This document shows positions 1-64,000 of a DNA stretch of 64,000 nucleotides, one piece after another (position 1 is the stretch's first letter; every line of letters begins with the position of its first letter). The stretch is from Emcibacter sp. (GTDB lineage: Bacteria > Pseudomonadota > Alphaproteobacteria > Sphingomonadales > Emcibacteraceae): the NCBI GenBank assembly GCA_021774785.1, contig JAJFIQ010000006.1, positions 62,001-126,000 on the forward strand, in the 5' to 3' direction. The notes beneath the pieces are model-generated. The model ran no database searches. It had not been told where the DNA came from and saw only the letters and a list, made by a program, of their open reading frames with translations. A program made the position numbers and the translations under genes.

Positions 1-120
1 ATTCTGCCTTGCCTTTATTTTTCTTTCTAACGTAGAGTCCACATTAATAATGGTCAATATACAATATGGCCTAGACTTTGGTCCTAATTCATCTGGCTTA
101 TTTCGCTGCCGAAATGACAC
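1..120 (-). CDS. Possible partial ORF downstream of the histidine kinase
   Basis: A minus-strand reading frame stays open from a GTG at 120-118 to the left edge of the window (40 codons). It overlaps the last codons of the histidine kinase at 98-2023 in another frame. The visible residues include ILTIINVD, which faintly resembles the start of a receiver domain. A response regulator downstream of a kinase would make sense, but a TTG further in could equally be the start, and the piece is too short to assign. Confidence 0.25.
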   Translation of the reverse strand, partial: MSFRQRNKPDELGPKSRPYCILTIINVDSTLERKIKARQN

Positions 121-2023
121 TTGTTTCTGCATTTAGAAAATAAACTGAGAAACAGCTTCCTATGCCAGCATTACTCTCAACATGAACTCTGCCACCCTGG
201 AGCTCTGCTAGATTTTTTACTATTGTTAACCCCAGCCCAACGCCGCCGTGAACTCTATTAAGATTCATATTTTTTTGAACAAAAAGATCAAAAATTGATT
301 TAACATCAGATTTATCAAGACCAATACCCTGATCAATCACTTCGATAACAAATTCTTCATTTTGTCGATAAAGATTGACCTTGACCGTATCATTCTCCTG
401 GGAGAATTTAATGGCATTATCTATAAGATGTATCAATATCTGCCGGGTATGTTCTGGATCAAGATGTACGTCGGGCATGCCATCACTTATATTAGTCTCT
501 ATATTAATATTTTTCTTAGCAGCTCTTTCAAGCAAGTGAGACAGGCTATTATCCAGCAGTGTATTAGGTGAAATATAACTAGGCTGAAATTTAATGGAGC
601 CTAATTCATAGCTAGTTACATTCAATATATTCTCAATAAGTTTCAAAAGCTCCTTACCACTGCTATTTATATCTTCGGCATAATCCCGATAGGTTGGGAT
701 ATTAAGCTCTCCCAACTGTTCTTCAGCTATCATAGACCCAAAACCAATAATGGCGTTCAGGGGTGTTCTGAGCTCGTGACTGACGGTTGATAAAAATTGT
801 ACTTTGGCAATATTAGCTTCTTCCGCCTGACATTTGGCGGAAAGCAGTTCCTGCTCCCTATTCCACCTTACGGTAACATCCTGCATGGTTCCTTCCATCC
901 GGGTCGGCGTACCATCTTTCAGCCTGAAAATTTCCCCCCGTGCCTCGATCATTTTTTCCGATCCATCAGGCATCATTATACGATGGATAAGCTCATAATT
1001 ACTGTCATTTTTAAGAGCAGACATAACAGATTTATCAACAATATCACGATCATCAGGATGAACTTTTTCCAGAAAAGTTTCATAATCAGGTTCAAAAATA
1101 TCTGATGTCAGGCCAAAAATATTGTAAACTTCATCGGACCAAATGACTTCATTGGAAGCCATAGCCCATTCGAAGTTTCCAAGATTGGTCATTTTTTGTG
1201 CCCTTGCCAATCGGGCTTCACTTTCCACTAATGCCCTGTTAGACCTGCGGATTTCTGTAATATCTTTACCCTCAAGTATAATCAGTGAAGAGTTTTTATA
1301 TTCTGGCCAGATCACTTTAATCGAAACTTCAAGAATTATTTTCCGGTTTTTTTCTCCTACCGCATTAACGATAAGCGAGATATCTTCACCCGGTTTGATC
1401 TTCGATACGGCCACCTCTATTAAAGAGAAATCCATTTCACTGGCCCAGAATTCACAATCCCATACTTTTTTACCAATATTTTTCTCTGGTTCCGCCTGTA
1501 ACAAGCGCCTTACCGTATCGTTGAATTCCACCACTTCCCCATTACCATTCATCAGTATGGTAATATTATGAGAAGAATCAAAAAGCATTCTGAATTTTGC
1601 TTCATTTTCCCTCACAAGACTTTCCTGTTCCAGCCGATAACTGATATCACGACATATAGCCGTATAGCGACAGAAGCTTCCCTCAGGATGTTTTTGTATA
1701 GCGATATCAAGCGGGATTTCTTTGCCTGATTTTGATATGCCAAAAAGCTCCGCCCGTTGCCCCATGTGACGGGAGGCTTCGCCAGACTTGTCATAAGAAT
1801 TGATAAGCCCCTTATGAGTTTTATGCATGGGTTTAGGTAATAATAGATTCAAAGATTGCCCTAGAATCTCTTCTTCCCTGTAACCGAATATTTTTTCAAA
1901 TGCGGCATTCACCAACATCACATTATGATTTCCATCAAGCGAGATTACAGCATCGGCTGAAAGATTGATAATTTCAGCCAAAATATCTTTGTTCTTAACA
2001 TTCTCTTTAATTCGATTACTCAT
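98..2023 (-). CDS. Soluble multi-PAS sensor histidine kinase
   Basis: This 641-residue protein has no obvious membrane segment or signal peptide, so it is probably a cytoplasmic sensor. Three PAS-like domains can be read in order (about residues 17-130, 139-258 and 278-388). They are followed by a HisKA dimerisation helix with the phospho-accepting histidine near residue 416 (VSHELRTPLN), then a HATPase_c domain with an N-box (DNAIKFS), a G1 box (DQGIGL) and a G2 box (GVGLGLTIV). No receiver domain is fused to it. The family phosphorylates a response regulator, and the partner may be encoded at the left window edge. The neighbouring saccharopine genes are on the other strand across a 668-bp gap, so the two are not co-transcribed. 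The ligand cannot be read from the sequence. Confidence 0.93.
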   Translation of the reverse strand: MSNRIKENVKNKDILAEIINLSADAVISLDGNHNVMLVNAAFEKIFGYREEEILGQSLNLLLPKPMHKTHKGLINSYDKSGEASRHMGQRAELFGISKSGKEIPLDIAIQKHPEGSFCRYTAICRDISYRLEQESLVRENEAKFRMLFDSSHNITILMNGNGEVVEFNDTVRRLLQAEPEKNIGKKVWDCEFWASEMDFSLIEVAVSKIKPGEDISLIVNAVGEKNRKIILEVSIKVIWPEYKNSSLIILEGKDITEIRRSNRALVESEARLARAQKMTNLGNFEWAMASNEVIWSDEVYNIFGLTSDIFEPDYETFLEKVHPDDRDIVDKSVMSALKNDSNYELIHRIMMPDGSEKMIEARGEIFRLKDGTPTRMEGTMQDVTVRWNREQELLSAKCQAEEANIAKVQFLSTVSHELRTPLNAIIGFGSMIAEEQLGELNIPTYRDYAEDINSSGKELLKLIENILNVTSYELGSIKFQPSYISPNTLLDNSLSHLLERAAKKNINIETNISDGMPDVHLDPEHTRQILIHLIDNAIKFSQENDTVKVNLYRQNEEFVIEVIDQGIGLDKSDVKSIFDLFVQKNMNLNRVHGGVGLGLTIVKNLAELQGGRVHVESNAGIGSCFSVYFLNAETSVISAAK

Positions 2024-2691
2024 AGTTTATACCCTGAATAACTTACACAACTCTTGGCAAATGCCATTTTACTTCCCCAGAGTAACAACATTAATGCAAT
2101 GATTACTTGCATATCAAAAAATTAAATAGCGGGCATAAAACCACAATACTCGTATTTTTCCGACTTTACCAAGCCTTTGTTTTTGCTTCATTTATTCCCT
2201 GTATTAGATTTGCTGCAAATATTTTTTTATTTAATACCTACAACATATTTGCAGCGATACCTGCCCATAACATAATATATAAAATGTTACAGAATAGTTA
2301 AAGAAAACTGGTAATAGGCCATTAAAAACAAATGATTAGTAAAATCACTATAATTATAGGCCAAATGATATAGTAAAGTTACGAAAGAATTAAATCCCTT
2401 TCGAATGCCATTTTCCTAAATACGTTAAATAATTACTTCCCACTAATTCACTTAGAAGTAGTAGCCGTTGCCATAGATTTAAAATCTCTGCCAGACATAA
2501 TTTTAGCTAAATTAGAGACTCATAATCCTTGCCAGACTTAATTATTTCTATCAATGAAGCGTTAAAAAGCCAAAAATGGTTTTATTATATTTAACAATTT
2601 ACCGAAATTTCATACAATATGTAGGCTTCTATCCGGCGAATTTAAAGGCTAGAATTGAGTATATTTAAAGCAAAATAGTTTCTGGAACAGA
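2024..2691. other. AT-rich divergent intergenic region
   Basis: This gap of 668 bases separates the divergently transcribed histidine kinase and first saccharopine gene. It is very AT-rich. The only plus-strand frame (2107-2301) reads as a hydrophobic, composition-driven product with no convincing ribosome site, so I do not call a gene. The one structured element I see is a pair of direct repeats at 2489-2543. Promoters for both flanking genes must lie here, but no clear -35/-10 pair stands out. Confidence 0.6.
2489..2543. promoter_or_regulatory. Two direct repeats, possible operator
   Basis: TGCCAGACATAATT (2489-2502) and TGCCAGACTTAATT (2530-2543) differ at one base. Their starts are 41 bp apart, close to four helical turns, and the second ends about 150 bp before the saccharopine gene. 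A looser copy, TTGCCATAGATT, begins near 2469. Repeats phased on one face of the helix suggest a regulator-binding region, but no regulator is identified. Confidence 0.3.
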
Positions 2692-3798
2692 ATGATGAAA
2701 AACACAATCTGGCTACGTAATGAGTATCGCGCGACAGAACGCCGCAGCCCCCTTCTCCCCAAAGGAGCAGCAACCCTCATTGATGAAGGCTTTGAAGTTG
2801 TTGTCGAAAGATCCAGAAAGCGTATCATTGAAGATACGGCTTTTGAGGCAGTGGGCTGTCGTATGGTCAACGGGGGGGCATGGCGTAATGCTCCGGAGAA
2901 TGCTGTCATTCTGGGGTTAAAGGAATTACCAGGCAAACCTGCAAGATTGAAAAACACCCATATTTATTTTGCCCATGCCTATAAAGAGCAAAACGGGTGG
3001 CAAGACCTTCTGTCTCGTTTCACAGCGGGCTCGGGTAACCTGCTTGACATTGAATATATGGTCAGGAATGATAAAAGAGTTGTCGCCTTTGGTTACTGGG
3101 CGGGATATATGGGCGCGGCCCTATCCCTTATTCACTGGAATAACCAGAAAGAGGGCAATGTTCGTTACCTTGATAACAGCTTGTTACCTTTTAATAACGC
3201 CACCCTGTTAAATGAAACCATTAAAAATACTGGCTATTCAGGGAAAAAACCAAAAGTTTTGATCATTGGAGCAGGCGGCCGCTGTGGCAAAGGCGCGCTT
3301 GAAATTTTGAAACAGCATGGAGCCATTGTTACCTGCTGGGGACGTGACAAGACCGAGAATATTGACCGGGCAGCTTTGCTTGATCACGATATCCTGATCA
3401 ATTGCGCTTTTATCATGAGCGACGTTCCGGCTTTCCTGCGTAAAGAAGACATGACAAACAAAGCCCGCCTGTCTGTGATCGCTGACGTATCCTGTGACCC
3501 CTTCAGTGCCTTTAACCCAATCCCGCTGTATAACGATACAACCACCTGGGATAAACCATATCTGACCGTTGAAGGCATGGGTGAAAAAACAGTCGATATT
3601 ATCGCTATAGATAATCTGCCCTCCCTACTGCCCCGTGAAGCCAGTGAAGAATTTGCTGAATTATTATTACCTCATCTCCTGACATTAAGCGAAAGGGAGA
3701 GTAATCCCGTATGGTCCTCAGCCCGGGAAAGTTTTGACAAAGCCGTCGCCCTGATGGAAAATGATCAACAAGAATTATTTAAAACGCACGTCGCCTAA
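2692..3798 (+). CDS. Saccharopine dehydrogenase (NAD+, L-lysine-forming type)
   Basis: This 368-residue protein resembles fungal Lys1-type saccharopine dehydrogenase (EC 1.5.1.7), which interconverts saccharopine and lysine plus 2-oxoglutarate. The N-terminal half has the AlaDH/PNT-like fold with WLRNEYRATERRSPLLP near the start. The conserved active-site region GLKELPG...HIYFAHAYKEQ holds the Lys and His expected for catalysis. A Rossmann segment, VLIIGAGGRCGKGA, follows near residue 185. Two adjacent ATGs (2692 and 2695) are possible starts and the ribosome site is weak. The next gene starts 17 bases after this stop and encodes the second saccharopine-family enzyme, so the pair is probably one operon. 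In bacteria such a pair more often serves lysine catabolism than synthesis. That direction is inference. Confidence 0.88.
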   Translation: MMKNTIWLRNEYRATERRSPLLPKGAATLIDEGFEVVVERSRKRIIEDTAFEAVGCRMVNGGAWRNAPENAVILGLKELPGKPARLKNTHIYFAHAYKEQNGWQDLLSRFTAGSGNLLDIEYMVRNDKRVVAFGYWAGYMGAALSLIHWNNQKEGNVRYLDNSLLPFNNATLLNETIKNTGYSGKKPKVLIIGAGGRCGKGALEILKQHGAIVTCWGRDKTENIDRAALLDHDILINCAFIMSDVPAFLRKEDMTNKARLSVIADVSCDPFSAFNPIPLYNDTTTWDKPYLTVEGMGEKTVDIIAIDNLPSLLPREASEEFAELLLPHLLTLSERESNPVWSSARESFDKAVALMENDQQELFKTHVA

Positions 3799-3815
3799 TT
3801 GTAAGAGGAATTTAT

Positions 3816-5003
3816 ATGCCATCACTGCCTTCACATGCTGGACCAACCATCCATTGGATAGGTGCGGGACTGGCTTCAGGCCCGGGCATTGTCGCCCTTG
3901 CAAATAAATGGGGACAGTTCACCGTCTGGGACATGACACTGGACCGGGCAATAGCACTGAAAGAGTATGTTGCAGAAGACGCCGTTCTAAACATCCGCCA
4001 ATTGAACCTTAATGAAAATACTTCACGGGCGGGATTCTGTGCATCCCTAAATCCAGGTGATGTCATTGTCTCCATGCTGCCCGCAGCTTTTCATGTACAG
4101 ATGGCGAAGCTAGCTCTTTCTGAGAAATGCCACATGGTGACATCCAGCTATCTAACCGATGAAATGAAGGCACTGAATGATGAGGCAATCGCAAAGGGAC
4201 TGTCCCTTGTCAATGAAGTCGGGCTTGATCCCGGCATTGATCACCTTCTGACACATATTCTGGTGGATGCCGCGAATAAGGCCGGTGTGCTAGGCAAAGG
4301 CCATGCCATCGACTTTATTTCCTATTGTGGCGGTTTTCCGGTCGAACAAACGCCCTTCACCTATAAATTCAGCTGGACCCCGCTTGGCGTGTTAACAGCC
4401 CTGACAAATCCGGCTACAATGATCAAGGGTGGTAAAGAAAATACCATAATAAAAGCTTGGCAGGATGTTACTGAACTCACATTGGAGGATGAGACTTTTG
4501 AGGTCTATGCCAACCGCAACAGCCTGCCTTATATTGCGGAATATGGCCTAAGCGAAGAAAGCAATCTTCAAACCTTCATACGCGGAACCCTGCGTCTTTC
4601 CGGCTGGAAACATGCCTGGAGGGACATCTTCACAATCCTTGAAGATTCCAGCCCCAAAGACCTAAAAATACTGTCCGATCAATTATGGCAGGACCATCAA
4701 TATAAAGATGGAGAACAAGACAGGGTCGTGCTCCATGTGGCCCTGACGGCAACATCAAAAGAGGCCGAGGTATGGAAAGGCTCCCTTTCCCTAGATGCTA
4801 TAGGCAGTGGCTGGCAATCCGCCATGGCGAATTGTGTCTCCTTCACGGTAGCTGAAGCAGCCATTGCGCTCACGGAGTCTCGCCTGTCCCCCGGTGTCCA
4901 ATCTGCCCCCCATGACATTACCGAAGCGCGGACATGGCTTAAAGGACTGAAGCAGAACGGGATTGAGGTCAGGGCTGATAATGTTAATGTTTATTCAACT
5001 TGA
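3816..5003 (+). CDS. Saccharopine dehydrogenase family protein (Lys9/saccharopine reductase type)
   Basis: This 395-residue protein belongs to the Sacchrp_dh_NADP/C-terminal family. It begins with a dinucleotide-binding loop, HWIGAGLASGPG, followed by VWDMTLDRA. The centre contains the characteristic NEVGLDPGIDHLL segment and an FISYCGGFP stretch, both hallmarks of saccharopine reductase-type enzymes (EC 1.5.1.10 or 1.5.1.9 direction). Those enzymes convert saccharopine to or from aminoadipate semialdehyde and glutamate. It lies 17 bases downstream of the Lys1-type gene, with a GAGG ribosome site in the gap, which strongly suggests sequential steps of one lysine pathway. It is a stand-alone enzyme and not the lysine-ketoglutarate-reductase fusion seen in animals and plants. 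Its direction in the cell is not settled by the sequence. Confidence 0.88.
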   Translation: MPSLPSHAGPTIHWIGAGLASGPGIVALANKWGQFTVWDMTLDRAIALKEYVAEDAVLNIRQLNLNENTSRAGFCASLNPGDVIVSMLPAAFHVQMAKLALSEKCHMVTSSYLTDEMKALNDEAIAKGLSLVNEVGLDPGIDHLLTHILVDAANKAGVLGKGHAIDFISYCGGFPVEQTPFTYKFSWTPLGVLTALTNPATMIKGGKENTIIKAWQDVTELTLEDETFEVYANRNSLPYIAEYGLSEESNLQTFIRGTLRLSGWKHAWRDIFTILEDSSPKDLKILSDQLWQDHQYKDGEQDRVVLHVALTATSKEAEVWKGSLSLDAIGSGWQSAMANCVSFTVAEAAIALTESRLSPGVQSAPHDITEARTWLKGLKQNGIEVRADNVNVYST

Positions 5004-5077
5004 ACAGAAACTATTTTAGATCAAAACTAGTCGAAATTTTTGAGCGGCCTATAACATACTAAAATATATAAGGAAAA

Positions 5078-5167
5078 TGGTAGAGAGGAAGGGATTCGAA
5101 CCCTCGATACCCGTGAAGGTATACTCCCTTAGCAGGGGAGCGCTTTCGACCACTCAGCCACCTCTCC
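5078..5167 (-). tRNA. tRNA-Ser (anticodon GCU)
   Basis: Read on the minus strand, the gene begins GGAGAGG and ends CCTCTCT-A-CCA, giving a seven-pair acceptor stem closed by a G-U pair, with the CCA encoded. The anticodon arm is CTCCC-CTGCTAA-GGGAG, so the anticodon is GCT. A long variable arm (TATACC...GGGTA region) and the T-loop TTCGAAT follow, as expected for a class II serine tRNA of 90 nt. It lies alone between the saccharopine operon and a GNAT gene. Confidence 0.96.
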
Positions 5168-5294
5168 GCCGCCGTTTTTAGTGGAAAGCCATACCCGCGT
5201 CAACTGTTGTTTGGTAAAAGAAACATTTTATTTATCATAATAAATACGGTAGCTTGCCCTAACAGGATAATCATTAATAGAAAAACCAGACTGA

Positions 5295-5861
5295 GTGGAA
5301 AAATGCGTGCCAAAAACCTATAAAACCGATCGGCTTTATTATGCCATGATTACGGAAAGTGACGGCGATCTAATGCTGGATCTGGATAGTGATCCAGAAG
5401 TTATGCGTTACATAACCAATGGCAAAACAACCACACCGGATGAAATGCGCGATATCTATATTCCTCGCATGCAGCGCTATACCAATCCTGATAAGGGATG
5501 GGGCATATGGAAAACTTTTCGCAAAGAGGATGATGCCTTTATCGGATGGTTTTTACTGCGTCCCCTTAAGGAAAACCCGCAGGATGTAGAAATTGGCTGG
5601 CGGTTTAAGCGTAAATACTGGGGTAAAGGCTATGGCACCGAAGGTGCCGGTTTATTTCGTGATCATTCATTTCGCCAAGATAACATTTCTAAGCTGGTAG
5701 CCATGGCCAAGCCTGATAATATAGGGTCCCTGAAAATTATGGAAAAAATTGGTATGCGCTATATCAAAACCTATTTTCATGAAGAGCTGCCTTTTTTCTC
5801 AGGCGAGTTTATACTCTATGAACTGGATAACCCCGAAGCTACCCAAAGCAATGATAATTAA
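5295..5861 (+). CDS. GNAT-family N-acetyltransferase (RimJ/RimL-like)
   Basis: This protein of about 188 residues has the Acetyltransf_3 layout. An opening TDRLYYAMITESD strand/helix is followed by a central IGWFLLRPL strand and the acetyl-CoA pyrophosphate loop in WGKGYGTEG, then SKLVAMAKPDNIGSLKIMEKIGM, typical of RimJ/RimL relatives. The substrate amine could be a protein N-terminus or a small molecule and cannot be decided. There is no in-frame ATG near the start. GTG at 5295 is the longest choice, while GTG at 5307 has a GGAA at a better distance. Its stop codon overlaps by 4 bases the stop of the convergent Sel1-repeat gene. Confidence 0.88.
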   Translation: MEKCVPKTYKTDRLYYAMITESDGDLMLDLDSDPEVMRYITNGKTTTPDEMRDIYIPRMQRYTNPDKGWGIWKTFRKEDDAFIGWFLLRPLKENPQDVEIGWRFKRKYWGKGYGTEGAGLFRDHSFRQDNISKLVAMAKPDNIGSLKIMEKIGMRYIKTYFHEELPFFSGEFILYELDNPEATQSNDN

Positions 5862-6127
5862 TGTGTCGCCAGCCATTCGCGGGCCATTCGCTGTGCGATG
5901 GAGATTTCGTTCATTGACATATCCCCGGCAACCTCTGCCCGGTCTATAGTTGCGGATTTCATGCCACGAATTGCCGCAAGATTAAACCACTTATGAGCTT
6001 CAACAAAATTCTGATCAACCCCCTGCCCAATAGAATAAAGCAGTCCTAAATCATAGAGTGCTTCTTTCGTACCTGATTCTGCTTGCTCAATACGATCTGC
6101 CACATATGAATAATCTATCTGTCCCAT
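5858..6127 (-). CDS. Small Sel1-like repeat protein
   Basis: The 89-residue product contains a Sel1-type helical repeat: ALYDLGLLYSIGQG followed by DQNFVEAHKWFNLAA, with the conserved A..LG..Y..G.G and A..W...AA positions. The C-terminus carries a second helix pair (AQRMAREWLATH). There is no signal peptide, so it is probably cytoplasmic. Sel1 repeats are protein-interaction scaffolds and no enzymatic role is visible. A GGAG ribosome site lies about 10 nt before the ATG. The gene is convergent with the acetyltransferase and shares 4 bases with it. Confidence 0.8.
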   Translation of the reverse strand: MGQIDYSYVADRIEQAESGTKEALYDLGLLYSIGQGVDQNFVEAHKWFNLAAIRGMKSATIDRAEVAGDMSMNEISIAQRMAREWLATH

Positions 6128-6284
6128 TATATTAACTCCACTTTCCCTTTTATCATTTTAAACTGTAGCCATAAAGTAGCTTTTCCAGTTCTTTGTGATT
6201 AATAGGTTGCCACCATTTAGGTAAACATAAAGTTAACTATACTTAAAATATTATAAGCATTTGATTTTATTGAATTTTTAAATT

Positions 6285-6317
6285 AAAAAAAGCGAACCTT
6301 AACAAGGCTCGCTTTTT
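6285..6317 (-). terminator. Intrinsic terminator after the small lipoprotein gene
   Basis: AGCGAACCTT (6291-6300) and AAGGCTCGCT (6304-6313) form a 10-bp stem with one mismatch and a 3-nt loop. The stem is flanked by A6 on the left and T4 on the right, so it could work in both directions. It lies 23 bases past the lipoprotein stop codon on the minus strand. Confidence 0.75.
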
Positions 6318-6339
6318 AGCATTAACTATTTTAACATGC

Positions 6340-6642
6340 TTATTCAGGCATATGTTTCTTTAATTCTTCTTCAGCCTTCTTTTTGGCTTCATCCATGGCA
6401 TCGCCTTTGGCTTCATCCACGGCTTCTTCTGCTTTTTCTGTTACTTCCTCAACCACTTCTTCAACCACTTCACCGGCAGCTTCCATCGCAGAAGGCTCGG
6501 CAACAGCAGCGTCATCGGCGGCTTCTTCCACTGCAACTGGCGCAGCGGCCTTATCATCATCACCACATGCCGAAAGCCCAAAAGCCGCGACTATTGATAC
6601 AGATGATACAAGTATTATTTTTTTAAGTTCTGTATATGACAT
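6340..6642 (-). CDS. Small acidic Ala/Glu-rich lipoprotein
   Basis: From the ATG at 6642 the product is about 100 residues. A longer frame starts at 6684, but the internal Met gives a normal lipoprotein signal: MSYTELKK, a hydrophobic stretch, then the lipobox GLSAC with Cys26. The mature part opens with GDDDKAAAP and is then almost entirely Glu, Ala, Val and Lys in heptad-like runs (EEVVEEVTEKAEEAVDEAK), predicting a long amphipathic helix. Asp is absent after the Cys at position +2 (Gly instead), so outer-membrane sorting is expected. I do not recognise a family. The composition resembles small periplasmic stalk lipoproteins, which is only an analogy. It lies just downstream of the gatB terminator. 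Confidence 0.72.
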   Translation of the reverse strand: MSYTELKKIILVSSVSIVAAFGLSACGDDDKAAAPVAVEEAADDAAVAEPSAMEAAGEVVEEVVEEVTEKAEEAVDEAKGDAMDEAKKKAEEELKKHMPE

Positions 6643-6670
6643 GGTTTTTTCCCTACCATTTGTGTTGTAC

Positions 6671-6694
6671 AAAAAAGATACCACCGGTATCTTT
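6671..6694 (-). terminator. Intrinsic terminator of the gatCAB operon
   Basis: On the minus strand AAAGATACC, a 3-nt loop and GGTATCTTT form a perfect 9-bp stem (6674-6694) running into a T6 tract (6676-6671). It lies about 83 bases past the gatB stop and before the lipoprotein gene, so it separates the two units. Confidence 0.75.
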
Positions 6695-6776
6695 CCATGA
6701 TGACACTACAGTATATGCATAATTATGGCAAATATATGAAAAAAAAACGTAAAAACAGATCTTTTCCCATATAATA

Positions 6777-8261
6777 TTAGCCATCAAGTTTCGGCCTGAG
6801 CAGTTGGTTAACCACCTGCGGATTGGCCTTACCCTGAGTCTTTTTCATCACCTGCCCGACAAAGAAGCCAAACAGCTTGTCCTTACCGGCACGATATTGT
6901 TCTACCTTACCCTGATTACTATCGAGGATTTCATCAATCATGGCTTCAATAGCGCCGGTATCAGATACCTGTTTCAGGCCCTTTTCCTCAACAATCTGTT
7001 CAGGGCTGCTTCCAGTTTTCAACATGATTTCGAACACATCCTTGGCTATACGGCCTGAAATTGTACCATCGACCTGAAGGGATAGTAATTCAGCAGCATG
7101 CTGGATTGATACCGGACTTTCCGTTATAGATTTTCCTGCCTTCTTCAAGGCACCAAACAAATCAACAATGACCCAGTTGGCAGCCTGTGTCGCCAGTTTG
7201 TCTTTATCCTTGCCCGTCTTTTGGGTCAATTCCCCCAAAAGGTCTTCAAAATAATCAGCATTTTCCTTTTCTGCCACCAAAACCCCGGCGTTATATTCAG
7301 ACACACCCAAGTCATTTATAAGACGGCTTTTTTTGGCATCCGGCAGTTCCGGTAACCCTTTTGCCAGTTCATCAACAAATGCCTGACTGAATTCCAATGG
7401 CAAAAGATCTGGATCCGGGAAATAGCGGTAATCATGGGCCTCTTCCTTTGAGCGCAGAGAACTTGTGGTTCCCGTTGCCGGATCAAACTGACGTGTTTCC
7501 TGATCAACCTCACCACCGTCTTCCAGAATATCAATCTGACGGCGGGTTTCAAATTCGATTACTTGCATCATGAAACGGATGGAATTTACATTCTTTGTTT
7601 CGCTACGAATACCAAGCTCTGCACCCGGGCGACGGACAGAGACATTAACATCGGCACGCATGGAGCCCTGATCCATATTACCATCACATGTGCCCGCATA
7701 ACGCACCAGCGTCCTGATCTTGCGAAAGTACGCCCCGGCTTCCTCGGCACTGCGCATGTCAGGCATGGATACAATTTCCATCAATGCCACACCAGACCGG
7801 TTCAGATCCACATAGGTCTGACTAGGATGCTGGTCATGCATTGATTTGCCCGCATCCTGTTCCAGATGCAGCCGCTCCACACCGATGTCCTTGGTTGACC
7901 CATCTTCCAATTCCACTGTTATGACACCTTCACCAACGATGGGGTCTTTAAACTGGGAAATCTGATAGCCCTGGGGCAGATCAGCATAAAAATAATTCTT
8001 CCGGTCGAAAACAGACCGCAAATTAATTTTGCAACCCATGGCGAGGCCGGTACGCACGGCCTGACGTATGCATTCTTCGTTGATGACCGGTAACATACCG
8101 GGCATAGCACTACAGACAAAGCTCACCTGTGTATTGGGTTCCGAGCCGAATTTTGTTGATGAACCGGAAAAAAGTTTTGCTTCGGAGGAAACCTGAGCAT
8201 GAATTTCAAGCCCGATAACAACTTCCCAATCACCAGTGGCACCCTGAATATATTTAGCCAT
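6777..8261 (-). CDS. gatB: Aspartyl/glutamyl-tRNA amidotransferase subunit B
   Basis: The product of about 494 residues carries the GatB signature near its start ([17 protein letters not shown]), the LFSGSST and [12 protein letters not shown] blocks, and [18 protein letters not shown]. It ends with the helical YqeY-like tail domain ([17 protein letters not shown]). GatB activates the misacylated Glu-tRNA(Gln) or Asp-tRNA(Asn) by ATP-dependent phosphorylation inside the GatCAB complex. The start is set at the ATG 8261-8259 because it overlaps the gatA stop (TAATG) and a GGGGAG ribosome site precedes it. An upstream in-frame start at 8279 would lie inside gatA and adds six residues that do not look native. 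A terminator follows. Confidence 0.97.
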
Positions 8262-9757
8262 TATTTGTCTCCCCACCATACTTTGGGTTTAGCCGTGAAG
8301 CCTGCTGCATGTTCAAGAACCTGCGCCGCTCTCAATATTGTTTCTTCGTCAAAGGCGCGACCGATAAGATGCAGGCCCAACGGCATGGCATCCTGACTAA
8401 GTCCAGCGGGAACAGAAATCGCCGGTAATCCGGCAAGGCTCGCCGGAACCGTAAAGATATCATTGAGATACATGGCAATGGGGTCGTCGCTTTTTTCACC
8501 CATGGCAAAAGCCGCACTTGGGGCGGTCGGGGTCAATATCACATCCACTTTTTCATAAGCCTTGGCAAAATCCTGGGCAATCAGGGTACGTATCTTCTGC
8601 GCTTTCAGATAATAGGCATCATAATATCCCGCAGACAATACATATGTCCCGATCAGAATACGGCGTTTAACCTCATGACCAAAGCCCTCCGCACGGGTAT
8701 TTTTATACATCCCGTCAAGGCTATCGCCTTCAACCCGAAGACCATATTTCACCCCATCATAACGGGCGAGATTTGAGGATGCCTCTGCTGGTGCCACAAT
8801 ATAATATGTGGGCAGGGCATATTTTGTGTGTGGCAAGCTGATGTCGATAATTTCGGCACCGGCAGCCTTCATCCAGGCGATACCCTGTTGCCAGAGCTTC
8901 TCAATTGCTGAAGGCATCCCGTCCATGCGATATTCTTTGGGAATGCCGATCTTCATACCACGAATATCACCCGTCAGGGCATGTTCGTAATTGGGTACGG
9001 TGCGTTCGACAGATGTGCTATCCTTAACGTCATAGCTCGCCATGCTTTCCATCATGATCGCCGCATCGCGAACCGTTTTTGTGATCGGTCCTGCCTGATC
9101 CAGTGATGAAGCAAAGGCTATCATACCCCAGCGCGAACAACGGCCATAGGTGGGCTTCATACCAACAAGTCCGGTAAAGGCTGCGGGCTGACGTATGGAA
9201 CCGCCGGTATCTGTTCCGGTAGCCGCAACGGCCAAATCACCTGCCACGGCAGCCACGGAGCCACCGGACGAGCCACCCGGCACATAGTCCTTTGTTTCTA
9301 ACGTGCCATTTTCCTTAGTGGCGCGCCACGGGTTTTTTACCGGGCCGTAATAACTGGTTTCATTGGAAGACCCCATGGCGAATTCGTCCATATTGGTCTT
9401 GCCCAGCATTACCGCACCGTCCTGCCACAGGTTTGCGGTCACGGTGGATTCATATTTCGGTTTGAAACCATTCAGAATATGACTGGCCGAGGCACTATGG
9501 ACGTCTTTGGTGCAATAGAGGTCTTTCACCGCAATGGGTATCCCGGTCATGCCCGTAGCATTTCCGCCCCGGATCATCTGGTCGGCTTTGTCCGCCATAT
9601 TCAGCGCAATATCAGCCGTTTCCACGATATAGCTATTCAGCTCCCGCCCCTGTTCCATATTAGACAGATATTGTTCTGTCAATTCGCGGGAAGTAAAGTC
9701 ACCCTTAACCATTCCGTCACGGGCTTCAGCAAGAGTGAGTTCAGTTAATTTTGTCAT
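8261..9757 (-). CDS. gatA: Aspartyl/glutamyl-tRNA amidotransferase subunit A
   Basis: This 498-residue amidase-signature protein has the full Ser-cisSer-Lys triad: Lys78 in AVKDLYC, Ser164 in [11 protein letters not shown], and Ser188 in [13 protein letters not shown]. It hydrolyses glutamine and passes ammonia to GatB, allowing Gln-tRNA(Gln) and/or Asn-tRNA(Asn) to be made without dedicated synthetases. The length matches the family. It lies 10 bases downstream of gatC and overlaps gatB by one base, so the three genes form one translationally coupled operon in the order C-A-B. Confidence 0.97.
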
Positions 9758-9767
9758 GCTCTCTCTC

Positions 9768-10055
9768 CTACTCGATTACTTTTGGCACGGTGAAAAATCC
9801 ATGCTCCGAACCCGGTGCATTTGCCAGCACCTCATCACGGTATCCGCCGTCCGTCACCTTGTCCGCACGCCACGGCAGGTCAACCTCCACAACGCTGGTC
9901 ATGGGGGCAACACCATCCGTGTCCACTTCTGACAATTGTTCAATCCAGTTGAGGATATTGTTCAATTCCCCAACCAAAGGCTCTAGCTCATCTGGGCCAA
10001 CCGCAATACGGGCCAAATCCGCTATTTTCGTGACGGTTCTTTTATCTACAGACAT
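9768..10055 (-). CDS. gatC: Aspartyl/glutamyl-tRNA amidotransferase subunit C
   Basis: The 95-residue protein shows the GatC pattern: V..IA.LARI near the start ([16 protein letters not shown]), a central [22 protein letters not shown] and a C-terminal [17 protein letters not shown]. GatC is the small belt-like subunit that wraps between GatA and GatB and stabilises the complex. It is the first gene of gatCAB. The 271-bp gap upstream, shared with the divergent S9 peptidase gene, must hold the operon promoter, though I could not pick a clear one. Confidence 0.95.
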
Positions 10056-10326
10056 TTTTTATCCGGTCTTTCTAGCTCTTCTAATATTTCTGTGACGATT
10101 TCGGGGAAATTAACACCCGCAACAGGCTTCTGCAAGAAGAATGAACAAGCTATTTCTATTAGTCCAAAAACTCAGACCGTTTTATGGAAAAATTGCTTGC
10201 CATGAGAGTTCAGTAATCAGCCTAAGCCCACGTAGAAACCGGCATATGTTTTATCGTTGCTTCCAAAAAAATTTTATGGTTAGATGATTTCCGAGGTATG
10301 CTTTTTAAGTCGTGTGGGAATGGGGA

Positions 10327-12234
10327 ATGAAAAATATATTTATAGCTGTCATTTTGACGATTAGCTCAACATTGACTCAAGCGCAAGATAATGCACCGAT
10401 TTCAGCCGAAACGATAGGACAATTACCCAACATTAGTAATATTTCTCTGTCCCCTGACGGGACTAAATTTGCTTCTTTCAGAAATTTTAATGGCCGAAAA
10501 GTTTTGGTTGTTCAAAAAATATTGGTAGAAGGCGAGATAACCCCTCATGTGCTGCAATTTGGCAAGGGTGAGCTTAATTGGTTCCATTGGCTGAATAATG
10601 AACGGTTGGCAATTAGTGTCCGTTTTGCATCCCAGCGGCGCGCTACAAAAACCATCGAAACACGTCTGCTTGCCATGAACTGGGACAAGACAAATCTGGT
10701 TAATCTGACCGAGAGGCTTAGCAACAATTCCCAGTTACAAGATAATGTCATCAGCTATCTGCCCGATGACCCGGACCATGTCCTGATTGCCCTTGATAAC
10801 AAGTATTTTTATTTCCCCGATATTTTTAAAATGAATATCCACACCGGAAAAAGAAAAAGAATCCAAAAAGAAAGACGTTATGTTACGGGCTGGCGGGCCG
10901 ACAGACATGGTATTATTCGCCTGGGGTTTTATCGACCGGTCAGTGGTTACAACAAGCTACTATACCGAAAAAACAAAGATGTTAAATGGCAAAAAATTGC
11001 CACTAAAAAAGCTGATAACAAAGAAAGAACATTTTATTTTGAAGCTTTTAGCGATGATGAAAACATCCTTTATGTCACAGCCAAAGATGAGGGCGGACGA
11101 AAGGGTATTTATAAATATAATGTGGAAAAAAGAACTATCATAGAAGACGTGGCCGTCAGTGATAAAGTTGACATCACCGACCTTCTCATAAACAGAGATG
11201 GTAAAGTTGTGGGTCATACATATTCCGATGAGAGACCACATTCGGTTTATTACACCAAATTTTTGAAATCTTTCCAAAAAATGCTAACTAGAAATTTTCC
11301 GGGCGAGCATATCAGCGTAGAAACCACCTCCAAGGACATGAAAAAATACATAATCAAGACTAGCTCCCCGACAAATCCGGGAACATATTATTTCTTTGAT
11401 CTGGAAGAAAAAAAACTGAGCTATCTGATCGATAGTTATCCCTCAGTGGATAATGAACAACTTTCCCCCATGCATATCGTCTCTTATAAGGCGCGGGATG
11501 AGCTTGAAATTCCGGCTTATCTGTCTCTGCCCAAAGGGGTAGCCGTAAAAAAAGCCAAAAAACTGCCAACAATTATTTTACCACACGGCGGTCCACGGTC
11601 TCGGGACTATTATGGCTATGATCATTGGGTTCAATTTCTGACCGCCAGAGGTTACGCTGTCTTGCAGATGAATTACCGCGGCTCGACCGGATACGGTGAT
11701 GATTTCAAGAATCTTGGTAAACAGCAATGGGGCAAGGCCATGATTGATGATATAAATGACGGCACGCAATGGATGATCCAAGAGGGCATAGCAGACCCGG
11801 ACCGCATCTGCATTTTAGGATGGAGTTATGGGGGTTATGCCGCCCTTCAGGCACCTGTAAAAAGCCCAGGAATGTATAAATGTTCTATCTCCGGAGCCAC
11901 AGTGACAAATATGAAATGGTTATGGCGTGACAGTGCAAAATATAACGGATACAGCCGATACCGAAAATATATCAAGGATGATGATACTTCGCTGAAGGAA
12001 ATATCTCCCTATCATCATATGAAGGCGTTGAAAGTTCCCATTCTAATGGTGCATGGAACCAAAGATCGGATCGTGCCTTACTTACATTCAAAATATTTTG
12101 TCAAAGAAATGAAGCAAAAAAAGAAAAATATCCATTTCGTCACCTTAAAAGATGGTGACCACCATCTCAGCCGTGAAGAACATCGAATATTATTTCTGAA
12201 AGAAGTGGAAAAATTTCTAAAAAAATATCTATGA
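10327..12234 (+). CDS. Exported S9-family (prolyl oligopeptidase-like) serine peptidase
   Basis: The product of about 635 residues begins with a signal peptide (MKNIFIAVILTISSTLTQAQ). An N-terminal beta-propeller-like region follows to about residue 390, then an alpha/beta-hydrolase peptidase domain. The catalytic triad is visible: Ser500 in GWSYGGYA, Asp580 in HGTKDRIVPY and His612 in DGDHHLS. HGGPRSRDYYGYD forms the oxyanion region. Members cleave short peptides, often dipeptides from the N-terminus, in the periplasm. A longer frame begins at GTG 10312, but the ATG at 10327 is preceded by a purine-rich site and starts the signal peptide correctly. It is a single gene, divergent from gatC and convergent with the DUF900 hydrolase gene. 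Confidence 0.92.
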   Translation: MKNIFIAVILTISSTLTQAQDNAPISAETIGQLPNISNISLSPDGTKFASFRNFNGRKVLVVQKILVEGEITPHVLQFGKGELNWFHWLNNERLAISVRFASQRRATKTIETRLLAMNWDKTNLVNLTERLSNNSQLQDNVISYLPDDPDHVLIALDNKYFYFPDIFKMNIHTGKRKRIQKERRYVTGWRADRHGIIRLGFYRPVSGYNKLLYRKNKDVKWQKIATKKADNKERTFYFEAFSDDENILYVTAKDEGGRKGIYKYNVEKRTIIEDVAVSDKVDITDLLINRDGKVVGHTYSDERPHSVYYTKFLKSFQKMLTRNFPGEHISVETTSKDMKKYIIKTSSPTNPGTYYFFDLEEKKLSYLIDSYPSVDNEQLSPMHIVSYKARDELEIPAYLSLPKGVAVKKAKKLPTIILPHGGPRSRDYYGYDHWVQFLTARGYAVLQMNYRGSTGYGDDFKNLGKQQWGKAMIDDINDGTQWMIQEGIADPDRICILGWSYGGYAALQAPVKSPGMYKCSISGATVTNMKWLWRDSAKYNGYSRYRKYIKDDDTSLKEISPYHHMKALKVPILMVHGTKDRIVPYLHSKYFVKEMKQKKKNIHFVTLKDGDHHLSREEHRILFLKEVEKFLKKYL

Positions 12235-12243
12235 AGATATTTT
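12222..12243. terminator. Weak bidirectional hairpin at a convergent gene end
   Basis: AAAATATCT (12222-12230) and AGATATTTT (12235-12243) pair perfectly around a 4-nt loop that includes the S9 peptidase stop codon. The stem is all A/T except one G-C pair, so it is weak. It lies between two convergent genes, where a shared terminator is expected. Confidence 0.35.
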
Positions 12244-12261
12244 AAATGGATTAAAATCTAA

Positions 12262-13554
12262 CTATTCTGCGAGCAAATAGTCCTTGGGCAATATCCAGAA
12301 ATTTCCCCGATCCAATATGAGCGGACGGCTCTCCGTGCCCGGTTGGGTATTTTGCCTTATGGTAACAGCAATATCTGAAAGAACCCCCGCATGGGTACGG
12401 TAATAATCATGGCCAAAGAAACTGCTGACACCCTTTACATTGATAAAACTAACATTCTTCACGCGGGTGAAAATTTCACGTTCCTGTGTGGTAAGTGCAT
12501 CACTGTTCAAACGTCCAAATCGAAGGCCGGACATTAAAAACTGGGAAAAGCTGAGCGCACTGTCCCCCCCATTCATATAGACCGTAATCTGTCCTATGGC
12601 TGGCCCGAATTTCTCTGCGATCAAACGTTGTCCGACAACGCTAAAATCCATATCGGGGGCGGCCAGAAAAAGATTTTTGATTTTATATTTTTTGCGTGGG
12701 CTCATGCCTGCGGCACGGGCCTCGATCACAAGTTCACGCAAAGCCGTGGTGACAATGTCTGTACCCCTGCTGTGGGCAATGATATGAATATTTTCCAGCC
12801 CCTCAGCCCGGCTTAACATACGCAATAGTTCTTTAAGGTGAAAAATTGTAAACTCACCGGATTCGCGGTCTTTAAAATACCCAAAAAAACCACCACTTGC
12901 CGCAGGCCATGTATAGAAAATAGGTACTCCAATGCGGCCAGAAAAATGCCAGATGTCCGCTAACGCCAAGCCCGCCTCATCAAATCGGTTGTTAAAGCCA
13001 TGAACGAAAAGGACAACGTCTTTTCGGCTTGCCCCCTCAAGGCGGTCTTTCAAAAGGGTCTGAAATTCTGTTTCCGCATCGGCATATTCCGTTGCATCAG
13101 GCTCAAGAACAACAATTTTTCCGTCCATCATGCCAAATCGCAGAGGGGTGCTTGGAAATTTTACCAGTTCCGTGGTTCTTGAAATTTCCAATAAGATTTT
13201 CTTCTTTCTTTTTTGAGACTGACTGGCATCCATCAATTCTGTCCATGAAATATCTTTTCCGTAATCAACAGAAATTTCACCAACAGCCATGGCTTCTGAC
13301 CGCTTGGCCTTATATAAAAGATTTCCTTTGTCATCCTGTTCAGCCATACGGTCCGTGACATAGAGAAAATCAAGGGACGTCGTACGAAGGTCATGTGGTA
13401 TTTCCTCCGCAGGGTACGCTCCCTCCCCGGTATAAATATTTGGTGTTGGAACAAGGGGGTGACTGGTGCTACAGGCAGAAACCCAAAAAACTAAAAGCAA
13501 TAGAAAGGGAATTCTTAAATGTGCCATAAAGGATAATTGAACTAAGTAAGTCAT
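12262..13554 (-). CDS. DUF900-type alpha/beta hydrolase lipoprotein
   Basis: This 430-residue protein starts with a hydrophobic signal ending in the lipobox VSAC (followed by STSHP), so it is probably lipid-anchored and faces the periplasm. The body matches the DUF900 esterase-like family: LDFLYVTDRM, then DVVLFVHGFNNRFDEA with the oxyanion strand, and a nucleophile elbow AHSRGTD with Ser262. A later ...FFGHDYYRTHAGVLSDI supplies a candidate catalytic His. Substrates are unknown for the family. The ATG at 13527 would remove nine residues and leave a tighter lipoprotein signal. Neither start has a strong ribosome site. It is 20 bases downstream of the LysR gene and could be co-transcribed with it. 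Confidence 0.82.
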   Translation of the reverse strand: MTYLVQLSFMAHLRIPFLLLLVFWVSACSTSHPLVPTPNIYTGEGAYPAEEIPHDLRTTSLDFLYVTDRMAEQDDKGNLLYKAKRSEAMAVGEISVDYGKDISWTELMDASQSQKRKKKILLEISRTTELVKFPSTPLRFGMMDGKIVVLEPDATEYADAETEFQTLLKDRLEGASRKDVVLFVHGFNNRFDEAGLALADIWHFSGRIGVPIFYTWPAASGGFFGYFKDRESGEFTIFHLKELLRMLSRAEGLENIHIIAHSRGTDIVTTALRELVIEARAAGMSPRKKYKIKNLFLAAPDMDFSVVGQRLIAEKFGPAIGQITVYMNGGDSALSFSQFLMSGLRFGRLNSDALTTQEREIFTRVKNVSFINVKGVSSFFGHDYYRTHAGVLSDIAVTIRQNTQPGTESRPLILDRGNFWILPKDYLLAE

Positions 13555-13574
13555 TACAGTTTATACCTTATTTA

Positions 13575-14465
13575 TTATTGTCCGGTCTGTTCAAGAAGCC
13601 ATTTCCTGAGCGCAATAATCGGCGCGTAGGACATACGGTGCGTAGGTGTCATCAGATAATAACCTTCGGGACTGCTGATAGGCAGGTCCAAAAGCGGGAC
13701 AAGCTCGCCTCTCTCAAGCTCGGTCCTGATCAAAAATCTGGGCAGTATTGCTGCACCTAATCCAGCAATAGCTGCCTGTGTCACAAGGGCAAATTGTTCG
13801 AATATCATACCCCTGCCTGCTGATGGTTCCACATCATGCTGTTCGAACCATTTTGTCCAGGCCTGAGGGCGCGTTTCCAGACTGAGAAGCGGTAGCAATG
13901 TTATATCCTGCGGTTTTTTCGGCGGATATTTAGCAACAAGTGATGGAGCGGATACGGGTATAGCCTCCTCCTTCATCAAAAATGTACTTTCAGCGCCAGC
14001 CCAATCGGGTAAACCAAAATGTATCGCGGCATGAAGATTTTCATTATTGAAATCAAAAGGTGACAGTTTACTGGTGAAATTCACCGTGATTTGAGGATTG
14101 CGCTTCAGAAAGTCCGGAAATCTGGGCATTAACCACCGCATGCCAAAAGTAGGTAGGATGGCAAGATTCAGGATACCCCCTTGTTGGTTCCTCATGGCAT
14201 TTAGGGACGCATTACGAATAGACTTCAAAGCGGCCCCAATTTCCTGCGAATATACCTTTCCCGCCTCGGTTAACTGAATAGATTTTTTCACCCGATGAAA
14301 AAGAACAACATTGAGTTGGGATTCCAGTGCACTCACCTGACGGCTGATCGCGCCCTGTGTGAGACTCAGCTCTTGTGCGGCTAGCGTAAAGCTGCCGCAT
14401 CTGGCCGCAGCCTCAAAAGCCATTAACATGCTTGTACTCGGTATAAGGCGCCTAGAATCCGACAT
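13575..14465 (-). CDS. LysR-family transcriptional regulator (GcvA-like)
   Basis: The 296-residue product has an N-terminal winged HTH (SMLMAFEAAARCGSFTLAAQELSLTQGAISRQVSALE) and a periplasmic-binding-protein-like effector domain from about residue 92 (GILNLAILPTFGMRWLMPR). The LAILPTFGMRWLMPRF stretch and overall layout resemble GcvA/AmpR-type LysR proteins. It is transcribed away from the KamA-family gene at 14623, and the 157-bp gap is where a LysR protein would bind to control its neighbour. That makes the radical SAM gene the likely target. The effector could be an amino acid, which is only a guess. Confidence 0.92.
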   Translation of the reverse strand: MSDSRRLIPSTSMLMAFEAAARCGSFTLAAQELSLTQGAISRQVSALESQLNVVLFHRVKKSIQLTEAGKVYSQEIGAALKSIRNASLNAMRNQQGGILNLAILPTFGMRWLMPRFPDFLKRNPQITVNFTSKLSPFDFNNENLHAAIHFGLPDWAGAESTFLMKEEAIPVSAPSLVAKYPPKKPQDITLLPLLSLETRPQAWTKWFEQHDVEPSAGRGMIFEQFALVTQAAIAGLGAAILPRFLIRTELERGELVPLLDLPISSPEGYYLMTPTHRMSYAPIIALRKWLLEQTGQ

Positions 14466-14528
14466 TTCACATTACTAAAGCTCATGTTTTAATGATTAAA
14501 AGTCGTTTGTAACAACCCCCATAATCGG

Positions 14529-14539
14529 TCATCTTATGA
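14529..14539. promoter_or_regulatory. Short palindrome in the LysR/KamA intergenic region
   Basis: TCAT-CTT-ATGA is an interrupted palindrome located 64 bp before the LysR start and 84 bp before the KamA start. LysR proteins usually bind such dyads between divergent genes. It is short and could be chance. Confidence 0.25.
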
Positions 14540-14622
14540 TAAATATTAGCTTCGTGCAATGGTCTGTAAAAAATTATGCATGAGGTTAGGGCATGTAGAT
14601 AGAAAGCAAACAAGGGTCCATC

Positions 14623-16041
14623 ATGACTATTCATACCGCCATTAAAAAGAACAGATACACCCCCTCAGACAAAGAACAATCCTTTCTGGATACGGTTGAA
14701 AATGCCAAATATGACCGCCAGATTATTGCGGGTATCAAGAAATTCACAACCGGCAAAGTGCCGGAAGATATGCAGGATTTTTATTCACCGGAGGAATTGC
14801 AGGCTCTCGAAAAAATAAAGGATACTGGTCTTGATGTGGAAGCCCGTATGCCTGTAAAAATCACCCGCCATTATTTTGAGCAGGCAAAAAACAGCATTCC
14901 CATGCAGGTTCTGGTTAAGGCCAGCCCTAAAGAAACATATGATCTGGATGGTGCGGCAGACCCCGGCAAACAGATGACCTATAGTCCGGTTGAGGGGCTA
15001 ATTCATAAATATGAACTTGGGCTGATTTATGTGGTTGGAACCTGCTCTGCCCATTGCCGGTTTTGTTACCGGGAAGAATTGATTGCCAAAAAAGAGATTG
15101 AGCGGGAGGATGGCACCATCGCTGCCAAAGGCATGGCACAAATCGGTGACATTGTAGCCTATGTGAAGGATCATAACCGCATCGTAGCTGACAATGGGGG
15201 TACACATCCAAAAACAGGCCGTAAAAGACTCCGCGAAATACTCATGTCCGGGGGTGACCCCATGGTACTTGCCAATAAACAAATTGCCGCATGGCTCGCC
15301 GCACTGTCTGAGGCGGGCATAGAATCAATTCGTTTAGGCACCAAAGAATTGGCCTTTTATCCAGACCGTTTTGACGAAACTTTCTTTGATATGCTGGATA
15401 AATTCCACATTGCCTATCCTGAGACTAAACTGCGGATCATGATCCATTTCAATCATCCTGATGAGTTCCTGAAGAAAGACGAAAACGGTGACTATATAGA
15501 AGTTTCGGGCGGTGGCCTTGAATGGCTTGAAAACACCAAACATGCCGTCACCCAATTGGGCAAACGGGAATGGCTGACGGTGGATAATCAGGCACCGATC
15601 ATCAAGGGGATTAACAATGACCCGGACGCCCTGCGCACCATGCAGCGGGAAATGAAGCGCAATAAAGTTGAAAACCATTATTTCTTCTGTGGGCGAGACA
15701 TCATCGGCCATAAAGCCTTTAACGTGCCAATCGAAGAAGCTTGGGCGATACTGAACGAGTCACAAAAGGGGCTTTCCGGTGTTGAAACCCATGCTCGCCT
15801 GTCCATCACCCATTATAAAGGGAAAACCGAAGTAGTCGCGGTCAGTAACGAACCGGCAGCGGGCATACCGGGCGGTGAGAACGGCGTTGTTGTAATGAAG
15901 CTATTGCGCGGGGCTGCCGATGCCCCTGACCGTGGAAAAATTACCATACTTGGCCGCAATCCAGAGGCTATCTGGTTCAGCGGCTATAATGACCGCGTGC
16001 TTTATGATGAAGCCGGCCTTTTTGAGGGTGTCGACAGTTAG
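14623..16041 (+). CDS. KamA-family radical SAM protein (lysine 2,3-aminomutase-like)
   Basis: This 472-residue protein has the radical-SAM iron-sulfur motif CSAHCRFC (Cys141, Cys145, Cys148; the CX3CX2C spacing) in the context GTCSAHCRFCYRE, typical of lysine 2,3-aminomutase relatives. LREILMSGGDPMVLANKQI is the conserved SAM/GGD region. True aminomutases use SAM and PLP to shift an amino group on lysine, glutamate or arginine. The C-terminal half (THYKGKTEVVAV, PAAGIPGGENG) differs from clostridial KamA, and I cannot place the PLP-binding lysine at the usual glycine-rich segment. The substrate is therefore open. It is longer than EpmB (about 340 residues). It is divergent from a LysR gene and its stop overlaps that of the convergent kinase gene. 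Confidence 0.85.
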   Translation: MTIHTAIKKNRYTPSDKEQSFLDTVENAKYDRQIIAGIKKFTTGKVPEDMQDFYSPEELQALEKIKDTGLDVEARMPVKITRHYFEQAKNSIPMQVLVKASPKETYDLDGAADPGKQMTYSPVEGLIHKYELGLIYVVGTCSAHCRFCYREELIAKKEIEREDGTIAAKGMAQIGDIVAYVKDHNRIVADNGGTHPKTGRKRLREILMSGGDPMVLANKQIAAWLAALSEAGIESIRLGTKELAFYPDRFDETFFDMLDKFHIAYPETKLRIMIHFNHPDEFLKKDENGDYIEVSGGGLEWLENTKHAVTQLGKREWLTVDNQAPIIKGINNDPDALRTMQREMKRNKVENHYFFCGRDIIGHKAFNVPIEEAWAILNESQKGLSGVETHARLSITHYKGKTEVVAVSNEPAAGIPGGENGVVVMKLLRGAADAPDRGKITILGRNPEAIWFSGYNDRVLYDEAGLFEGVDS

Positions 16042-17411
16042 TTCTTGAAAATCAAGCGAAAAGAGATGCCACCATCATCATTATTGTGACAATTTATGCT
16101 GCCATGATGGGCCAGCATAATCTGACGGGCGAGGCTCAGACCAATACCTGACCCTTCCTGTTTGGTGGTATAAAAAGGCACAAATATCTTTTGTAGCATA
16201 TCATCATCAATACCGGAGCCGTTGTCCCTGATTTCAATGATGATATTGCCGCCACGGTCAAGATAACCTTTGAGTGTAATTTTACCCTCTCCCTGATCGC
16301 TAACCACTTCCACGGCATTCTTGATCAGATTTATCACGGCCTGATCAATGAGTTCCGGGTCGGCATTAATGGCAAGTGATTTTGGCAACACATCGGCCAT
16401 CAACGCAATATTTTTCTCTTTGCACTGCTCCGCGAATAATTGTGTCATATTATCAAAAATGGCCGCTATCGGCATGCGTTGATATTCAGGCGGTGGCACC
16501 TTGGTCATTTTCCGGTAATTTACCACAAAGGAATCCAGGCGACCACTGCGTCTTGATATAGCGCCAATCCCGTCTCGCAAGTCATTTAACATATCGGCAA
16601 ATTCAGTCGAGTGCTTTTCCTCTGCCACCTTTTGGCTAATATCCTGCATTAATAAATTCATGCTATTCGACAAGGAAGCTACGGGGGTCAGGCTATTCAT
16701 TAATTCGTGGGTCAGGACATGAACCAGATCCTGCCATGCTTCGATCTGGGTCGTGTCCAACTCGCTCTGAATATTATGGAGTGAAATCAAATAACTGGAA
16801 ACGCCATCCATAACAATTTTGGTAGTGGCGAGGGAAAGTTTTATTTCCTCATTATCATGAATAATACGAATAAGCCTTTTCTTACCCGTCCGTAAATGCT
16901 GTAGCTCGTATATCAGGCTGGGGCCAAATGATTTAAGGTCTGATACCTTATGAATATGGCTAAGTCCGAACAGCCGCTTTGCGGCATTGTTAAGAAATGC
17001 CGCTTCTTGATTTTCCTTGATAGACAGGAGAGCCACGGGAATATGATCAATTTGGGCGTGAAAATATCGGGCATGCTTCTCATTCTTGGTGCGGTCATGT
17101 TTGAATTTTTGCATCACCGTGTCATAGGCATCTGCGAGTTCCGCTTTATTGCCGCCAAACCCCTTACGCCCCAGTTTCTGAGAAAAATCGGAAAACCGTA
17201 CCGCATCAAGAAAATAGATCATTTCCCGCTCAGAAATAGTGAGTTTATTCAACAAGGACCAGAATTGCATAGCAACCGCACTCATTAATATGAGGGCAAT
17301 CGCATATTTCTCACTACTGTAAAGGACCCATATCAGGCCGAGAATAGTTAAGCACAGACACAAAAGGCGGAAAGCAATATTCAAGGCTGGACGGCTGATA
17401 TTAAAGCTCAT
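16038..17411 (-). CDS. Membrane sensor histidine kinase, partner of the NtrC-type regulator
   Basis: From the ATG at 17411 the product is about 457 residues. Two closely spaced membrane helices lie in the first 60 residues (LLCLCLTILGLIWVLYS and YAIALILMSAVAMQF). Next come a linker, a PAS-like domain (about 120-215, PVALLSIKENQEAAFLNNAAK), a HisKA helix with His235 (HVLTHELMNSLTPVASL) and a HATPase_c domain (NLIKNAVEV, DNGSGIDDD, GSGIGLSLARQI). The longer frame to 17468 would lie inside the regulator gene. The ATG at 17411 overlaps the regulator's last codons by 11 bases, which implies translational coupling. It resembles NtrY/NtrB-like kinases. It should phosphorylate the regulator encoded upstream and so control the transporter operon. 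The signal is unknown. Confidence 0.92.
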   Translation of the reverse strand: MSFNISRPALNIAFRLLCLCLTILGLIWVLYSSEKYAIALILMSAVAMQFWSLLNKLTISEREMIYFLDAVRFSDFSQKLGRKGFGGNKAELADAYDTVMQKFKHDRTKNEKHARYFHAQIDHIPVALLSIKENQEAAFLNNAAKRLFGLSHIHKVSDLKSFGPSLIYELQHLRTGKKRLIRIIHDNEEIKLSLATTKIVMDGVSSYLISLHNIQSELDTTQIEAWQDLVHVLTHELMNSLTPVASLSNSMNLLMQDISQKVAEEKHSTEFADMLNDLRDGIGAISRRSGRLDSFVVNYRKMTKVPPPEYQRMPIAAIFDNMTQLFAEQCKEKNIALMADVLPKSLAINADPELIDQAVINLIKNAVEVVSDQGEGKITLKGYLDRGGNIIIEIRDNGSGIDDDMLQKIFVPFYTTKQEGSGIGLSLARQIMLAHHGSINCHNNDDGGISFRLIFKN

Positions 17412-18786
17412 GTTTTTCCATCCTGCGATAAAGGGAAGCTCTGGTAATACCCAATTCCTTGGCCGCACGGGAGATATTCCCCTGATGCCGCCTCAAAGCA
17501 TTTTCAAGGGCATTTTTTTCCAGCTCTTCCAAGGTTATCTTTTCATCCCCGATAGCCTCTGAAGGCGAAAATATTGCATCGTTGCTGTCAGTTCGGATCG
17601 GAAAGTCTGTCGCTTCAAGCTGATCCGCTTTCCCAAGGATTATAGCCCGCTCCACACCATGACGTAGCTCACGGATATTGCCGGGCCAATGATAATCCGC
17701 CAGCATTTTATGAGCATTCTTAGAGATAGGGCGAACAAGCTGGTTATATTTCTTTGCATAATGACGGACGAAATGATCAAGCAGCAAGGGAATATCACTA
17801 CGCCTGTCCCGCAAGGGCGGAACATGAATTTCCACAGTATTCAGACGATAGCGCAAATCCTGCCGAAAAATATTATCCTGACCCAATGCCTCGGGGCTAA
17901 TGTTGGTGGCACTGATAAGACGAATATCGATCTCCACCGACTTGTTTGAGCCAACAGGTGTCACCTGTCTGCGCTCAAGGGCGGTAAGTAGTTTGGTTTG
18001 CAGGGCCATTGGCAGATTGCCAATTTCATCAAGAAATAATGTACCCCCTTCTGCCGCCTGCATAAGGCCCGTCCGGTCTTCACGGGCATCGGTGAAAGCG
18101 CCTTTTTTATGGCCGAATAGCTCACTCTCGAACAAATTTTCACTGATTGCACCAAGATCGACGGTAATGATACCGTTATCCTTGCGCAACGACTGGCGGT
18201 GAATTTCCCGGGCTATCAATTCTTTTCCTGTACCATTCTCGCCTAAAATCATGATGTTGGCATCTGTGGGGGCGGCTTGCAGGATGATATCCATCACCTG
18301 CTTTATTGCATCGCTATCACCGATCATGCGATCCTGATGGTTAAGGCTATGTTGTATTTCCCGACTACGGTTTTTCAGCTTTTCGGTTTCCCGGCCATAG
18401 CGGGCAAGACGAACCGCTGTGCGCAGAGTGGATACCAGTTTTTCATTCTCCCAGGGTTTGGTGATGAAATCTGTAGCCCCCCTTTTCATGGCCTCTACAG
18501 CCAGTTCAACGCCCCCGTGGGCGGTGATCACAATGATGATCATGTCCGGTTTTTCTGATAAAATCTCATTAAGCCAATGCAACCCTTCGGTACCAGTATC
18601 CTCACCTAGCGCGAAATTCATATCTAGAAGAACCGCATCAATATCCCGATCATTAAGGATCTCTTTGACCTGATCAGGGCGGTTGGTGGTACTAACGGAC
18701 GAGAAATGCCTTTTCAGTAAAAGACGAGCAGCAATAAGAATATCCTGATCGTCATCAACCACAAGAATATTGCCGGTTTTTCCCAT
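17401..18786 (-). CDS. Sigma-54-dependent response regulator (NtrC family)
   Basis: The 461-residue protein has the complete NtrC-class layout. A receiver domain carries the phospho-acceptor Asp55 in AVLLDMNF and acidic residues in VVDDDQD. An AAA+ domain has Walker A GENGTGKE (182-189) and the sigma-54 contact loop GAFTDA (229-234). A C-terminal Fis-type HTH (HQGNISRAAKELGITRASLYRRM) completes it. It activates RNA polymerase carrying sigma-54 when phosphorylated. It lies upstream of and overlaps its kinase gene, and is divergent from the transporter operon, whose upstream region holds a near-consensus sigma-54 promoter and a palindrome that fits as its binding site. Confidence 0.96.
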   Translation of the reverse strand: MGKTGNILVVDDDQDILIAARLLLKRHFSSVSTTNRPDQVKEILNDRDIDAVLLDMNFALGEDTGTEGLHWLNEILSEKPDMIIIVITAHGGVELAVEAMKRGATDFITKPWENEKLVSTLRTAVRLARYGRETEKLKNRSREIQHSLNHQDRMIGDSDAIKQVMDIILQAAPTDANIMILGENGTGKELIAREIHRQSLRKDNGIITVDLGAISENLFESELFGHKKGAFTDAREDRTGLMQAAEGGTLFLDEIGNLPMALQTKLLTALERRQVTPVGSNKSVEIDIRLISATNISPEALGQDNIFRQDLRYRLNTVEIHVPPLRDRRSDIPLLLDHFVRHYAKKYNQLVRPISKNAHKMLADYHWPGNIRELRHGVERAIILGKADQLEATDFPIRTDSNDAIFSPSEAIGDEKITLEELEKNALENALRRHQGNISRAAKELGITRASLYRRMEKHEL

Positions 18787-18810
18787 TTTTCCACCTTAAA
18801 TTGTCCAATA

Positions 18811-18829
18811 TCGAACAGTTACTGTACGA
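18811..18829. promoter_or_regulatory. Palindromic upstream activator site for the sigma-54 regulator
   Basis: TCGAACAGTTACTGTACGA is a 19-bp palindrome broken only at three positions (the centre and one symmetric A/A pair). It lies about 90 bp upstream of the sigma-54 promoter and 25 bp upstream of the regulator's own start. That is where a Fis-type HTH dimer would bind to activate the transporter operon and possibly repress or tune its own gene. A second partial dyad (CGAAA...TTTCG, 18827-18845) adjoins it. The binding assignment is inference from position and symmetry. Confidence 0.65.
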
Positions 18830-18897
18830 AAACGAACATATTTCGTCAATCTTGAAAGAGATAAAATTCTAACGCTTTGATTTCAAAAGAAAAATAA

Positions 18898-18914
18898 CTG
18901 GCACAATATTTGCT
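18898..18914 (+). promoter_or_regulatory. Sigma-54 (RpoN) promoter of the transporter operon
   Basis: The sequence CTGGCAC-AATAT-TTGCT matches the -24/-12 consensus TGGCAC-N5-TTGC exactly in bases and spacing. The GG falls at 18900-18901 and the GC at 18912-18913. Transcription would start near 18925, giving a 5' leader of about 20 nt before the ATG at 18946. The sigma-54-dependent activator is encoded immediately on the other side of the gap. Confidence 0.88.
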
Positions 18915-18945
18915 AGTATTTAAACGACATTAAACTGGATTTACC

Positions 18946-20286
18946 ATGGAACAGAAACAAAATAATACGAGCGATAAGGTTGTAGATATGACACCTAAAG
19001 ATGCATCTCATAAATCCGGCACAGGTATGGACCGTAAGATAGAAAAGAAGAAAACTTTGTTTTCTACCAGAAACATGATGATTGTTGCGGCTCTGGCAAC
19101 GGCCATCCTGATCTATGTGTTTTTTGTGCCGGCAAGTGGCCGAGTATACAAAATAGATGGCGACCGGGTTATTGTGGCCACGGTTGAGGTTGGTCAGTTT
19201 GAGGACTTCATCCCGGTTCGGGGCCGTGTGACCCCCGCGCGGACAGTTTTTCTAGATACCGTCGAAGGCGGCAGGGTGGAAAAAATATACGTGGAAGATG
19301 GTGCCAACGTCACAGAGGGGCAAATTCTGGTCGACCTTGCCAATACCGCGTTGCAGCTTGATGTTATATCCCGCGAAGCACAGGTTACTGAGCAACTGAA
19401 TAACCTCAAGACCATTGAACTGTCATTGGAACAGAACAGGCTCAACCATAAACGTAATCTCATTGAAATCGAATATCAGATCATACGCCTTTCCCGTCTG
19501 GTGAAACGGCGCAAGGAATTGGCTATTCGCGGTAATGTGTCCATAGCTGAACTTGAAAATTCGCAGGATGAACTGGGATATTATAAAAAACGCAGAGCCA
19601 TTACCATTGAAAGTCAGGCATCCGATGAAAAGATGCAGAAACAACAGATGAAACAGTTAATGAGTTCGACGGAACAGCTGGAAAGAAACCTGATCTTTGC
19701 CCGCAAAAATCTTGATAACCTTGCCGTACGGGCACCGGTCAGTGGCAAGTTGACAGCCTTTGACGCAGAAATCGGCCAGAGCATGAACCGGGGGCAGCGA
19801 CTTGGTCAGATTGATGACCCTGATCACTTCAAGATCAACGCCCAGATTGATGAGTTTTATCTTGGTCGTGTGGATGTGGGACAGCGGGCACTGGTAAAGG
19901 TTGGCAATCAAGAGCTGACCCTTAAAGTGAAGAAAACCTACCCACAGGTCCGAAATGGCCAGTTTGAAATTGATATGATTTTCAAAGGGGAAGCACCAGC
20001 AGGTATCCGCCGGGGACAGACCGTGCAAAGCAAATTGTTTCTGGGTGATACGGGCAGTGCCATTGTCATTCCAAACGGTAATTTTTACGCTGATACCGGC
20101 GGCACCTGGATTTTTGTCGTCAGCACCGATGGCAGCAAAGCCGTCCGAAGGGATGTGCGCCTCGGTCGTCGGAACAGCAAGGTCATTGAGGTGATAGATG
20201 GTCTTCAGGCGGGCGAAAAAGTTATTGTCTCACCCTATACCAATTATATCGATATGGACCGGCTTGAATTAACCGGTGTCAATTAA
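18946..20286 (+). CDS. Periplasmic adaptor (HlyD/MacA-like membrane-fusion protein)
   Basis: The 446-residue product has a hydrophilic N-terminus, one membrane anchor (about residues 43-62, MMIVAALATAILIYVFF), a lipoyl/barrel-sandwich half (VEKIYVEDGANVTEGQILVDL), a long coiled coil (about 145-245) and the second lipoyl half (NLAVRAPVSGKLTAFDAEIGQ). It ends with beta-barrel and membrane-proximal domains (GLQAGEKVIVSPYTNY). Adaptors of this type link inner-membrane ABC permeases to an outer-membrane channel or act on the periplasmic side. It is the first gene after the sigma-54 promoter and 27 bases before the ATPase gene. No TolC-like outer-membrane gene is in the cluster, so the exit duct, if any, is encoded elsewhere. 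Confidence 0.92.
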   Translation: MEQKQNNTSDKVVDMTPKDASHKSGTGMDRKIEKKKTLFSTRNMMIVAALATAILIYVFFVPASGRVYKIDGDRVIVATVEVGQFEDFIPVRGRVTPARTVFLDTVEGGRVEKIYVEDGANVTEGQILVDLANTALQLDVISREAQVTEQLNNLKTIELSLEQNRLNHKRNLIEIEYQIIRLSRLVKRRKELAIRGNVSIAELENSQDELGYYKKRRAITIESQASDEKMQKQQMKQLMSSTEQLERNLIFARKNLDNLAVRAPVSGKLTAFDAEIGQSMNRGQRLGQIDDPDHFKINAQIDEFYLGRVDVGQRALVKVGNQELTLKVKKTYPQVRNGQFEIDMIFKGEAPAGIRRGQTVQSKLFLGDTGSAIVIPNGNFYADTGGTWIFVVSTDGSKAVRRDVRLGRRNSKVIEVIDGLQAGEKVIVSPYTNYIDMDRLELTGVN

Positions 20287-20313
20287 CAGCATTTAAAACA
20301 GAAGGAATATACT

Positions 20314-20997
20314 ATGTTAAAACTTAATAATCTCTGCAAAGTTTATCAAACTGAAGAAGTGGAAACCACGGCTCTGGACAATATCAATATCGATATTGAA
20401 AAGGGCGAATTCGTTGCCATCATGGGGCCATCCGGTTGTGGCAAATCCACCCTGCTTAATATTATTGGCATGCTGGACAGCCCAACCAGTGGTGAATATC
20501 ATTTTCTGGGTGATGAAATTGCCCATGCCAATGAAAAACAGCTTGCCAATATTCGTAAAAAAAATATCGGCTTCATCTTTCAGAGTTTTAACCTGATTGA
20601 AGAATTAACCGTATTTGAAAATGTGGAGCTTGCCCTGTTGTATAATGATGTTCCGTCCAAAGAACGTAAAGAGAGGGTTACACGGGTTCTTGACAAGGTT
20701 GGCATCGCTCACCGCGCCAAACATATGCCAAGCCAGCTTTCCGGTGGCCAACAACAGAGGGTAGCTGTAGCACGCGCCCTGGTGGCGGAACCTGCCATGA
20801 TCCTTGCCGATGAGCCAACCGGTAATCTGGACAGAGCCCAAGGTGAAGAAGTTATGGATATGCTGAAAAAACTGAACGAAGAAGGGTCCACCATCATAAT
20901 GGTCACCCATTCCCCATCCCATGCCGACTATGCCCGCAGAACCATCAATCTGTTTGATGGTCAAGTGGTAACAGAAATGTACCGCGCCGCCGAGTAA
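20314..20997 (+). CDS. ABC transporter ATP-binding protein (LolD/MacB type)
   Basis: The 227-residue ATPase has Walker [10 protein letters not shown] (38-46), the Q-loop in FIFQSFNL, the signature [15 protein letters not shown] starting near residue 142, Walker [13 protein letters not shown], and the H-loop in IIMVTHSP. Its length and the DEPTGNLD context place it with the LolD/MacB/FtsE group that powers mechanotransmission by FtsX-like permeases. It is the only ATPase in the operon yet is followed by four permease genes, so it probably serves all of them. The ribosome site AGAAGGAA precedes the start. Confidence 0.95.
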
Positions 20998-21029
20998 CCC
21001 TCAGTAACGCAAAAAAAGAGACTTTGAGA

Positions 21030-23474
21030 ATGTTTAAAAATTATCTTCTGATTGCCTTGCGGAATTTGAAACGAAACAGAATTTACAGCCTGATTAATAT
21101 CTGTGGGCTGGCTATTGGATTAGCGGTATTTATTTTTGCCGCTATCCTCACGCAATATGAAAAATCGCATGATATATTCTTTGAAAATGCCGCCAGAATT
21201 TATACACTGGGATCAGTCCTTTCCCCACAAGCAAATTACAGTGTAAAGGAATTCGATGGCGTCTATACAGCCATTGCACCACTTTTGGAAGCAGAAGCGA
21301 CCGATATTGAGGCTACCGCGCGCATTGTACAGGATGAGTATCTTCTAACGCTTGGAGAGCGCGGGTTTTATCAGAAAATAAAATTCGCCGATAAAGCACT
21401 TCTTAAAATATTTGATTTTGAATATCTGGCCGGGGATACCAGCGCACTGGATGACCCCTTAGGCATCGCCTTGACCGAAACCATCGCCAAGAAATATTTT
21501 CCCGCTGGCAATGCAATGGGCAAGGTGATCTCACTTAATTTCCATAGTAAAATAGACCTCCGGGTAACGGCTGTGATCCGGGATATCCCGCGCAATAGTC
21601 ATTTCATTTCTTCACTCATAAAAGACAATCCTCTTGAGGTTATAGCTTCCCTTAACGCCCTCAAACAGATGGATGAATTTAAACTAGAGGGTAACTGGGA
21701 TAATATAACAACTGGTGATTTAACCTATGTTTTACTGCCATCCCATCTTGACGGCCAATGGTTGGAACAACAGGCCAATGATGTTTTCCAACGTCATGCC
21801 TCAGACGACGTGAAAAAATTTATCTCTGGCGTTAAAAGTCGTCGGCTTCAGGATATGAATCTGGTTTTATGGGATGCTGTTGGTCTACCGATAATTACTG
21901 TCGTTATGGGGCTTGGTTTAATGGTATTGATCATAGCTGGTTTGAATTATACCAACCTTGCCACAGCTCAAGCCATGGACCGGGCCAAAGAGGTTGGCCT
22001 GCGCAAGACTTTGGGTGCCAAAATTGGTCAGCTTTTGATACAATTTCTGGTGGAAAGCGTCATGATAACCTTCATTGCCTTGCTGGTGGCCTTGGCAATG
22101 TTAGAGATTATCATTCCGGTTTTTAATGATCGGTTTGGCAAAATATTATCGTTGGATTATTTTTCCTTACTGCCCCCCCTGGTGATCATAACATTTTTGA
22201 TTGGATTGATAGCAGGCGCTTATCCGGCCTATGTTATTACCCGCGTCAAACCCGTTGATGCCCTTAAAGAAAGCCTTAGCAAGGGATTAAAAAGATCACT
22301 GGTCCGAAGTGCAATGATTGGTGCACAATTTGTATTTTCTGTTTTCCTGCTGGCCATGGTTGCTGTGGTGACTATCCAGAATGAGAAGATCATGAAAAGT
22401 AGTGAAATTTTTCCAAAATCACAAATCGTGACCTTACAAAAAACCTGGGTTGGTGACATTCCGACACGGCATGATACCCTTAAACGGGAAATTACGGCAC
22501 TGTCCGGTGTTGAGAATATGACTTTTTCCAGTCAAGTGCCTTTTATTCAACAAAACTGGACATTTGATGCCTCAAAAAATTCCGGCGATATCGCTGGAAA
22601 GGTCAATCTTAATAGGATCATGGTGGAATATGACTTTCTGAAAACCTATGATATTCCCCTTATCGCAGGTCGTGATTTCTCCCAAGAATTTGCCAATGAT
22701 ATGGAGAAAAAAGAATCGACTGTTTTGAATGTAATCATCAATGAAACGGCTCTAAAAAAGCTTGGCTTTAAATCACTCCATGATGCCTTAAACAAGAGCT
22801 TCTATCAAATTTTCAGAGATAATGAGGATGGTAAAAAATCACGGGCATATGTGATTGTCGGTGTAATGAAGGACCAAAATTTTTTAGGTTTACACAATAG
22901 CATCAAACCAATCGTCCTCAGAGTACACTCACAATATTATGAAACAGCTTCAATACGCATCAAGGGAAAAGAATTTTCTGCGACAATGAGAGAAATAGAA
23001 AGGATTTGGAAAAAAATTAATCCAGATTACCCTATTCAGGTTGAATATCTGGATGATATTTTTAACCATATGTTCAAAATATACAAAAGCATTAACATCG
23101 CCCTCGCCGGCTTTACGGTTATGGCCCTGACCTTGGCCTTCATAGGGTTGTTTGGGCTTGCGGCATTTATGGCAGCAGGACGAACCAAGGAAATTGGCAT
23201 TCGCAAAGTCATGGGTGCTAAAACCCATCAGATAGTCACCCTGTTGATCTGGCAATTCTCCCTTCCGGTATTATTGGCTTTACAGGTGGCCCTACCCTTG
23301 TCTTATTTTGCTTCTGACGCCTATCTCAATTTTTTTGCAGACCGCATTGAATCACCGATTGTTATGATCACAGGATCAGGCCTAGTGGCCGTGATATTGT
23401 CATGGCTTATCGTATTAACCCATGCCATTCGTGTTTCCAGCCGAAAACCTATCCATGCCCTTAGATATGAATGA
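21030..23474 (+). CDS. FtsX/MacB-like ABC permease, paralogue A
   Basis: This permease of about 814 residues starts at ATG 21030 (MFKNYLLIALRNLKRNR), as its paralogues do. The TTG six bases earlier is a worse start. It contains two FtsX-type units. A first membrane helix near residue 20 is followed by a MacB-type periplasmic core and three helices (about 285-410). A further helix near 430, a second periplasmic core and a C-terminal three-helix block (AFMAAGRTKEIGIRKVMGA, then two more helices) complete it. It ends SSRKPIHALRYE. This double-unit form of about 800 residues is the type common in Bacteroidota-like systems. It is much closer to the fourth permease (28478-30916) than to the middle two. 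Confidence 0.92.
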   Translation: MFKNYLLIALRNLKRNRIYSLINICGLAIGLAVFIFAAILTQYEKSHDIFFENAARIYTLGSVLSPQANYSVKEFDGVYTAIAPLLEAEATDIEATARIVQDEYLLTLGERGFYQKIKFADKALLKIFDFEYLAGDTSALDDPLGIALTETIAKKYFPAGNAMGKVISLNFHSKIDLRVTAVIRDIPRNSHFISSLIKDNPLEVIASLNALKQMDEFKLEGNWDNITTGDLTYVLLPSHLDGQWLEQQANDVFQRHASDDVKKFISGVKSRRLQDMNLVLWDAVGLPIITVVMGLGLMVLIIAGLNYTNLATAQAMDRAKEVGLRKTLGAKIGQLLIQFLVESVMITFIALLVALAMLEIIIPVFNDRFGKILSLDYFSLLPPLVIITFLIGLIAGAYPAYVITRVKPVDALKESLSKGLKRSLVRSAMIGAQFVFSVFLLAMVAVVTIQNEKIMKSSEIFPKSQIVTLQKTWVGDIPTRHDTLKREITALSGVENMTFSSQVPFIQQNWTFDASKNSGDIAGKVNLNRIMVEYDFLKTYDIPLIAGRDFSQEFANDMEKKESTVLNVIINETALKKLGFKSLHDALNKSFYQIFRDNEDGKKSRAYVIVGVMKDQNFLGLHNSIKPIVLRVHSQYYETASIRIKGKEFSATMREIERIWKKINPDYPIQVEYLDDIFNHMFKIYKSINIALAGFTVMALTLAFIGLFGLAAFMAAGRTKEIGIRKVMGAKTHQIVTLLIWQFSLPVLLALQVALPLSYFASDAYLNFFADRIESPIVMITGSGLVAVILSWLIVLTHAIRVSSRKPIHALRYE

Positions 23475-23482
23475 GATCAATT

Positions 23483-25981
23483 ATGTTTAACAATTATATA
23501 CTCACAGCACTACGGAACTTGCATAGACATCGGCTATTTTCAGCAATCAATATCGTTGGTCTGGCCATTGGTCTAGCCAGCGTGATCCTGATCATTCTGT
23601 TTATCCGGGATGAAGTGGGCCATGACCAATGGATTGCGGATTCAGATCGCATAGTTCGGGTTCATATGTCATACGTCCCCCGTGATGGACAACCATTTGA
23701 AACCGTAAGATCTGCGGGCAGGATCAGTGAAGCCATCAGCAACGATGCCCCGGAATATGTAGAGGACGCTGTACGGCTAATCATTGGTAGATCCAATTTG
23801 ATCCGCAATGGCCAGTCCTTTTCAGAGTTGGTTTTTTACGGCGACAATAGTTTTTTTAACGTATTTGATTTTCCCTTTCTTCATGGTGATAAAAAAACAG
23901 CCATGGCTGATGTGGATAATGTAGTTATCAGTGAAAAGATTGCCCGGAAATATTTTGGGCGCACGGATGTAATCGGTGAAACACTAACCTTCTGCTGTCT
24001 TGACGACAAGGAAGCTACTGTAAAAATATCGGCGGTATTGAAAGATACGCCCAAGAACACCCACTTTAATGTTGATATCATGCTGGTCATCGAACCAAAC
24101 CGCTTTGCCTTTGCCCCGAACATGCTGGACACATGGACCAGTGTGAATGTTTATACTTATTTCAAACTTAAAGATGCCAGTGATATTGCCCCTTTTCAGG
24201 CCAAAATTTATGACTGGCTGAATGAGCGCAGCATGTTCAAGGAAAGAATGACTGAGGGCAAAGTAACTGACGCCTTTAAATATAAGGTCATGTCCATAGA
24301 AGATATACATTTGAAAGCCATTGCCCATTCAGGAAATATGGGTGGTATCAAAGCTCTTGGTGATATAAAATTAATTTATTCCTATTCCAGCATAGCCCTT
24401 TTAGTGCTTGTCATTGCCTGTATAAATTTCATGAATCTGTCCACTGCCCGATCCAATACCCGGGCGCGAGAGGTGGCCCTTCGTAAGGTCGTTGGTGCCA
24501 GCCGTTCCCAATTGGCGACCCAGTTCATCAGTGAATCAATCTTTATATGTCTGACATCATTTGTTCTGGCTCTGGCTTTCGTAGAATTGGCTCTGCCCTT
24601 CTATAACGATATGCTGGGCAAGCAGTTGGGGCTGGATTATGGTAATATGGGATTTCTGTCCATGCTGGTCGGTCTATCCGTTTTTGTCGGTCTTATTGGC
24701 GGTGCTTATCCCGCATTTATATTGTCAAATTTCCGTCCAGCTCTAATTCTGAAAGCCAATCAATCATCGCAGCAGGGCGGTAGCAATCGTATCAGAGCCT
24801 ATCTTGTGGTGTTTCAATTTGCCGCTAGTATCTGCCTCGTTATCTGCACAGCCATTGTCTATAGCCAGACAAATTTTGCCCGTAATATTGATCTTGGCTA
24901 CAACGTCACAGGAAAAATGATATTGCGGAATATAGGCGCGGGTGGCGGCAATATGGATTCACAGGCCCTAAAAAACAGACTGCTGTCATTGCCGGCAGTA
25001 ACCAATGTAACCTATTCTTCGGAAGTACCATCTGACGATAATAACAATAATACTGGCTTCAAACGCCTATCCGCCGGTGGTGTTGACGGAGCCATGAATG
25101 AACAGTCAATTTTAAACTATCATTCAGTGGATTTTGACTTTATGGAAACTTATAATATCAAGACCCTGAAAGGCCGGGCTTTCTCCGAAGAATTCCCATC
25201 TGATACGGCTAATCCTCCAGAAAATGAGGATGAAATCGGCACAGGTGCCATCATGCTGAATGAATCAGCTACAAAAAAAATGGGGTTTGGTTCCCCGGAA
25301 GAGGCCATAGGTCAGATGGTCCGCGCCTCTATATTCCGGGCTGGGGATGCGGATATGACCATTATCGGCGTAATACCGGATATCTATTTCCGCTCAATCA
25401 AATTTGGTATTCGTCCCAGCGTCTATTTCCGCCGAACCGACAGATTTCGTAATGCGACGATCAAATTCACGACAAATGATACGGCCGCATTAATCGAACA
25501 GGTGGAACAGGTCTGGAATGAAGTGGCTCCAATGGTGCCCTATCGCTACGAATTTGTGAATGAGCTTATTGATGCGCAATATGCCAGTGAAGAAGCCAGG
25601 TTTAATTTATTTATAGTATTTTCAATTCTAGCCGTCATTGTCGCCTGTCTCGGACTATATGGTCTGGCCTCCTTCACCGCAGAACAACGTACAAAGGAAA
25701 TCGGCATCCGAAAAGTGCTCGGCGCCTCTGTGTCTGACATTATAAAACTGCTCATATGGCAATTCTCCAAACCGGTATTATTTTCCAACATCATCGCCTG
25801 GCCAGCGGCCTATTTCCTGATGAAGGATTATCTGAATACATTTCAATATCGCATTGACCTTAGCCTCGCATATTTCATTCTAGCCAGTATTCTGGCCCTG
25901 ATTATCGCCTGGATTACCGTCACATGGCACGCCGCCAAAGTTGCCCGCGCAAAACCCATTAACGCCTTAAGGTACGAATAA
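23483..25981 (+). CDS. FtsX/MacB-like ABC permease, paralogue B
   Basis: The product of about 832 residues has the same two-unit FtsX/MacB_PCD layout: MFNNYILTALRNLHRHR with the first helix, a periplasmic core, the NFMNLSTARSNTRAREVALRK cytoplasmic coupling segment near residue 325, a second core, and the C-terminal block with EQRTKEIGIRKVLGAS. An ATG at 23471 overlaps the preceding stop codon, but the ATG at 23483 aligns with the MFKNY start of the other copies and has GAGATC at a fair distance. Its closest relative is the next gene, with which it shares an almost identical final 70 bases. The operon continues without a gap. Confidence 0.92.
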   Translation: MFNNYILTALRNLHRHRLFSAINIVGLAIGLASVILIILFIRDEVGHDQWIADSDRIVRVHMSYVPRDGQPFETVRSAGRISEAISNDAPEYVEDAVRLIIGRSNLIRNGQSFSELVFYGDNSFFNVFDFPFLHGDKKTAMADVDNVVISEKIARKYFGRTDVIGETLTFCCLDDKEATVKISAVLKDTPKNTHFNVDIMLVIEPNRFAFAPNMLDTWTSVNVYTYFKLKDASDIAPFQAKIYDWLNERSMFKERMTEGKVTDAFKYKVMSIEDIHLKAIAHSGNMGGIKALGDIKLIYSYSSIALLVLVIACINFMNLSTARSNTRAREVALRKVVGASRSQLATQFISESIFICLTSFVLALAFVELALPFYNDMLGKQLGLDYGNMGFLSMLVGLSVFVGLIGGAYPAFILSNFRPALILKANQSSQQGGSNRIRAYLVVFQFAASICLVICTAIVYSQTNFARNIDLGYNVTGKMILRNIGAGGGNMDSQALKNRLLSLPAVTNVTYSSEVPSDDNNNNTGFKRLSAGGVDGAMNEQSILNYHSVDFDFMETYNIKTLKGRAFSEEFPSDTANPPENEDEIGTGAIMLNESATKKMGFGSPEEAIGQMVRASIFRAGDADMTIIGVIPDIYFRSIKFGIRPSVYFRRTDRFRNATIKFTTNDTAALIEQVEQVWNEVAPMVPYRYEFVNELIDAQYASEEARFNLFIVFSILAVIVACLGLYGLASFTAEQRTKEIGIRKVLGASVSDIIKLLIWQFSKPVLFSNIIAWPAAYFLMKDYLNTFQYRIDLSLAYFILASILALIIAWITVTWHAAKVARAKPINALRYE
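25911..25980 (+). repeat. 70-bp near-identical tract, copy 1 (3' end of permease B)
   Basis: The last 70 coding bases of this permease match those at 28398-28467 in the next gene at 68 positions by my reading. The two genes differ much more elsewhere. This points to gene conversion or strong constraint on the C-terminal coupling tail (WHAAKVARAKPINALRYE). Confidence 0.8.
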
Positions 25982-25990
25982 AGGCATAAA

Positions 25991-28468
25991 ATGTTTAAAA
26001 ATTATATCGTAACAGCCTATAGAAATATTCTGAGACACAAACTTTATTCTATGATCAATATTTTTGGTCTGGCTATTGGAATGGCAAGCTGTCTGTTGAT
26101 CCTGTTATTTGTTCAAGATGAATTGAGTTATGATAATTGGATACCTGAAGCAGAAAGGATTTATCGTGTTCAGACCCATTCCCAGCTTCCCGGCAGAGCG
26201 CCGCTTGTAGTTGTTCGTGCACCGGGTCCGGCCCGTGAAACATTCTTACAGGAATTCCCCCAGATCGAATATGCCACCCGCATATTTCGTAGCCACCCGA
26301 TCATTCGACAGGGAGAGAAAAGTTTTTTTGAAACTGTCACCTTTGCCGATGAAAGCTTTTTCAAGGTTTTTGACCTGCCCTTTACCATAGGAGAAAAGAC
26401 CAATGCCTTAACCGAAAATAACACCATTTATTTATCGGAAAATATGGCAAAGAAATATTTTGGAAATGCATCTCCCTTGGGCAAAATACTCAGTTTGAAT
26501 AACAAAAGAGACTATAAAATAGTTGGCGTTTTCAAGGACCTGCCACGAAATAGTCATCTGGAGCTGGACTTTCTGGCACGGTTTGAACTGAATGACTACA
26601 AAGACAGAACGTGGGTTGCAGAATATTGGACATCTCTAAACACATTTCTGTATCTAAAGCTTAGAAAAAATATTTCTCCAAACGTAGTTAGTGACAGGTT
26701 CAAAAATATTGTCGCAACCAAAGTCCCCCCTTTAAAGGTCGGAGAAGCCGAATTTATAGCTGCAGATGTGATGACCCTGTCCCTGCACAATGTTCGGGAT
26801 ATTCATTTGAAAAGTGAAGGACTGGGTGGAATCAAACCGGGTGGTGATATCATTATCGTATATATTTTCTCCACCGTGGCCGTCTTAATTTTGATTATTG
26901 CCTGTATTAATTTTATGAATTTATCCACCGCACGGTCCCTTCAACGCGCCAGAGAAATAGGATTGCGCAAAATGGCTGGAGCCACACGACCACAGCTTAT
27001 CACACAGTTTCTTGGCGAAACAATTTTCTTGTCATTTATGGCCCTGATCCTCGCTTTGGGTATCGTTGAAATAATTTTGCCATGGTATAATGAATTTATT
27101 GGCAAACAATTGAGATTAGACTATTTCAGCAGTTCTTTTTTGACCTTGTCGTTAATTGGTTTGATCGCCACTGTAGGAATTCTTGGCGGTCTGTATCCGG
27201 CCTTATATTTATCCTCATTCCAGCCATCTAGGGCTCTGAAAGCAAGCCAGTCAAACTTAGGTGGCGAGTCCGGCCAATTTAGATTTTCATTGGTAGTTTT
27301 CCAATTTTCAATTTCCACTACACTAATGATTTGTACAGCCATCGTATATGACCAAACAAATTATATCCAGAATTTGGATGTTGGTTTTTCTAAGGGAAAT
27401 AAGCTGATACTCAGGGGAATAGGCCGTGATGCAGTAAAAAATGTCCATGAAACTTTGGCAAGGGAAATTGGTAATCTGGAGATGGTTGAAGATTTTTCTT
27501 TTTCATTAGTGGTCCCCTCTGATGTTCGCGAAAATGATGCCGATGTTATCATTCCGGGGGAAACTTCGACAGAATCCGTCATTCTTTCCCGCACAGATGT
27601 GGATGATAATTATTTTAAAACCTATAATATTCCAATCATTGCGGGACGGGATTTCTCTAATTCCCGCGGTCAAGATGAATTACATTACACGAACAGCATC
27701 ACAACACCACCTTTACGGGCATCCGTTATTATCAATGAATCCGGTTACCGTCAGATCGGCTTTAACAGCGCAGAAGAGTCCATTGGTAAAATTATCACAA
27801 TCGGGACACAAGATTCCAAAACCGGCCTGCGCAATGAATTGGAAATAATTGGCATTGTACCGGATGTTCATTTCATGTCCCTGAAAAGAAACATTAGGCC
27901 GTTCATTTATGTTTTTTCGGACAAACGATATAATAATCTGACGATTAAATATCGGCAAAATACAAATATTCCGGAACTGGTGACACAACTGGAAGAAATC
28001 TGGCAGAAAATCATTCCCGGCCTTCCGATTAAATATGACTTCCTCGACGATTATATTGCCCGTCAATATGATACGGACCGGAATAAAGGCCAATTATTTG
28101 CCACTTTCGCTGGATTGGCAATCATAATCGCCTGTATGGGCTTATACGGCCTTGCTGCCTTCACTGCCGAACAAAGAACACGTGAAATTGGAATCCGTAA
28201 GATCCTTGGAGCTTCTATGGTAGATATTATTAGTCTTCTGGTCTGGCAAATTACGAAACCTGTTGTGGTGGCCAATATCATTGCCTGGCCATTGGCTTTT
28301 TATTTCGCCCGAGATTATCTGAATGCATTTCAATATCGCATTGACATCAGTGCCATGCTTTTTATCGCTGCCAGTTTAGTAACATTAATCATCGCATGGA
28401 TTACCGTCACATGGCACGCCGCCAAGGTTGCCCGCGCCAAACCCATTAACGCCTTAAGGTACGAATAG
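25991..28468 (+). CDS. FtsX/MacB-like ABC permease, paralogue B'
   Basis: This 825-residue permease starts MFKNYIVTAYRNILRHK and has the two-unit FtsX/MacB_PCD architecture, with coupling segments NFMNLSTARSLQRAREIGLRK and EQRTREIGIRKILGAS. It pairs with the preceding gene in sequence: both have the STARS coupling helix, the FTAEQRT block and the C-terminal WHAAKVARAKPINALRYE. The gap to the previous gene is only 9 bases. As in the other copies, the periplasmic cores are more divergent than the cytoplasmic helices. That would be expected if the cores recognise different substrates or partners. Confidence 0.92.
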   Translation: MFKNYIVTAYRNILRHKLYSMINIFGLAIGMASCLLILLFVQDELSYDNWIPEAERIYRVQTHSQLPGRAPLVVVRAPGPARETFLQEFPQIEYATRIFRSHPIIRQGEKSFFETVTFADESFFKVFDLPFTIGEKTNALTENNTIYLSENMAKKYFGNASPLGKILSLNNKRDYKIVGVFKDLPRNSHLELDFLARFELNDYKDRTWVAEYWTSLNTFLYLKLRKNISPNVVSDRFKNIVATKVPPLKVGEAEFIAADVMTLSLHNVRDIHLKSEGLGGIKPGGDIIIVYIFSTVAVLILIIACINFMNLSTARSLQRAREIGLRKMAGATRPQLITQFLGETIFLSFMALILALGIVEIILPWYNEFIGKQLRLDYFSSSFLTLSLIGLIATVGILGGLYPALYLSSFQPSRALKASQSNLGGESGQFRFSLVVFQFSISTTLMICTAIVYDQTNYIQNLDVGFSKGNKLILRGIGRDAVKNVHETLAREIGNLEMVEDFSFSLVVPSDVRENDADVIIPGETSTESVILSRTDVDDNYFKTYNIPIIAGRDFSNSRGQDELHYTNSITTPPLRASVIINESGYRQIGFNSAEESIGKIITIGTQDSKTGLRNELEIIGIVPDVHFMSLKRNIRPFIYVFSDKRYNNLTIKYRQNTNIPELVTQLEEIWQKIIPGLPIKYDFLDDYIARQYDTDRNKGQLFATFAGLAIIIACMGLYGLAAFTAEQRTREIGIRKILGASMVDIISLLVWQITKPVVVANIIAWPLAFYFARDYLNAFQYRIDISAMLFIAASLVTLIIAWITVTWHAAKVARAKPINALRYE
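28398..28467 (+). repeat. 70-bp near-identical tract, copy 2 (3' end of permease B')
   Basis: This is the partner of the tract at 25911-25980. Two differences are visible, one of them an A/G change in an Ala-Lys-Val context and one an A/C change before the final Lys-Pro-Ile. Confidence 0.8.
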
Positions 28469-28477
28469 GAGACTGAA

Positions 28478-30916
28478 ATGTTTAAAAATTATATCCTGAT
28501 AGCATTGCGGAATTTAATGCGAAACAAAACATACAGCCTGATAAATATCGGTGGTTTGGCGCTTGGGATGGCGGTTTTTGTTTTCGCCAATGTTCTGGCA
28601 CAATATGAAAGAAATCATGATATATTTTTTGAAAAATCTGACAGAATATATACCTTAGGGTCCGTTTTCTCCCCAACGGCGAATATTGGTGTAAAAGGAA
28701 CCGATGGCATATATACAACTATGGCGCCCCTGCTGAAAGCAGATTTGCCTGATATAGAAGCCATAGCCCGTACCGTACAGCGGGAGTATCTGTTGACAAT
28801 GGGGGATCGTAATTTCTATCAGGGAATAAAATTTGTTGATAAATCCCTGTTGAAAATTTTCGATTTTGACTATCTGGCAGGGAATAACACAGCCCTTGAT
28901 GACCCTTCGGGCATCATCCTGACTGAATCACTAGCCAAGAAATTTTTTCCCGGTCAGAATGCCATTGGCCAAGTACTTTCACTTGATCATAAAAATGATT
29001 TACGGGTTACGGCTGTAATACGGGATATACCAAAAAATTCCCATTTCATCTCTTCTCTGATAATAAATGAACCGCTTGAGGCTATAGCCCCTCTCAAGGC
29101 CCTAAACAAGATTGCGGACTATGATTTGGCCGGAAACTGGAATAATCTATCCATGGGGAATTCTACCTATGTTCTACTGCCTGCCCATCTTGATCGACAG
29201 TGGCTTGAGCAACAGGCAAATGATGTTTTTGAACGTCATGCCTCGGAGAGTATAAAAAAATTCACAACCCATCTCGTAAGCCGAAAAATAGAGGGTATGA
29301 ACCTGGTATTATGGGAAGTGACCGGTATGCCGGTGCTTGAAAGTATGGTTGTTTTGGGTTTTTTGGTGCTGATTATTGCCGGCCTTAATTATACCAACCT
29401 TGCCACGGCACAGGCCTTGGGCCGAGCAAAAGAAGTTGGACTACGCAAGACCATGGGGGCCAATATGGGGCAGCTATTGACGCAATTTCTGGTGGAAAGT
29501 GTGGCGACAGCGTTCCTTGCCATGTTGGTTGCTCTGGCAATACTGGAAATACTCATTCCGATCTTTAACGATAGTCTTGGGAAAATTTTGACACTGGATT
29601 ATCTTACTTTACTGCCGTCGCTCTTTGGATTGACGCTGCTGGTTGGTCTAATAGCCGGTAGTTATCCGGCCTATATCATAACCCGTGTTAGACCCGTGGA
29701 TGCCCTGAAAGAAAGTCTAAGTAGGGGGTCAAAAGGTTCCATGGTAAGAAGCATTATGATCGGCGCACAGTTTGTATTCTCTGTCTTTATGATGGCAATG
29801 GTTGCTGTGGTATTTTTCCAGAACGAAAAAGTCAAGGAAAGCAGTGAAATTTTCCCCAAATCACAGATTGTGACTTTGGAAAGACTGGGGGTGGAAGACC
29901 TTCTGGCGCGCAATGAAACCTTAAAACAGGAAATTAGTGCCATTTCAGGGATAGAATGGGTAACATTCTCCAGTCAGGTACCTTTCGACCAGTCGAATTC
30001 CGCCTTTGCTGCATCAAAAAATTCTGGAGATTTTGCAGGAAAGATTATTATCAACCAGATCATTGTCGAATATGATTTTTTAAAAACCTATAATATTCCC
30101 CTTCTATCAGGTCGTGATTTCTCTCGGGATATAGCCAATGATCTGCAAAAGGAAGACTCAGAAGTCCTCAATGTCATTGTCAATGAACTGGCCTTAAAGA
30201 AACTTGGGTTGCCAACATATAAAGACGCTATCAACAAGGTTTTCCACGAGGTTGCTGAAAACCCCAAGGAAGGCAGAATACTAAAGTCATTCGTCATTGT
30301 TGGTGTAATGGCGGATCAAAATTTCTTAGGATTGCATAATAGTGTCAAGCCACTCATCTTTCAGGTAAACCCTAAATATTATCAAACTGCGTCCATCCGA
30401 ATAATGGGCCTTAATTTCACTCAGACAATGGCAAAAATAGAAGCTGTTTGGAAAAAAGTTAACCCAGATTATCCCATTCAGGTTCAATTTCTGGACGCCC
30501 TTTTTGAAGATGTCTTCAAAATATATAAAAGTATGAATATAGCTCTCGCAGGCTTTGCAGTAATGGCATTGACATTGGCCTTTATTGGTTTGTTCGGACT
30601 GGCGGCCTTTATGGCAGCAGGGCGGACAAAGGAAATTGGTATTCGCAAGGTGATGGGTGCAGAAACCTATCAGATTGTAACTTTACTGATCTGGCAATTC
30701 TCCCGCCCGGTATTATGGGCGTTAGTGGTGGCATTACCCATGTCTTACTTTGCCTCGGATGCCTATCTCAATTTCTTTGCCGAACGGATTAAATTGCCGA
30801 TTATATTGATCGCAGGGTCCGGGCTTATTGCCGTGATGTTATCATGGGTGATCGTGTCGGCACATGCTTACCGCGTATCAAGCCGGAAACCTATCCATGC
30901 CCTGCGGTATGAATAA
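28478..30916 (+). CDS. FtsX/MacB-like ABC permease, paralogue A'
   Basis: The 812-residue product mirrors the first permease throughout: MFKNYILIALRNLMRNK, LNYTNLATAQALGRAKEVGLRK, AFMAAGRTKEIGIRKVMGAE and the ending SSRKPIHALRYE. It has the same two FtsX units and two periplasmic cores. It is the last gene of the sigma-54 operon. The next gene is convergent and 148 bp away, and I see no strong terminator hairpin in that gap. The order A-B-B'-A' suggests duplication of an A-B pair with rearrangement, or assembly of A/B heterodimers. Confidence 0.92.
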   Translation: MFKNYILIALRNLMRNKTYSLINIGGLALGMAVFVFANVLAQYERNHDIFFEKSDRIYTLGSVFSPTANIGVKGTDGIYTTMAPLLKADLPDIEAIARTVQREYLLTMGDRNFYQGIKFVDKSLLKIFDFDYLAGNNTALDDPSGIILTESLAKKFFPGQNAIGQVLSLDHKNDLRVTAVIRDIPKNSHFISSLIINEPLEAIAPLKALNKIADYDLAGNWNNLSMGNSTYVLLPAHLDRQWLEQQANDVFERHASESIKKFTTHLVSRKIEGMNLVLWEVTGMPVLESMVVLGFLVLIIAGLNYTNLATAQALGRAKEVGLRKTMGANMGQLLTQFLVESVATAFLAMLVALAILEILIPIFNDSLGKILTLDYLTLLPSLFGLTLLVGLIAGSYPAYIITRVRPVDALKESLSRGSKGSMVRSIMIGAQFVFSVFMMAMVAVVFFQNEKVKESSEIFPKSQIVTLERLGVEDLLARNETLKQEISAISGIEWVTFSSQVPFDQSNSAFAASKNSGDFAGKIIINQIIVEYDFLKTYNIPLLSGRDFSRDIANDLQKEDSEVLNVIVNELALKKLGLPTYKDAINKVFHEVAENPKEGRILKSFVIVGVMADQNFLGLHNSVKPLIFQVNPKYYQTASIRIMGLNFTQTMAKIEAVWKKVNPDYPIQVQFLDALFEDVFKIYKSMNIALAGFAVMALTLAFIGLFGLAAFMAAGRTKEIGIRKVMGAETYQIVTLLIWQFSRPVLWALVVALPMSYFASDAYLNFFAERIKLPIILIAGSGLIAVMLSWVIVSAHAYRVSSRKPIHALRYE

Positions 30917-31064
30917 CATGGTAAAAATTATGTGCAATCTGAACTGACGAATATTGGATGATCCCGGGAAATAGTCAATCATATCCTGCGTGATCGTTCT
31001 ATATTCTGCAAGCCTCTGTACATTGTGTTTTTTTGGTCACCCAATGTTATACTGTCAGCCAAGA

Positions 31065-31928
31065 CTAGCCCCTTGGCCAAACGCGAGGGAACAATTCCCC
31101 TGAAAATGTTTCACCGTCTTTCAATGTTATTGCGGGAACCGTATCCATTACTTTCTTGTTTTCCAGAAAGGTGCCAGCGCGGTTGTCAAATGTCACATCA
31201 TCTCCCAGATAGCGCAGGGCAAGTCCCCGACGACGACCTGTGGTGGATTTATTGCCGGACGCATAATGCAGTGTAAGCGGATGATGAATTAACACATCCC
31301 CCGGCTCCATTTCCCAGCACAGGATGTCATGCCTATCTCTTTCCGCCTCTATATCGGGCAGTGGCTCCAGTCCGGCCTTGGCATAAATATCGGCGAAGCC
31401 GGTTTTATCGCCAAAAGTACTGGGGCCAAATAGCTTGCCCCACTTATGGGAGCCCTTCACATAGACCACAACGCCGCTTTCCTCATTGGCAGGGTCGAAA
31501 GGCACCCAGACGGATATGACCTGATTACCACGGACCGGCCAATAGGATAAATCCTGATGCCATGGTGTAGGTTCATCCGTATTGGGTTCTTTGACCAGCA
31601 ATTGATCATAAAAGAAGTTCAGACAATGACTGTCCATTACCTGTGCTGCGATTTCAGGCATGGGGGAGGCCATCATAAAGGCTTTAAAGGCGGGGTCTCT
31701 GCGCCAGATGAAAAAATCACCATAATAACGCCCTTGTTTACCCTTTGGCGTATATTCCAATGACGCACTGCCCGGATTATTAAGTATGCGTTCAACGGCA
31801 TCTTGCATCACTTCTATCCATTCCAATGGCATCACGCCACGCAGCACATGGGCGCCGTTCTCTTCATAAGCAGCAATTTCTTCTGACGTGATATCGCGAC
31901 ATAACCGGCTTGGTAGAGATGCATACAT
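31065..31928 (-). CDS. Phytanoyl-CoA dioxygenase (PhyH) family oxygenase
   Basis: This 287-residue protein is a non-haem Fe(II)/2-oxoglutarate oxygenase. The facial triad can be read as His124 and Asp126 in TPWHQDLSYW and His221 in HHPLTLHYASGN. The 2-oxoglutarate-binding arginine probably lies in RRRGLALRY. The segment VWVPFDPANEESGVVVYVKGSHKWG is typical of PhyH relatives acting on small molecules. Such enzymes hydroxylate or desaturate acyl or amino-acid-derived substrates. It is the last gene of a three-gene operon with a LuxR-type regulator and a TPP enzyme, so its substrate may come from the TPP enzyme's product. This is inference. Confidence 0.88.
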   Translation of the reverse strand: MYASLPSRLCRDITSEEIAAYEENGAHVLRGVMPLEWIEVMQDAVERILNNPGSASLEYTPKGKQGRYYGDFFIWRRDPAFKAFMMASPMPEIAAQVMDSHCLNFFYDQLLVKEPNTDEPTPWHQDLSYWPVRGNQVISVWVPFDPANEESGVVVYVKGSHKWGKLFGPSTFGDKTGFADIYAKAGLEPLPDIEAERDRHDILCWEMEPGDVLIHHPLTLHYASGNKSTTGRRRGLALRYLGDDVTFDNRAGTFLENKKVMDTVPAITLKDGETFSGELFPRVWPRG

Positions 31929-32011
31929 TTTCTTGTCTCCTATTTTTAAAGATATTATTTAAGCAGTTAAGCAATATGCCGTCTATCATCCCATTGGATT
32001 ACAACCAATAG

Positions 32012-32794
32012 TCAGACCTGCTTGCTTAATTCCGCAAGGCAAAGGGGAAATAATTCATTCAGGCTCGATATATCCAACTTGGTATAAGCACGGCGCATGA
32101 AAGTTGCCACGGTGGGTTGTTTTATACCGAGATCAAGTGATACCCCTTCCCTCGTCAGCCCCTGCATAACACGGGCACAGACTTCAATTTCCCGTTTACT
32201 CAAATCACCCCCGAGCTTTGATACCAGCCCTTCCAGCTTTTCAATGGGGGGGATCGTTTTTGCATCCCATTCAGTGGGTACAGAGAAAGAAAGATGCCGT
32301 TTAACCAGGGCAGAAATCAAACATGCTTCCACGCTGATAACTTCCCTGTCTTGCTCGGTGAAATAACCGCTTTCCACATCACGGTAAAAATTCAACGTAA
32401 ACCATTTCTGTTTTTCATGATCAATAAGAGACAGGCGGTCAAGCAAACCATTATCCTCATATATATTCTTCCGATAGCCTTCGTCTTTAATATCCTCAGC
32501 ATGCATTTGAAGCAAAAGCGGGATCGCTTCATCTTCATCGCTTTTTTGCCCCACCCATTTCAAACTCGGATCATGATAATAATATGAGGACTTCTCGTAT
32601 AATTGACTTAAACGGGATGTGATCGAGCCTTCACCCCTGCTGGTGCCCGCAATAAAATGAGGGACAAAAGCATGATCAAAGACAAATAATGTCACATGAT
32701 CAACAGGTAATAACCTGTCCAATGCGCCACTAAAATGTTGAAAAAAATCGTCCCTGCCAAGGGCCATGACCAATTCTGGTGCAATGCGGATCAC
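32012..32794 (-). CDS. LuxR-family transcriptional regulator
   Basis: The 260-residue product ends in a LuxR/FixJ-type HTH (LSKREIEVCARVMQGLTREGVSLDLGIKQPTVATFMRRAYTKL). The N-terminal 170 residues form a mixed domain (VDHVTLFVFDHAFVPHFIAG...) that looks GAF-like, and I cannot identify an autoinducer-binding WYDPWG-type signature. There is no receiver domain. It overlaps the upstream TPP enzyme gene by 4 bases (ATGA) and lies 83 bases before the PhyH gene. A regulator embedded between two enzymes probably senses a pathway compound and controls the operon itself. Confidence 0.88.
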   Translation of the reverse strand: MIRIAPELVMALGRDDFFQHFSGALDRLLPVDHVTLFVFDHAFVPHFIAGTSRGEGSITSRLSQLYEKSSYYYHDPSLKWVGQKSDEDEAIPLLLQMHAEDIKDEGYRKNIYEDNGLLDRLSLIDHEKQKWFTLNFYRDVESGYFTEQDREVISVEACLISALVKRHLSFSVPTEWDAKTIPPIEKLEGLVSKLGGDLSKREIEVCARVMQGLTREGVSLDLGIKQPTVATFMRRAYTKLDISSLNELFPLCLAELSKQV

Positions 32795-34524
32795 CCCGTG
32801 ATCTTTCTGAGAAGGGCGCGACCTATGAAGCGCATTTTTGTAGCAAAATCAAACCGGTCCAGATTGGCTTTTAAGGCCCCCTTGGTAAAACGGGTTTTCT
32901 TGTCATAATCAATATTGACCTCTACCACCACCGGCTGCCCCTTACTGGCCAGATTAATGGCCTGTATTATGCCCAGTTCCGCATAATTATTGGTTGCAAT
33001 ATTAACATAAGCCGCCCCTACAGATTCCGCAAAAGGTGCATATTTCAAAGTCGGCAACACCGTGCATATCTTGCGGCTATAGGGTACATCCTGTGCCTGT
33101 GCTATCTGACTCAGTTCACCATCAGAAAAGACAAAATAAACGACACCCAAGCTATCGGATGTGGCCGTTAATATTTCCATGGCAGTCATCAAAAAGGCCC
33201 CGTCACCCACAATGCCAACCACTTGTTTTTCACGGTTTTCAAGTTTTGCCGCAATAGCTGCGGGCACGCAATAGCCCATACAGTTAAAATCTGTCGGTGA
33301 TATGAAATGACGTTTGCCACGGATCGGCATTAATTCCGCCGCAAGAAATGTATGATTGCCATCATCGGTCAAAACAATAGCATCATCATTAAGTGCCTTG
33401 TCCAGGCTAGAGAAAAAGACCCCCGGATTTACCTTATTACCGGAATCATGGTCCAGCCATTCTGTAAGATAGTCTGTCTTATTCTGCACGATCAAATTCG
33501 CAACATTATTCGTGTCTTCCCGTCCCTTTGACTTTGACAGGACATCAGCCAAGGCATCCAACGCGGGTTTTGCATCGGCTTCTATGGCTATTTCTGCCGT
33601 ATAATTAGCCCCCAGGGCTTCCGGGTTTATATCCACATGAATTATCTTTTCCGGCACAGGTAAAGAGAAGCTACCGGTGGCAATTTCACCGAAACGCACA
33701 CCAACAGCAAGCAATACATCACAATCGGCAAAAGCGGCTTCAGCAGCGGGAACGGCGGCGGGACCGTATCCCATCCCAACATGCATGGGATGATCATGAG
33801 GGAAAGCCGCCAGCCCCTGAAGGCTTGTCGCCACGGGTGCATTTATACTGTCGGCAATGGCGACCGCACTGTCCCGGGCCGCCATGGCACCCCAACCCAG
33901 AAACAGTCCAGGTTGCCGGGCATTAAGCAAAAGCTCTGCCGCATCCTTAATAGCCCCATCGGGCAATGCTTTTTTGCATAATGTTAAGGGCTTTGGTTCC
34001 GGTATTTCCGAAATTTTCCCCTTGGTAAATTGAATATTGACCGGAAGCTCCACATAAACCGGGCCTGGTTCCCCGGTCATGGCCGTTTCGTAAGCCTCAA
34101 ATATGATCGGCATCACTTGATCATGGCTTTCCACTTTGAAAGTTTTTTTGGTTAAAGGCGCCATCAGAGCCTGCATATCCATATCATGAAGTTGATATTT
34201 ATGACCCGTATCCGTGCGCACACCGCCCGATACCACCAACATGGGGATACCATCAAGGAAAGCTTCACCAATACCGCTCATGGCATGGGTTAAACCCGCT
34301 GCAGGCACGACCACAAGCACACCAATCTGTTCAGATGTGCGACTGACCGCATCGGCCATGAAAGAGGCACCGCCTTCGTGGGTGACAAGCATGGGCCGAA
34401 TTTGATTTGACATATTCAATTCGTCATAGATTTCTGTGGTATGAACACCCGGAATACCAAATGTATGACGAACCCCTAATGCCTCCAAGGCATTCCTGAA
34501 TAACCACGCCCCTGTTTTTTGCAT
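32791..34524 (-). CDS. TPP-dependent acetolactate-synthase-like enzyme (AruI-like)
   Basis: The 577-residue enzyme has the three-domain layout of the acetolactate synthase/decarboxylase superfamily. An N-terminal pyrimidine-binding domain carries the catalytic Glu50 in LVTHEGGASFMAD. A central domain follows (about 190-330), then a C-terminal TPP/Mg domain with the VGIVGDGAF...FVFSDGEL motif near residue 440. The opening FGIPGVHTTEIYDEL resembles the subgroup that includes 2-oxoarginine (5-guanidino-2-oxopentanoate) decarboxylase AruI. It is not accompanied by a small regulatory subunit, so a role in branched-chain amino acid synthesis is unlikely. It heads an operon with LuxR-family and PhyH genes. 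It probably decarboxylates or carboligates a 2-oxo acid whose identity is unknown. Confidence 0.87.
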   Translation of the reverse strand: MQKTGAWLFRNALEALGVRHTFGIPGVHTTEIYDELNMSNQIRPMLVTHEGGASFMADAVSRTSEQIGVLVVVPAAGLTHAMSGIGEAFLDGIPMLVVSGGVRTDTGHKYQLHDMDMQALMAPLTKKTFKVESHDQVMPIIFEAYETAMTGEPGPVYVELPVNIQFTKGKISEIPEPKPLTLCKKALPDGAIKDAAELLLNARQPGLFLGWGAMAARDSAVAIADSINAPVATSLQGLAAFPHDHPMHVGMGYGPAAVPAAEAAFADCDVLLAVGVRFGEIATGSFSLPVPEKIIHVDINPEALGANYTAEIAIEADAKPALDALADVLSKSKGREDTNNVANLIVQNKTDYLTEWLDHDSGNKVNPGVFFSSLDKALNDDAIVLTDDGNHTFLAAELMPIRGKRHFISPTDFNCMGYCVPAAIAAKLENREKQVVGIVGDGAFLMTAMEILTATSDSLGVVYFVFSDGELSQIAQAQDVPYSRKICTVLPTLKYAPFAESVGAAYVNIATNNYAELGIIQAINLASKGQPVVVEVNIDYDKKTRFTKGALKANLDRFDFATKMRFIGRALLRKITG

Positions 34525-34623
34525 ATTTTATCCCACTTCTTGATCTAACGTTGTTCGCATAGTAAACAATTTTATTATGGTAACATCACTAAATTTCAAA
34601 AAAAGGAAATTCCGGGCAGAAAT

Positions 34624-34652
34624 GAAAAAAGGCTGCAGGCGAACCTGCAGCC
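34624..34652 (-). terminator. Strong intrinsic terminator with UUCG tetraloop
   Basis: On the minus strand GGCTGCAGG-TTCG-CCTGCAGCC forms a perfect 9-bp GC-rich stem capped by the very stable UUCG loop and followed by T6. No annotated minus-strand gene ends here, since the next gene downstream (34524) starts 100 bases further on. It must therefore end a non-coding transcript or act as an attenuator in the leader of the TPP operon. Confidence 0.85.
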
Positions 34653-34705
34653 AATTATCTACGGAGGATAGATATCTCTGTGTGGGAAAATAACTATCAC
34701 AATCC
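34624..34705 (-). ncRNA. Candidate small RNA or leader RNA with an anti-SD loop
   Basis: The minus-strand terminator is preceded by a hairpin with stem TATCTA/TAGATA and loop TCCTCCG (34656-34674). A UCCUCC loop is complementary to Shine-Dalgarno sequences, and C/U-rich loops of this kind occur in several alphaproteobacterial sRNAs. The 5' end is a guess near 34705, since I could not fix a promoter. The alternative is an attenuated leader of the TPP-LuxR-PhyH operon. Confidence 0.4.
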
Positions 34706-34879
34706 TATGACGCTTAGAATATGATAACCCACTAGTTAAAAATAAAAAAAACGACGCCCCTGAGAACACCGTTTCACAATAGCCATATATTACTTTTATT
34801 TTTGGAAATAAGCTGGTTACAGCTCACCCTTTAGAATATTATATATCTTATATCAGTTTAGAAAATAGGGATTATCAGT

Positions 34880-35389
34880 ATGAAGAAATACCAAATGGGA
34901 AGTGCCGTTATTTTATCATGTATCTTTCAGGTTAATATCGCTCAGGCAGATATGGGACAGGAAATGCTTGAGTGCAGAAAAGTGCCGTCTATTCCTGATC
35001 GGGTTATTTGTTATGACAAAATTGCTGATCAATTAAATCAAATAGTTCAAGACGGGCAAAAAAATAATGTAGAAATCATAGTTCAGCCTCAGCCCAGTGC
35101 CAAAACGCGGGAAAGATCAGTAGGTCAAAAGTTTATGGAAAGATTTGGACTGAAAGAACCAGAGGGCGATCTGATTATTCTTGAAGTCAAAAGGATAAAA
35201 TTTGGCCCACGCAAACAATTTATGATCTTCACGACCAATGGACAGGCCTGGGTGCAGATTGATAATCAAAGAGTAAATTTACCAAAGCGGCTCCCTTATG
35301 AAATAACCATTAAACGTGGCTCCATGGAAAGCTTCTTTCTTTATGCTAAGGGTCAAAAAACCCATTACCGGGTAAAAAGAGTAAAATAA
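34880..35389 (+). CDS. Small exported protein of unknown function
   Basis: The 169-residue product has a signal peptide (MKKYQMGSAVILSCIFQVNIAQA, cleavage after AQA). The mature protein starts with a two-cysteine motif: Cys32 and Cys44 in ECRKVPSIPDRVICYDKIA. This C-x11-CYD pattern is common at the N-terminus of exported proteobacterial proteins and probably forms a disulfide in the periplasm. The C-terminal half is basic and beta-rich (FMIFTTNGQAWVQIDNQRV). I do not recognise a specific family for it. It stands alone, and a bidirectional terminator separates it from the convergent TonB receptor gene. Confidence 0.75.
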   Translation: MKKYQMGSAVILSCIFQVNIAQADMGQEMLECRKVPSIPDRVICYDKIADQLNQIVQDGQKNNVEIIVQPQPSAKTRERSVGQKFMERFGLKEPEGDLIILEVKRIKFGPRKQFMIFTTNGQAWVQIDNQRVNLPKRLPYEITIKRGSMESFFLYAKGQKTHYRVKRVK

Positions 35390-35412
35390 CCTCTCGATTT
35401 TAATGTAATAAA

Positions 35413-35438
35413 AAAGCGGCCCCCTCAGAGGCCGCTTT
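35413..35438. terminator. Bidirectional terminator between convergent genes
   Basis: AAAGCGGCC (35413-35421) and GGCCGCTTT (35430-35438) form a perfect 9-bp stem with an 8-nt loop, A-rich on the left and T-rich on the right. It lies 24 bases past the small exported protein gene and 33 bases past the stop of the TonB receptor read from the other side, so it probably serves both. Confidence 0.85.
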
Positions 35439-35470
35439 AAAAATATTTATATTCTAATTATATATTGAAA

Positions 35471-38431
35471 TTAGAATCTTGTGGTAACTTTTGCCCAGAA
35501 ACGACGACCAATCACATCAAATACGCCTGGCTCAGTGTTCGCATTGAACGCACTGTGGAACCGTGGAGCTTGAATATCGGTAAGGTTATTCACACCAACA
35601 GTCAATGTAGTTCCCTTATGTGTGTAGGATGCGATCAAGTCATGATACCAGACAGATTCAGCAACAGAATCATCCGTTAGGAATGCAGGACGTAATCTGT
35701 CCTGAGTTTCCCCAATGAATCTGGTATCCCAAGTCAGATCCCAATTTTCACCATTAACACCAACAGATGTGTTCCAGCGCCATTCAGGGAAGATACCAAA
35801 GCCGTCGGCAGTACCAACGAATTCAGAAGTACCACTGAGTGGGAAGGATTGTGTCCGGCTGTTCATCCATGTCGCTGCGAAAGTAGCATGATATCCGGTT
35901 ACAGTTTCATTGTCGATTGACCCTTGGTAGGAAGCATTAATGTCAATACCATCAGTTTTAATGGTGCCCAAGTTACCAAATTCCGTAACCGTATCACCAG
36001 GAAAGATAAAGGTAAGAATTGGACCAGTACCAGAATCGTTAAAGCCCTGACAAGCAGGAGCCGTTAGGCCAACTGAATCCATACAAGCCCGGAACAGATC
36101 ATTAATATCATCGGTGCCAATGACATTATTGATTTCGATGTTCCAATAATCAACACTGATGGCTAATCCAGGAATCGCTGTCGGGGTAATGACTGTACCA
36201 AGAGTAAAGGTTTTTGATGTTTCAGGCTCCAAGGGCTTCTCAGGTGCCAAAGTCGTCTGCAGAGACTGCCATGCAAAACCAAATTCCGTGCTATCATCTG
36301 TACCGAAACCTAGAGCGTTACAATTGTCCCAGATGGTCTGGGTGATTGTGCCGCCTTCAAGACGTCTGTCAGCAAATTCGCAGAGCGGTTCAACGATTGG
36401 GAAACTGCCGGATTGTCTCTGATTGATTTCCGTAATATTAGGAGCACGGAAACCCGTAGAATATACCGCCCGGAATCGAACATCATCGATTGGCGCATAG
36501 TTCAGGCCAACACGGTAAGTCGTTGTTTTTCCAGCAGATGTATTATAATTGGAGTGACGAACAGATGCTTCAGCTGAAAGCTCTTTGGCCCATGATGTAT
36601 CATTGGCAAGGGGTAGGAATATTTCACCAAAATATTCTTTAACGCCGAAATCACCTGATGATGGCTGAGATGCCCCACCAGTAGTCAGGCCTTCACCGAT
36701 GAATTCATCAGGTAAGAACTGACCTTCTTCATTGCGATTCTCAAAGCCGATAGCCCATCCAACAGGTCCGCCGGGCAATTCTATCATGCCTTCGGTATCA
36801 CCGGTCAGGTTGAAGGACCATAACGTCATGCGAGACTTTCTCAAATCCTTAAGTGACTTGGCCATAAGAAAGGTTAACTGATCCTCAGTTATCCCGCCGA
36901 TAGGTGAGAATGGATCAATTACACCGGCTGCATCGCAGGCAGGATCAAGAGCACATTGCGCTGGGTCCACTGCAATGGCAAATTTGTCAAAACGATGAAG
37001 ATTCTTGGTTTCATCAATCTGCTCATTTTCAGCATAAGTATATGAGAAATCCCATGACAGGTTATCACTCACATCGCCCTTCAAACCACCAACCATACGG
37101 AAAGTATCTGAGGATTGAGCAAAGTTACGACCACCAGTTTCAGCAAAACGACGGTTAACGCGAACACCGGAACCTGTAATGCCATAAGGGTTCAAGTCAT
37201 CGGCGTTGCCCAAAATTCCGTCAGGTCCTGCGGCATTATCACCAAAAGGGTTAAATGGGTTTGAGGCTGGAACCCAGTCATTGGGAAGGCCGGACCCAAA
37301 CGCATCATTGGTCGTACCGAACGAAGCATCCGGCGCCAATGTCTGTGAAGACGTACGACGGGTGTATAAGACTTCCATATAACCTTCAACGGTACCGAAA
37401 TTAGCACTGTCGATAAGGTCGTAATGACCATTTGCGCCAAACTGCCAACGCTCATTTGGGGTAATCAAAGCATTGTCTGGTGCAAAGTTAAAAGTATCAG
37501 TCGCGCCGTTAAAGGCACGAACTTCGCCGGTTACTTCATCCGTAATCAAACTACCAGCTGGGCCGCCAGCGGCAGCAAGCTGTGAAGCCAAAGTCGTGGT
37601 TGCGGAACCAAATACGGCGTCCTGAGGACGCATAGTACGGTGATTGGAAGACCCACTACCCTGAGCCAGGAATGTGCCATCAGCCTGAAGAAACGGGAAT
37701 AATGTTTCTTGTGCGAACTCACGTTCGGACTGTTTAATTTCATTCTGTTTGCTATACTGCATGGACATGGTGAAGTTACCACGTTCATTTGATACGCCAC
37801 CCAAGGCTGAAATACCCCAGTTCTCGGCATCCCACTTTTCTGTCGCCGCACCATAGTCCGCAGAAATTTCGAAACCTTCGAAATCATCATGCAGAATGAT
37901 GTTAACAACACCGGCAAGGGCATCTGAACCATAAATCGTTGAAGCGCCATCTTTAAGAACTTCAATGTTTTTGATCATGGCACTTGGTACAGAATTCAAA
38001 TCAACCGCACCATCACCGTTGGCATCACCAACCTGACGACGGCCATTGATCAGAATCAATGTCCGGTTAAAGCCCAAACCGCGCATGTCAACTTTTCTGG
38101 CACCATCATTACCATTGTTGGTTGATGCACCCAGTTGGAAACCGGTAAATGCCGGAATGTCTTTCAAGAACTCATCAACCCCGGTTACCCCAGAGTTTTT
38201 AAAGTCTTCTGAGCTAAAGGATGAGATGGGGCTGGCTGAACTGTAAGTATCACGTTTAATACGTGAACCGGTAACAATAACCTCTTCAAATGATACTTCT
38301 TCATCTGCTGCGGCGTCATCGTCAGCTGCATATGAAGCCTGAATTGAGAATGGCAAAATAGCGGCAACAGCAATTGCTGAAATGCCACTTTTCAGCGAAA
38401 ATTTACGTTTAATTGATGTATGGATATTCAA
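35471..38431 (-). CDS. TonB-dependent outer-membrane receptor (no STN domain)
   Basis: This 986-residue receptor has a signal peptide (cleavage near ASYA), a TonB-box-like EEVIVTGSR segment, and a plug domain (about 55-175) with VDMRGLGFNRTLILINGRR and GASTIYGSDALAGVVNI. A large beta-barrel ends in an aromatic C-terminus (FWAKVTTRF). It imports an unidentified large substrate using TonB energy. It begins with TTG at 38431-38429, well supported by AGGAGG (38438-38443) six bases upstream, with no in-frame ATG nearby. It lacks the N-terminal STN domain of its neighbour, so it should transport but not signal. A long hairpin in its leader suggests regulated expression. Confidence 0.94.
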   Translation of the reverse strand: MNIHTSIKRKFSLKSGISAIAVAAILPFSIQASYAADDDAAADEEVSFEEVIVTGSRIKRDTYSSASPISSFSSEDFKNSGVTGVDEFLKDIPAFTGFQLGASTNNGNDGARKVDMRGLGFNRTLILINGRRQVGDANGDGAVDLNSVPSAMIKNIEVLKDGASTIYGSDALAGVVNIILHDDFEGFEISADYGAATEKWDAENWGISALGGVSNERGNFTMSMQYSKQNEIKQSEREFAQETLFPFLQADGTFLAQGSGSSNHRTMRPQDAVFGSATTTLASQLAAAGGPAGSLITDEVTGEVRAFNGATDTFNFAPDNALITPNERWQFGANGHYDLIDSANFGTVEGYMEVLYTRRTSSQTLAPDASFGTTNDAFGSGLPNDWVPASNPFNPFGDNAAGPDGILGNADDLNPYGITGSGVRVNRRFAETGGRNFAQSSDTFRMVGGLKGDVSDNLSWDFSYTYAENEQIDETKNLHRFDKFAIAVDPAQCALDPACDAAGVIDPFSPIGGITEDQLTFLMAKSLKDLRKSRMTLWSFNLTGDTEGMIELPGGPVGWAIGFENRNEEGQFLPDEFIGEGLTTGGASQPSSGDFGVKEYFGEIFLPLANDTSWAKELSAEASVRHSNYNTSAGKTTTYRVGLNYAPIDDVRFRAVYSTGFRAPNITEINQRQSGSFPIVEPLCEFADRRLEGGTITQTIWDNCNALGFGTDDSTEFGFAWQSLQTTLAPEKPLEPETSKTFTLGTVITPTAIPGLAISVDYWNIEINNVIGTDDINDLFRACMDSVGLTAPACQGFNDSGTGPILTFIFPGDTVTEFGNLGTIKTDGIDINASYQGSIDNETVTGYHATFAATWMNSRTQSFPLSGTSEFVGTADGFGIFPEWRWNTSVGVNGENWDLTWDTRFIGETQDRLRPAFLTDDSVAESVWYHDLIASYTHKGTTLTVGVNNLTDIQAPRFHSAFNANTEPGVFDVIGRRFWAKVTTRF

Positions 38432-38437
38432 GATATT

Positions 38438-38443
38438 CCTCCT
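38438..38443 (-). promoter_or_regulatory. Ribosome binding site that fixes a TTG start
   Basis: AGGAGG on the minus strand lies six bases before TTG 38431-38429. It is the strongest Shine-Dalgarno sequence I noticed in the window and decides the start of the TonB receptor, which has no ATG before its signal peptide. Confidence 0.8.
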
Positions 38444-38454
38444 AAATCATTTTT

Positions 38455-38550
38455 AAAAAAAGAAGGGTAATGATATTTTATTGTGAGAAAAAACTCATTC
38501 GTAGGGAAAGCTACTCTGTCCCTCACAGCATAAATTTATCATTGCCCTTC
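38455..38550 (-). terminator. Long terminator-like hairpin in the TonB receptor leader
   Basis: GAAGGGTAATGATA (38462-38475) pairs with TATCATTGCCCTTC (38537-38550) with one mismatch. The stem continues inward to TGTGAG/CTCACA around a loop of about 34 nt. On the minus strand the hairpin runs straight into T7 (38461-38455), and the receptor's ribosome site follows 12 bases later. It may terminate the upstream receptor gene (stop at 38704) or act as an attenuator for the downstream one. Confidence 0.65.
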
Positions 38551-38703
38551 AAGACCAAGACCCTTGGGGGAATGAAAGCCGCTATGAAAAAAACGATCTT
38601 AATGTGGAAAAAACCCAATCAAATCAATAGCTAAAAATTATTTTGCCAAATGGTAAAAAAACAGAATAATATTCTGTTCGTGGCGCCATAATTGATTGAA
38701 TTA

Positions 38704-41700
38704 TCAATAAAAGATATTGATCCCAAAATGGAAATAAGGACCAAGAACATCATAAATAGTGGGAAAAGTATTCGCCTGCTCCTGATCGGTACCAATAAAA
38801 TTAGGTTTGACATTAAAAATATTATCAACCCCACTTCGAATTATTACATTTTCTGACATATGATACTGTGCATAAAGGTCAAAGTAATTCTCCGCCGGCA
38901 ATCTCGGTACTGCCACATCACGAATTTCTGCATTTCTATTTTTGATACTGCCAAAATGTCGCCATCTGACGGAAAGCTCCAGCTTGTCACTGCTCCATGT
39001 TGCAAGTTGGGTAAAACGGAATTTGGGTAAGGGGGTACCGCAACCGCCGGAAAATTTCCCCGCGCAATCTATTAGAGTCCTGCCATTGGCCAGCTCCAAT
39101 TTATTATTGATCAGATAAGAGCCTTGAAAGATAAGTTCAAACTTTTCATTATCACCAAGCAGGTTCCAATCAAGTTGCTTCTGATAGAACAGCTGACCAT
39201 CAATACCTGATGTCGTTGTCTGGCTTATATTTTCCAGACTGGCATTAATAAAATCCAACTGCCCATCCGGTCTTCGGGATATCATGTCACAGGACTGGGG
39301 ATTAGAATTATCTTCCCTGAAACAATTGCTGATAATTTCCGATGCTCCCCCTGAGAACAGGGCTATTTGATCATGAAGTGCAATATGATAATAATCCACA
39401 GTCAATTGAACTTCAGGCAGGAATGACGGCTGATATATTAACCCCAAGGTGAAAGTATCAGATTTTTCCACTTCCAAATTCATATTGCCACTAATAATTT
39501 GCCTTACCCGTATAGTCTCTTGATCAAAATTACCAACAAGATTGGCCGGAACGCCAGTGGCAATACAAATATCATTAATATCCCCATAAATATCTATATT
39601 TCCCTCGACACAAGGGTCATCAATGTCAATAAGACTGTTATTTCCTTCAGAAAAAAGTTCTGAAATATTGGGTTCCCGAATGGCTCTTTGGTACTGTCCC
39701 CTAATTCTAAGATCAGAAAAAGGCTGCCAGTTGAACCCTGCTGCCGCAGACCAGGCTGATCCGGATATGCTGTAATCGGAATAACGCAGGGCACCAGATA
39801 ACTCTAATGTCTCAAAACCAGTCATACCTTCTACAAGGGGCAGTTTAAACTCACTAAAAAGACTCAGGACACTATATTTACCAATAGCAGCAAAAGTATC
39901 TGAAAATCCACTTCCCGGATCGGAAAGGGCTGCATCATCCCCGACAAATGAACTATCTTCCTTGCGCCAGTCTGTACCAATCAACAATGTCAGTCCGTCA
40001 CCCACACCATAATCTATGGTGCCATTGAGATAGGCCGTTATATCCTGCCGTGTATATTGGGTGCTTTCTGCACGGTTAACAGTAATATATTCAATAGCTT
40101 CCGGCGACAGATTGCCTTCGCCATAAATATTGGCTGGCACACAACCATCCTGTCGAGCCACAGGGTCACTACAAATATAGTCACCACCAGACTGGATAAC
40201 ATTCGCTGCTGCCCGAAAATTATTTATTGAAACAGCATTGATATTTCTTTTGGTATTTTTGTAACGGTTATAATTATAGTGAACCAGAAAATTCCAATCT
40301 GGCGCAAATTCCCCCTGCAAACCCAATACAACATTTAGGGAATGACGTTTGTTTTTGATCTGTCGTGGCCCTATTTCCGTCATACGACGTAGAAAAACGG
40401 GTATTTCCGCCTGACCATCGGCGATAAAAAGTAGTTCACCCTTATTCCCGGCACTTCCCCCCACCGCCGCAATGGGCGAGCCATCCGCCGCCCAAAGAGG
40501 GTTAAGGGTGGAACTCAAGGCTTGTCTGGCCTGAATGGGATTTCCGTTATCAAACATAGGATTCCCCCCAGCATCACGCGCCTGCAAAATTTTTCCCGTG
40601 CCATACCAGTCAATGCCCCGCAGAGCTGCTCTGGCATTTTCCTGAAGAAATGGATTTTCCACAGGCACCACAAAATTTTCTAAAATGACCGGCGTCGGAG
40701 CAAGTTCCAGATCAACCTTATTTTGTGAGAATAGTATCTGATTGAAAAATTCTACATTATCCGTCAAACGGTATTTGGCGCCAAAGGTAGCCGAAATGCG
40801 GTTTTGCGGCAGTTGAAGAAAATTAAACGGTGCAAAATTGAAGCGATCTGTAAGACTGTCAAAGGCTAACGCCTCTCCATTCATACCAAATCGTTCCAGC
40901 CCGGGATGAGGGCCACTAGGCGGAATACCCATGACCAGACCACCGGGGATAAAGATGCTTCCTATCGGGATAAAACCGGGGACACCACCGTCTTCTGGCG
41001 ATAAGAATTCACCAAACCCAAAACGCGGGTCAGTTGAACCAGGCCGAATGAAGCTGTCACTAAGTGCAAAAAAGGAAAAATCCCGATCTCTCTGCATAAC
41101 GGCTTGTCGTTCCAAGGCTTCAAAATGAAGAAAGGCACTGCCCTTGTCATCATTGAATGACTGTCCATAAACCAGATTAACGTCATATTTATCGCCATCG
41201 CCATCTTTGGATACACGGTAACGGGTCAAGCCTTCGAACCCGTCAAAATCGTCCCTCAGTTTAAAGTTAACCACGCCGGCAATAGCATCCGATCCATAAA
41301 CCGCCGACGTACCACCGGTGGCTACCTCTATTTTATCCAGAAGAAATGTTGGAATAGTATTTAGATCAACAATACCTGTCTGATTACCTGGTACATAACG
41401 TCTGCCGTTGATAAGAACCAAAGTTCTTATGGCACCAAGTCCTCTTAAATCAACATTGGCTATCCCCTCACCGGGGTTATTTGAATTGCCCGTAAGAGAG
41501 GACACAATCTGTGGTAATTTATTTAACAATTCTTCAATATTAGCCGTACCGGTTCGCATTATGGTTTCGGATTCTATGATGGAAACAAGATTTGGTGCTG
41601 ATAGTTCTGCACGTTTAATACGTGATCCGGTTATGACAAGCTCTTCTGGTAGCCTGCCAGCAGTCTCTGATTCACTCGCCCCAGTAAATATATTCTTGGG

Positions 41701-42102
41701 TTTTTCTTTTTTAAAAGAAGGCTTGTTTTTTGCAGTTGATATTACCGGTTTGAAATCAGGGTCTTTGCGAACCACGATGGTTCCTTCCGGGTTACGAAAA
41801 GCTATTAATCCGGTATCTTTCAGTATCTCCGCCAAAGCCGCAATGGGTCTGTAACGGCCTGATAATCTACGGGCAGAAATATTTCTGGCTTCATCATAAC
41901 GAAATATGATTTGTTCCCCCGATTGCTCACCAAACAGGATCAAAGCATCCGCCACAGAATGTTGGGGTATTTTAAACTCTATAGGAACAGGGGATGAATC
42001 AGTTTGGGCGAAAGAAACACTATGCGTCATCAATATGGTACCCAAACATATCGTTACACTAAAAATCAATGAGATATATTTTTTTCTCATTCTACGCAGC
42101 AT
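38704..42102 (-). CDS. TonB-dependent receptor with N-terminal STN signalling domain
   Basis: The 1132-residue receptor starts with a signal peptide (cleavage near SFAQ). An STN (secretin/TonB short N-terminal) domain follows at about residues 42-110 (FKIPQHSVADALILFGEQSGEQI), then a TonB-box/plug region (about 155-270, ELVITGSRI, VDLRGLGAIRTLVLINGRR, GGTSAVYGSDAIAGVVNF) and a long beta-barrel. STN domains pass ligand status to a FecR-type anti-sigma factor, and fecR- and fecI-like genes lie directly upstream, so this is a surface-signalling transducer. The ligand is unknown, and the barrel is not diagnostic for siderophores. An in-frame ATG four codons later could also be the start. Confidence 0.94.
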   Translation of the reverse strand: MLRRMRKKYISLIFSVTICLGTILMTHSVSFAQTDSSPVPIEFKIPQHSVADALILFGEQSGEQIIFRYDEARNISARRLSGRYRPIAALAEILKDTGLIAFRNPEGTIVVRKDPDFKPVISTAKNKPSFKKEKPKNIFTGASESETAGRLPEELVITGSRIKRAELSAPNLVSIIESETIMRTGTANIEELLNKLPQIVSSLTGNSNNPGEGIANVDLRGLGAIRTLVLINGRRYVPGNQTGIVDLNTIPTFLLDKIEVATGGTSAVYGSDAIAGVVNFKLRDDFDGFEGLTRYRVSKDGDGDKYDVNLVYGQSFNDDKGSAFLHFEALERQAVMQRDRDFSFFALSDSFIRPGSTDPRFGFGEFLSPEDGGVPGFIPIGSIFIPGGLVMGIPPSGPHPGLERFGMNGEALAFDSLTDRFNFAPFNFLQLPQNRISATFGAKYRLTDNVEFFNQILFSQNKVDLELAPTPVILENFVVPVENPFLQENARAALRGIDWYGTGKILQARDAGGNPMFDNGNPIQARQALSSTLNPLWAADGSPIAAVGGSAGNKGELLFIADGQAEIPVFLRRMTEIGPRQIKNKRHSLNVVLGLQGEFAPDWNFLVHYNYNRYKNTKRNINAVSINNFRAAANVIQSGGDYICSDPVARQDGCVPANIYGEGNLSPEAIEYITVNRAESTQYTRQDITAYLNGTIDYGVGDGLTLLIGTDWRKEDSSFVGDDAALSDPGSGFSDTFAAIGKYSVLSLFSEFKLPLVEGMTGFETLELSGALRYSDYSISGSAWSAAAGFNWQPFSDLRIRGQYQRAIREPNISELFSEGNNSLIDIDDPCVEGNIDIYGDINDICIATGVPANLVGNFDQETIRVRQIISGNMNLEVEKSDTFTLGLIYQPSFLPEVQLTVDYYHIALHDQIALFSGGASEIISNCFREDNSNPQSCDMISRRPDGQLDFINASLENISQTTTSGIDGQLFYQKQLDWNLLGDNEKFELIFQGSYLINNKLELANGRTLIDCAGKFSGGCGTPLPKFRFTQLATWSSDKLELSVRWRHFGSIKNRNAEIRDVAVPRLPAENYFDLYAQYHMSENVIIRSGVDNIFNVKPNFIGTDQEQANTFPTIYDVLGPYFHFGINIFY

Positions 42103-42190
42103 ATCAAATACTCATTTCCTACCCTGATTTTCACCAGGCTCTATCCGATTTTTCTAGCCCAACTCTATTAACAGGCAATGATCATAAAAC

Positions 42191-43267
42191 TCAGGCTTCG
42201 ACTATGACAGCTATATAAGGCGTAAAACGTATTACCCTGACTGGAAAAGCATCCTCGATAGCATGAACTAAGGCGTCAAAATCTTCTATGTCAATAACGC
42301 CGCCCAACTTCATATCATTTAGCGTATCATCCGCAATAACTATTTTTTTATTAGAATATCGGGATATTTCCTTAATAACTTCGGATAGCTTTTGTCCTCT
42401 GAAGATTAGCTTACCATCTCGCCAGGCATTCTTTTGTGATAATTCGAACTCATTTGCAGCCCGGACAATGCTAAGGTTTTTATCAAAAAAAACTATTCTT
42501 TCCCCGTAAGTGACCAATACAGATGTTTGGCTTGGTTTTGAAAAATCGATTACTTTCTCTTTCCTGTATTTTTTATGGTCTACTGCTACGGTACCTTCAA
42601 AGACAAGGACTTCAATCATCTCATCATTATCATAGATATTGAAAGACGTGCCAACAGCCCGCACATCACCCCAAGATGTTTTGACAATGAAAGGCCGCTC
42701 TTGATCTTTTGCCACATCAAATCGCGCTTCCCCTTCGAGCAGATGTATTCTCCTGATATTATCATTAAAATCTACTCTGAAGGTTGAATCAGTATTCAAA
42801 TAAACGGTTGACCCATCGGCCAGTTGAATGGTTTGCTGCTCCCCTGTTGCCGTTCGATATGTCCCCTCCGGCAAATAATTGTTATAAAGACTGATAACAA
42901 ACGAGCAGATAATAAGAACCGTTGCGGCAACAGCCCATTTTTGCCATTTTGTCCCAACCAAGGCCTTTATCTCTACTGGTTTCTTCTGCACAAAGTTAAC
43001 AATTGTATTCTCTTCTGAATCTTGGGCTGAACTCAGGATAGGTGAACCTGTTTCTCGTATTTCCTGAATTTCCGGCAGGTTGTCTATGCTGGCCCAAAAA
43101 TCAACAACAGCGTTGAAAGCTTGCCTGTGGGATGGCTCCGCCGTAACCCACTCTTCAAACTGATCCAACACATGTTCATTGCCGGCCTCATCCTCAAGTT
43201 TCAGATACCATCTTCTGGCGACATCCATATGGTCGTCGCTATCTGATATTTCAATAATCTTATTCAT
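42191..43267 (-). CDS. FecR-family anti-sigma factor
   Basis: This 358-residue protein has the DUF4880 cytoplasmic N-terminus that grips the sigma factor (ARRWYLKLEDEAGNEHVLDQFEEWV, then HRQAFNAV). One membrane helix near residue 135 (WAVAATVLIICSFVISLY) is followed by the FecR periplasmic domain (GTYRTATGEQQTIQLADGSTVYLNTDS) and a C-terminal STN-like domain (LSEVIKEISRYSNKKIVIAD). Members hold or assist the cognate ECF sigma factor until the receptor's STN domain signals. It lies 27 bases after the sigma gene and 88 bases before the STN receptor, the classic fecI-fecR-receptor order. Confidence 0.95.
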   Translation of the reverse strand: MNKIIEISDSDDHMDVARRWYLKLEDEAGNEHVLDQFEEWVTAEPSHRQAFNAVVDFWASIDNLPEIQEIRETGSPILSSAQDSEENTIVNFVQKKPVEIKALVGTKWQKWAVAATVLIICSFVISLYNNYLPEGTYRTATGEQQTIQLADGSTVYLNTDSTFRVDFNDNIRRIHLLEGEARFDVAKDQERPFIVKTSWGDVRAVGTSFNIYDNDEMIEVLVFEGTVAVDHKKYRKEKVIDFSKPSQTSVLVTYGERIVFFDKNLSIVRAANEFELSQKNAWRDGKLIFRGQKLSEVIKEISRYSNKKIVIADDTLNDMKLGGVIDIEDFDALVHAIEDAFPVRVIRFTPYIAVIVEA

Positions 43268-43294
43268 CAGACTTCCCTCTGATTTAACATTACA

Positions 43295-43891
43295 TTATCC
43301 CCTAGACAATTTTTTGTTTGAATCTCTAGCCTCAAACGCTGATTGACTAGTTTCGTTCCTCTGTTGATTTTTGGCTTTCTCCATATATTGCTGACATTCA
43401 CGCATTCCTCGTAACACGTGTTTTTCTGCCGTACTAATGGCGATATTCAGTTCTTGTGATACTTCTTTGAAAGATTTCTTGTGGATAACCCGCAAGGTAA
43501 AGGCCTGCCTGCATTTGGGTGGCAATTTTGCTACGGCATCACAAAAGGTTTTAAATTCCTGTTTGGAACTTAATTGTTGGTCGGCAAGTGGCTCGTTGCT
43601 TTCCACCTCAATTTCTTCCATGTCAATACCCGTATCAAATCTTACGATCTTTCTCCGGCGAAGTGTATTCATCGCCAGATTATGTGCTATCCGATAAAGG
43701 AAAGCTTTATGAGAGATTATTTCCTCGGGTTTTTTTGCACTGTGAAGTTTTAGAAATGCTTCTTGCGCTACTTCCTCCGCCTCATTCTCAGAACGTAGAA
43801 AATTATATACATAACCGACTAACCGTTTGCTATGATCCCGATATAACTCTTCCAGATTACTCTGCTGCTTATCAATCACTCGGACATCCAT
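43295..43891 (-). CDS. ECF RNA polymerase sigma factor (FecI-like)
   Basis: The 198-residue product has a sigma-70 region 2 (about 15-80, LYRDHSKRLVGYVYNFLRSENEAEEVAQEAFLKL, then AFLYRIAHNLAMNTLRRRK) and a region 4 HTH (about 125-180, LPPKCRQAFTLRVIHKKSFKEVSQELNIAISTAEKHV). No anti-sigma-like or SnoaL extension is present. The KKSF..VS.EL..S.AE.HV pattern fits FecI-type ECF factors. It is the first gene of the signalling locus, and its targets should include one or both TonB receptor genes downstream. The C-terminal 25 residues are charged and low in complexity. Confidence 0.94.
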   Translation of the reverse strand: MDVRVIDKQQSNLEELYRDHSKRLVGYVYNFLRSENEAEEVAQEAFLKLHSAKKPEEIISHKAFLYRIAHNLAMNTLRRRKIVRFDTGIDMEEIEVESNEPLADQQLSSKQEFKTFCDAVAKLPPKCRQAFTLRVIHKKSFKEVSQELNIAISTAEKHVLRGMRECQQYMEKAKNQQRNETSQSAFEARDSNKKLSRG

Positions 43892-44285
43892 TTAGATAAA
43901 CCCGAATGGAAAATAATTTCCAGAATTCTCTGTATTTAGCCCTTCTCCGTAGACAGGCATTATTTAATCCTCTTTGACAATGATTGGTGGGCAACATAAC
44001 ATCACACAGAATCAACCGACCAATACTATTAAATGTAAGAAAAATAAAATTAAAAGTCTATTGGCGGGTTTTAAATCTTCAGGTGTCTTTAGTTTAATAG
44101 GCTTTTTTTGCTATTCAATACACGACCTGATAAATAGATAGAAACCCGCTTGAAAAGCTTGTCAGATAAAGCTTTAAATAAAATGACCATTGCCCATCTG
44201 TTTCAAGAAAATTGACAATATTAATCGCCACCGCCTGAATCTTACCCTTTCAAGTAAGACAGGGTGCCAAAAAAGATAATTCTAA
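43892..44285. other. Intergenic region between the giant gene and the sigma factor gene
   Basis: Both flanking genes run leftward, so this gap of 394 bases holds the end of the giant operon and the promoter of the sigma gene. I see two inverted repeats that would cross each other: AAAAGTCTATT/AATAGGCTTTT (44052-44062 with 44096-44106, one mismatch) and GCGGGTTT/AAACCCGC (44064-44071 with 44142-44149). The first could be a weak terminator. No coding frame stands out. Confidence 0.5.
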
Positions 44286-47200
44286 TCAGAAACCATCCGT
44301 ATTCAGAATCGTTGAGGCTGGCTCAAGGGGATCGGATCCAGCATCTACCTCGGCCTTATCACTATCACCGTCACCATCCGTATCCGTGACGAAAGGGTCA
44401 GTTCCGGCCAGTTGCTCATCAAAGTTATTCAGACCATCCCCATCAGGATCACCGTCTGGACCATTTTCCGCCAGTCCCGTACCATCATCGGTTGGGTTAA
44501 GACCACTTAGAACTTCAAATCCATCCCACAGGCTGTCAATATCCGTATCCCGAATATCAGGGTCTACGCGCCCATCCGTTACCTCGACCGTATTGGAAAG
44601 CCCGTCACCGTCCGCATCAAGAGGAAGACGTTTCAGGTATATTCTTGAATTTCCTTCACGTGAATCGGTATAGATTGCAACTTTGGTACCAGCGGCCGCT
44701 CCCGCGCCACCTGTGCCAATATGGGCGGCAGAACGTCTTACACCACCACCATTAATCGCCGTAGGCATATCAGGAATAGAGATAATATCAGAGACTGGCG
44801 CACCCGCACCGGAGAAGGACCGCATTAACAAATCAACACCTGTACTACCGCAACAGGACTGATTGTCATAATAGATCACATGGACGTTGCCATTGCTTTC
44901 CACTCTGGAATATGGATGGTTGCTCTTGACACCGTTACGGGAAGAAACAGCCCTATCAGGTAAGGTGATAGAAATGCTGTCTGTCCCCACATCTGGAACA
45001 AAGCCGATCATAAAGACTTCTTCATTACCATCCGAGCCAAAGCGATTATCCTGATAAGTCACCCGCACCTCACCCTCAGGTGTGATACCTATGCCCGGAT
45101 GACGTTGTCTGCCACCACTATCAAATACAATGACAGGTGTAATGAGGACCGTGCCATCGCCACCATCCAGCATACTGTAGAAAAGCTGATCATCATCACG
45201 GAAAGCCACATGTACATTGCCAGCGGCACCCAGGGCAATTTCCGGCAAACTTTCATCATCAGTATTGGTGCTGAAATTCACAAATGACGTTGAAAAAATA
45301 ATTGTGCCTGCACTATCAACCTTCTGAACTTCAAATCCAACACCTCTGCTGAAAATCAGCGCCGCAACATCTGAACCCGTACTTGCATCACCAACAACTG
45401 CCGGATGATGTACTTCCCGTGTTAATCCCGCTGGACATATGCCATCCACTTCATTTGGACAAATATTCTCTTCTGCGACAATAGTATTACCGGCCGAAAG
45501 GTCAACTGTACCAGCGACAAGATCAGGTGCAAGATAAGCATGATAAATATCACTGCCAAAACTGCCCTGCCATATCACGTGGAAATTGCCGGTACCATCC
45601 ATTGAAATACGGGGCCGTTTGGCATCAAGTCCAGTTTGCAACGTGGTTTCACTAATCAAGGTTGCAAGACCATTGGTCACAGCTTTATAGACGACGCTTT
45701 CTGAACTATTTATCCATACCATATGAATATTTCCTGCATCATCAATGGCAACATCCGGCATGAAGGCCGACGTTTCAGTGGAAGATACCCCGATTGCTAC
45801 AATATCATCCGTCGGATCATTGGGGTCTGTACCATCAACCAGAATTTCTTCTCCATCATTGCGCCCACCACCATCAGAATCCGCAGTCAGTGGATCGGTA
45901 GAGAAGACATCTAGTTCATCACCATCCGACAATCCGTCACGATCCGTATCAGACAGTGTGGGATTAGTGCCATGAGTATTCACCTCATCACCATCGGAAA
46001 GGCCATCACCATCCGTATCACTCACGGTCGGGTCTGTTCCGTTGACATCCTCTTCGGCAGCGGTAAGGCCATCCCCATCGCTGTCAGAGGCTCCATCGGA
46101 AGCATCCAGAGGATTAAGTCCAAAGGCAACCTCAAATCCATCCGTGGCCCCATCATTATCACTGTCAGGGTCAAGAATATTAATGAGGCCATCTGTATCG
46201 GTATCCAGGAATGGGTCCAATTCAGCCCCATCAGCAAGACCGTCACCATCTGTATCACTGTCAAGTGGATCACTACCAGCTGTAATTTCTACACTATCAG
46301 AATGACCATCTCCGTCAGTATCGGCAAGGGTAGGGTCTGTTCCAGCCGCTTGTTCCTCAAGATTGGTTAATCCATCGCCATCACCATCTTCTGCATCATC
46401 ATTGGTGCCGTCACCGTCGCTATCCTGCTCCAGAGGGTTCAAACCAGCATCTACTTCAAATCCATCCAACAGACCGTCACCATCCGTATCCGGCGTAGTA
46501 TGAATAGTACCAAGAGCAAATTCTTCAGCATTGGACAGGCCATCCTGATCAAAATCCGGATTAAGTGCCCGCATCACGACCTCAAGCCTATTAGTGGGGG
46601 TCCGCCTTGTATAGGTTACATATACAGTTGGCAAATCTACCGTCAGATAAGTTCTACTCATGGCTCTGAAGCCTCTGATATCTGCTTTCTGGTCAAGTGT
46701 AACTAATCTTTCGGCATCTATAATCGCACCCGCCTGATCCACCAGATTATGCATAACGCCACTATTGCCACTGTTTAATCTTCCCGGAATATAAATACTG
46801 TGAATATTACCATCTTCATCCACAACACCAACCGGGTGACGTGATCTAATGCCGTCTTCAGGAGATATCTGGAAAGCACCAGTAACGATGACCGAGGCAT
46901 CGGCAACCACACCATTCTGAGCATCCAGTGTTGGATCAATGATCAGAGCGCCGGTTTCTGTTGTGAAGAAGTCAGCCGTGAAACCATTTCTTTCACTGTA
47001 AACAATCACAACCTTACCCTCTGGTGTCACACTGATTTCGGGCCATTTGGAATGCTGACTATTACTTGGCGTAACCTGCGTAGGGGCAATAAGGATATCA
47101 CCGAAAATTCCATCTAGCATACTATAGTGAACCTCAGAGGCAAAAGATGATGTTGCCCTGCTGAAGGCAATATGAGCATTGTCATCTTCATCAACTGCGA

Positions 47201-50200
47201 TTGTTGGCCAGCCCCCTCTTATAGATGAACTATTACCACTGCCCACATCCACCGTTTTTGGTGCGACTACCGCAATACCAAGGGCGTCAAGTTGAGCATA
47301 TTTAATGGGTGTACTGGTACTTCTGCTGCCTTCGCGCCAGACAATATGAACATATCCTCGGCTATCGACCACAAGACGGGGGTGAGACGCGCGTATTTCG
47401 TCAATTGGAGAAATAATTTTCGTAGCCACAACCCGGAGCAATTCAAGATTACCCGCACTACCATCCCTGAGTACATCAGTATCATATGGGTCAATCTGGG
47501 TATATGATACATCATTATTCCGACGATACCAAACCACATGCACCTTATCATCTGGCCCCACTGCTATGGCAGGCTGACGCAACAGGAAGCTACCGTCCGT
47601 GGTCAGCACCGTATCATTAATCAACGTCGTACCATCGGGGCTGAGCATGGTGTACATGATATTGTTGCCACTGTTATTGAGCCATACTATATGAATATTA
47701 CCCTGACTGTCGACAGCAGGCATTACCTGATCCGTATTTACATTCGGATTGTTGACAAAATGGTATATTTTAAAGTCATCCAGGGCAAACAATGGGTCAG
47801 TGCCATCAGCGTTTACTTCACCACCATCCGACCGGCCACCATTATCGGTATCGGCATCAAGGGGGTCGGTACCATGGGTGTTAATTTCATCACCATCGCC
47901 AAGACCATCGTTATCAGTGTCAAACACGGTTGGGCTGGTAAAGTGTATATTCACTTCATCACCATCATTTAAACCATCCGCATCAGTATCAGCAACCGTT
48001 GGCGATGTTCCCAGGTTAAATTCTTCCAGATTAGTCAATCCATCCGTATCTAAATCAACAGAAGCATCATTTACCAACGGATCAAGGTTATTATTAATCT
48101 CATAGAGATCCGGCAAACCATCACCGTCCGTATCGTTACTGTTTGGGTTAGTACCATGGGTATTAACCTCATCACCATCACTCAGGCCATCATTGTCACT
48201 ATCCGTATCGAACGGATCAGTGCCATTGGTAATTTCATCACCATCGTTCAGGCCATCGTCATCCGTATCGGGATCACGAATATCCGTTCCCAGTGCGATT
48301 TCTTCACTATTGGTGAGGCCATCACTATCAGCATCCGCCGCCGCATCATCGGGGTCGGTCGGATTAAGTCCCAAGTTCAATTCTATATCATCGTTTATAC
48401 CGTCACCATCCGTATCCTGATTCAACGGATTTGTCACAACAGCAGCACCTCGTCTCATAACAACAGCCCTGCTTGACCCATCTTGTACAGACGACTGCCA
48501 GACACCAACCATCGAACCATCACTTAGAACCGCCACACCCGGTTCAGCTTGGTTCTGATCCGTCGTAAGGTTGATTAATCTTTCAGAAAAATGTGGAACT
48601 CCTCTTGGGCTAAAGTTCCGGAAGACAACCCCTTCACCAGACCCATCCTGTTGCAATGATTCCCAGACAACGGTAAAACCACCATCTTTCCCTCCGGTAA
48701 TAAAGACATCATCCTGTTGATCAAAAGTAGTTTGATTAAGTTGTATTTCGTCAGTCACAGCCACGCCATCCTGATTAAATACCCGGGCATACATTCCGTC
48801 TGTACTACCGTCCTGACGATCAGAAGTCCAGGCAACCACAAATCCACCCTCAACCTCAGTCGAGTATGGATCAAACTGGTCATCAAATGTTGTTTTATTG
48901 AGAATAAACTCACCACCAACCTTGACACCACTTGCATCAAACATCTGAGCAAAAACGGCCCAACCACTGCCGTCCTGACCAAACGTTGCCCAGCTGATGA
49001 CAAAACCATCACCCACAGAGGTAACTGTTGGATCGGATTGACTGCTATTGGTGGTCGTATTTACTGGAATTTCACCACCAACAGACAACCCGTCACTGCC
49101 ATAGCGTTGAGCAAATACGCCAGAGCCATTGGCATCAACCCCAGCCCAGGTAATGACAAACCCACCATCGGCTAATGCTGATATTTCTGCATCATTTTGA
49201 TTCCCACTTGTAGAAGTATTAACACTGATTTCACCACCAATCTTAATACCCGTATCACTGAATATCTGCGCGACTACGCTATCACCATTTCCATCCTGCA
49301 GACTTGAACTCCAGACCACAACAAAGCGACCATCCAACAAGGTTTTCACCGCCGGATCGAACTGATTGGATGCCAAGGTACTGTTAACAGGGAATTCGTC
49401 CGTAACAGGAGCCATATTCGCATCAAACAGGCGCCCGACAATTTCGTCAGTTGAATTTGCCGCCTGATTAAAACTTTCCCACACAGTAATAAAATTGCCA
49501 TTATCCAAAGCAGCAATCACTGGACTATCCTGATTATTCAATGTAGTAGAGTTCGCGATTATCTCATCAAAAGGTAATGGTGCAATATTTAGCCCTAGGA
49601 TTTCAGACCCGTCGTTTAGACCATCACCGTCTGAATCTACATTCAATGGGTTTGTTCCGGCATCCACCTCGGCACCGTCATCAAGGCTATCACCATCAGA
49701 ATCCGGATCATTGGCCTTGGTACCTAGGGCGAATTCTGCGCCATTAGTCAGACCATCGCCATCAACATCACCATCCGTATCATCAGCAAGCGGGTCAAGA
49801 CCATTGCGGACTTCATAACCGTCCGGCATACCATCACCATCAGTATCCGGATTAAACGGATCTGTACCGAAAGTTAGCTCATCATCATTACTGAGACCAT
49901 CTTCATCTTCATCCCCGACCACAAAAGCAAGACCAGACATGCGACGGTTACCCATACTGCCAAGGTCAGTAATCGCGCCCGTTGCACGATCCACCCGTGC
50001 CAGACGGGCATCATTTGCGGCACTAACTATGATACTGACAAATATATTGCCTTCATCATCAATGGCGAGACCAGGAATTGCGCGCCTAGACGGGCCACCG
50101 GTTAAGGTTAAAGTGCTGTTAGTTGCTAAAGTGACAGGATCAATGAAGAACAGTATGCCAGTTCTGCTAACAGCGACAACTTGATTTGTTGTTTTATCAA

Positions 50201-53200
50201 ACGCCAGATCACCAACAACACCCGAAACAGAAATGGCTTGATCTTTTGAGGCTACTCCGGTTGCCGGATCAACAATTAATATGCGTGCACTGGACCAGAT
50301 GGACAAATACATTGTACCGTCAATGCCGTGCGCCATACCTTCAACGCCGTTCACCGATCTGCCAGGACTTGTCACATTAATTGGTACAGCAAGAGGCAGT
50401 CCGGTATTTATATCAAGCTCAACAATCTGACGGTTTCTTACGGCACCGCCGTGGGTTGCCCACAATCTGTTTGTTGTTCTATCAAAGCTGAGATCACTAA
50501 ATCCAAAAGCAACTGTGCTTGATGGTGCCGCTCCAATGAGTGTCGTTTGCACGACACCACTGACGATAATATCGGGGTCAATTTCAAACAAACTGCGTGG
50601 GTCTAGCACCGCTCTATGTGTTGTTGTACCCAACAGACGTGTACCAACCGGAATATCATCCGTTGGATCAAGCGGATCGAAACCAAAGGCAACCTCATCA
50701 CCATCATTACGGCCACCGCCGTCCGTATCCGGCTCAAGCGGATTGGTCCCATGTGTGTTAACCTCATCACCGTCCGACAGATCATCATTGTCAGTATCAG
50801 CATCGGTTGGGTCCGTAAGATGTGTATTGACCTCTGCCCCGTCTTGCAGGCCATCACCGTCACTATCCACATTATTAATATCGGTACCTTGGGCGAATTC
50901 TTCCGCATTGGTCAGACCGTCGCCATCGCTATCACCCGCACCATCAGCCGGGTCAAGCGGGTTAAGACCACTGGATACCTCAAGACCATCTGGAATTGTA
51001 TCACCGTCACTATCCGCATTTGTTGGATCGGTGCCGTGGGTATCAACCTCAGCGCCATCTAGCAGCCCATCATCATCGCTGTCACTATCAAGGAAGTCCG
51101 TGCCATTCTCAAACTCGCGGGTATTGCTGAGGCCATCACCATCGGTATCCGTGCTTCCGTCTGTAGCATCAAGTGGATTAAGGCCATTATTCACCTCAGC
51201 CCCATCGGGAACAAGATCACCGTCAGTATCGGTCAAGGTTGGGTTTGTACCATGTGTATTAACTTCTGCACCGTCACCAAGACCATCGCCATCACTATCG
51301 GCATTGGCCGGATCGGTACCCAGAGCGGCTTCTTCAACATCCGTCAAGCCATCAACGTCACCATCATAAGTATAGGCAATAGCATTGGATGTGGCATTGG
51401 TCGTCAAGACTTCAACTGTAATATCACCACTTGTAGCATTGAAAGGTACTAGTACCCTGACCTGCGTTTTGGTTGTGGAGAAAGGCACGACACTGATATC
51501 ATTAAACAATACCCTGTTATTAAACCTGTTCGTAGCATCAAAGAACCGACCCGTGATGGTGAGCTGTTGGTTGGGCACCAGCACAGTTGTGTCATTGATT
51601 GATAATATTTCAGGCGCATTTACTGCCGGTAGCAACGTGACATTCACGGGATCAGATGTGGTTTCATTGTTGCCAAAATCACGTGCCGTGGCCGTAATCG
51701 TTACCGGTTTGCTCTGGATAAGATTCACCAGATTAAAGAGTGCACTGAACGGGTCCGTTGTATCGGTGACGGTTTCATCAATGAGACCATCATCAGACAA
51801 TATTCTGAAATCAACTTCCTTGACCCCCTGATTATCCGTCACATCAGCCGTAACAATAAGCGCATCAGCACCAAACTGTATAACAGAAGGCAGAATTTCA
51901 ACCAGTTGGGCCACATCATCCACATCGGTAAAGACACCCCCTGTGGCATCTGACAGCGCCTGCAGGGCCGCATTTTCTGCATCAACACCAACAGCAAAAC
52001 TGTTAATAATAACACCACTTTCCACCGCACGGTCCGTTTCAAACGTCGGCGTCGCATCCGGCGTGCCGTCAGACATAAAGATCATCACCGGCGTTGCCCC
52101 AGCCCGTGAGCGGGAACTGATCAATTCATCTGTCGCCCGGTCCATGGCATCATCAAAGTTTGTGGTGCCTGATGGACCAGTGTTCAGAATATCCACAAGG
52201 CCGGTTTCAATGCTGGCAAAGTTAGTGGTCAGTCCCCGACGCAAGCTTCCAAAGTTAGAGAAACTAACCAGTCCAACCTTGGTATCGTCGGAATTCAGCA
52301 GAGCCATAAGGGCACGGGCGGCGGCCACCTCGGCCTCAAGAATAGTGTCCTGTTGTCCATCAGCATTACCATCACCGTCAACATCAACACCCTCACCCAG
52401 CAATGCCGCGGTACTTCCGGATGTATCAATGACAATCATCACATCGCTGATACCCACTGAAATAGCCGTATTATTCTCCGGTGTAGTCAAGGCCACAGTC
52501 GGTGGTATATCATCATTTCGACGAATAATGGAACGCGTATCCAATGCCCCGGCCTGTCCCAGTGAATCAATTGCACGGGCACCAAGAATAATCGTGCTGC
52601 CATCATCACCATTTTCAATAGTAATTCCAAAACTATAGGGGGCCGTATCGTCGCTTCCCACAACGGCACCATCGACGAGGAATTCCACTGAAGCCACACC
52701 AATATCGTCGACGGCGGTTGCCTCAATCGTTACAGCTGTACCTTCCTGAATTTCAACACCCGTGGCAGGTGCCGTCAGTGTAGCCGTAGGGGGCAGATCA
52801 TCAATAACATCAATAATAACGGGGATTGATTCCGTACGTTGACCCTGATTATCAATGGCCACCAGTTTATAGTCAACCGTTGGGCCTGGTAGTGAGTCAA
52901 GCAATGGAATATCTGTATTAAAGCTAAAGGGTGCCCCAAAATCCGTCGCGAGAACGCTATTGCCACGCACCAGTTGTACCCGTACCCCAGATTTGTCATC
53001 GGTGGCGGTTGCGGCAAAGCTTACACTGGTTCCCTCAAACACACTGGCACTGGGTTGTGTCGTAATGACAAGCACCGGTGGCAAATCGGGATTAACCGTG
53101 ATGGTCATGGTTGCCGTCGTGCGGTTACCCGCCGGATCAAAGGCCGTGGCGATCAGCTCAAGCGGTGTCGGCGCATTTGTCGCATCGGTATAATCCAATG

Positions 53201-56200
53201 GAATGAAGAAGTTGCCGTTATACGACGCAACAGTATCAGACCTAAAGACCGTTCCATTGGCAGCAAAGTCAACTCTGGTCACTTTAAGGTCATCGCTTGC
53301 GGTGGCCGCAATAAAGATATTGCTACCTTCAAAAACCTCAGTTCCGGCTGTTGGCTGTATAATATTAACTACGGGTGGTGCGCTATCATTCTTTACGGTC
53401 AGTAATATGGGATCTGTTGACGTTGTTTGACCGATACCGTCCTTGGCCACAAGACGCACCTCGACCACTGTATCCGTATCAACCAATGGCATTGTAACAA
53501 AGAAGCTTGAGACACCAGAACCACCACGGGTTTGAATAAGTTCTCCATTCAACAAGACATCTGTCTGAACAGAAACATCATCCGCTACAGAAGTAACAAA
53601 TGTTTGAACCGATCCCTCTATAACGTCCGTGCCAGTTGGTGGTGAAGATAACAGACTTATCGTTGGTGGCAGATCAGGAATAACATTAAGTATCTTCTCA
53701 TCTTCTGTCGTATTACCCTTGGCATCAAAAGCCCGTGCTGTAATTGTCAGTGGTGAAGGTCCGGCGTCTGCAAAATTAACCGGTATGGTAAATGTGGCAT
53801 TAAATGGTGCTGTGCTGTCTTCTGAGACAGCTTGTCCACCCACAAGAAATTCTACTCTGCTAAGAAGCAGGTCATCAGCTGCCGTTGCCGTAATAAGAAC
53901 CGGGCGACCTTCTATGAAAGTCTGTCCATTTACCGGTGAAATAATATTAACGGTAGGTGGCACATTATCCACGCCTACATTCAGTACAATGGGGGCTGAT
54001 AAGGTCGTATTTCCGGCAATATCAAAGGCCCGGGCCGTGACCGTGAAAGTAGGAGAAACGATAGCATCATTCGGTGCCGTCACATTCCTGCTAAAGGGTA
54101 ATGAGGTATCTGTTGCAACAACAATACCATCACGCAGGAATTCAACCTTTGTCACGCCAAAGTCATCGGTAACTGCTGTTGTAACATTTACGCTATGGCC
54201 TTCGAACACGCTGCTTCCCGATGATGGCGAAGTTATGCTTACCGTTGGTGGAATATCAATCGGTACACTAACAGGTATGACAAGTGTCTGGAATTCCGTA
54301 TCTATACTGCCTGTAACCTGACCAAAAACACCACTATTCAAGGGATTACGTACAATGACTGTGAAAGTTCCGCCAGGCACCGCATTAACGGTGAACCGCC
54401 CGAGACTATCAGTGAGACCTAAATTAACAAAATTTGAATTTAGCAGAGGCCGAAGCATTTGAACCCGCGCTCCAGCAACAGGCGTACCTGTCCCATCAAC
54501 CATTGCTTCAACCATCACAGTGCCCACAATAGTCAGGTTAACATCCTGCGCCGTAATGATGTCCGGATTCACGATGACCTCTGATATTGTCGGGATACCT
54601 GTACGGGGTTCTGGAACCCGAATGGAATGCGTTCCGGCAGGGACATCTAGGAAACTATATTGTCCCCCAGTATCCGTTCTTGTATTACGATTAAATCCGT
54701 CACCGTCAAGGAAGACACGCGTATTGACCACCGGACCACCTAGTCCGTTGCGAACTGTACCTTGGATACCCCCCGTAGAAACTATTATAATATCAATATT
54801 TACCGCATTGGAATCCGGGTCGCTTTCATCAATGACAAGATTGACGGTAGCATCACCGCTTAATCCTGAAATGCCGCCTGGTACAGCATGTAAGCTATAG
54901 GTAGCAGGCCTGAGCCCTTGAAATAGGAATCTGCCATCAGATTCAATATTTTCCCTCAAGGTTGCGCCCAAACTGCCCCCAGACAGGCTAACCGTGCCGG
55001 AACTGACCACCGAAGCATCATGACGGCGTACGAAACCTGTAATCACACCGAGTTGGTTGAAATTAATATCACCAATAGCTACCAATGGGTCATCATCCCG
55101 ATTGTCATCGGGTACATCGACATCAAAACTACCCGGAAGCGGACCTGAACTAATACCCGTTACAGGATGATTTGCTGCCGCTGTGAAATCTTCCAAGGGA
55201 ATAGCGATGCTAGAGGCATTATTCCTCAAAGAAGTAGAAATTGTGTAACTATTATCACTGATTTGTCCACGAGAGAAAGCAGAATAGACACGATTATGGA
55301 AAAGGCTATTGCTTTGAAGCCGCACCGCTGCACCATCAATAGAATCCACTTCGCCTGTTATTGTACCTGCAATAACAGGAAGTGGTGCCAATGAACTAGC
55401 CGCCGGAACATCAAAATTAATGATCTGAGCCTTTTCGTCATCACTCAAGCCTTCCAACGCTTCAGGGGGCAATTGCACCAACCGGGTTGCGGTAGCCTGT
55501 GCAGAATCCCTTGACGTTTGCTGGCTGACAAAATGCATCACAATTACCGTCTCACCGGGCTTAATTTCGACCACCTGCCAGAGTTGTGTTAAATTGCCGA
55601 TATTATCAAAGAAAAATTCAGCATCCTCTGGCATATCCAAGCCACCGGTGCCGTTAAATATATGCGCCACTGCGGGTAAATTATTATCAAGGAAAGGGTC
55701 AATATCTGTTGTGTCATCCAATATAACCCAATTATCTGATTCCGTGAGAAGAGCATCCCCACTTGATGTGGAAACCACACTGGGTATTTCCGTAACAGTA
55801 AATCCATTACGTGTCAGATTTAGCGTACGGACGAATGTATTCAATCGCAGATCCACCGCGATGAGATCCGGTCCGTTATTTGTCAATACTTCCAGATAAC
55901 GGGTAAAATAACCATCCTGAGGTACAAAAACTTTTCTGGTCGTTGTCAGGTTTCCGCTTTCATTCTGAACCAAATTGATTTCGCGGCCTGCCTGTTCACT
56001 GAAGAAGCTTTCTCCCTCAAAGGCAATTTCTCCGGCCCCTTCATCTATCAGCAGGTTAGCCGCACCTACACGTCCGCCACCATCACCGGAAAACACTGAC
56101 CGCTGGCCTTGTATTTGTGTACCGTTAGCATATACAGAACTATTGAAACCATTCGCATCATATAACCCAGCAATACGCGATAATCCCGAGCCGGCAGAAG

Positions 56201-59200
56201 AGGAAGAAGATGCTGGCGGCGCAATGAAGTTATTTTTCAAAACCAGATCACCGACATCTTTTACAACATCATTTCCACTAAATGCATCATCCTTTGAAAG
56301 GGCTGAATTTCCCTTGACAGCAATTAACCTGAAATTACCCTCAATCACGTTTCTTACAAGAAAAGTACCATCAGCCCCTGTCTTGGCAAAAAGATTTGGA
56401 AATCCTGATCTTGAGGGATTAAGGGTGATGGTTACACCTGTGTCAACCGGGGTAACACCATCCACATCCAGAATTCGCCCAATAATATCGCCACGGCCCT
56501 TCAGTGTAATATTCCGCACGACTTCTTCATCATGACTTGAGATCATAATACCACCAATCGAACCATGTACGCCACCAGTCGATTCTTTTGCGGTTAGCGT
56601 ATATGGGCTGCGACCAACGGGCAGCATATCAAATCGGAAACGCCCATCTGCCGATGTCGTCATTGTCAGGTTAAAGGGGGCAAGGGATACTTTGATATTT
56701 GCCGCCGGTGTTATACCATCAAACAGGAATACAGTACCGGTAATATCACCCGCTGGCTCCAGCGCAACGGTCACATCAACAGTCTCATCAACAGCTACAT
56801 TCGATCCTATTTGTCCCCCAAGCCGATCTATAGGGTCCATAGCCGTAACACTAAATGAACCGGCAAGAATATTTACGAATGTGGCTATTCCGTCATCACC
56901 CGTCACACCTGCTTTTACGCTATTAAATCCGGATAAACTGGTCACATTGACCTGTGCATTTGGAACAATGGCACTATTAGCATCTACAACCGTAACATTA
57001 ACTGTTCCAAGGCCATTAAGGACAACATCCTGAGTGACGACAGAATCTGCAACGTCAATTACAAAACTTTCAAGTCCCCGGTCACCATTGGAGGGTCTCG
57101 TAACATTTGCCTGATAATTACCAAGGGGAAGATTTTCCGCATTAAAATTACCCAGAGAATCCGTCGTTATATTGGCCAGAAGACTTCCGCCTCTAAATAC
57201 CCTGACTTCTGCACCCTCAACTGTCGTCGAACCATCATTTTCAAAGACTGTACCCACAATATCCCCGGCCGGATTTAGGATCAGATTGCTGGTCTTAACA
57301 TCACCGTCAAAATTAATATTCCCAATATTGGTAGCAGCAAGGCCACTGCCGGGAACTGTGGCCCGTAAACTGTAAGGACCTATAAAGACCCCTTCAAAAC
57401 GGTAAAATCCGTTGGCCCCACTCACTGTTGTTTGGCTTCCCCCAAATATACTCTGTCCAAATAATTTTATTTCTGCCCCTTCTTTTTCTGCTCCTGCTGA
57501 TGTTAATACCTGACCTTCCACTACCCCGCGTCCAAGAAAGATAATGTTAGCCGTAACGACCCGTCCCGTGGCAGTGATAGTTTCCATGTTCCGGCCGCGA
57601 TTTCCATCACTATCACTGGCATCGACAGTATGTTTTCCTAGCCGTCTGAAATTAAAGCTGTATTTCCCCCGCACATCCGTTAGTACAGACTTGGGCCCTC
57701 CCGGACCATTAACGGTAACATTTACGCCGGATCCGACCGGGGTAACGCCGTCCTGGTCAATTACCGTACCAATAATTTTGCCTAACGGTTCAAGCGTTAC
57801 ATTTAGAAGAAGGGAGCCATCAACAGGCATCGTCCCCCGTGATACACCCCTAAGGTTTGTATCCGGGTCACGAACCTGTACTTCAACAATACCTGCCTGA
57901 AGCTGGTTAGCTGAATATTGGCCTAGGCCATCTGTAACCACCATTCTTTCTTCACCGGGAGATATTATCGTCACTTGTACATTTTGTTTCGTCATGCCAT
58001 CCTGAAGTTTCACAATACCTGTGATGACACCTGTAACCTTTTTCACATTGATTACGCCCACATCAGTAATACCCAATGTTTCTTCCGTGGAAGATACCGG
58101 AGGAAATATTCCCGAGCGACCATCAAAAACCACATCCTCAACGATAACCCTAACATCAACAGCAATATCACCCCTATCCACCGGTACATTCCGGATGATA
58201 AAGTCACCATTGATATCAGTGGTACCCGTGAAACGCTTCAATACGGTTGCCGCAGCGCCCTCAACGACCGTATTTGTGCTGTCTAATACTTTACCAACGA
58301 CTACTGTTGTTACATCAAAAGTCAGGGGATCCAATCCCAAATCAAGTTCCGTCTGATCTGGAATACCATCCCCATCACTGTCTTCCAGAAGCGGGTTGGT
58401 CCCTAAAAGCAATTCGTCACCATCTGTAAGACGGTCACCGTCCGTATCAGGGTCAAGGAAATCTGTACCCCCATTAAGTTCATCAAGGTCATTTATGCCA
58501 TCACCGTCTGTATCAGCATCCTGCACATTGGAACCAAGGTTGAATTCCTCTATATTAGTCAGGCCATCGCCATCGGCATCTTCGTCTGCATCTGACGGAT
58601 CGTTGAGGTTAAGCCCATTGGCCAGCTCAAATTCATCGGTCATACCATCCCCATCTGTATCGTTAGGGATCAAAACCTCTATCATAATAGTGGAAACAAT
58701 AGCATTATTCACGGCTGAGATAATAACCATACCGCTATCGATAGCCGTAACGAGTCCATCCGGACTAACAGTCGCTATATTTCTATTACTGGTCACATAT
58801 ACAGTGTCCGTACTCGCATTCGTTAGATCAAGCAAAGAGCCGTTAGGGGCAATACCCCGTACCGAAAGCTGTGTCGTTTCACCTGATGTCGTCATCAAGA
58901 TCGTATCGGACAATATTTCAAGCGAAAGGGGAAGAGGTATAAGATTATCAAAATTAATTTTGACAATGGCACTGCCACCATCAACAGACATTGAAACGGC
59001 GTCGGAATAAAATACCTGCGGATCACCACTGGGAACTTTACAAATGATACGAACCCGTTGAAACCCTGTTGAAGAAGGAACATTTGACAAAGCAAACGTT
59101 CCGTCAGGATTAATTTGGACAGTCTGATTGCCTAAAGATGCCGTGCAATTTTCATTAAGTTGCTGAGCTTGGGAAGTCATAGCAAAAGAAGCCCAGATAA

Positions 59201-59294
59201 AACCGGACAATATACCTATCATGATTTTCGAAAACAGAGAATATTTTCTGTTTTCAATTTTCGAAATCATTTCCTGCTTATATTTCCAATTCAT
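44286..59294 (-). CDS. Giant 5002-residue modular extracellular protein
   Basis: A long signal region (to AQAQQ, about residue 45) is followed by a BIG2-like domain (about 125-208) and type-3 Asp-rich calcium-binding repeats (about 211-331). Eight carboxypeptidase-regulatory-like repeats end near 1080. A unique region and three more such repeats run to about 1680. Next come seven Ig-like domains (about 1680-2560), the seventh interrupted by a VWA domain, and an IPT/TIG domain (about 2561-2640). The rest alternates type-3 repeat blocks (about 2641-2881, 3123-3231, 3621-3836, 4244-4501, 4896-5002) with propeller-like repeat regions. The type-3 blocks show DxDGDGL/DxDxDGDGxxDG patterns. I find no autotransporter barrel, RTX nonapeptides, LPXTG or OmpA-like anchor, so the mode of surface retention is unknown. 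It is the last gene of a four-gene operon. An adhesive or matrix role is inference. Confidence 0.93.
48440..49570 (-). repeat. Seven tandem ~50-residue repeats (propeller-like)
   Basis: Within the giant protein (about residues 3242-3618) seven consecutive units share the pattern N-x-T-T-x-x-x-Q-x-x-P, then DG-x-FVV-x-W-x-S, QDGSG, a short strand ending in F, and G-x-x-VGGE. Seven units of about 50 residues fit a seven-bladed beta-propeller, although the fold is inferred from the repeat number and strand pattern. Confidence 0.75.
51375..51615 (-). other. IPT/TIG-like domain in the giant protein
   Basis: The segment begins [20 protein letters not shown] and runs through [20 protein letters not shown] to the closing [14 protein letters not shown]. 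This is the strand order and the G-x-F/N-x-V-x-F pattern of IPT/TIG immunoglobulin-like domains. It separates the VWA/Ig part from the first type-3 repeat stalk after it. Confidence 0.65.
51890..52455 (-). other. VWA domain nested in the seventh Ig-like domain
   Basis: The encoded segment (about residues 2280-2469) begins [12 protein letters not shown], a perfect MIDAS motif (DxSxS form), and continues with [35 protein letters not shown] and [12 protein letters not shown]. These are all standard VWA strands and metal-contact residues. Ig-like sequence lies on both sides: [12 protein letters not shown] before and [16 protein letters not shown] after. A VWA domain with an intact MIDAS should bind a divalent cation and a protein ligand. 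Confidence 0.88.
52490..54260 (-). repeat. Array of Ig-like domains (copies 1-6 and start of 7)
   Basis: Seven units begin with a PP-[TV]-x-x-[IL] strand (for example [39 protein letters not shown]). Most continue with an EG-x-x-V strand, a D-x-x-V/G-V-x-x-VEF-x-x-dG core and a closing ARA-D-x-G-N/Q strand. Each is about 95 residues. Such arrays form stiff extracellular stalks. The seventh starts at the left end of this interval and is split by the VWA domain. Confidence 0.85.
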
Positions 59295-59326
59295 GACATT
59301 TCAACCATTAGTGCTGTGAGTATTAG

Positions 59327-60025
59327 CTATTTTATTGTGCGCTTAATAACCACTTCTCCTTTTTCTTTAAAATCCGGATGATTAAAGTTTTGATATACCG
59401 GATCATCTGTTCTTAATTTTGATGTAATAAGCCAGGTACCTTCGCGAACGTCTAAAACCAATGGAATTTCAATCCCTTCGCTTGGAATATTCTTATTATT
59501 AGTTGAATGTAGGCGTACAGTGATAATCAGATACCGCCCTGTTTCAATCCAGCGTTCCATGGTCGCGACGGAACCTTCCATAATAGCCGTCCATTGCTCT
59601 TTTCGTTTTTCCACAAAATTGTTTTTTTCATCTGCCGCTTGTACTGCCTCTCTAGCAATTTTATCCATGCTAGAAAGCCACCAGTCATAATCCCCTGCCC
59701 GCATAGCGGAAATATGATTTCTAATGGTTTGTTCAGGATATAAAACCTTGTCTAGAATAATAGGGGTTGTGAGCTGCTCTATGACCACTGGTGGGCTAAA
59801 TTCACGAATGACAAGGTTATAATGCTTGACGACAGTAAATTCCCTTTTCAAGGGTGCCGAACGATCAAAATCAGGCCAGTTAAAGTTTTTATCCTCAGCC
59901 AGGGTATCTGCCCATGCCATAGCAACATTCTGAAATGTAAAAAACAACAAGAAAACCGCACAAGCTGTAACGGTAGTTTTCAACTGTATATTTCGGTAAA
60001 TATTAATGTTCATGCCCTTCATCAT
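59327..60025 (-). CDS. Small exported protein in the giant-protein operon, copy 2
   Basis: The 232-residue product has a signal peptide (VTACAVFLLFFTFQNVAMAWA). Its mature part holds an ISAMRAGDYDWWLSSMDKIA segment followed by a beta-rich half (YLIITVRLHSTN, EIPLVLDVREGTWLITSK). This helix-then-sheet plan resembles NTF2-like folds. It shares the xAMxxGDYDxxxSxxDK core and overall order with the preceding gene, so the two are probably distant paralogues. Its start overlaps that gene's stop by four bases (ATGA) and it ends 32 bases before the giant gene. I do not recognise a named family. A chaperone or assembly role for the giant proteins is a guess based on position. Confidence 0.78.
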   Translation of the reverse strand: MMKGMNINIYRNIQLKTTVTACAVFLLFFTFQNVAMAWADTLAEDKNFNWPDFDRSAPLKREFTVVKHYNLVIREFSPPVVIEQLTTPIILDKVLYPEQTIRNHISAMRAGDYDWWLSSMDKIAREAVQAADEKNNFVEKRKEQWTAIMEGSVATMERWIETGRYLIITVRLHSTNNKNIPSEGIEIPLVLDVREGTWLITSKLRTDDPVYQNFNHPDFKEKGEVVIKRTIK

Positions 60026-60744
60026 CGTATGGTCACTTCCACATTACTTTTCCCCGAAACCCATGGGGGTTCGACTAATAATCCGCTTGCCCGTAGTGCC
60101 TGCGTCGCCGTCCACGCCTCAGATTCTTTCTGGAAAACCACATGCATTTCCACGTCATTTCTTTCCAAATTTCCGGTTTTCTTTTGCATGTCATAAACAA
60201 GGACCACATATTCCGCGAAATCTATCCGGCGCAACATCACCATATCGACCTGACGCAGGGTACCTACCCAATTTCCGACCATCCTTTCCGGTGTAATTCC
60301 ATTCATAGTGAAATACTGTTCCGTGAAAGCTTGACTTTTTTTATCCCAAAAAGACGAATAAAGGTCATAATCGCCATTAATCATTGCCGTAGTTCTGGAA
60401 AACATGGTCTTTTCCGGCGTACTGCTATCGCTTATTCCATCCGGCAGGCGGGAGAGGATAACAGCCGGTTTATATTGCGATTCAGAATATAAAAATTTTT
60501 CCACTGTAGTAATGACTTTGGAAACAGGATCAGACATAGGATAGACAGGAACCGTTATAATTGCGGAATCCAAATTCTTGGGCACATAATCCGTTTCTTG
60601 ATGAGCAGTGGCTTCTTCTTTCCCTTTAGGGGTCTGTTGTTCTGCATTTTCCTGAGAAATTTCATCATAGGCAATGACATGTTGGGGTAATATTCCCAAT
60701 ATCAGTCCCATCATGACCCTGTTTATATATTTATTGCTCATCAA
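60022..60744 (-). CDS. Small exported protein in the giant-protein operon, copy 1
   Basis: This 240-residue protein has a signal peptide (MMGLILGILPQHVIAYDEIS, cleavage near VIA). An acidic linker follows, then VTTVEKFLYSESQYKPAVIL and TAMINGDYDLYSSFWDKKSQAF. The C-terminal half is beta-rich (YVVLVYDMQKKT, DVEMHVVFQKESEAWTATQ) and ends with EPPWVSGKSNVEVTIR. The GDYD core and predicted fold recall the next gene. It starts 10 bases after the stop of the large Ig-like gene and overlaps the next gene by four bases, so translation is likely coupled. No enzymatic motif is visible. Confidence 0.78.
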   Translation of the reverse strand: MMSNKYINRVMMGLILGILPQHVIAYDEISQENAEQQTPKGKEEATAHQETDYVPKNLDSAIITVPVYPMSDPVSKVITTVEKFLYSESQYKPAVILSRLPDGISDSSTPEKTMFSRTTAMINGDYDLYSSFWDKKSQAFTEQYFTMNGITPERMVGNWVGTLRQVDMVMLRRIDFAEYVVLVYDMQKKTGNLERNDVEMHVVFQKESEAWTATQALRASGLLVEPPWVSGKSNVEVTIR

Positions 60745-60754
60745 AATTAGTTCC

Positions 60755-63700
60755 TCAATTCACATTTGGGTTTTTGTCAAAGGGTAAGAATGTCTCAAAG
60801 ATGGTTTGTGGTGGCAGTGGGTTCCATTCCGTACCCCATCCCATTTCACCAAAAGTGCCTTCAAAAAGAATTACTTTTAATTCAACTTTAAATCCCTGAT
60901 GTTTCACGGCTAAACTTATCTTGGCACAATCAACCGTACCGATACCAACAATGCCCGTCACGCCCGCACCAGAAATCAGAATTAATGCACAATCAACATC
61001 CTCCTTTTCGTTAATAGCGTCAATTTTTGCACGCTCACAAGATAATGGCTCTGTAATGGGATTTTTGATATCCGCTTTAGCTTCAAGTATTACAGACATC
61101 GGAATTTTTACTTCACCCGATGCACAAAATTGGTCCTGACAATTATTCTTCGTAAGACTTAGAGCAACTTTAATGCCAGCACTAAATGTTAAAAAGACAC
61201 CAACTCTTGCTTCCAGTCTTCCAAATTTAAAATCATATGCCCAAGGTGGTGTCCCCAGAAGAATTGGCCCTATTCTCCATGTTCTTAATGTTATTTCGCC
61301 TTGAATTTTCCACTCAGAAGTCGTTGCACCATCTTTTTTCTCACAACATTCGTTGCTGGCTTCATATTCAAACTCAACTTCCGGCGTAGGGGGCAATATG
61401 CTTAAATTAAAAAGTTTCTTTGCTTTCGCTATGCCCTCAAGGAAGGTATTCACGAAACCTAGTTCAAGCTTAACTTTATTAGGGAAAGGCTGTTCAACTT
61501 CTTTCGCGGTACCCTTACATTCACCAAAATCATCACATTTGTCATTCACAAAACATTTAAGACCATCATCACAAGTTGTGCCTTCCGGCTTGTCATCACC
61601 AAGACACCTGCCATCAAAACAAAATCCATTGTCTGTGCAACTGTTAAGACCGGGTGACCCGCCACAAGCTATTTCTGAATTCGGGTCAGTGCCGCCAAGT
61701 TTCTTAACTACACAGTCACAAAATGGATTACCCCGTCTTGTTTCCGTCGTACATTCATTCTTGTCGTCACAAAATACTTTACAGATTGGTGGTGGTGGTG
61801 GTGGTGCCAAACCATGCCAGCCTGATTTTACAATTCCGAAGCCGGGGTCTGACACCACAAACGCACCGTCTGCTGTAACTGTACCCGGCCCAACGGAAAC
61901 AAATTCTTCCAGGTCATGATCAAAACTGAATATTTCAGCCACCTGTCCTAGTGACAGGCCTTCAACATTGGGTAATTTCATTTTTACCGGAGGGTCAAAA
62001 TGAATATTCGCCGGTTGCAGTGTAGAAAAAAGTGTCGGCGAGGTTCCGTCAGGTGGTGGCATGGGCACACGGTCTGCCGGAATCTGGGTTAACATTAGTG
62101 GCCCGATATATTTATCACCATTTGGCAGGGTCGCCGAATTGGCAAATACCGTATATTCAACGCCGGGGAGGCCCTTCATGGTTAGCACCACATCCTCATC
62201 ACCCCCGACAATCTTGACACTTTCCTGATCAAGGGCCGGAATTTGAATAGGCATACCAATGGTATTATTCTGACCTGAAATGGTTGTGGCTTGGAAGGCA
62301 AGGAATGTAAAAAGAATATCTTCAGCTTCCTGTCGTGGGCTTGTACTGCCATCTACCAATAGGTGAACCACGCCCACCGGCACACCGGAAATAATGAACC
62401 GACCATCTTCATCGGTCGTGGTAACAAGGCCGACCTCTCCTATAATCTGAACAGTAGTGCCAGGAATTGGTACTTCGCCCATATCCAGAACCACACCACT
62501 AAAGCTGGTATTTTCCGCCGCAGCCAAATCTGCAGAAACAGAAGACGTCCTGAAATTCACCACTGGCTCAATCAGTCCTCCAATGTTGGCCACAACGAGG
62601 TTATTATTCACCCCGCTCTGCTCTCCTGGCGTGAAGACAACAGAAGCCTTACCGTCAAGGTCTGTAGGCAAGCTGACGGCCACATCCCCGCTAAAGTTTC
62701 CTGACCCCTCTATTACGGAAAATTCAACATCAGCCTCTGGTACCGGATTACCGAATACATCGGTGACTAAAACCTGGAAGGGAACCGGGAGCGGCTGGCC
62801 CCCTATGCCACGCTGGTTATTGCCCTTTGTCCCGATAATATTTACCGGATCATTTGGCAAAGAAGATTCACAGAAGATAACATCACCAACGAAGCCCTGT
62901 GATGAAACCGCCACCTGATTATTGCCTGCTCCAGTGCGTGTTCCCAGCGTGAATAAAGCACTGGCCTGACCAAACTCATCGGTTATGACCTGAACAAGCT
63001 GCTCCCCTTCCTGCGGCAGTGCACTCAGAACGCCATCACTTTTAACCACACTAAATGTTACCGTTCGGTCCGCCAGAACCCGCCCATCAGCATCCTGTAA
63101 TTCTACAACCAATGGTTCGGGCAATTCGTTATTGCTCAAACCCGTTTGGTTATTGCCGGAAACCAAAACTATACGTTGTTGACCCGTAGCATCCAAAACT
63201 TCAACCTGAATTTCATGGGAACTCTCATTACCAGCTATATCACGGGCAACAGCACGAATAGTATTCATACCCCGCACCAGAAGAAGGTCACGTACTTCAA
63301 AACTACCGTTTAGAACAGTTGCACTACGTCCATTTACAACAACAGTCATTTTTTCTTCATTAACCGGCCCGCCGACAAGATCATTTACAATACCAACCAC
63401 TGTTGCCTGAGTACTTGTCAGTTTTGAGCCTTGAGCCGGGGCATTAATCCTGACTATTGGTGGTGTGGTATCTAACGTTAACAGAATTGTATTGGTGCCT
63501 TGCCTGTTCTCGACCTCAGAAGTGGCTACTGCGGCAATCAGGTTTTGCCCTTCCCGCAACGGTACATCAGCCGCGACAAATGTCGTACCATTTATCAGCG
63601 CCAAAACACCATTGACCACGACTTTTTCTGCTGCCGCATCAACTGTGCCTTCTATATTTACAGTCGGCACCCTAACCAGTGCCAAAGTTCCCGGTGACGT

Positions 63701-64000
63701 GATGGCTATGGCAAGCGGGTCACCCGCGATGCTGCTGGCACCGCCAATCAAATTAACAGAAATACTATCACGCCCTTCATTTCCTGCCACATCGGTCGCC
63801 TTGGCATTAAGGAAATTTTCGCCGGGTGAAAGATTTACATTTTCGGCACTAAAGTTACCGGCTGTTACTACTGCCGTTACCCCGTTTATTACAACAACCG
63901 CATTATCATCATCAACTGTACCGCTGACTGTAATGCTTCCCAAATCGGTTTCACTTCCGGTTGTGGGGCTTAAGATGTTAATAATAGGCGCAATAGTATC
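60755..64000 (-). CDS. Large Ig-like/Cys-rich extracellular protein (5' end outside window)
   Basis: The frame is open from the right edge to the stop at 60755, so at least 1081 codons are present and the start lies beyond the window. The TTG at 63943 is not a credible start, because the residues before it (DTIAPIINILSPTTGSE) continue the repeat pattern. In order there are bacterial Ig-like repeats (GTVDDDNAVVVINGVTAVV; TPPIVRINAPAQGSKL), two Big1/invasin-like domains (VSGNNQTGLSNNELPEPL; IGTKGNNQRGIGGQPLPVP), and a carboxypeptidase-regulatory-like domain (GVVLDMGEVPIPGTTVQI). A six-proline run then leads into a Cys-rich segment with about 18 cysteines and a unique beta-rich C-terminal domain. 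The protein is presumably secreted. It heads the visible part of the operon that ends with the 5002-residue protein. Confidence 0.9.
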   Translation of the reverse strand, partial: DTIAPIINILSPTTGSETDLGSITVSGTVDDDNAVVVINGVTAVVTAGNFSAENVNLSPGENFLNAKATDVAGNEGRDSISVNLIGGASSIAGDPLAIAITSPGTLALVRVPTVNIEGTVDAAAEKVVVNGVLALINGTTFVAADVPLREGQNLIAAVATSEVENRQGTNTILLTLDTTPPIVRINAPAQGSKLTSTQATVVGIVNDLVGGPVNEEKMTVVVNGRSATVLNGSFEVRDLLLVRGMNTIRAVARDIAGNESSHEIQVEVLDATGQQRIVLVSGNNQTGLSNNELPEPLVVELQDADGRVLADRTVTFSVVKSDGVLSALPQEGEQLVQVITDEFGQASALFTLGTRTGAGNNQVAVSSQGFVGDVIFCESSLPNDPVNIIGTKGNNQRGIGGQPLPVPFQVLVTDVFGNPVPEADVEFSVIEGSGNFSGDVAVSLPTDLDGKASVVFTPGEQSGVNNNLVVANIGGLIEPVVNFRTSSVSADLAAAENTSFSGVVLDMGEVPIPGTTVQIIGEVGLVTTTDEDGRFIISGVPVGVVHLLVDGSTSPRQEAEDILFTFLAFQATTISGQNNTIGMPIQIPALDQESVKIVGGDEDVVLTMKGLPGVEYTVFANSATLPNGDKYIGPLMLTQIPADRVPMPPPDGTSPTLFSTLQPANIHFDPPVKMKLPNVEGLSLGQVAEIFSFDHDLEEFVSVGPGTVTADGAFVVSDPGFGIVKSGWHGLAPPPPPPICKVFCDDKNECTTETRRGNPFCDCVVKKLGGTDPNSEIACGGSPGLNSCTDNGFCFDGRCLGDDKPEGTTCDDGLKCFVNDKCDDFGECKGTAKEVEQPFPNKVKLELGFVNTFLEGIAKAKKLFNLSILPPTPEVEFEYEASNECCEKKDGATTSEWKIQGEITLRTWRIGPILLGTPPWAYDFKFGRLEARVGVFLTFSAGIKVALSLTKNNCQDQFCASGEVKIPMSVILEAKADIKNPITEPLSCERAKIDAINEKEDVDCALILISGAGVTGIVGIGTVDCAKISLAVKHQGFKVELKVILFEGTFGEMGWGTEWNPLPPQTIFETFLPFDKNPNVN
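61488..61790 (-). other. Cysteine-rich disulfide domain in the Ig-like protein
   Basis: About 100 residues following the six-proline run hold a dense set of cysteines, for example CKVFCDDKNECTT, FCDCVV, SCTDNGFCFDGRCLG, TTCDDGLKCFVNDKCDDFGEC. The C-x-DG-x-x-C-x-x-x-D-x-C spacing recalls short disulfide modules found in secreted myxobacterial-type proteins. It must fold in an oxidising compartment. Confidence 0.7.

Follow-up and report, generated by a model that had tools for sequence, protein, structure and literature searches.

A gene cluster in the genome of Emcibacter sp., a marine alphaproteobacterium, probably encodes a sigma-54-controlled exporter of the tripartite type, in which one ATPase and one periplasmic adaptor would act as the common engine for four alternative permeases. 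The window, i.e. the whole stretch of 64,000 nucleotides that was analysed, comes from a host genome of 3.5 Mb within the order Kordiimonadales. A first-pass annotation of this DNA had suggested that a single ATPase serving several permeases could mean that the latter are swappable, and comparison with relatives lends that suggestion indirect support. Since the permease:ATPase ratio ranges from 1:1 to ~10:1 within one conserved operon type, and since five genomes have additional, motor-less copies of the permease elsewhere, the motor is probably a shared engine for interchangeable permeases.

The operon, its regulators and its permeases

The operon extends along the forward strand from 18946, where the adaptor gene starts, to 30916, where the fourth permease gene ends, with intergenic gaps of ~8-33 bp. 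Its order is adaptor (446 aa), ATPase (227 aa) and four permeases, here g1 to g4 (Table 1). Open reading frames and Pfam searches confirm the basic description given by the first-pass annotation, namely four permeases of 812-832 aa, each with two FtsX units, following one ATPase and one adaptor. MacB_PCD and FtsX domains are well over the Pfam cut-offs in all four permeases, which begin at the first transmembrane (TM) helix and have no ATPase fused at the N terminus. The ATPase (P0005) has its Walker motif, signature, Walker B and H-loop intact and scores 493 bits among the ATPases of the host genome, the runner-up scoring 185 bits, while the adaptor (P0006) is the sole adaptor of its kind in that genome (E<=1e-10). 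The exporter would presumably partner with TolC; three OEP-family proteins are encoded in the host genome, none of them adjoining the operon.

Table 1. Positions within the window of the operon, its regulatory genes and promoter, and features of the permeases (G013 is a genome of the same genus)
Feature	Coordinates	Strand	Evidence or remark
Sensor histidine kinase	16038..17468	-	HATPase_c 81.9 bits; conserved neighbour in relatives
NtrC-type sigma-54-dependent response regulator	17401..18786	-	Response_reg 74, Sigma54_activat 209, HTH_8 59 bits
Sigma-54 (-24/-12) promoter TGGCACAATATTTGCT	18899..18914	+	perfect box, upstream of adaptor gene
Periplasmic adaptor (membrane fusion protein), HlyD/DarC-like, P0006	18946..20286	+	HlyD_3, HlyD_D23; DarC model 237 bits (cut-off 450)
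ATPase (NBD), LolD/MacB/DarD class, P0005	20314..20997	+	ABC_tran; DarD model 287 bits (cut-off 375)
Permease g1, class A, 814 aa, two MacB_PCD-FtsX units	21030..23474	+	predicted 8 TM; pLDDT 84.5, pTM 0.78
g1 coupling helix 1, residues 319-327	21984..22010	+	helix in model; conserved motif
g1 coupling helix 2, residues 719-727, within AFMAAGRTKEIGIRKVMGA segment	23184..23210	+	helix in model; conserved motif
Permease g2, class B, 832 aa, two units	23483..25981	+	G013 orthologue, 81% identity
g2 3' end, last 50 codons, tract common with g3	25832..25981	+	codon identity
Permease g3, class B, 825 aa, two units	25991..28468	+	predicted 8 TM; pLDDT 86.6, pTM 0.82
g3 coupling helix 2, residues 730-738	28178..28204	+	helix in model
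g3 3' end, last 50 codons, partner of g2 tract	28319..28468	+	codon identity
Permease g4, class A, 812 aa, two units	28478..30916	+	orthologue in G013

Upstream of the operon and divergent from it are the genes for a response regulator with receiver, AAA+ and Fis-type HTH domains and for a sensor histidine kinase, in which a PAS-like region and then HATPase_c follow two TM helices. The sigma-54 box, situated 33 bp ahead of the adaptor start, is the sole match in the window, where 0.07 would be expected. Of 56 homologous divergent regions, 46 have such a box (42 of 52 once four loci fetched twice are removed), versus 0.7% of random 450-bp pieces, so sigma-54 control is ancestral in this operon. 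Judging by its position and type, the neighbouring NtrC-type regulator probably drives the operon. Inspection by eye, rather than computation, places the two TM helices of the kinase close together with a near-absent periplasmic loop, a layout resembling that of intramembrane-sensing kinases such as BceS, and its signal might be transporter activity itself. Flanking genes of the operon encode a KamA-like protein and a PhyH protein. The former (14623-16041), whose gene adjoins that of the kinase, contains a CxxxCxxC motif of the radical-SAM type (CSAHCRFC), had no Pfam match at E 0.001, and has a similar gene near the operon of a congeneric genome (G004, locus L034). Convergent with the operon after g4 (31065-34524) are genes for a member of the phytanoyl-CoA dioxygenase family, a LuxR-like regulator and a thiamine-diphosphate enzyme resembling acetolactate synthase.

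AlphaFold2 models of g1 and g3 have the order TM1-periplasmic domain-TM2-4 twice per chain, with two coupling helices, and hydropathy is consistent with two 4-TM units that each bear a large periplasmic domain between TM1 and TM2. The best full-length fold match is YbbP of Escherichia coli YbbAP, to which g1 (Z 23.6, rmsd 9.3, 675 residues) and g3 (Z 25.1, rmsd 9.3, 658 residues) align over their entire length; single MacB, LolC/E and FtsX chains match one half only. Based on these models, every one of the permeases is predicted to form a full pseudo-dimer by itself, and hence a whole transporter core. The segment RTKEIGIRK is the second coupling helix of the g1 model, and the 'EIGIRKxxGA' signature likewise corresponds to the second coupling helix, is generic to the family and occurs in nearly all relatives.

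Whole-protein identity is 69% for g1/g4 and 45% for g2/g3, versus 31-34% between classes A and B. A comparison of periplasmic and membrane cores, which the first-pass annotation had proposed, found the periplasmic domains to be the more divergent part, at 20-29% identity between A and B versus 41-48% for the FtsX units. Within the g2/g3 pair, the second FtsX unit (FtsX2) is 72% identical and the periplasmic domains 31-32%. Stronger conservation of the FtsX units is usual within the FtsX/MacB family.

Relatives of the operon and the history of the array

A contig search with the permease alignment as query found relatives, and one with a single permease sequence (P0001) returned none. The cassette of kinase and regulator, adaptor, ATPase and permease(s) is conserved among the relatives and the number of permeases varies. 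Within the same genus, the operon has A alone (G011), B-A (G004) or B-A-A across a contig break (G013), and within the same family A alone (G016), B-B-B-B-A-A (G020) or five B followed by five A in a row (G024). Other Kordiimonadales families have A-B-B, B-A-A-B-B, B-A-B-B-B or six Bs, and ~40 Gammaproteobacterial loci (Woeseiaceae, Thalassotalea, Aestuariibacter and others) have mostly one A. Loci in Bacteroidota, which are a sample from the alignment-based contig search rather than the phylum-wide extent, contain up to 8-9 B-type permeases with one ATPase, or with no ATPase in the stretch that was fetched. The combination of a single ATPase with several permeases, which had been called unusual, is therefore common in both Kordiimonadales and Bacteroidota. 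The A-B-B-A order, for which the first-pass annotation had proposed a survey of neighbouring genomes, is confined to this genome and is in itself ordinary.

In genomes of the Kordiimonadales, a single ATPase and a single adaptor of this type accompany 1 to 13 or more permeases, and cultured strains exist among the carriers (Kordiimonas). Of 148 genomes of the order that are at least 90% complete, 51 have the adaptor and 53 the permease, all 51 having both; this co-occurrence is partly trivial, because the array genes belong to one operon. The two genomes with permease and without adaptor are G030, which is in ~400 contigs, and G071. Single in-frame stops were seen in a second ATPase copy of G035 (C1:142944-143606) and in adaptor copies of G035 (C1:2425018-2426334) and G047 (C1:92426-93742), which suggests that some ATPase and adaptor copies may be decaying there. 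A gene of the OEP/TolC family recurs at seven Bacteroidota array loci (L115, L117, L119, L124, L125, L126 and L129), one representative having been confirmed by Pfam, and supports a tripartite assembly in those arrays.

In a tree of 64 permeases from the Kordiimonadales, A and B form two deep clades. The two classes proposed by the first-pass annotation thus exist, but its A/A' and B/B' pairs do not, as neither g1/g4 nor g2/g3 is a sister pair. Rather, g1 groups with the sole permease of G011 and g4 with a permease of G013 (both 100/99 when residues 46-690 are used), g2 groups with the B of G013 and then with Bs of Kordiimonas and other families (100/98), and g3 groups with the B of G004 and then with ten further Bs (98/91). 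Since g2 and g3 fall with different B relatives, they come from subfamilies older than the split between the families of the order. The same four placements led to rejection of the idea that the A-B-B-A order arose by inverted or palindromic duplication. In a short tree of FtsX2, which has few columns, g2, g3 and their orthologues cluster (90%).

At the 3' ends of g2 and g3 (last 50 codons), 32 of 41 same-amino-acid codons are identical, whereas the 60 codons before them give 17 of 42 (p=7e-4), and the excess also holds in comparison with the N-terminal remainder of the gene (p=2e-5). Four-fold sites agree at 13 of 15 positions in the last block and at 0-67% elsewhere. The g2/g3 signature ARAKPINALRYE falls inside this tract, and because synonymous sites are near-identical there as well, it reflects recent gene conversion, not sisterhood of the whole genes. 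The signature segments that had been listed for g1/g4 and g2/g3 are exact. A 3' excess at p<1e-3 occurs in six of 341 same-array pairs, among which g2/g3 ranks second, versus one of 2719 cross-locus pairs. Adjacent genes in relatives have a 3' tract in nine of 117 pairs (~8%, p<0.005), a 5' tract in three of 118 and an FtsX1 tract in none; as 3' tracts outnumber the others, tandem neighbours swap mostly their 3' ends. The last FtsX unit is, in the full set, 4-7 points more alike in same-array pairs at equal periplasmic identity. This excess was considered as proof of a common ATPase and found unusable, being inconsistent at low identity in a five-genome subset and partly due to gene conversion; the same-genome excess is modest and mixed with gene conversion.

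A proposed common motor and competing explanations

Outside their arrays, five genomes (G019, G020, G024, G041 and G052) have 20 extra loci with 26 permeases, and no ABC ATPase or adaptor gene was present in the fetched flanks, which span several kb on each side in most cases, some G024 loci ending at contig edges. Nearly all 26 keep both coupling-helix motifs, which match those of the array permeases. In G019, a closed genome of one contig, 13 double permeases (five in the array and eight elsewhere) coexist with one ATPase of the operon type (375 bits, the next 184) and one adaptor of the operon type. Three of its four other best-scoring ATPases adjoin permease genes of their own. Read by eye, one of these genes is LolC/E-like, another is YbbP-like, and the third encodes an FtsX-like permease of 792 aa and lies with an adaptor-like gene; the fourth ATPase looks by eye like that of an amino-acid importer and has no FtsX-like neighbour. 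In the host genome, no solitary permease copies were found and all three other candidate ATPases adjoin a permease gene. One such locus (L164, contig C11), where a gene for a TesA-like lipase diverges from those for an ATPase and a YbbP-like permease, is probably the host's YbbAP-TesA operon.

In the proposed mechanism, sigma-54 would switch on the common ATPase-adaptor engine, and each permease would be a covalently fused MacB-type dimer in which each coupling helix binds one copy of the ATPase. In YbbAP, two ATPases bind one pseudosymmetric YbbP (PMC12646458), and PMC5985334, citing Khwaja et al. 2005, describes the ATPase of fused-dimer members as always a separate protein. A 2:1 assembly of two ATPases with a single permease would be the simplest expectation here. 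The conserved membrane and coupling parts would preserve the fit to the common ATPase, the divergent periplasmic domains would set different cargo, and mechanotransmission might proceed as in MacB and YbbAP. We infer that the permeases physically share the ATPase and adaptor, that transport is directed outwards and that the permeases differ in substrate. A wider proposal, put forward tentatively and with somewhat less than even confidence, is that in expanded relatives the single inducible engine also powers the scattered motor-less permeases genome-wide, which would explain the duplicated orphan permeases known as ADOP; periplasmic domains would then diversify on a conserved, partly gene-converted membrane module. 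The solitary permeases might instead work with another LolD/MacB-class ATPase.

Several other explanations were weighed. The ATPase and adaptor might have a single working partner, the A-type permease kept in the minimal operons, the others being diverging duplicates that use other ATPases or none, e.g. as sensors or envelope-remodelling FtsX-like proteins. Operons with one permease carry class A almost always, class-B copies occur alone with no ATPase nearby, and FtsEX illustrates a non-transport role for the same fold (PMC8277102). We nonetheless regard this as unlikely, given that the gene immediately following that of the ATPase is often of class B (as in G013, G004 and many arrays), that class-B genes have intact reading frames, that the arrays of Bacteroidota contain only B-like permeases, and that solitary copies retain the coupling helices just as array members do. 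It is more improbable still that the array comprises redundant copies boosting the dose of one exporter; although g1 and g4 are 69% identical and neighbours undergo gene conversion, periplasmic identity is only 20-29% between A and B and ~31% for g2/g3, and the g2 and g3 subfamilies split before the families of the order, from which it follows that distinct copies have been retained for long.

The least probable explanation, to which we give very little credence, is that of the first-pass annotation, i.e. heteromeric complexes of A and B permeases on the ATPase. The two classes do coexist in many Kordiimonadales operons, and LolCE is a heteromeric precedent. However, both halves already lie within each polypeptide in the g1 and g3 models, and permeases predicted to be pseudo-dimers in themselves do not need to form heteromers. 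Moreover, the A:B ratio varies freely, and arrays with B-like permeases only occur in Bacteroidota. The same operon with one A permease, as in G011 of the same genus, G016 and the ~40 Gammaproteobacterial loci, likewise argues against A/B heteromers. A common engine for alternative permeases accordingly stays the favoured explanation.

Relation to known systems and leads to substrates

By FtsX and MacB-type periplasmic domains and by 4-TM units, the permeases belong with the type VII (MacB/FtsX) ABC transporters. The system resembles DarBCD (NF038008, NF038010 and NF038007) in its double-unit permease without a fused ATPase, its DarC-like adaptor and its DarD-like ATPase, the DarBCD models being the best NCBIfam matches for the last two. 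Unlike DarBCD, it has four permeases instead of one and sigma-54 two-component control, and none of its proteins reaches the equivalog cut-off (98-175 against 700 for the permeases, 237 against 450 for the adaptor and 287 against 375 for the ATPase). For all four permeases, the best NCBIfam model is ADOP (TIGR03434, duplicated orphan permease), at 238-306 bits and below the cut-off of 622. ADOPs are defined by the absence of an ATPase gene nearby. The solitary copies in five related genomes fit that description, whereas the permeases in the window have an ATPase gene directly upstream; because they follow an ATPase and an adaptor, a candidate motor is known, unlike for ADOP. Gene by gene, then, the system is a type VII exporter akin to DarBCD or ADOP that lies below both sets of cut-offs.

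YbbAP-TesA, a type VII ABC system of E. coli, likewise has its ATPase as a protein apart from a single FtsX permease with an internal duplication. It differs in that YbbP has 10 TM helices with a two-helix linker (PMC12646458), versus the 8 predicted here, and in that the operon has an adaptor instead of an adjoining TesA-type hydrolase. MacAB-TolC has the same MacB_PCD and FtsX domains and an adaptor of the HlyD/MacA type, but MacB is a homodimer with a fused ATPase, as opposed to the separate ATPase and fused-dimer permeases described here, and LolCDE has two separate 4-TM permeases per complex in place of double-unit polypeptides. That one ATPase can serve several ABC systems is established for the MsmK sugar importers (PMC4519317), which are of another ABC type and offer an analogy of function only. 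If all the permeases of such a genome depend on its single ATPase, then type VII exporters too diversify by gaining permeases around a constant engine, as is known for the MsmK importers.

To our knowledge, neither motor nor function has been assigned to duplicated FtsX/MacB permeases without their own ATPase, of which some genomes have dozens. Two Dyadobacter genomes, for example, have 28 and 33 'acidobacterial duplicated orphan permeases of unknown function' (PMC11573002). The ATPase-adaptor operon offers a test bed for these unexplained ADOPs. A limited search of the open-access literature found no description of MacB arrays with several permeases and a single ATPase, nor of a variable permease array on one ATPase combined with a motor-less pool.

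No substrate is claimed, because no neighbouring gene is universal. A 5'-nucleotidase gene adjoins some Woeseiaceae loci. In Emcibacteraceae-like genomes, a gamma-glutamyltranspeptidase gene, often with an amidohydrolase gene, lies at the end of the array at eight loci (L039, L042, L045, L047, L048, L077, L085 and L088). In G049 (L053:2740-16539), a lone A-like double permease sits among radical SAM and JmjC/cupin-like genes, an arrangement reminiscent of a modified-peptide cluster, which would point the way to a substrate.

Follow-up and report, generated by a model that had tools for sequence, protein, structure and literature searches.

The question raised by this locus was whether three adjoining genes, for a ThDP-dependent enzyme, a LuxR-type regulator and a PhyH-family oxygenase, encode one pathway that makes, oxidises and senses a compound, as the original prediction proposed, or whether they are a composite of separable parts. 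We analyzed a window (the whole stretch of DNA under study) of 64,000 nucleotides from the marine bacterium Emcibacter sp. (GCA_021774785.1, contig JAJFIQ010000006.1, positions 62,001 to 126,000, forward strand); this genome is labeled G000 and the contig of the window C24. All three predicted ORFs were found, on the minus strand:

32791..34524, minus strand: ThDP-dependent enzyme of the acetolactate-synthase-like superfamily, predicted 2-oxo-acid decarboxylase or carboligase (577 aa, ATG start; Pfam TPP_enzyme N/M/C)
32791..32794, minus strand: GTGA, 4-bp overlap of the ThDP and LuxR genes, suggesting translational coupling (ORF coordinates)
32012..32794, minus strand: LuxR-type regulator, orphan, with VqsR-like receptor fold and GerE (260 aa, GTG start; GerE, AlphaFold2 model)
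31984..32003, minus strand: candidate LuxR operator TGTAATCCAATGGGATGATA, 5' of phyH (putative, from motif conservation)
31065..31928, minus strand: PhyH-family Fe(II)/2-oxoglutarate oxygenase, predicted active hydroxylase (287 aa, ATG start; PF05721, aligned catalytic residues)

Gene order, protein families, fold, motif conservation and partner co-occurrence were determined computationally. All Pfam matches were above the gathering scores (TPP_enzyme_N/M/C, 5.5e-28, 7.3e-33 and 3.5e-27; GerE, 4.9e-9; PhyH, 2.2e-33). The 4-bp overlap claimed for the first two genes was indeed present, with GTGA holding the ThDP stop and the LuxR start, and by ORF coordinates phyH starts 83 nt past the LuxR stop. 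Order and strand were repeated in G013, G009, G014 and G001, and the segment is therefore no chance array of ORFs. The overlap is shared by G013, while G009 and G014 have a 2-nt gap instead.

We then compared relatives, with 99 genomes per search. Since the trio was found in only 5 of the 99, a single dedicated pathway is only partly supported by the sequence comparison. The LuxR proteins of the five trio genomes were down to 66% identical to that of the window, indicating that the three genes did not come together just recently and that selection may keep them linked. The parts also occurred separately: the PhyH orthologue was missing from 4 of 14 genomes with the ThDP enzyme, and 2 of the 9 genomes with LuxR-PhyH lacked the ThDP enzyme (G015, 77% complete; G016, 98% complete). 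Near-complete genomes show this in both directions, with the ThDP enzyme by itself in G011 and the LuxR-PhyH pair by itself in G016. The slot between pyrD and recQ held all three genes in G009 and G014, only the ThDP gene in G007 and only LuxR-PhyH in G015; the ThDP gene alone also followed pyrD in G006, G008 and G010. The LuxR-PhyH unit stood at other genomic places in G006, G010 and G016.

Across many phyla, the immediate same-strand upstream neighbor of the ThDP gene was a PRK12834 FAD dehydrogenase gene (43 of 76 loci), neither this LuxR nor PhyH. Among relatives, the FAD dehydrogenase gene was present in 13 of the 14 that bear the ThDP enzyme as against 2 of the 85 others; no match was found in G008, a ThDP-bearing genome that is 97% complete. 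The partner is present in the own genome too (PRK12834/NF009472, 517.2 bits against a cut-off of 476), on contig C11 and thus not adjoining the window ThDP gene, where genes for an HpcH/HpaI-type aldolase and a class I aminotransferase come after it. In G011 the ThDP enzyme, FAD dehydrogenase, a luciferase-like monooxygenase, aldolase and aminotransferase genes lie together in a single run. As judged from gene neighborhoods, the older partner of the ThDP enzyme is this FAD dehydrogenase, encoded elsewhere in the own genome. Because the parts separate and the FAD dehydrogenase is the cross-phylum neighbor, the expected co-occurrence with the regulator largely failed for the ThDP enzyme; it held for PhyH within the genus. 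One make-then-oxidise pathway of three genes was thus not borne out, and a closed signal-synthesis operon was dropped as the main reading since its parts separate in relatives. We found no published description of the FAD dehydrogenase-ThDP pair in the literature searched, and the pair offers a better lead to the chemistry of the ThDP enzyme than its neighbors in the window.

The description of the ThDP enzyme as AruI-like proved loose. The ThDP fold family was right; the score against the AruI-type model NF005712 was 268.6 bits, below the curated cut-off of 500, and the acetolactate synthase large subunit model TIGR00118 scored higher (333.1 bits), also below its cut-off of 538.35. By sequence profile, the best PDB matches were E. 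coli AHAS I (6lpi, 9.3e-76) and then BbmA (1.2e-69). The structural model, used as support only since its pLDDT was only 70, had AHAS, BbmA and others as nearest folds. BbmA, a neighbor in both sequence and structure, is by its PDB title an HKA synthase and forms C-C bonds. Glu50 was conserved, and the active-site Gln of the acetolactate synthase FQE motif was replaced by an invariant His113. The original prediction that no product can be named from family membership holds.

An AlphaFold2 model of the LuxR regulator (pLDDT 87.5) matched QscR in Foldseek (E 4.2e-7), and VIA-align matched it to the VqsR LBD with Z 16.3 and rmsd 2.6 (155 aligned, 17% identity). The VqsR LBD (5xhx) was also the only receptor domain matched by sequence profile (E 8.5e-6). 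VIA-align matched GAF and phytochrome domains as well (Z ~12); we made the receptor assignment because the Z for VqsR was higher and the profile match agreed. In this model the fold is that of quorum-sensing LuxR receptors, so the claimed built-in sensor stands as a predicted one. The PF03472 autoinducer-binding domain was absent in 21 of 21 LuxR members at E up to 5. No luxI adjoined the LuxR-PhyH pair, and the only PF00765 match in the own genome was on another contig (C13:42037). A second member of the LuxR family in the own genome serves another oxygenase cluster.

PhyH adjoined the LuxR orthologue in 9 of 9 genomes, with orthologues at least 49-52% identical, and LuxR-PhyH is a conserved pair, probably a regulatory one in which the regulator switches on the oxygenase. 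About 75-82 nt 5' of phyH we identified a 20-bp near-palindrome, TGTCATCC-N4-GGATGATA. All 8 Emcibacter genomes that have the pair carry it (0-1 mismatch relative to TGTCATCCNNNNGGATGATA); these genomes are not independent, as G009/G014 and G006/G010 are close pairs. Pairwise identity was 86% inside the motif versus 20% in the left and 60% in the right flank. The motif was absent in G002 and G004, both without the LuxR, and G008, also without it, had a 3-mismatch remnant; G016, which has LuxR-PhyH, gave no good match (5 mismatches). Genome-wide, two sites matched best: the window motif and a 1-mismatch site that falls within an ORF, in what looks like a flagellar region. At 3 mismatches the own genome had 81 matches, and therefore the motif defines no regulon; the same scan of 14 genomes returned dozens of matches per genome, against a reversed control that was compositionally unfair. 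No candidate operator was found before the ThDP gene. The palindrome could instead be an RNA hairpin; folding of the 20-mer gave -9.1 kcal/mol in G009 and G006 and -3.2 in G000. Sigma-70 promoters were no better than in shuffles (7 vs 7.9), and the terminator scan gave 6 vs 4.3 in shuffles.

PhyH matched PF05721 at 116.8 bits (gathering score 22). H124, D126, H221 and R232 were invariant in 8 homologues and aligned with human PHYH (2a1x); HQD, HPLTLH and R232 aligned with both MysH and human PHYH. We take H124, D126 and H221 to be the HxD...H metal triad and R232 the 2OG-binding Arg, and PhyH is predicted from these alignments to be an active hydroxylase. Its closest solved relative was MysH (4.7e-53), ahead of human phytanoyl-CoA dioxygenase (8.9e-13). 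A class-wide search matched 30 of 385 genomes at 1e-75, and we examined 20 neighborhoods, 16 class-wide and 4 (G018, G020, G062, G046) from the relatives search; reading by eye covered the loci up to late L213 and again from the last part of L216, and the GerE scan covered all loci. In G016, the neighbors of LuxR-PhyH were an ethanolamine permease (TIGR00908, 431.6 bits vs 381.75), a glutamine amidotransferase, a glutamine-synthetase-like enzyme and an aldehyde dehydrogenase, and in G002 a related permease, an aldehyde dehydrogenase and an Fe-alcohol dehydrogenase lay beside PhyH. A role in an ethanolamine/gamma-glutamyl-amine pathway was not adopted, because the two clusters of this type in the own genome are without PhyH and the closest orthologues of PhyH from other families (G360, G099, G462, G183) had no such context. 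A class III alcohol/formaldehyde dehydrogenase adjoined PhyH or the LuxR-PhyH pair in G006, G010 and G008.

We read the segment as a composite operon of two modules, luxR-phyH and the ThDP enzyme, with a probability of about 0.57. In the first module, the orphan LuxR would control the PhyH oxygenase by binding the 20-bp inverted repeat that lies between luxR and phyH, and the oxygenase would hydroxylate a small molecule. In the second, the ThDP enzyme and a PRK12834-type FAD dehydrogenase would act on a 2-oxo acid by decarboxylation or C-C ligation; in the own genome it may work with the unlinked FAD dehydrogenase, HpcH/HpaI-type aldolase and class I aminotransferase genes. The ThDP gene would have come to lie directly ahead of luxR-phyH in one lineage of Emcibacter, and would now be translationally coupled to luxR. 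Operator function, direction of regulation, co-transcription and catalysis are what we infer here. Most likely, then, the ThDP enzyme joined the LuxR-PhyH unit secondarily, and the orphan LuxR controls a small-molecule hydroxylase.

Three other readings were weighed. One dedicated, self-regulated signal or metabolite pathway is rather unlikely; in it, a 2-oxo or acyloin compound would be built or shortened by the ThDP enzyme and then oxidised by PhyH, with LuxR as the sensor of the product. The shared gene order in five genomes with an overlap or few-base gap, the quorum-receptor fold, the C-C bond formation by BbmA and the LuxR-type regulators of another N-terminal type that adjoin FAD-ThDP units in 12 further loci are consistent with it, but the separation of the parts, the FAD dehydrogenase partner across phyla and a candidate operator 5' of phyH only argue against it. 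Accidental neighborhood, with operon shuffling joining three unrelated catabolic genes and LuxR controlling something else, would fit the frequent shifts around the pyrD-recQ slot and the service of the second LuxR to another cluster; we consider it improbable, as LuxR and PhyH adjoin in all nine genomes with a LuxR orthologue, even where the unit lies elsewhere, and genomes that lack LuxR have only a degraded motif or none.

More doubtful still is an analogue of alpha-oxidation, in which an acyl compound would be 2-hydroxylated by PhyH and the 2-hydroxyacyl product cleaved by the ThDP enzyme, like peroxisomal PHYH and 2-hydroxyacyl-CoA lyase. In the available part of one source, two consecutive enzymes of the peroxisomal pathway come, as established knowledge, from the PhyH and ThDP superfamilies (PMC8781152), the same two as in the window. 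The catalytic residues shared with human PHYH and the formaldehyde dehydrogenase genes also speak for it. Against it, acetolactate synthases (258.6 bits) and BbmA (238.5) match the ThDP enzyme better by profile than 2-hydroxyacyl-CoA lyases do (<=170.9), and MysH is a much nearer relative of PhyH than PHYH is. The two genes are also freely separated in relatives, and the unit has no acyl-CoA ligase. Equally speculative would be a luxI-less circuit: the VqsR-like receptor would respond to a signal of acyl type by turning on PhyH, hydroxylation by PhyH would modify or retire that same signal, and the ThDP enzyme, where coupled, would cleave or extend the hydroxylated product in an alpha-oxidation-like turnover.

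The two-module reading can be set beside known systems. The window ThDP enzyme resembles AruI, acetolactate synthase and BbmA in fold, catalytic Glu50 and GDG motif, but scores below the AruI and acetolactate synthase cut-offs and has its own conserved FAD partner; its His113 is Gln in E. coli AHAS I and also His in BbmA. MysH, the Fe/2OG enzyme of palythine modification, is the best solved relative of PhyH, yet a central segment of the window protein (~residues 167-195) was unmatched in the best MysH chain, and no mycosporine pathway was recognised near the window PhyH. Like VqsR and other LuxR solos, the regulator combines a receptor and GerE fold without an adjoining luxI; it differs from VqsR, its LBD nearest by Z, in being only 17% identical and hard-wired to phyH. 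In a relative, G033, luxR, a luxI broken by one stop and phyH lie in that order; its LuxR matches PF03472 at 3.5e-23, and the PhyH match on that contig shares only 34% identity with the one in the window. According to the available parts of two reports on Sphingomonadaceae luxR-luxI-phyH (novR-novI-phyH) loci, a LuxR receptor gene is linked there to a PhyH-family oxygenase, LuxR control of phyH is suspected, and the reaction of the LuxR-linked PhyH enzymes is an open question (PMC5012321, PMC3704786). The window likewise has phyH adjoining luxR, but without luxI between or beside them, without a PF03472 match and with a specific operator that can be proposed; relative to the linkage as described in those parts, it is a luxI-less variant. 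Because the pair is luxI-free, stands at several genomic places and has a single predicted operator, tests of the regulator, of the promoter it targets and of the enzyme are feasible in a laboratory strain.

The three ORFs lay where the original prediction had placed them, in a common direction on the minus strand: the thiamine-diphosphate (ThDP) enzyme at 32791-34524, the LuxR regulator at 32012-32794 and the PhyH oxygenase at 31065-31928. The genome is a member of an Emcibacter-like group. The ThDP and LuxR genes were joined by the predicted 4-bp overlap (GTGA), the LuxR and PhyH genes were separated by 83 nt, and the Pfam families TPP_enzyme N/M/C, GerE and PhyH each scored above the gathering score. 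We searched each of the three proteins against the same 99 relatives and found close ThDP orthologues (E <= 1e-80, identity >= 64%) in 14 genomes, LuxR orthologues (identity at least 49-52%) in nine and PhyH orthologues (identity at least ~61%) in 14. The proposal that the trio forms a single small-molecule or signal pathway with a built-in LuxR sensor was only partly supported: PhyH adjoined LuxR in 9/9 LuxR-bearing genomes, whereas the whole trio was adjacent in five (the window genome G000, G013, G009, G014 and G001, in the last of which the contig edge leaves only part of the ThDP gene) and the ThDP gene often lay apart. In G006 and G010, LuxR-PhyH adjoined a class III alcohol dehydrogenase and the ThDP gene was located elsewhere. 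PhyH and the ThDP gene were separated in G002, G004 and G008, and a search of these three for a LuxR orthologue found none. The ThDP gene occurred without a PhyH orthologue in G007, G011, G041 and G060, LuxR-PhyH without the ThDP gene in G015 (77% complete) and G016 (98% complete), and PhyH without the ThDP gene in G003 (64% complete) and G097. In G009 and G014 the trio occupied the slot after pyrD and before recQ, a slot that contained just the ThDP gene in G007 and just LuxR-PhyH in G015; the ThDP gene was also found 3' of pyrD in G006, G008 and G010. We read this distribution as an old joint arrangement that was repeatedly broken. The ThDP and PhyH trees left the order of events open, since several deep branches had support below 0.7.

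We scanned 84,980 species genomes with the ThDP enzyme and used the best 80 of 339 loci, in 76 of which ORF picking recovered the ThDP gene. Among these 76, an FAD_binding_2 dehydrogenase was the immediate upstream same-strand gene in 43 and was nearby in three more; comparison at the DNA level detected it in 50 of the best 80. The loci came from Gammaproteobacteria, Alphaproteobacteria, Burkholderiales, Polyangiaceae, Desulfobacterota, Balneolaceae and other Bacteroidota, Leptospiraceae, KSB1 and Calditrichota. The PRK12834 FAD dehydrogenase and the ThDP enzyme are a widespread two-gene unit of many phyla, of which L084:7788-11125 is an example; we found no description of this FAD-ThDP pair in the open-access literature, the scope of our search. 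The dehydrogenases of G011 (498.4 bits) and G000 (517.2) exceeded the 476-bit cut-off of the NCBIfam equivalog PRK12834/NF009472. Among the 99 relatives, the dehydrogenase was present in 13 of the 14 ThDP-bearing genomes (absent from G008, 97% complete); outside these it occurred only in G003 and G012, where the ThDP enzyme had no match, and not in the other 83. This co-occurrence is inflated by the relatedness of the genomes, but in the Kordiimonas family the two members with either gene (G041 and G060) had both. In G000 the dehydrogenase was on another contig, C11; its run there also contained an HpcH/HpaI-type aldolase, a class I aminotransferase (PRK06108, 453.2 versus a cut-off of 422) and a divergent aldehyde dehydrogenase. 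The one-contig genome G011 had the succession ThDP, FAD, luciferase-like monooxygenase, aldolase and aminotransferase. This co-occurrence and the two gene runs indicate that the ThDP enzyme most probably acts on a 2-oxo acid together with the dehydrogenase, aldolase and aminotransferase. Its active site retained Glu50 and the GDG motif; His113 is also His in BbmA but Gln in E. coli AHAS I. Because of these residues, and because it scored under the cut-offs of both the AruI and acetolactate synthase models, decarboxylase and carboligase are both possible. At 11 loci, FAD-ThDP units had an adjoining LuxR-type gene whose sensor was of a different type, and at one further locus the neighbour was a 215-aa GerE protein.

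Upstream of phyH we identified the following feature:

31984-32003, minus strand, candidate LuxR operator TGTAATCCAATGGGATGATA, inside the 83-nt gap preceding phyH

The consensus, TGTCATCC-N4-GGATGATA, was found with 0-1 mismatch 75-82 nt 5' of the phyH start in 8/8 Emcibacter genomes with LuxR-PhyH, and in each of the eight none of 1000 mononucleotide shuffles equalled the real match. Pairwise identity was 86% in the motif versus 20% in the left flank and 60% in the right, and the site was the sole match to the symmetric form (<= 3 mismatches) within the window. In G016, which has LuxR-PhyH, the best match had five mismatches. Among genomes without LuxR, G008 retained a copy with three mismatches, and the best match in G002 and G004 was no better than seven. 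The motif could also be a structured RNA element. We propose 31984-32003 as a putative LuxR operator of phyH.

A Pfam scan of the sensor half in 21 family members found no domain above chance. The predicted structure of the regulator (mean pLDDT 87.5) matched quorum-sensing receptors over its full length (QscR, 4.2e-7; SdiA, RhlR and TraR). The best fit of the sensor domain was the VqsR ligand-binding domain (Z 16.3, rmsd 2.6, 155 residues, 17% identity), which the sequence profile also picked (8.5e-6). The next matches were GAF and phytochrome domains at Z ~12, and therefore the shared fold is no proof of an acyl-homoserine-lactone ligand. At 11 of the 14 loci (L011-L024) with a paralogue of the regulator (~30% identity), the neighbouring gene encoded a metallo-beta-lactamase-fold protein, and at 10 of these 11 an FAD monooxygenase (PF01494) lay on the far side of that protein; the L022 stretch ended too early to judge. 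In the window genome this second cluster was on contig C19. G097 unites both arrangements: LuxR, metallo-beta-lactamase and monooxygenase genes stand on one side, and the opposite side carries a divergent LuxR with PhyH. Since the paralogues adjoin monooxygenase clusters and G097 has both, this family of LuxR proteins seems to regulate oxygenase modules. The second paralogue, followed by the metallo-beta-lactamase-fold protein and the monooxygenase (L294:3694-7227; L011-L022), was conserved within the taxonomic order, and we observed, by eye, a TonB receptor near the cluster in the window genome.

The closest solved enzyme to PhyH was MysH (4.7e-53), followed at a distance by human phytanoyl-CoA dioxygenase (8.9e-13). 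The HQD motif, distal His H221 and 2-oxoglutarate Arg R232 aligned with solved relatives, suggesting that PhyH is likely an active Fe/2OG hydroxylase. We found no LuxR or ThDP neighbours beside PhyH orthologues (60-68%) from four other families of the class.

Other loci were noted, with functions assigned by eye in whole or in part. Two cluster copies in the window genome (L231:2038-9563 and L232:6156-13661) encode an ethanolamine-permease-like permease, an aldehyde dehydrogenase, an Fe-alcohol dehydrogenase, a glutamine-synthetase-like enzyme and a formylglutamate-hydrolase-like protein. In the window, 14623-16041 encodes a 472-aa protein that has a CxxxCxxC radical-SAM-like motif and resembles lysine-aminomutase, with no Pfam match at 0.001; 16038-30916 holds a two-component pair, then a membrane-fusion protein, an ABC ATPase and four consecutive FtsX-type permeases (~820 aa each). 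A 5002-aa protein and an adjoining 1062-aa ORF with many repeat-like adhesin-type domains occupy 44286-63943, with sigma-factor/FecR-like genes (by eye) and two TonB receptors (from a domain search) downstream (35471-43891).

Published work describes luxR-luxI-phyH linkage in Novosphingobium and other Sphingomonadaceae and calls the bacterial PhyH reaction yet to be described (PMC5012321, PMC3704786). G033, which shares its order with the window genome, had this classical set, with luxI broken by one stop; we observed luxR, the interrupted luxI, phyH and a P450-like gene (by eye) there in a single run (L297:5765-9952). We interpret the segment as a variant form of the known LuxR-linked PhyH arrangement, to which a ThDP enzyme from another pathway has been attached. 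In contrast to the luxR-luxI-phyH loci of Sphingomonadaceae, the window pair is without luxI and has a diverged sensor and a distant PhyH.
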